Positions 1-15,368 of a stretch of 15,368 nt of DNA are shown one piece after another (positions within the stretch are counted from its first letter, which is position 1; the number at the start of each line of letters is the position of its first letter). The DNA is from Chitinophagaceae bacterium. GTDB taxonomy: Bacteria > Bacteroidota > Bacteroidia > Chitinophagales > Chitinophagaceae. The position numbers were made by a program, and so were the translations under genes. The stretch spans positions 18,858-34,225 of the forward strand of contig DMPB01000212.1 in assembly GCA_003456175.1 (NCBI GenBank), read 5' to 3'. The notes below the pieces were generated by a model, which was not told where the DNA came from, did not search any database, and worked only from the letters and a program-made list of their open reading frames with translations.

Positions 1-79
1 TGGTATCAACGAAAAAGATCGTTCTTCAAGCACTACAGCCTCTCATTAATTCTTTTTTCAACTTTTAAAAGTTCGGCCT
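1..79. other. Upstream flank of gatA, possibly the end of a preceding gene
   Basis: No gene can be named here. In the same frame as gatA, the stretch from base 2 is open until a TAA at 47-49 and would encode a short polar tail ending STTASH. Another frame is open to a TAA at 66-68. Either could be the last codons of an upstream gene cut by the window edge, and the sequence does not decide between them. Bases 50-59 are T-rich, and a perfect palindrome follows at 60-73. Confidence 0.3.
60..73. promoter_or_regulatory. Perfect 14-bp palindrome AACTTTTAAAAGTT before gatA
   Basis: AACTTTTAAAAGTT is identical to its own reverse complement. It ends 6 bases before the TTG start chosen for gatA. A dimeric regulator could bind here, but AT-rich palindromes also arise by chance and no known operator was recognised. 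No TAnnTTTG box with a correct TA is visible before gatA; the nearest TTTG is at 79-82. Confidence 0.3.
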
Positions 80-1528
80 TTGCGAAGTATTACTTCTATC
101 AAAGACTATCATATTGCATTACAAAACGGCCATACCACATGCGTAGCGGCCGTTTCGCATTTTATAGCTGCTATTCAAGAGAAAGCACATTTAAACGCAT
201 TTATTGAAGTATTCGAACACGATGCTTTAGCACAAGCTGCTACACTCGATGCACATATTGCAGATGGGAAACCGTTACTGCCGCTGCACGGGGTGGTAGT
301 TGGTATTAAGGATGTTATTTGTTACAAAGGGCATCGGGTAACTGCTGCATCTAAAATGTTGGCAGGCTTTGAGAGCGTGTATTCAGCTACAGCGGTAGAA
401 CGCTTAATTGCAGCAGGTGCTATTATTATTGGCCGTCAGAACTGCGACGAATTTGCGATGGGTAGTAGTAGTGAACACTCTGCTTATGGTAAAGTATTAA
501 ACGCTGCCGACGAAGCCAGAGTGCCTGGCGGAAGTAGCGGTGGTAGCGCCGTAGCGGTACAAGCTAACTTGTGTATGGTAAGCTTAGGCAGCGATACAGG
601 AGGTAGTGTTCGGCAGCCAGCCGACTTCTGTGGTATTGTTGGCGTAAAACCTAGTTATGGTCGTGTATCGCGTTATGGATTGATTGCTTATGCTAGCAGT
701 TTCGATCAAATTGGTGTATTTGCACATTATATCAACGATGCGGCATTGGTGTTGGCTACCATAGCAGGCCCCGATGGAAAAGATAGTACCGCCTTGCAAA
801 CCCATTTACCGCAAGGTATACATCATACAACGCCGCACCGCCCTATGCGGTTGGCTTATTTGAAAGAAGCATTAGAGCATGAGGGCTTAGATCGTAACAT
901 TAAAGCGGCTTTTGAGCAATTATTTCAGCAATTAAAAGCTGCAGGACATACTGTAACAGCGGTTGATTTTCCTTTGCTTACGCAAATGGTGCCTACGTAT
1001 TATGTGCTTACAACAGCTGAGGCAAGTAGTAATTTAAGTCGTTACGATGGAGTGAAGTTTGGCTTTGCAGCAAATGAGGTTACGCAACTGAACGATTTAT
1101 ACATACAATCGCGGACGGCAGGTTTTGGCAAAGAGGTGAAGCGCCGTATTATGCTGGGCAATTTTGTATTAAGTTCTGGCTATTACGATGCCTATTTTTC
1201 TAAGGCACAACAAGTAAGGCGTTTATTACAACAACAAACTCGCAACATATTAGCGTCGTATGATGCTATTATTAGTCCTACTGTGCCTGGCCCAGCTTGG
1301 CGGTTTGGTGAAAAAAGTACCAACCCAACGGCCATGTTCTTGGCCGATATTTTTACGGTGCACGCAAATCTAGTAGGAGCCCCTGCAATGTCTATCCCAG
1401 CTTTTCAGCATGATTTTGGCATGCCATTTGGTATACAAGTGTTGTCGAGCGAAGGTGCAGAGGCAACCATGTTTGAAGTAGCTCATGAGCTAGCAAGATT
1501 GGTAAAGCCTGGGTTAAGTATTAACTAG
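80..1528 (+). CDS. gatA: Asp-tRNA(Asn)/Glu-tRNA(Gln) amidotransferase subunit A
   Basis: GatA is the glutamine amidase of the cytosolic GatCAB complex. It releases ammonia that GatB uses to convert misacylated Glu-tRNA(Gln) or Asp-tRNA(Asn) to the correct amide. The amidase-signature family is clear. The Lys-Ser-Ser triad is K77 (GVVVGIKDVI), S152 in GGSSGGS and nucleophile S176 in SDTGGSVRQP. The length, 482 aa, is normal. The chosen start is TTG at 80, because no ATG or GTG lies between the in-frame stop at 47-49 and the conserved N-terminus (SIKDYH). A start a few codons later at ATT 89 would also fit the family but would be rare. gatB and gatC are not in the window, and Bacteroidota often scatter these genes. 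Residues 242-246 (HLPQG region) are encoded by a copy of the dispersed 13-mer (804-816). They fall in a loop that I believe is variable in the family. Confidence 0.96.
   Translation: MRSITSIKDYHIALQNGHTTCVAAVSHFIAAIQEKAHLNAFIEVFEHDALAQAATLDAHIADGKPLLPLHGVVVGIKDVICYKGHRVTAASKMLAGFESVYSATAVERLIAAGAIIIGRQNCDEFAMGSSSEHSAYGKVLNAADEARVPGGSSGGSAVAVQANLCMVSLGSDTGGSVRQPADFCGIVGVKPSYGRVSRYGLIAYASSFDQIGVFAHYINDAALVLATIAGPDGKDSTALQTHLPQGIHHTTPHRPMRLAYLKEALEHEGLDRNIKAAFEQLFQQLKAAGHTVTAVDFPLLTQMVPTYYVLTTAEASSNLSRYDGVKFGFAANEVTQLNDLYIQSRTAGFGKEVKRRIMLGNFVLSSGYYDAYFSKAQQVRRLLQQQTRNILASYDAIISPTVPGPAWRFGEKSTNPTAMFLADIFTVHANLVGAPAMSIPAFQHDFGMPFGIQVLSSEGAEATMFEVAHELARLVKPGLSIN
804..816 (+). repeat. Dispersed 13-mer copy inside gatA (ATTTACCGCAAGG)
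   Basis: This is identical over 13 bases to the intergenic copy at 4657-4669, and over 15 with flanks (cATTTACCGCAAGGt). In gatA it reads as codons for H-L-P-Q-G, just before the stretch IHHTTPHRP. It is one of two exact copies found inside coding sequence. Confidence 0.6.
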
Positions 1529-1597
1529 TTGATTATCAGTGAGTTACGAGGTTTAAATACTGCATCCTTCCATTGAATCGCACTATAAAACGAACAA

Positions 1598-2707
1598 ATG
1601 AAAGGAGTATTAACAACAAAAATTACGACTTGGGTAAGCGCTACAAGCCGTATTTTTTCGGGTGTAGTACTATTAGTATTACTTTTTGTAAGCTTGGTTT
1701 CTTTTAAACATCCTAAGAAAAATGTTAAAAAGAGCCAAACAATGATAGCTGTAACTGACACTACCGATGCTGCCGATAAGCAATTCCCAAGCTTATTTAA
1801 TGCGAGCAATTACGATCCATCAAAGCCTTATATGGCGCAGCTCAATCCGAAAGCGGTACCTTTTGTTCAAGCATATATCGAAAAAAACAGACGTATGCTA
1901 GAGCAAATGAAAGAATGGGGAAAGCCCTATTTTGATTTGTATGATCGGGTGTTGCGTGATAATGACTTGCCAGTAGAACTGAAATATTTAAGCGTTATCG
2001 AAAGCCATTTGCGTAGCGGACTTACAAGTTATGCTGGTGCTGTTGGCCCTTGGCAAATGATGCCAGAAGAAGCCCGCCGTTGGGGATTAAAAGTGAACAG
2101 TAAGGTAGATGAACGCAAAGATTTTGTGAAGAGTACAGCTGCTGCAGCCCAGCTCTTGAAAGCATTATACGCCGATTTTGGTGATTGGTTATTGGTAATT
2201 GCTGCTTACAACGCAGGCCCTAATCGTGTAAAAAGTGCCATTAAAAAAAGTGGCTCAACTGATTTTTGGGTGCTGCAAGCTTACTTACCTAACGAAACAC
2301 GCAACCACGTTAAGAAATTTATTGGCACACATTATTTGATGGAAGGCGGTGCCGGATGGACTACCATGACCGCCGCTGAAACCAATATGCACAAAGCGAA
2401 TGTTGCAGGTATTTTGCAGCAGCCTATGCTTACCAATGCAGCGTTAGCACAAACAGCTGTGGTAGCAGTTAAAGGTCGTTTTAAAGCATCGGTGATAGCG
2501 AAAACCCTAGGTATGAGCTTAAGTGAATTTCAACAATACAATCCAGGTTTTGAGCAATTATTGGCACAAGGTAAGCCTTATCAACTCAGATTACCCGAAG
2601 GTAAAATGAGCCTTTTTCAACAAAAACGTAGTGATATATTGCAAGAAAGTGTTCAAGTAATGCTAGCTGCACAGCCTAACATTGCTACATCTGCTAACAA
2701 AATGTAA
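1598..2707 (+). CDS. Membrane-anchored lytic transglycosylase, MltD-like (SLT/GH23 domain)
   Basis: This protein probably cleaves the MurNAc-GlcNAc bond of peptidoglycan with formation of 1,6-anhydro ends, outside the cytoplasmic membrane. Residues 17-36 form a single hydrophobic segment followed by a Lys-rich stretch, so it is a signal anchor or an uncleaved signal peptide. The SLT domain spans about 110-250. It has the catalytic Glu135 in LSVIESHLRSG, the GAVGPWQMM motif (147-155) and AAYNAGPNRV (202-211), all in the expected order. Residues 291-335 (VIAKTLGMSLSEFQQYNPGF and following) look like one LysM-type carbohydrate-binding repeat, as in MltD. The 369 aa length suits a single-LysM form. 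The start ATG at 1598 is 69 bp after gatA, and no good promoter word is visible in that gap, so read-through from gatA is possible. An intrinsic terminator follows. Function is inferred from family motifs. Confidence 0.93.
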   Translation: MKGVLTTKITTWVSATSRIFSGVVLLVLLFVSLVSFKHPKKNVKKSQTMIAVTDTTDAADKQFPSLFNASNYDPSKPYMAQLNPKAVPFVQAYIEKNRRMLEQMKEWGKPYFDLYDRVLRDNDLPVELKYLSVIESHLRSGLTSYAGAVGPWQMMPEEARRWGLKVNSKVDERKDFVKSTAAAAQLLKALYADFGDWLLVIAAYNAGPNRVKSAIKKSGSTDFWVLQAYLPNETRNHVKKFIGTHYLMEGGAGWTTMTAAETNMHKANVAGILQQPMLTNAALAQTAVVAVKGRFKASVIAKTLGMSLSEFQQYNPGFEQLLAQGKPYQLRLPEGKMSLFQQKRSDILQESVQVMLAAQPNIATSANKM

Positions 2708-2733
2708 CCGCCGTTGCTAATCAACATACCATC

Positions 2734-2758
2734 AACCAAGCACTTGCTTGGTTTTTTT
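2734..2758 (+). terminator. Rho-independent terminator of the transglycosylase gene
   Basis: The sequence AACCAAGC-ACTT-GCTTGGTT gives a perfect 8-bp stem with a 4-base loop, followed directly by a run of T (2752-2758). It begins 26 bases after the stop codon at 2705-2707. This is the clearest intrinsic terminator in the window. Confidence 0.9.
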
Positions 2759-2768
2759 GTGCGTGTAC

Positions 2769-2811
2769 ATTTACCGTAAGGTATTATCAGAAAATATGCC
2801 TTACGGTAAAT
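2769..2811. repeat. Inverted pair of the dispersed 13-mer (ATTTACCGTAAGG / CCTTACGGTAAAT)
   Basis: Two exact copies of the 13-mer face each other at 2769-2781 and 2799-2811, with a 17-base loop. They form a perfect 13-bp stem at the convergent junction between the transglycosylase and the minus-strand membrane protein. The right arm overlaps the minus-strand gene: its last codons TTA CCG TAA (Leu-Pro-stop) lie in the repeat. There is no T-tract on the minus-strand side immediately after the stem, so a terminator role for the minus gene is possible but not shown. Confidence 0.85.
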
Positions 2812-3571
2812 AGGGGACTTTTTTTACGATAGAAGCAATATATGGATATGTTAAGCCTCCACTATCAATAATAATGATTACACTATCTCTCAGTTGTGGT
2901 GTTGTATAAGAAAAACTGAATTTTCTAACTTCTGTTTTGTGCGTAGGCGTAGCAATAACATATCGAGTTTTATGGCTGCCTTTATAGCTCGTGATAACTT
3001 CTGAAATGGTTCCGATTTGAGTGCTTTTACTTGTTGTTGATTGAAAGGTTTTTATTGCCAGTATATTAAAACATACTAGTGCACCTATTAAAAACGGAAA
3101 TACAATAAAATCTTGAGTTTTCTTAGATGTGCTTAGTTCGAGGAGGTAAAACTTGTTATATGTGTAAGCCGTTATAATGCCTGTTAATACACAAATACAA
3201 CCTACTTCCCAAGCAAATGCCTTAACATGCCATAGGCTGTACATGTATTTATCCCAATACCCGAATGTAAATACGTTACCTGCAAGTGTTATTACAGAAA
3301 GCGAATTAGTAAGCCATTTTTCTTGTTGAGAACTAATTTTTTTCCAATAGAAAATCTTGCCTTGTTCTAACCTTTTATCGAATTGTTTATTATAATGGGC
3401 TTCTAGGAAAATTTGTAGTAGGTAACAGCTTGTGAGTATAAGCAGGACGGCTATTATGAATAGAGGGAGGTTTATCCATCGATTATTTACATCCCATATA
3501 AGTGCTATGATACCAAATCCTAATACTATTGGTACACATATTAATAGCCATATCTTTCTTGTAGTTTTCAT
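2801..3571 (-). CDS. Unrecognised multi-spanning membrane protein with C-terminal beta-rich domain
   Basis: I do not recognise this 256 aa protein. Hydrophobic segments lie near residues 7-26, 33-57, 88-106, 113-137 and 154-173, separated by a charged loop at about 60-85 (KQFDKRLEQGKIFYWKK). After the last segment, residues 175-256 alternate polar and hydrophobic residues in a beta-like pattern (GTISEVI, RYVIATP, TEVRKFSF, DSVIIIIDSGG). This is loosely like the small extramembrane domain of DUF3592-type proteins, but that is only a resemblance. Four 60-base lines sampled by eye average about 35% G+C, lower than gatA. The gene lies 29 bp downstream of dusB on the same strand, so co-transcription is likely. 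Its stop codon comes from a repeat copy. The gene is probably real because the frame is long and has ordered membrane segments. Confidence 0.75.
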   Translation of the reverse strand: MKTTRKIWLLICVPIVLGFGIIALIWDVNNRWINLPLFIIAVLLILTSCYLLQIFLEAHYNKQFDKRLEQGKIFYWKKISSQQEKWLTNSLSVITLAGNVFTFGYWDKYMYSLWHVKAFAWEVGCICVLTGIITAYTYNKFYLLELSTSKKTQDFIVFPFLIGALVCFNILAIKTFQSTTSKSTQIGTISEVITSYKGSHKTRYVIATPTHKTEVRKFSFSYTTPQLRDSVIIIIDSGGLTYPYIASIVKKVPYLP

Positions 3572-3600
3572 GTACTCCGATAATTAAAGTATGGAGTCAT

Positions 3601-4641
3601 TTACCAAGCACATTCGCTGGTAGCGTTGCCTACAAAAGGAGGGATGCCACGTTCGGCAACGAACCCATCGTAACGTACAATTAACTCTTGTAACAAGGCT
3701 TCTATGGCTGCTACTTCGCGGAGGTTCACTAATTGGTTACGAAATTCTTTGATGTGCGGAAACCCTTTTAGGTAGTTGGTATAGTGCCTACGCATTTCTA
3801 AAATGCCCACTACTTCACCCTTCCAACGGATGCTTTCGTGCAGGTGCTGCAATATGGTAGCTACACGTTGCTGTACCGAAGGTGGTGAAGGTACTTCGCC
3901 GGTAGTGAGGTAGTGTTTGATTTCGTTGAAAATGAATGGGTAACCAATAGCGGCTCGGCCAATCATTACACCATCTACACCGTATCGGTTTTTATATTCT
4001 TTGGCTTTTTGTGGGCTATCTATATCGCCATTCCCAAAAATTGGGATTTGTATGCGAGGGTTGTTTTTAACGCTGGCAATGAGCGTCCAGTCGGCTTCGC
4101 CTTTATACATTTGGCAACGGGTACGGCCGTGTATACTTAATGCTTTAATGCCAACATCTTGCAGGCGTTCGGCCACTTCTTCAATATTTTTTGTGGCATC
4201 ATCCCAACCGAGGCGTGTTTTAACGGTAACGGGCTTATCGGTACTGTTCACAACTGCTTTGGTAAGTCGTACCATTAGGTCGATATCTTTCAGTACACCA
4301 GCGCCAGCACCTTTGGTTACTACTTTTTTAACGGGGCATCCAAAATTAATATCAACAATATCGGGGTTAACGGTGCTTACAATTTTTCCGCTAAGTGCCA
4401 TAGCTTCTTCATCGCCTCCAAAGATTTGAATACCAATGGGGCGTTCACTTTCGTAAATGTCGAGCTTCTGCCGGCTTTTAATAGCGTTGCGGATAAGTCC
4501 TTCGCTGCTAATAAACTCGGTAAACATTAGATCGGCACCATGTGTTTTGCATACTGCACGAAATGGCGGATCACTTACATCTTCCATGGGAGCAAGTAAT
4601 AGCGGGAAATCTGGTAATTGAACCGTGCCTATTTGTACCAT
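3601..4641 (-). CDS. dusB: tRNA-dihydrouridine synthase (DusB type)
   Basis: This is an FMN-dependent, NADPH-using enzyme that reduces specific uridines of tRNA D-loops to dihydrouridine in the cytosol. The 346 aa TIM-barrel protein opens with the typical LLAPMEDVSDPPFR (residues 15-28). It has the catalytic Cys102 in NFGCPVKKV, then VKTRLGWDD, the SIHGRTR phosphate/RNA-side motif and the FMN-phosphate motifs FGNGDI and GVMIGRAAIGYPFIF. The C-terminal helical tRNA-binding domain has the family motif HYTNYLKG. Length and motifs match DusB/Nifr3 proteins. It is divergent from the CPBP protease gene. Its leader contains a dispersed 13-mer copy 16-28 bases upstream of the ATG. TAAGTCTG, also in the leader, is one mismatch away from the TAnnTTTG box, so the promoter is uncertain. 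The minus-strand membrane protein follows 29 bp downstream. Confidence 0.95.
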   Translation of the reverse strand: MVQIGTVQLPDFPLLLAPMEDVSDPPFRAVCKTHGADLMFTEFISSEGLIRNAIKSRQKLDIYESERPIGIQIFGGDEEAMALSGKIVSTVNPDIVDINFGCPVKKVVTKGAGAGVLKDIDLMVRLTKAVVNSTDKPVTVKTRLGWDDATKNIEEVAERLQDVGIKALSIHGRTRCQMYKGEADWTLIASVKNNPRIQIPIFGNGDIDSPQKAKEYKNRYGVDGVMIGRAAIGYPFIFNEIKHYLTTGEVPSPPSVQQRVATILQHLHESIRWKGEVVGILEMRRHYTNYLKGFPHIKEFRNQLVNLREVAAIEALLQELIVRYDGFVAERGIPPFVGNATSECAW

Positions 4642-4656
4642 AATGTGCAGACTTAC

Positions 4657-4669
4657 ATTTACCGCAAGG
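4657..4669 (+). repeat. Dispersed 13-mer copy in the dusB/CPBP divergent spacer (ATTTACCGCAAGG)
   Basis: This is an exact 13-base match to the copy inside gatA, with T-to-C at position 10 of the commonest form. It lies 16 bases upstream of the dusB start codon on the opposite strand and 81 bases upstream of the CPBP start. It is a single copy with no inverted partner. Confidence 0.75.
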
Positions 4670-4750
4670 TGAGTATTATTGAACTTCTGTAAAATAACTT
4701 ACTTCGCAGCCAAATTAAAGTGCAAATTTACAGGGTTACAAGTTTGTATT

Positions 4751-5683
4751 ATGCAGCAACGCCATTCATTACATCCGGCATTACAGTGGGTGCTTTTAGT
4801 AGCAGCATGGGGAGGTAGTTTTTTATTGGGTAGTTTATTGATGTTAGTACTCTGGCCCATACTTACGGGAACAAGTATTATAAGCATGCGTTCTAACATG
4901 TTAGACCCTGCCTATGCCGATGCCGTGCGTTGGTTGAATGTGTTATCTACCATTGTTATTTTTATTGTGCCTGCACTTGTATATGCGAAAGTGGTGCGTA
5001 GCCAACAACCACTCAAACAATTACGTATTAATGGTAACTTGAATGTAAGGCAGGTGGCTCTAACAGCTTTAATTATGGGTGCTGCTTTAATGCTAAGCGG
5101 TTGGCTGGCCGAGGTGAATAAAGCTATACCTGTTGGTGAAGCACTTACCAAAGTGTTTCAATCGTTAGAAGATACCTATACAAGCCAGATTTTATTAATG
5201 GCTAACATGCAATCGTTGCAAGATTTTTTGATTGCTCTGGTTGTAATTGCCATAGCACCTGCCGTGGTAGAAGAACTATTTTTTAGAGGGGCCTTACAAA
5301 CGGCAACACAGCAATGGTTAAAACATCCGCTATCGGCGATACTCATTACTTCGTTTATGTTTAGTGTGATACACTTTTCGTGGTATGGTTTTTTGCCGCG
5401 TATGGCGTTGGGTATGGTACTAGGGTATATTTTTTATTACAGTCAAAACATTTGGTTACCCATCATTGGTCACTTCATTAACAATGCGTTGGCACTTACC
5501 CAACTGTATCTTTTGAGTAGTAAAGGTCAGTTAAGCAAGGCCGCCCTACAAGCCGAAATCAACACCACCATGCCTTTATGGATGGGGCTTATTGGCTTGT
5601 TTTTAGTAATTGTACTCCTACTGCAATTTCGTAAAGAAAGCTTGCTGCAATATGCACACCGAACCGATGATGATGATGTGTAA
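4751..5683 (+). CDS. CPBP-family intramembrane metalloprotease (CAAX protease / Abi family)
   Basis: This is a polytopic membrane protein of the CPBP/Rce1 superfamily, whose members are glutamate-dependent intramembrane proteases; the substrate cannot be told from sequence. Counting from the start used here (310 aa), motif 1 is E174-E175-x3-R179 (VEELFFRGALQ). Motif 2 is H208 in FSVIHFS, and motif 3 is H241-x3-N245 in GHFINNALAL. All active-site positions are therefore kept. About eight hydrophobic segments are visible, and the C-terminus is a cytosolic-looking acidic tail (TDDDDV). The ATG at 4751 is preferred to the in-frame ATG at 4679, because the extra 24 residues (KITYFAAKLKCKF...) are not protease-like. 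A partial -7 word (CAAGTTTG) ends only 4 bases before 4751, which would make the mRNA nearly leaderless. The gene converges on the GNAT-like gene. Confidence 0.88.
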   Translation: MQQRHSLHPALQWVLLVAAWGGSFLLGSLLMLVLWPILTGTSIISMRSNMLDPAYADAVRWLNVLSTIVIFIVPALVYAKVVRSQQPLKQLRINGNLNVRQVALTALIMGAALMLSGWLAEVNKAIPVGEALTKVFQSLEDTYTSQILLMANMQSLQDFLIALVVIAIAPAVVEELFFRGALQTATQQWLKHPLSAILITSFMFSVIHFSWYGFLPRMALGMVLGYIFYYSQNIWLPIIGHFINNALALTQLYLLSSKGQLSKAALQAEINTTMPLWMGLIGLFLVIVLLLQFRKESLLQYAHRTDDDDV

Positions 5684-5703
5684 TACAGCAGGCATTTGTA
5701 CAC

Positions 5704-5720
5704 TTTACCTTACGGTAAAT
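5704..5720. repeat. Dispersed 13-mer copy forming a small hairpin between convergent genes
   Basis: CCTTACGGTAAAT at 5708-5720 is an exact minus-strand copy of the 13-mer. With four extra bases on the left it gives TTTACC-TTAC-GGTAAA (5704-5719), a perfect 6-bp stem with a 4-base loop. It lies in the 47-bp gap between the CPBP stop (5681-5683) and the end of the GNAT-like gene (5731). It could act as a weak bidirectional terminator. No other terminator is visible for either gene here. Confidence 0.7.
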
Positions 5721-5730
5721 GTTTTCTTGC

Positions 5731-6906
5731 TTATTTATACTCCATGATTGGATGGCGTTCGAAGGGATGCTTTTGTTCATCAAAAATATAACGATAGGTT
5801 ACCATGCGTCGGCTTTGCTTGCCTCCCAAGTTTTTATAGATATTATGCATTTTTGGGTTCCAATCTGCCGCCCAGCCCATTTCGTAATCTGTATATCGGC
5901 CATTGCCTTGAATTATGAAGGCCGCTTCTTGAATTAAGAAACTATCAACGCCCAGGGCTTGAAATTTAGGTACTACGCCAAATGCTAATCCGGTAGCAAT
6001 TTTGCAAGTACCCGTATACTTCATGTACAATAAATGCAGCTTTTGTAACAAGCCCATTTTGCCATTGAAATGCTTGAAATATTGGTTGATATCAGGTATG
6101 TTAATAAACATGGCAATAGGATCTTCTTTGTAATAGGCGAACCATACCAGGGTTTCATCCATAATAGGTTTCATTTTGCCAAAGAGCTTCATTACCTGGT
6201 CGGGTGTAATTTCTTTACCCTCGCCATGTTGTGCCCACGCTGCGTTGTATACTGTTGCAAAATCATGTGCATGTTTTGCCAGATTTTTAAGCGAAATATG
6301 CTTGGCTGAATATTCGGGTTTAGCTGCAAATTTTGCATGGCGTTCTTGAAAGCGAGGTGGTAAAGGCTCGCTCATTATCATGCGAAAAAAATATTGATTG
6401 TAGTAGTTTTTAAAACCGTAGGTTTCAAACAAATGTTGGTAATAAGGCGGGTTGTAGCTCATGCCATATACGGGTTCACGGTCAAAACCCTCTACCATTA
6501 AGCCCCAGTTTTTATCGCGGTCGCCAAAGTTAATGTTGCCATCCATGGCCTCCATGCCTTCGGCAACTAGCCAAGCCTTAGCTGTATCGAGTAATTGATT
6601 AGCAGCCGCCTGGTTATTAATACAATCGAAATAGCCCACACCACCTACTGGATAATCGGTGCCTTTGTTAATGTATTTACTATTGGTGAATGCTGCTACC
6701 CGACCAATGTATTGGCCTTGATTGTTTTTGAGCAACCAACGCTTGGCAGTACCATATTTGAAGAGTTTGTTTTTTGCAGGGTCAAACACATCGTTCACTT
6801 CATTATCGAGTGGACGAATATAATATGGGTTGCCTCGGTGCACCATTACATTCACCTCTAGAAAAGCTTTGGCGGTAGCGGGTGTATTTACTTCAACAAT
6901 ATGCAT
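5731..6906 (-). CDS. GNAT-fold acyltransferase-like protein, function unassigned
   Basis: This 391 aa soluble protein resembles a large family common in Bacteroidota and Proteobacteria, usually annotated only as hypothetical or GNAT-like. Visible family marks are HRGNPYYIRPLDNEVNDVFDP near residues 24-44 and KYGTAKRWLLKNNQGQYIGRVAAF, which looks like a GNAT beta strand. A central GNINFGDRDKNWGLMVEGFD block is followed by YNPPYYQHLFETYGFKNYY. A second GNAT-like half covers about 200-370, with FQALGVDSFLIQEAAFII taking the place of the acyl-CoA-binding segment. So it is probably a tandem GNAT protein. Acyl-CoA binding is inferred and the substrate is unknown. It starts 32 bp downstream of cysS on the same strand, so the two are probably co-transcribed. 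It ends 10 bases from the repeat hairpin that separates it from the CPBP gene. Confidence 0.75.
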   Translation of the reverse strand: MHIVEVNTPATAKAFLEVNVMVHRGNPYYIRPLDNEVNDVFDPAKNKLFKYGTAKRWLLKNNQGQYIGRVAAFTNSKYINKGTDYPVGGVGYFDCINNQAAANQLLDTAKAWLVAEGMEAMDGNINFGDRDKNWGLMVEGFDREPVYGMSYNPPYYQHLFETYGFKNYYNQYFFRMIMSEPLPPRFQERHAKFAAKPEYSAKHISLKNLAKHAHDFATVYNAAWAQHGEGKEITPDQVMKLFGKMKPIMDETLVWFAYYKEDPIAMFINIPDINQYFKHFNGKMGLLQKLHLLYMKYTGTCKIATGLAFGVVPKFQALGVDSFLIQEAAFIIQGNGRYTDYEMGWAADWNPKMHNIYKNLGGKQSRRMVTYRYIFDEQKHPFERHPIMEYK

Positions 6907-6938
6907 GGTTGTAGTAGTTCTAATGATTTCGTAACATA

Positions 6939-8468
6939 TTAATTTAAAATGGTGTACGAAGTGGTGCCATCTTTCGCATCTTTCAATTGAATGCCAACAG
7001 CTTCTAACGATTTGCGAATAGTATCGCTGGTGGCATAATCTTTATTGGCTTTAGCTTGCTTACGCAAATCAATAAGTATATCTAACACACCATCGAGCTT
7101 GCCATCGTTATTGCCTGCAGCACTTATTGGTTGTAAGCCGAAAATAGTTTCAACGAATAAATGCATTTGCTGCTGTAGTTGTTGCAATGTATTGCTGGCT
7201 AAAGCATTCATTGCAATATGACCATCTTTAATACCGTTGATAATAGGTACTAACTCAAACATATTGGCTAATACTTTGGCTGTATTTAAATCGTCGTTCA
7301 TACTTTCTGCAAAGCCTTGTACTAGTTGCTGCACTTTACTATCTAAAGCATTGTCGGCGGCTGCGTTCGCATTTGCCGTAAGGCTCATATTTTTTAAATA
7401 TTGATATGCTTCTAGCAGCCTTTTCATACCTTTTTCGGCTGCTTGTAATGCTTCGTTACTAAAATCGAGTGTGCTACGATAGTGTGTTTGTAGTATGAAA
7501 AAGCGCACCGTCATAGGGTGGTAGGCTTGTGTTAGTAAGTGATGCGAACCACTAAATAGCTCGCTTAACTTAATAACGTTGTTATAGCTCTTACCCATTT
7601 TGCGGCCGTTAATGGTAATCATATTGTTGTGCAGCCAGAAACGAGCATTGAGCTTGCCATGATTGCATACGGCACTTTGTGCAATTTCACACTCGTGATG
7701 TGGAAACTGCAAATCCATACCGCCACCATGTATATCAAATTGTTCGCCCAAGTATTTTTTACTCATAGCGCTACACTCAATATGCCATCCCGGAAAGCCT
7801 TCGCCCCAGGGGCTTGCCCAACGCATAATATGTTCTGGTGGGGCTTTTTTCCAAAGTGCGAAGTCGGCTTTGTTGCGTTTTTCTTCTTGCCCGTCGAGTT
7901 CACGGGTGGTTTCTAACAACTCATCAAGGTTGCGGCCGCTTAGCATACCATATGGTAAGCCTTGTGCCGCAAATACTTCGTGATATTTTGCAACATCAAA
8001 GTATACACTGCCATTTACTTCGTAAGCAAAGCCATCGGCAATGATTTTTTTGATCATTTCAATTTGTTCTACAATATGTCCTGTAGCGGTGGGTTCAATA
8101 CTAGGCGGCAGGTTGTTGAACTGTTGCATAGCCCAATGGTACATGTTGGTGTATTTCTGCACCAACTCCATAGGCTCAAGTTTTTCAAGCACCGCCTTAG
8201 AACTGATTTTATCTTCCGCGGCACGGCCTTCTTCTTCAAAATGGCCAGCATCGGTAATGTTACGTACGTAACGAACTTTATAGCCTAAATGCATCAAATA
8301 TCGATATACAATATCGAATGTGATGAAAGGGCGTGCATGGCCTAAATGACTTTCGCCACTTACAGTTGGGCCGCACACATACATGCCCACATAGGGGTAT
8401 TTATAAGGTTCGAATACTTCTTTTTTACGCGTAAGCGAATTATATACTTGTAATGATGCTGCACTCAT
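6939..8468 (-). CDS. cysS: Cysteinyl-tRNA synthetase
   Basis: CysS is the class I synthetase that attaches cysteine to tRNA(Cys) in the cytosol. The 509 aa sequence has the HIGH-type motif HLGH (41-44). The zinc ligands expected from the E. coli enzyme are present: C32 in VCGPTV, C232 in [10 protein letters not shown]257 and E261 in [11 protein letters not shown]. The KMSKS loop reads KMGKS (290-294), a conservative variant. The anticodon-binding DALR-type helical domain follows (about 330-470), then a short C-terminal domain. It is about 10-20 residues longer than many homologues. Extra Ala/Asn-rich sequence sits at about 372-385 ([14 protein letters not shown]), where a copy of the dispersed 13-mer is found on the coding strand. 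A good TAnnTTTG box lies 24 bases upstream of the start. The GNAT-like gene follows 32 bp downstream. Confidence 0.97.
7371..7383 (+). repeat. Dispersed 13-mer copy inside cysS (ATTTGCCGTAAGG)
   Basis: The 15 bases cATTTGCCGTAAGGc are identical to the intergenic copy at 8571-8583 on the other strand. On the cysS coding strand the repeat reads as codons for S-L-T-A-N at about residues 372-376. This is a low-complexity Ala/Asn stretch of the helical domain, where extra sequence should be tolerated. Confidence 0.6.
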
Positions 8469-8491
8469 GAACTTAATACAATTAAAGGTGG

Positions 8492-8499
8492 CAAAGATA
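8492..8499 (-). promoter_or_regulatory. Promoter -7 element of cysS (TATCTTTG)
   Basis: On the minus strand TATCTTTG matches the Bacteroidota -7 consensus TAnnTTTG exactly and ends 23 bases before the cysS ATG. A start about 7 bases downstream would give a leader of roughly 16 bases. No convincing TTTG -33 element is visible at the usual spacing. A short inverted repeat GTAAC-CC-GTTAC lies further upstream at 8540-8551. Confidence 0.6.
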
Positions 8500-8570
8500 A
8501 CTGACCATGCTACAATGAATAATAGTTAATGTGCAAAAGGTAACCCGTTACACTTGTTAAATATGCTGCG

Positions 8571-8583
8571 CCTTACGGCAAAT
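8571..8583 (-). repeat. Dispersed 13-mer copy in the EEP/cysS spacer (ATTTGCCGTAAGG)
   Basis: The plus strand reads CCTTACGGCAAAT. This is the same variant as the copy inside cysS, identical over 15 bases including flanks. It lies between the EEP stop and the cysS promoter, both on the minus strand. Next to it TAGCC (8587-8591) and GGCTA (8602-8606) could pair as a weak 5-bp stem after the EEP gene. Confidence 0.75.
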
Positions 8584-8607
8584 GAGTAGCCGCATGCAAA
8601 TGGCTAT

Positions 8608-9747
8608 TTATGGTTTGATGAAAAGATCGGCAACCAGCATTACATGGTCGCTTAGATCTTCATCTTTCATTTGAAATTTTTGAACGATGAAATTGGTATC
8701 GGGCATGATATAATCGATGCGAAGGGTAGGTGCCAAATCGTTGTAGGTACGGCCTAAGCCGAAGCCATTCACTAAAAAAGCATCTTGCCTATAACCTTTC
8801 ACTTTACGGTAGGTGTAGCTGGTTGGCACATCGTTATAATCGCCGGTAATACAGTGTATATAAGGACAAGTATCTAGCACTGCACGAACCAAATCGGCCT
8901 GAATACCTCGTTTTTGAAAAGCGGTTTTCATTTTTCGTGCAATGCCTTTGCTGGCTTCTACACTCGCTTCGTCGGTGAGTTTTATTTTTTCGATATCAAC
9001 ATAGTCACGTTCTGCGAATTTGAACGATTGCATGTGTGTGGTATGAATACGTACTGTATCGCCTTGCGGTAAAAGCACATCAATGAAAATGACACTTTCA
9101 GGGTTCTTACCTCTAAAAGGAATTTTACCACTTGCTAAGATGGGGTACTTAGAGAATAAAATACAACCCGATGCATAGTTGCCGCTATCGCGAGTGAAAT
9201 CTTTCGAAAAGTGATAGTAGGGGTAGGTGTCAGTAAATAGTCCTAAGTTATCAGCTCTGCTGCCAGGTTCGTTGTAACGATGGTTAAACTCTTGCAAGCA
9301 AAGTATTTGAGCACCTGTTTCTTTTAGTGCACGGGCAATTTCGGTACGGGCAAGTTGCTTGCGTTCTTTGTTTTTGCTGATTCCGGTAAGGCTATGCACA
9401 TTCCAGTGTGCTACACGCAGGCTAGGTTTTTGCTTGCTTTTAGGACTACTAGCGGTAAAGCCCCAAGTGTTGCGTATTTGTGCATAACCAATCACCAAAC
9501 TTAGCAGCGGTAATAGCACCCAAATGGGTTTGATGGTAAGCCAAAAGAAAACTGAGAAAACTAATAACGTGGTTAAATAAGGCAATGCTAATGCCAGCAT
9601 ACCAAATACCCAGCCAATACTTGATTGCGGTGGAATGAACGGGCTGGCGCAACTGGCCAAAAAAGCCAATGCCACCAATAAGTTGATGGTAATGAGTAAG
9701 CGTTTAATCCATTTCCTAAGCCAAAGTCCAATACTATTTCCAGCCAT
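8608..9747 (-). CDS. Membrane-anchored endonuclease/exonuclease/phosphatase-family protein
   Basis: This is a metal-dependent phosphodiesterase or phosphatase of the EEP (DNase I-like) fold, tethered to the membrane. Three hydrophobic segments lie at about 15-33, 41-63 and 65-90, and the catalytic domain follows from about 108. All fold-specific active residues are present: N116 (HWNVHS), E153 (LCLQEF), H238 (TTHMQS), D303 and N305 (GDYNDVP), D345 (RIDYIM), and D367-H368 (LSDHVM). An active enzyme is therefore likely. The substrate is unknown: nucleic acid, phosphoinositide-like lipid and sphingomyelin-type head groups are all cleaved by relatives. The 379 aa length is usual for the Bacteroidota membrane form. 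The ATG at 9747 is only 4 bases from a -7-like word, suggesting a leaderless mRNA. The ABC exporter gene is divergent and cysS lies 139 bp downstream. Confidence 0.9.
   Translation of the reverse strand: MAGNSIGLWLRKWIKRLLITINLLVALAFLASCASPFIPPQSSIGWVFGMLALALPYLTTLLVFSVFFWLTIKPIWVLLPLLSLVIGYAQIRNTWGFTASSPKSKQKPSLRVAHWNVHSLTGISKNKERKQLARTEIARALKETGAQILCLQEFNHRYNEPGSRADNLGLFTDTYPYYHFSKDFTRDSGNYASGCILFSKYPILASGKIPFRGKNPESVIFIDVLLPQGDTVRIHTTHMQSFKFAERDYVDIEKIKLTDEASVEASKGIARKMKTAFQKRGIQADLVRAVLDTCPYIHCITGDYNDVPTSYTYRKVKGYRQDAFLVNGFGLGRTYNDLAPTLRIDYIMPDTNFIVQKFQMKDEDLSDHVMLVADLFIKP
9062..9074 (-). repeat. Degenerate 13-mer copy inside the EEP gene (12 of 13)
   Basis: The plus strand reads CCTTGCGGTAAAA, one mismatch from the reverse complement of the 4657-4669 copy. 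On the coding strand it reads as L-L-P-Q-G, the same frame as the copy in gatA (L-P-Q-G). One mismatch and a common codon string make chance more likely than for the other copies. Confidence 0.35.
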
Positions 9748-9751
9748 ACTG

Positions 9752-9759
9752 TAAATATA
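9752..9759 (-). promoter_or_regulatory. Candidate -7 element of the EEP gene (TATATTTA)
   Basis: On the minus strand TATATTTA differs from TAnnTTTG only in the last base and stands 4 bases before the ATG. If it is used, transcription would begin at or just inside the start codon, giving a leaderless message. Confidence 0.4.
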
Positions 9760-9803
9760 AGGGCTTGCCGAAAATACCCGTGTTCGTGCTTGCCGCTTAT
9801 AGC

Positions 9804-9816
9804 ATTTACCGTAAGG
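9804..9816 (+). repeat. Dispersed 13-mer copy in the EEP/ABC divergent spacer (ATTTACCGTAAGG)
   Basis: This is an exact copy of the commonest form, with flanks cATTTACCGTAAGGt. It ends 17 bases before the ABC -7 box, so it covers the -33 region where a TTTG box would be expected. Other copies do not keep this spacing, so a direct promoter role is not a general property. Confidence 0.75.
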
Positions 9817-9833
9817 TTAGCAGGCCTTATTAT

Positions 9834-9841
9834 TACATTTG
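9834..9841 (+). promoter_or_regulatory. Promoter -7 element of the ABC exporter gene (TACATTTG)
   Basis: TACATTTG matches TAnnTTTG exactly and ends 7 bases before the ATG at 9849. The predicted transcription start therefore falls at the start codon, implying a leaderless or nearly leaderless mRNA. This also supports 9849 rather than an upstream ATG as the real start. Confidence 0.6.
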
Positions 9842-9848
9842 CAGCTTT

Positions 9849-11687
9849 ATGGCTCAAAACAAGGATAAGAAAGGCTTCGATTTTGTTGCGTTGCGGAGGG
9901 TGTTCTCATATGTACAACCGTATCGGTCGCGTTGGTACATGAGTATTATTTTGGGTATTGTACTAGCTTTTATTTCGCCTTTACGACCTTATTTGGTACA
10001 GCTAACAGTTGATAGAGCTACAGGCGGACATAAACCAGTGCCTGCTTGGTTGCAATGGGTGTTAGGCGATGATAATGTGACGCATGTGATGCACTTTTTA
10101 GTAGCAATCACTGTATTTCAAATTGCTTTTTTATTGGTAGAAACCTGCCTGCGGTTCTTCTTTTCGTTTGCAACTGCATGGATTGGTCAGGCGGTGGTGA
10201 AAGACTTGCGAGTAGCGGTTTTTGAGAAAATCTTGCGACTCAATTTAAAACAGTTCGATACTACACCTATTGGTACATTAACTACCCGAACCATCAACGA
10301 TATTGAAAGTATTAACGATATTTTTAGTGATGGACTGATTCCTATTATTGCCGACTTACTCTCCATTATTATTACGGTATCGGTAATGTTCGCCATCGAT
10401 TGGCAGTTAACGCTAGTTGCGTTGATTCCATTTCCTATACTAATTGTTGCTACCTACTATTTCAAAGAAAGCGTTAACAGAAGCTTTCATAAAGTACGCA
10501 ATGCCGTATCGGCACTGAATGCTTTTGTTCAAGAGCATATCACGGGTATGTTGGTGGTACAGGCATTTGCAGCAGAAGATAGAGAAATGCAAAAATTTGC
10601 CACCATTAATAAACAGCACCGCAATGCCAATATCAACGCCATTTTTGCCTACTCCGTTTTTTTTCCAGTGGTAGAAGTGGTGTTGGCAGTAAGTATGGGT
10701 TTGGTAGTATGGTGGCTGGCAGGCAAAGCCATAGATCAACCTATGGATAGTGCCCTTGCGGGTAAATTAGCTGCTTTTACCCTTTATCTCAATCAAATTT
10801 TCAGACCGCTTCGAGTGATTGCTGATAAGTTCAATGTGTTACAAATGGGTGTTATTGCCAGCGAACGTGTGTTTGCAGTACTCGATAACCCCGATGTAAC
10901 ACCTGAAGGAACAGTACAACCACCAACTAGTAACAGTGCACAAGCGGCAGGGGCTATTACATTTAACAACGTATGGTTTGCTTATAATGAACCTAATTAT
11001 GTGCTAAAGAATATTAATTTTCAGGTACTACCGGGCGAAACTGTAGCATTGGTAGGGCATACGGGTAGTGGCAAAACCAGTATTATATCGCTACTGAATA
11101 AATTATATCAGATACAACAAGGTGAAATTATACTTGACGGTACTAACATCAATGATTATAGCACTGAAACCCTACGTAGCCATATAGGCGTAGTACTGCA
11201 AGATGTATTTTTATTTAGTGGTACAGTCATGGATAATATTACCCTGCGTAATCCAAATATTACAGAAGCACAAGTGGTTGCTGCAGCAAAGATGATAGGC
11301 GTTCACGACTTTATCATGCGACTTCCTGGCGGTTATCAGTTCGATGTGATGGAGCGAGGAAGTACGCTTAGCCTGGGGCAACGTCAATTATTAAGCTTTA
11401 TTAGGGCACTTTTATACAACCCATCGGTACTCATATTAGATGAAGCAACCAGTAGCATTGATACAGAAAGCGAATTGTTAATACAACATGCTATAGATAC
11501 GCTCATACAAGGCAGAACCTCCATAGTTATTGCCCATAGGTTAAGCACCATCCGTAAAGCCAATAAAATTATTGTACTCGATAAAGGTGAAATCAAAGAG
11601 ATTGGGTCGCACGAACAGCTGTTAGCTTTAGGTGGTTTCTATACTAAACTTTATGAAATGCAGTTGCAGCAAGAGTTGGCCAATTAG
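9849..11687 (+). CDS. ABC exporter half-transporter, MsbA-like (fused membrane and ATPase domains)
   Basis: This is an ATP-driven exporter of the MsbA/multidrug half-transporter type that would work as a homodimer in the inner membrane; a lipid, lipid A or drug substrate is inferred only from family. The membrane domain has six segments in residues about 30-330, with the usual TTRTINDIESI coupling region. The ATPase domain has Walker A GHTGSGKT (403-410), the Q-loop VLQDVFLFSG, signature LSLGQ (507-511), Walker B VLILDE (527-532, catalytic E532) and H-loop His563. The signature has Leu in place of the first Gly, a change that I believe is tolerated in this family. The 612 aa length is typical. 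The ATG at 9849 is chosen over the in-frame ATG at 9765, because the extra 28 residues run through the repeat and promoter. atpB follows after 87 bp on the same strand. Confidence 0.93.
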   Translation: MAQNKDKKGFDFVALRRVFSYVQPYRSRWYMSIILGIVLAFISPLRPYLVQLTVDRATGGHKPVPAWLQWVLGDDNVTHVMHFLVAITVFQIAFLLVETCLRFFFSFATAWIGQAVVKDLRVAVFEKILRLNLKQFDTTPIGTLTTRTINDIESINDIFSDGLIPIIADLLSIIITVSVMFAIDWQLTLVALIPFPILIVATYYFKESVNRSFHKVRNAVSALNAFVQEHITGMLVVQAFAAEDREMQKFATINKQHRNANINAIFAYSVFFPVVEVVLAVSMGLVVWWLAGKAIDQPMDSALAGKLAAFTLYLNQIFRPLRVIADKFNVLQMGVIASERVFAVLDNPDVTPEGTVQPPTSNSAQAAGAITFNNVWFAYNEPNYVLKNINFQVLPGETVALVGHTGSGKTSIISLLNKLYQIQQGEIILDGTNINDYSTETLRSHIGVVLQDVFLFSGTVMDNITLRNPNITEAQVVAAAKMIGVHDFIMRLPGGYQFDVMERGSTLSLGQRQLLSFIRALLYNPSVLILDEATSSIDTESELLIQHAIDTLIQGRTSIVIAHRLSTIRKANKIIVLDKGEIKEIGSHEQLLALGGFYTKLYEMQLQQELAN

Positions 11688-11746
11688 TCGGTTGAAAACT
11701 TGCATCGGATTTCTGAAAATTACGTTAACACTTCGGCTTTCCCCCT

Positions 11747-11754
11747 TATCTTTG
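11747..11754 (+). promoter_or_regulatory. Promoter -7 element of the atp operon (TATCTTTG)
   Basis: TATCTTTG is an exact TAnnTTTG match 20 bases before the atpB ATG at 11775, giving a predicted leader of about 13 bases. The leader contains a purine-rich AGGGAAGG (11767-11773 region) just before the ATG, which could act as a ribosome-binding site. No strong -33 TTTG is visible. The word GTTA lies 19 bases upstream of the box. Confidence 0.6.
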
Positions 11755-11774
11755 CCGCAAATTTCAGGGAAGGT

Positions 11775-13153
<1,379 letters not shown>

Positions 13154-13161
13154 TAAGCACC

Positions 13162-13208
13162 AACAGTTTCAGCCTCTACGCACAGGGCAGCGAGGCTGAA
13201 ATTGTTTT
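13162..13208 (+). terminator. Strong hairpin after atpE: possible partial terminator or mRNA stabiliser
   Basis: AACAGTTTCAGCCTC (13162-13176) pairs with GAGGCTGAAATTGTT (13192-13206) around a 15-base loop. This makes 15 pairs counting one G-U. It starts 8 bases after the atpE stop. The T-rich 3' side (TTGTTTTA) is short and interrupted, so full termination is doubtful. Partial termination or protection of the atpBE message from decay would both give more c subunit than downstream subunits. Confidence 0.6.
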
Positions 13209-13275
13209 ACTGCTTCGCAGTAACATATCTTGGTTGTCAACTTTGTGCGAAACTCAACATTGGTTGCGTCGCACA
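13207..13275 (+). other. Two further hairpins in the atpE-atpF spacer
   Basis: Directly after the first hairpin, TTACTGC-TTC-GCAGTAA (13207-13223) forms a perfect 7-bp stem with a 3-base loop. A third stem pairs TGTGCGA (13244-13250) with TCGCACA (13269-13275) across 18 bases. No open reading frame of interest and no tRNA-like fold was seen. The rest of the spacer up to the promoter box is unremarkable. Confidence 0.5.
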
Positions 13276-13276
13276 C
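13253..13276 (-). repeat. Degenerate 24-base repeat, copy 1 (atpE-atpF spacer)
   Basis: On the minus strand this region reads GTGTGCGACGCAACC and onward to GTTGAG. It aligns with the plus-strand stretch 14498-14521 (GTGAGTGACACAACG to CTGAGG), with 18 of 24 positions matching and one gap. Both copies lie in atp spacers, in opposite orientations. Copies elsewhere in the genome cannot be judged here. Confidence 0.35.
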
Positions 13277-13305
13277 TTCAACTGAGGTACAAACACGAGC
13301 TAAAT

Positions 13306-13336
13306 TTTAGAAAGTAAGCATAAGCTGCTAGTTTTG
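13306..13336 (+). promoter_or_regulatory. Internal promoter before atpF (TTTA - 19 bp - TAGTTTTG)
   Basis: TAGTTTTG (13329-13336) matches TAnnTTTG exactly. TTTA at 13306-13309, one base from the -33 consensus TTTG, stands 19 bases upstream, a usual spacing for Bacteroidota sigma-A promoters. The box ends 26 bases before the atpF ATG, predicting a leader of about 19 bases. Together with the hairpins after atpE, this suggests that atpF and later genes can be transcribed independently. Confidence 0.55.
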
Positions 13337-13362
13337 CAGCCGCTTTCAGAAAATACAACGAT

Positions 13363-13872
13363 ATGTTTTTAGAAGTTAATCCTCTCGTATTACCTGAGCT
13401 AGGTTTGGTTATTTGGAGTACAATTGCCTTCCTAGTATTACTATTTGTGCTTACCAAGTTTGCTTGGAAGCCCATTATGGCAGCTGTAAAAGAGCGTGAA
13501 ACTGGTATTGAAGAAGCCTTAGCCAAGGCCGAGAAAATGAAGGCCGAGATGGCTCAGTTACAAAACGAGAACGAAGCTTTATTAGCAAAAGCTCGTGAAG
13601 AACGTGCCACTCTAATCAAAGAAGCGAAAGAAACAGCCGATAAAATGGTGGCAGCTGCGCAAGAAAAAGCTAAAGCAGAATACGATCGTATTGTTGCCGA
13701 TGCACAAGCAGCTATTCATCAGCAAAAGAACCAAGCACTTACAGAGGTTAAAAACCAAGTTGGTAGCATGGTAATTGAAGTGGCCGAAAAAGTATTGCGT
13801 AAGCAGTTAGCCGATAAGCCACAACAAGAAGCGTACATTCAAGAATTAGTGAACGGCGTTAAGCTGAATTAA
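13363..13872 (+). CDS. atpF: F1Fo ATP synthase subunit b
   Basis: Subunit b is the peripheral stalk that links Fo to the delta subunit on top of F1 and stops the alpha3beta3 head from rotating. The 169 aa protein has the normal design. One N-terminal membrane helix lies at about 12-31 (LGLVIWSTIAFLVLLFVL), followed by the conserved FAWKPIMAAVKERE. A long charged coiled coil (Ala/Lys/Glu-rich, about 45-150) leads to a C-terminal VAEKVLRKQL segment that contacts subunit delta. It starts after the long spacer from atpE and ends 30 bp before atpH. No change from the family pattern was seen. Confidence 0.96.
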   Translation: MFLEVNPLVLPELGLVIWSTIAFLVLLFVLTKFAWKPIMAAVKERETGIEEALAKAEKMKAEMAQLQNENEALLAKAREERATLIKEAKETADKMVAAAQEKAKAEYDRIVADAQAAIHQQKNQALTEVKNQVGSMVIEVAEKVLRKQLADKPQQEAYIQELVNGVKLN

Positions 13873-13902
13873 TTGGCATAAAAACTAACACATCGTATTA
13901 TT

Positions 13903-14466
13903 ATGACGAACCCTCGTTTAGCAGCACGTTATGCCAAAAGCTTGATTGACCTTTCACAAGAGCAAGGTAAGCTTGAGGAAGTGTATGCCGATATGCGTTA
14001 CATGCAAGCTTTGGCAAAAGCTAGTAAAGAGCTTGTGGCTTTGTTAAAAAGTCCCATCGTTAAAGGCGATAAAAAGCTTGCTGTTATTGAAAGTTTAACC
14101 AATGGGAAGGTTGGTGCACTTACAAGTGGTTTCAATCGCTTGCTGGTTAATAAAGGTAGGGAAAACGATCTTGTAGCTATTGTAGATGCATTCATCGATC
14201 AGTACAATACACTAAAAGATATTCATCGCGTTAAGTTTACCACAGCTGTTGCGGTGAGTGATACTTTGAAGCAAAGTATTGTTAACACGGTAAAAGCGCA
14301 AACTGGCTTTACGCATATTGAGTTAGAAGCTAAAGTTGATGCTAATATTATTGGTGGTTTTGTACTAGAGTTCGACAATAATTTGGTTGATGCATCTGTG
14401 GCAAGAGATTTAAGAGATTTAAAAGCACAATTTTCGAAAAACTGGTACGTACCTAATATGCGATAG
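13903..14466 (+). CDS. atpH: F1Fo ATP synthase subunit delta (OSCP)
   Basis: Delta joins the peripheral stalk to the N-termini of the alpha subunits. The 187 aa sequence opens with the family start MTNPRLAARYAKSLIDLSQEQGKLEEVYADM and has the helical N-terminal domain to about residue 105 (FNRLLVNKGRENDL). The C-terminal part contains the characteristic IIGGFVLEFDNNLVDASVARDLRDL, close to the family motif GG...DDKVID.S. The length is typical. It starts 30 bp after atpF and is followed by a 111-bp spacer with a hairpin before atpA. Confidence 0.95.
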   Translation: MTNPRLAARYAKSLIDLSQEQGKLEEVYADMRYMQALAKASKELVALLKSPIVKGDKKLAVIESLTNGKVGALTSGFNRLLVNKGRENDLVAIVDAFIDQYNTLKDIHRVKFTTAVAVSDTLKQSIVNTVKAQTGFTHIELEAKVDANIIGGFVLEFDNNLVDASVARDLRDLKAQFSKNWYVPNMR

Positions 14467-14478
14467 TACTTGTTACAT

Positions 14479-14499
14479 ACTTGTACCTGAAGTACAAGT
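14479..14499 (+). other. Hairpin in the atpH-atpA spacer
   Basis: ACTTGTAC (14479-14486) and GTACAAGT (14492-14499) form a perfect 8-bp stem with a 5-base loop, 12 bases after the atpH stop. There is no T-tract, so it is not an intrinsic terminator. A second ACTTGT at 14468-14473 could compete for the same right arm. TTGTACAA at 14523-14530 is another palindrome built from the same word. Confidence 0.5.
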
Positions 14500-14521
14500 G
14501 AGTGACACAACGAAGCTGAGG
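14498..14521 (+). repeat. Degenerate 24-base repeat, copy 2 (atpH-atpA spacer)
   Basis: GTGAGTGACACAACGAAGCT and the following bases to GAGG align imperfectly with the minus strand of 13253-13276 (18 of 24 positions). It begins at the right arm of the preceding hairpin. Similarity is modest, so this is tentative. Confidence 0.35.
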
Positions 14522-14577
14522 TTTGTACAAATGCTGGTAATAACATAATTAGATAACAATCACGACAACTTCAAAAT

Positions 14578-15368
14578 ATGGAAGCGATTAAGCCCGATGA
14601 AATTTCAGCGATACTGCGCCAGCAGTTAAGCAATTTCAACGCCAGTGCCGAGCTGGAAGAAGTAGGTACCGTATTGCAGGTGGGCGATGGTATTGCCCGT
14701 GTGTACGGCCTTAACAACGTACGCAGCGGTGAGCTGGTAGCCTTTGATAATGGTTTAAAAGCCATAGCCCTGAACCTAGAGGAAGATAACGTAGGTGTGG
14801 TACTACTTGGCGATAGCAAAAGTGTAAAGGAAGGTGATAAAGTACGCCGTACTGGTCAGATTGCCTCTATTAAAGTAGGCGAAGGCATGGTAGGCCGTGT
14901 AGTTAATACTCTTGGTGAGCCTATTGATGGTAAAGGCCCTATCGTTGGTGATTTGTATGAAATGCCATTGGAGCGTAAAGCACCTGGTGTAATTTATCGT
15001 GAGCCAGTTAAAGAACCATTACAAACAGGTATCAAAGCGATTGATGCGATGATTCCTGTAGGTCGTGGTCAACGTGAATTGGTAATTGGTGACCGTCAAA
15101 CTGGTAAAACTGCCATTTGTATTGACACCATTATCAATCAAAAAGAGTTTTACGAAGCTGGTAAGCCAGTATATTGTATATACGTAGCCATTGGACAGAA
15201 AGCTAGTACTATTGCTGGTGTAATGAAAACATTACAAGATGCTGGTGCTATGGCTTACACCGTAATTGTAGCTGCAAGTGCCAGCGATCCTGCTCCGCAG
15301 CAGTTCTACGCACCATTTGCTGGTGCTGCGATTGGTGAATTCTTCCGCGATACTGGTCGTCCTGCATT
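14578..15368 (+). CDS. atpA: F1Fo ATP synthase subunit alpha, 3' end outside window
   Basis: Subunit alpha makes up the alternating non-catalytic nucleotide sites of the F1 head. The frame opens at ATG 14578 and stays open to the window edge: 263 complete codons of an expected total of about 520. The N-terminus [17 protein letters not shown] is the delta-contacting helix. The beta-barrel domain follows with [11 protein letters not shown]. The nucleotide-binding domain has [16 protein letters not shown], then [20 protein letters not shown] with the P-loop at 171-178 (K177). It continues through [15 protein letters not shown] and [14 protein letters not shown]. No frameshift or missing residue was seen. 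It lies 111 bp after atpH; atpG would be expected next but is outside the window. Confidence 0.97.

What the first reader, a model, noticed from the sequence alone, without database searches (positions are those of the whole stretch)
2769..9816. A dispersed 13-15 bp word, cATTTRCCGYAAGGy, recurs between the central genes
Seen directly: exact copies or fixed variants at 2769-2781 (+), 2799-2811 (-), 4657-4669 (+), 5708-5720 (-), 8571-8583 (-) and 9804-9816 (+), all between genes, plus 804-816 and 7371-7383 inside genes. That is eight 13-mers in 15.4 kb, while one given 13-mer is expected about 0.0005 times on both strands. The core TTRCCGYAA is a dyad with a central base, and a seven-of-eight conserved C precedes it. 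Five different spacers hold at least one copy, and spacing to promoters is not constant. Established parallel: Neisseria DUS and Haemophilus USS words show similar length, density, inverted pairs near gene ends and some coding copies. I know of no described uptake word like this in Bacteroidota. REP-like debris or a regulator or nucleoid-protein site are alternatives.
Basis: partly seen in the sequence, partly recalled or inferred. Interest (0 to 1): 0.75.

Follow-up and report, generated by a model that had tools for sequence, protein, structure and literature searches.

The report
Genome-wide DNA hairpin word in Bacteroidota
This bacterium's genome carries about 1,600 copies of a short DNA word that can fold into a tiny hairpin; relatives in another family carry the same hairpin spelled with other letters, so it looks like a self-recognition tag read in single-stranded DNA, perhaps during DNA uptake.

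Summary
The held genome (3.12 Mb, 81% complete) has 1,591 exact ATTTRCCGYAAGG, 794 and 797 on the two strands, against 0 for the reversed pattern. None of 293 other family genomes searched exceeds 7. Copies are nearly perfect or absent, lie in genes and spacers on both strands, and at aligned coding positions arose mostly by substitution (27 of 33 ungapped).

The word is a mini-hairpin: TTT, stem RCC, loop GYAA, stem GGY. The outer stem pair covaries; the dyad does not. Five genomes of another family carry the same plan with other stems, conserved at orthologous sites in the one pair compared, once by a compensatory double change. Pairing defines it, which points to reading in single strands.

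This genome shows no type IV pilin, RAYT or clear small GIY-YIG match. Best explanation, inferred: a self-DNA tag for transformation, perhaps read by a Riemerella-like barrel/OB-fold lipoprotein system, which word-negative relatives also have.

The parts
804..817 (+). word copy, hairpin TTT-ACC-GCAA-GGT, inside the amidase gene 80-1528
2769..2782 (+). word copy, hairpin TTT-ACC-GTAA-GGT, in the spacer; first arm of an inverted pair
   Evidence: the pair folds at -12.3 kcal/mol as DNA, z -7.0
2798..2811 (-). word copy, outer pair A:C not complementary; second arm of the inverted pair; overlaps the stop codon of ORF 2801-3571 (-)
4657..4670 (+). word copy, hairpin TTT-ACC-GCAA-GGT, spacer
5707..5720 (-). 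word copy, hairpin TTT-ACC-GTAA-GGT, spacer between convergent ORFs
7371..7384 (+). word copy, hairpin TTT-GCC-GTAA-GGC (outer pair G:C), inside the class I tRNA synthetase gene 6939-8468 (-)
8570..8583 (-). word copy, hairpin TTT-GCC-GTAA-GGC (outer pair G:C), spacer
9061..9074 (-). one-mismatch copy TTTTACCGCAAGG, outer pair A:C, inside the Exo_endo_phos gene 8608-9747 (-)
   Evidence: outer pair read
9804..9817 (+). word copy, hairpin TTT-ACC-GTAA-GGT, spacer
976..986 (-). 2-bp-stem relative TTT-GC-GTAA-GC inside the amidase gene
7058..7068 (-). 2-bp-stem relative TTT-GC-GTAA-GC inside the tRNA synthetase gene
4447..4457 (-). 2-bp-stem relative TTT-AC-GAAA-GT inside the Dus gene
9200..9210 (-). 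2-bp-stem candidate TTT-TC-GAAA-GA inside the Exo_endo_phos gene; may be chance

Best explanation
Shown: the word is a genome-wide DNA element defined by pairing. It reads TTT followed by a mini-hairpin of 2-3 bp with a C-G closing pair and a GNAA loop. It exists in lineage-specific dialects, lies in both orientations in genes and spacers, and is conserved at orthologous sites in the one pair of species compared. Inferred: because pairing rather than sequence is kept, it is read as single-stranded DNA. The most likely role is a self-recognition tag in natural transformation, working like DUS/USS words: DNA carrying it is taken up or processed preferentially, and biased transfer then accumulates copies by spreading point mutations. 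A candidate reader, inferred only, is the Riemerella-like surface system: an outer-membrane barrel plus a DUF5689 lipoprotein with tandem OB folds.
For: Copy number and strand balance: 1,591 copies, 794/797. Sharp mismatch spectrum: 129 perfect, 48 with one change (30 at the first base), 34 with two, near chance. Spacer excess: 70 of 122 placed copies in about 17% of the bases, p 2e-24; 14 of 15 close pairs inverted. Origin by substitution: 27 of 33 coding alignments ungapped. Pairing: inner pair complementary in 197/205 (G000), 229/261 (G400), 96/106 (G523), 53/53 (G505), 38/46 (G577), each with 0 of 10,000 shuffles as high; word-negative sets do not differ from shuffles. Both orientations in genes, which suggests the DNA level. 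Conservation: 10 of 15 G400 hairpins identical in G523 and 1 kept by a compensatory double change, against 17.7% for control 11-mers. ComEC is present. The first 284 residues of the barrel lie at a contig end of this genome. A DUF5689 lipoprotein models as tandem OB folds with RPA, MCM10 and BRCA2-ssDNA among the matches. In Riemerella a DUF5689/DUF5017 protein and its neighbour, a predicted outer-membrane protein, are required for transformation (PMC8459023, passages), and R. columbina prefers its own DNA although its listed k-mers are A/T-rich (PMC7965970, section 16).
Against: No uptake experiment exists here. The barrel and lipoprotein are as common in word-negative relatives, so their presence does not explain the word. 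DUF5689 was not found in this genome (81% complete, barrel gene cut by a contig end). The link to Riemerella rests on domains and neighbourhood: its sequences were not compared, the NCBIfam family lipo_M949_1556 (a Riemerella locus tag, recalled) scored below cut-off (136.9 of 475 bits), and the barrel's plug match is below Pfam's cut-off. The modelled lipoprotein comes from a locus with 0 hairpins (L248). Same-genus G041 lacks the word, whereas DUS/USS words are usually shared by close relatives (recalled). Seen from G523, 8 of 18 hairpins are identical, 3 kept with changes, 6 lost and 1 gapped. Foldseek's top match to the lipoprotein is a HIN-dsDNA complex with low whole-length TM-scores, and OB folds also match tRNA synthetases, so the fold does not show ssDNA specificity. 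Known uptake words are read as double strands by pilins (recalled).
Confidence: 0.42

Rival explanations
1. The hairpin is a signal for a single-strand process other than uptake, such as recombination control (Chi-like), replication restart or a hairpin-binding repair or defence protein that spares self DNA.
For: Pairing-based, both strands, in coding DNA, conserved at orthologous sites.
Against: Patchy between relatives: present in G000, absent in same-genus G041, unlike core replication or recombination signals. Strands are roughly balanced within the longer sampled contigs, whereas Chi-like signals tend to follow replication (recalled).
Confidence: 0.32
2. The hairpin acts in RNA, for example as a processing or protein-binding site.
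For: GNAA loops with a C-G closing pair belong to the stable GNRA class of RNA tetraloops (recalled).
Against: No consistent sense orientation: coding same/opposite 15/37 in G000, 27/18 in G505, 8/10 in G577, 71/118 in G400. GNGA loops are not enriched.
Confidence: 0.08
3. REP-like mobile repeats spread by a RAYT (Y1) transposase.
For: A short tag before a hairpin and inverted pairs in spacers recall REP/BIME elements (recalled). Y1_Tnp matches exist in three of the six word-positive genomes (G400 two, G523 one, G577 one).
Against: No Y1_Tnp match in the other three, G000, G505 and G310, while several word-negative genomes have them. Flanks not conserved. Coding copies align ungapped in 27 of 33. 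52 of 122 placed copies are in genes.
Confidence: 0.04
4. A double-stranded site of a regulator, nucleoid protein or methyltransferase (HIP1-like).
For: High copy number and a nearly fixed sequence in this one genome.
Against: Stem halves covary in G000 and are exchanged as complementary pairs in the other family; this is not expected if each half is read independently as double strand.
Confidence: 0.07
5. Target of a site-specific single-strand GIY-YIG nuclease (Ssn-like, recalled from the literature; no paper held).
For: Would explain single-strand reading and a link to transformation. A small GIY-YIG frame (135 aa) exists in word-positive G505.
Against: G000, G310, G400, G523 and G577 show only two GIY-YIG matches each; all but one (the 261-aa open frame on G000 C94) lie in frames of 478-637 aa. 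Small frames occur in word-negative G003, G007, G323, G335 and G358.
Confidence: 0.03

Closest known systems
DNA uptake sequences (Neisseria DUS) and uptake signal sequences (Haemophilus USS)
   Same: Copy number, density, both strands, many copies in genes with an excess in spacers, inverted pairs in spacers, near-perfect copies, lineage dialects. H. influenzae: 65% of USSs in ORFs versus about 86% coding DNA (PMC2346458, passages).
   Different: Defined by stem pairing, not one sequence; no type IV pilin match; absent from the same-genus genome; uptake not shown.
Riemerella natural transformation system (outer-membrane protein + DUF5689/DUF5017 protein + ComEC, DprA, ComF)
   Same: A barrel with a DUF5689 lipoprotein neighbour occurs widely in the order; ComEC is present in G000 (PMC8459023 passages).
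   Different: No uptake word is described for Riemerella in what I saw; listed k-mers were A/T-rich (PMC7965970, section 16). Orthology to the Riemerella proteins was not tested by sequence. In G000 the locus is cut by a contig end.
REP elements and RAYT transposases
   Same: Short tag followed by a hairpin; inverted pairs in spacers (REP features recalled).
   Different: No RAYT match in three of six word-positive genomes; found inside genes; arises mostly by substitution; 2-3 bp stems.
HIP1 and other highly iterated palindromes
   Same: Very many near-identical copies in one genome.
   Different: HIP1 is one fixed double-strand palindrome (PMC4390886, abstract start in listing); here the stem sequence varies with pairing kept.

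Membership tests
DUS/USS uptake words | Hundreds to thousands of copies, both strands, far above chance | tested here: met
   1,591 copies, 794/797, control 0
DUS/USS uptake words | One fixed core sequence per species | tested here: inconclusive
   Nearly so in G000 (124 of 182 distinct hairpins are the word); not so in G400, G505, G577
DUS/USS uptake words | Type IV pilus machinery | tested here: not met
   No N_methyl pilin match in G000 or G041; 8 of 14 control genomes ring; G000 is 81% complete; the f18 genomes were not tested
DUS/USS uptake words | ComEC/Rec2 channel | tested here: met
   G000:C187, E 3.6e-60, but also in word-negative G041
DUS/USS uptake words | Demonstrated preference in DNA uptake | not testable with these tools
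   needs cells
REP/RAYT | RAYT (Y1) transposase in the genome | tested here: not met
   none in G000, G505, G310; present in word-positive G400, G523, G577
REP/RAYT | Extragenic location | tested here: not met
   52 of 122 placed copies coding in G000; 189 of 212 hairpins coding in G400
REP/RAYT | Spread by insertion | tested here: not met
   27 of 33 coding alignments ungapped, 4 with gap in the homologue, 2 with gap in own
HIP1-like palindrome | Fixed double-strand palindrome | tested here: not met
   no covariation across the proposed dyad; covariation across the hairpin
Ssn-type GIY-YIG target | Small GIY-YIG nuclease in word-positive genomes | tested here: not met
   no small frame in G310, G400, G523, G577; G000's second match has a 261-aa open frame; G505 has a 135-aa frame
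Riemerella-type uptake locus in G000 | Outer-membrane barrel with DUF5689 lipoprotein neighbour | tested here: inconclusive
   barrel residues 1-284 at the end of contig C4, no DUF5689 match in the assembly

The most novel reading that the evidence does not exclude
A structure-coded self tag: bacteria that recognise kin DNA by a mini-hairpin read in single strands (TTT + 2-3 bp stem + GNAA), with dialects differing in stem letters, read at the cell surface by an OB-fold lipoprotein feeding an outer-membrane barrel, with no pilus.
Probability: 0.3. Interest if true: 0.96.

Novelty: new variant of a known kind. Interest (0 to 1): 0.86.

Why it matters
If it is an uptake tag, it would be the first uptake word in Bacteroidota known to me (the listings show none beyond the inconclusive k-mer counts of PMC7965970; only openly licensed papers are held) and the first defined by base pairing rather than sequence. 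That would explain why k-mer counting could miss such words in other species, and it would tie a widespread uptake-type system to self-recognition. If it is not an uptake tag, a hairpin conserved at about one per kilobase in coding DNA is still an unexplained constraint on genomes.

Tried and rejected
REP/RAYT: Y1_Tnp search, no match in G000, G505, G310. Single-strand GIY-YIG nuclease: no small frame in four of six word-positive genomes, one uncertain, one with; no paper in the library. RNA element: no consistent orientation. Dyad: no covariation. Word in other species of GTDB r220 or in IMG/VR: an inverted-pair pattern found 0 (the window's own genome may be left out, and single copies were not sought there). 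De novo word search in 20 other genera (380 kb; one stretch only 3.4 kb): no dispersed 10-mer above 6 copies after a low-complexity filter; power is moderate, since own stretches give 4-9 and one own stretch (L033) gave no signal. Barrel presence as the switch: matches in 22 of 24 genomes, word-positive and word-negative alike, two of them weak. Loss of the neighbouring Exo_endo_phos nuclease as the switch: absent beside the barrel in all 6 word-positive genomes, but also in 17 of the other 82 assessable loci (88 of 100 assessable; some genomes are in the set twice, such as L206 and L325), and present in the weakly positive G430 and G530; found after the fact and weak; whether the gene lies elsewhere in those genomes was not searched. 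Papers: searches listed nothing on Bacteroidota words; PMC5217627 searched for terms only.

Rows dropped or weak. In one search the gene calls for G523 and G310 failed (coding fraction near 0), so those two were left out of orientation counts. In one search, 48 of 200 sites had a coding homologue; 15 were dropped because the site lay at the alignment edge; many of the remaining 33 are low-identity (mean 39%). In one search a 1.1-kb overlap between the window and L031 was counted twice; it was removed from then on. In one search some hairpins are counted twice (2- and 3-bp frames); one search gives distinct counts. In one search prefix ATT also rises in G000 (35), probably from shifted frames of TTT hairpins. 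Of 77 partner lipoproteins found in 80 loci, 34 were aligned, none from a genome known to be word-positive. HIN, tRNA-synthetase and RPA OB folds score closely, so no single relative of the lipoprotein is claimed.
Full report
Observation. The eight 13-mers are real, at the stated places, plus a ninth with one mismatch. In the genome that holds the window (G000, 3,122,328 bases, 213 contigs, 81% complete) there are 1,591 exact ATTTRCCGYAAGG, 794 forward and 797 reverse, and none of the reversed pattern. Among 294 genomes of the family, G000 included, no other has more than 7; the only other held genome of the genus, G041, has 2.

Sharpness and layout. In 261,562 sampled bases (18 stretches) there are 129 perfect copies, 48 with one change (30 of them at the first base), 34 with two and 245 with three; third-order Markov sequences give 0, 1.7, 28 and 249. 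All 18 stretches hold at least one copy. Of 129 copies, 70 are in spacers, 52 in genes and 7 near a stretch end; coding covers 83% of bases by a simple gene caller. Of 15 close pairs, 14 are inverted and 13 lie in spacers. Three word-poor stretches exceed 7 kb (9.9, 7.9 and 7.1 kb); the 7.9-kb one ends beside a phage integrase gene, as expected if newly arrived DNA lacks the word. The other two were not examined.

Origin of copies. Of 200 distinct sites, 48 had a coding homologue in the fetched relatives; 15 were dropped at alignment edges; of the other 33, 27 align without a gap, 4 have a gap in the homologue and 2 in the own protein. Copies in genes therefore arose mostly by base changes in place. 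Many of these alignments are at low identity.

What the word is. R (position 4) pairs with the base after GG: A-T or G-C in 124 of 175, 92.1 expected, 0 of 10,000 shuffles as high; the proposed dyad partner shows nothing. So the word is TTT, stem RCC, loop GYAA, stem GGY. A search of 396 genomes of the order, G000 included, with one mismatch found five others far above control, all in another family (f18, unnamed here): G505 651/647 against 30/34, G577 564/583 against 33/43, G523 493/485 against 40/26, G400 468/450 against 42/32, G310 263/254 against 33/40. Their sequence shows other stems on the same plan: TTT-GCC-GAAA-GGC, TTT-GGC-GAAA-GCC, TTT-GC-GCAA-GC, TTT-CC-GAAA-GG. With the closing C-G fixed, the next pair is complementary in 229 of 261 (G400), 96 of 106 (G523), 53 of 53 (G505), 38 of 46 (G577) and 10 of 11 (G310; 4 of 10,000 shuffles as high); shuffles give 85, 42, 24, 18 and 4. 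Slid controls and word-negative genomes show no excess. All four pair types occur in G400+G523 and in G505+G310. AAA in place of TTT is not enriched, nor are GNGA loops. In a phylum sample of 395 genomes only G000 and G310 stand far above control for TTTNNCGNAAG; the others reach about twofold at most (G400, G505, G523 and G577 were not in that draw). Single hairpins are weak as DNA (-1.3 to -2.5 kcal/mol for three copies); the inverted pair at 2766-2814 is strong (-12.3, z -7.0).

Constraint. G400 and G523 align over 33.9 kb at 80% identity. Of 15 distinct G400 hairpins, 10 are identical in G523, 1 keeps its hairpin with changes and 4 are lost by two or more substitutions. Of 18 G523 hairpins, 8 are identical in G400, 3 kept with changes, 6 lost and 1 gapped. 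Control 11-mers starting with TTT are identical in 492 of 2,773 (17.7%). One kept site is a double compensatory change, CC/GG against GC/GC. One locus has hairpins on opposite strands in the two species. In G400 there are 212 distinct hairpins in 258.9 kb: 189 in genes (71 same strand, 118 opposite) and 23 in spacers, with balanced strands in each long contig. Sense and antisense are mixed in G000, G505 and G577 too, so it probably acts in DNA.

Machinery. G000 has ComEC but no N_methyl pilin match. In Riemerella anatipestifer a predicted outer-membrane protein with a domain common in TonB-dependent receptors and a neighbouring DUF5689/DUF5017 protein are required for transformation, and the authors note no similarity to known machinery (PMC8459023, passages); TonB mutants transform less (PMC8383284, passages). 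R. columbina prefers its own DNA, yet its listed k-mers are A/T-rich (PMC7965970, section 16). A similar pair, barrel and DUF5689 lipoprotein, is present in G041 and the barrel matches in 22 of 24 further genomes of the order, word-positive or not. A DUF5689-type neighbour follows the barrel in all five f18 word-positive genomes. In G000 the barrel runs off contig C4 after 284 residues, so its partner cannot be judged. Of 34 partner lipoproteins scanned, 34 carry DUF5689, 14 match DUF5017 and 3 weakly match a nucleic-acid OB fold (best E 8.4e-4). A model of one, from a locus without hairpins (pLDDT 77.5, pTM 0.58, poor beyond residue 375), shows OB folds in succession; matches include HIN-dsDNA, BRCA2-ssDNA, Teb1, RPA and MCM10 domains, and also tRNA synthetases. 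This makes the lipoprotein a plausible nucleic-acid receptor; it does not show that it reads the hairpin.

Verdict. Real, strongly supported: a lineage-specific, genome-wide DNA word defined by hairpin pairing, with dialects in two families. Likely but unproven: reading as single-stranded DNA. Inferred: a self tag for transformation (0.42). It works like a DUS/USS word; it is not filed as one, because the pilus feature was tested in G000 and not met.

Noticed in passing
L033 (G000 C6) 6762-14682: Word-poor stretch ending beside a phage integrase gene (12794-14062); may be an acquired island.
   Followed up: partly
L071 3-5349 (G041 C9): Barrel, DUF5689 lipoprotein and a divergent Exo_endo_phos_3 nuclease; the nuclease is missing beside the barrel in all 6 word-positive genomes and in 17 of 82 other assessable loci.
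   Followed up: partly
G430, G530, G572, G034; L323 and L314: Weak excess of the word or hairpin, possibly decaying or young dialects; G430 and G530 keep the nuclease.
   Followed up: partly
family f37: TTTNNCGNAAG runs 0.9-2.1 times its reversed control, above 1.4 in 14 of 25 genomes of one distant family; could be composition or a faint relative.
   Followed up: no
L226 (Saprospiraceae HH_bin16) and L271 (Cryomorphaceae T3Sed10_241): Four TTT-GNAA hairpins each in 9.7 and 12.5 kb with 0-1 in controls; candidate further word-bearing lineages.
   Followed up: no
window 2798-2811: This copy supplies the stop codon of ORF 2801-3571 (-), a protein with no Pfam match.
   Followed up: no
G000 and G400 coding copies: Hairpins favour the strand opposite to the gene (37 of 52, p 0.003; 118 of 189, p 0.0008); G505 leans the other way (27 same, 18 opposite); possibly a codon effect.
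   Followed up: no
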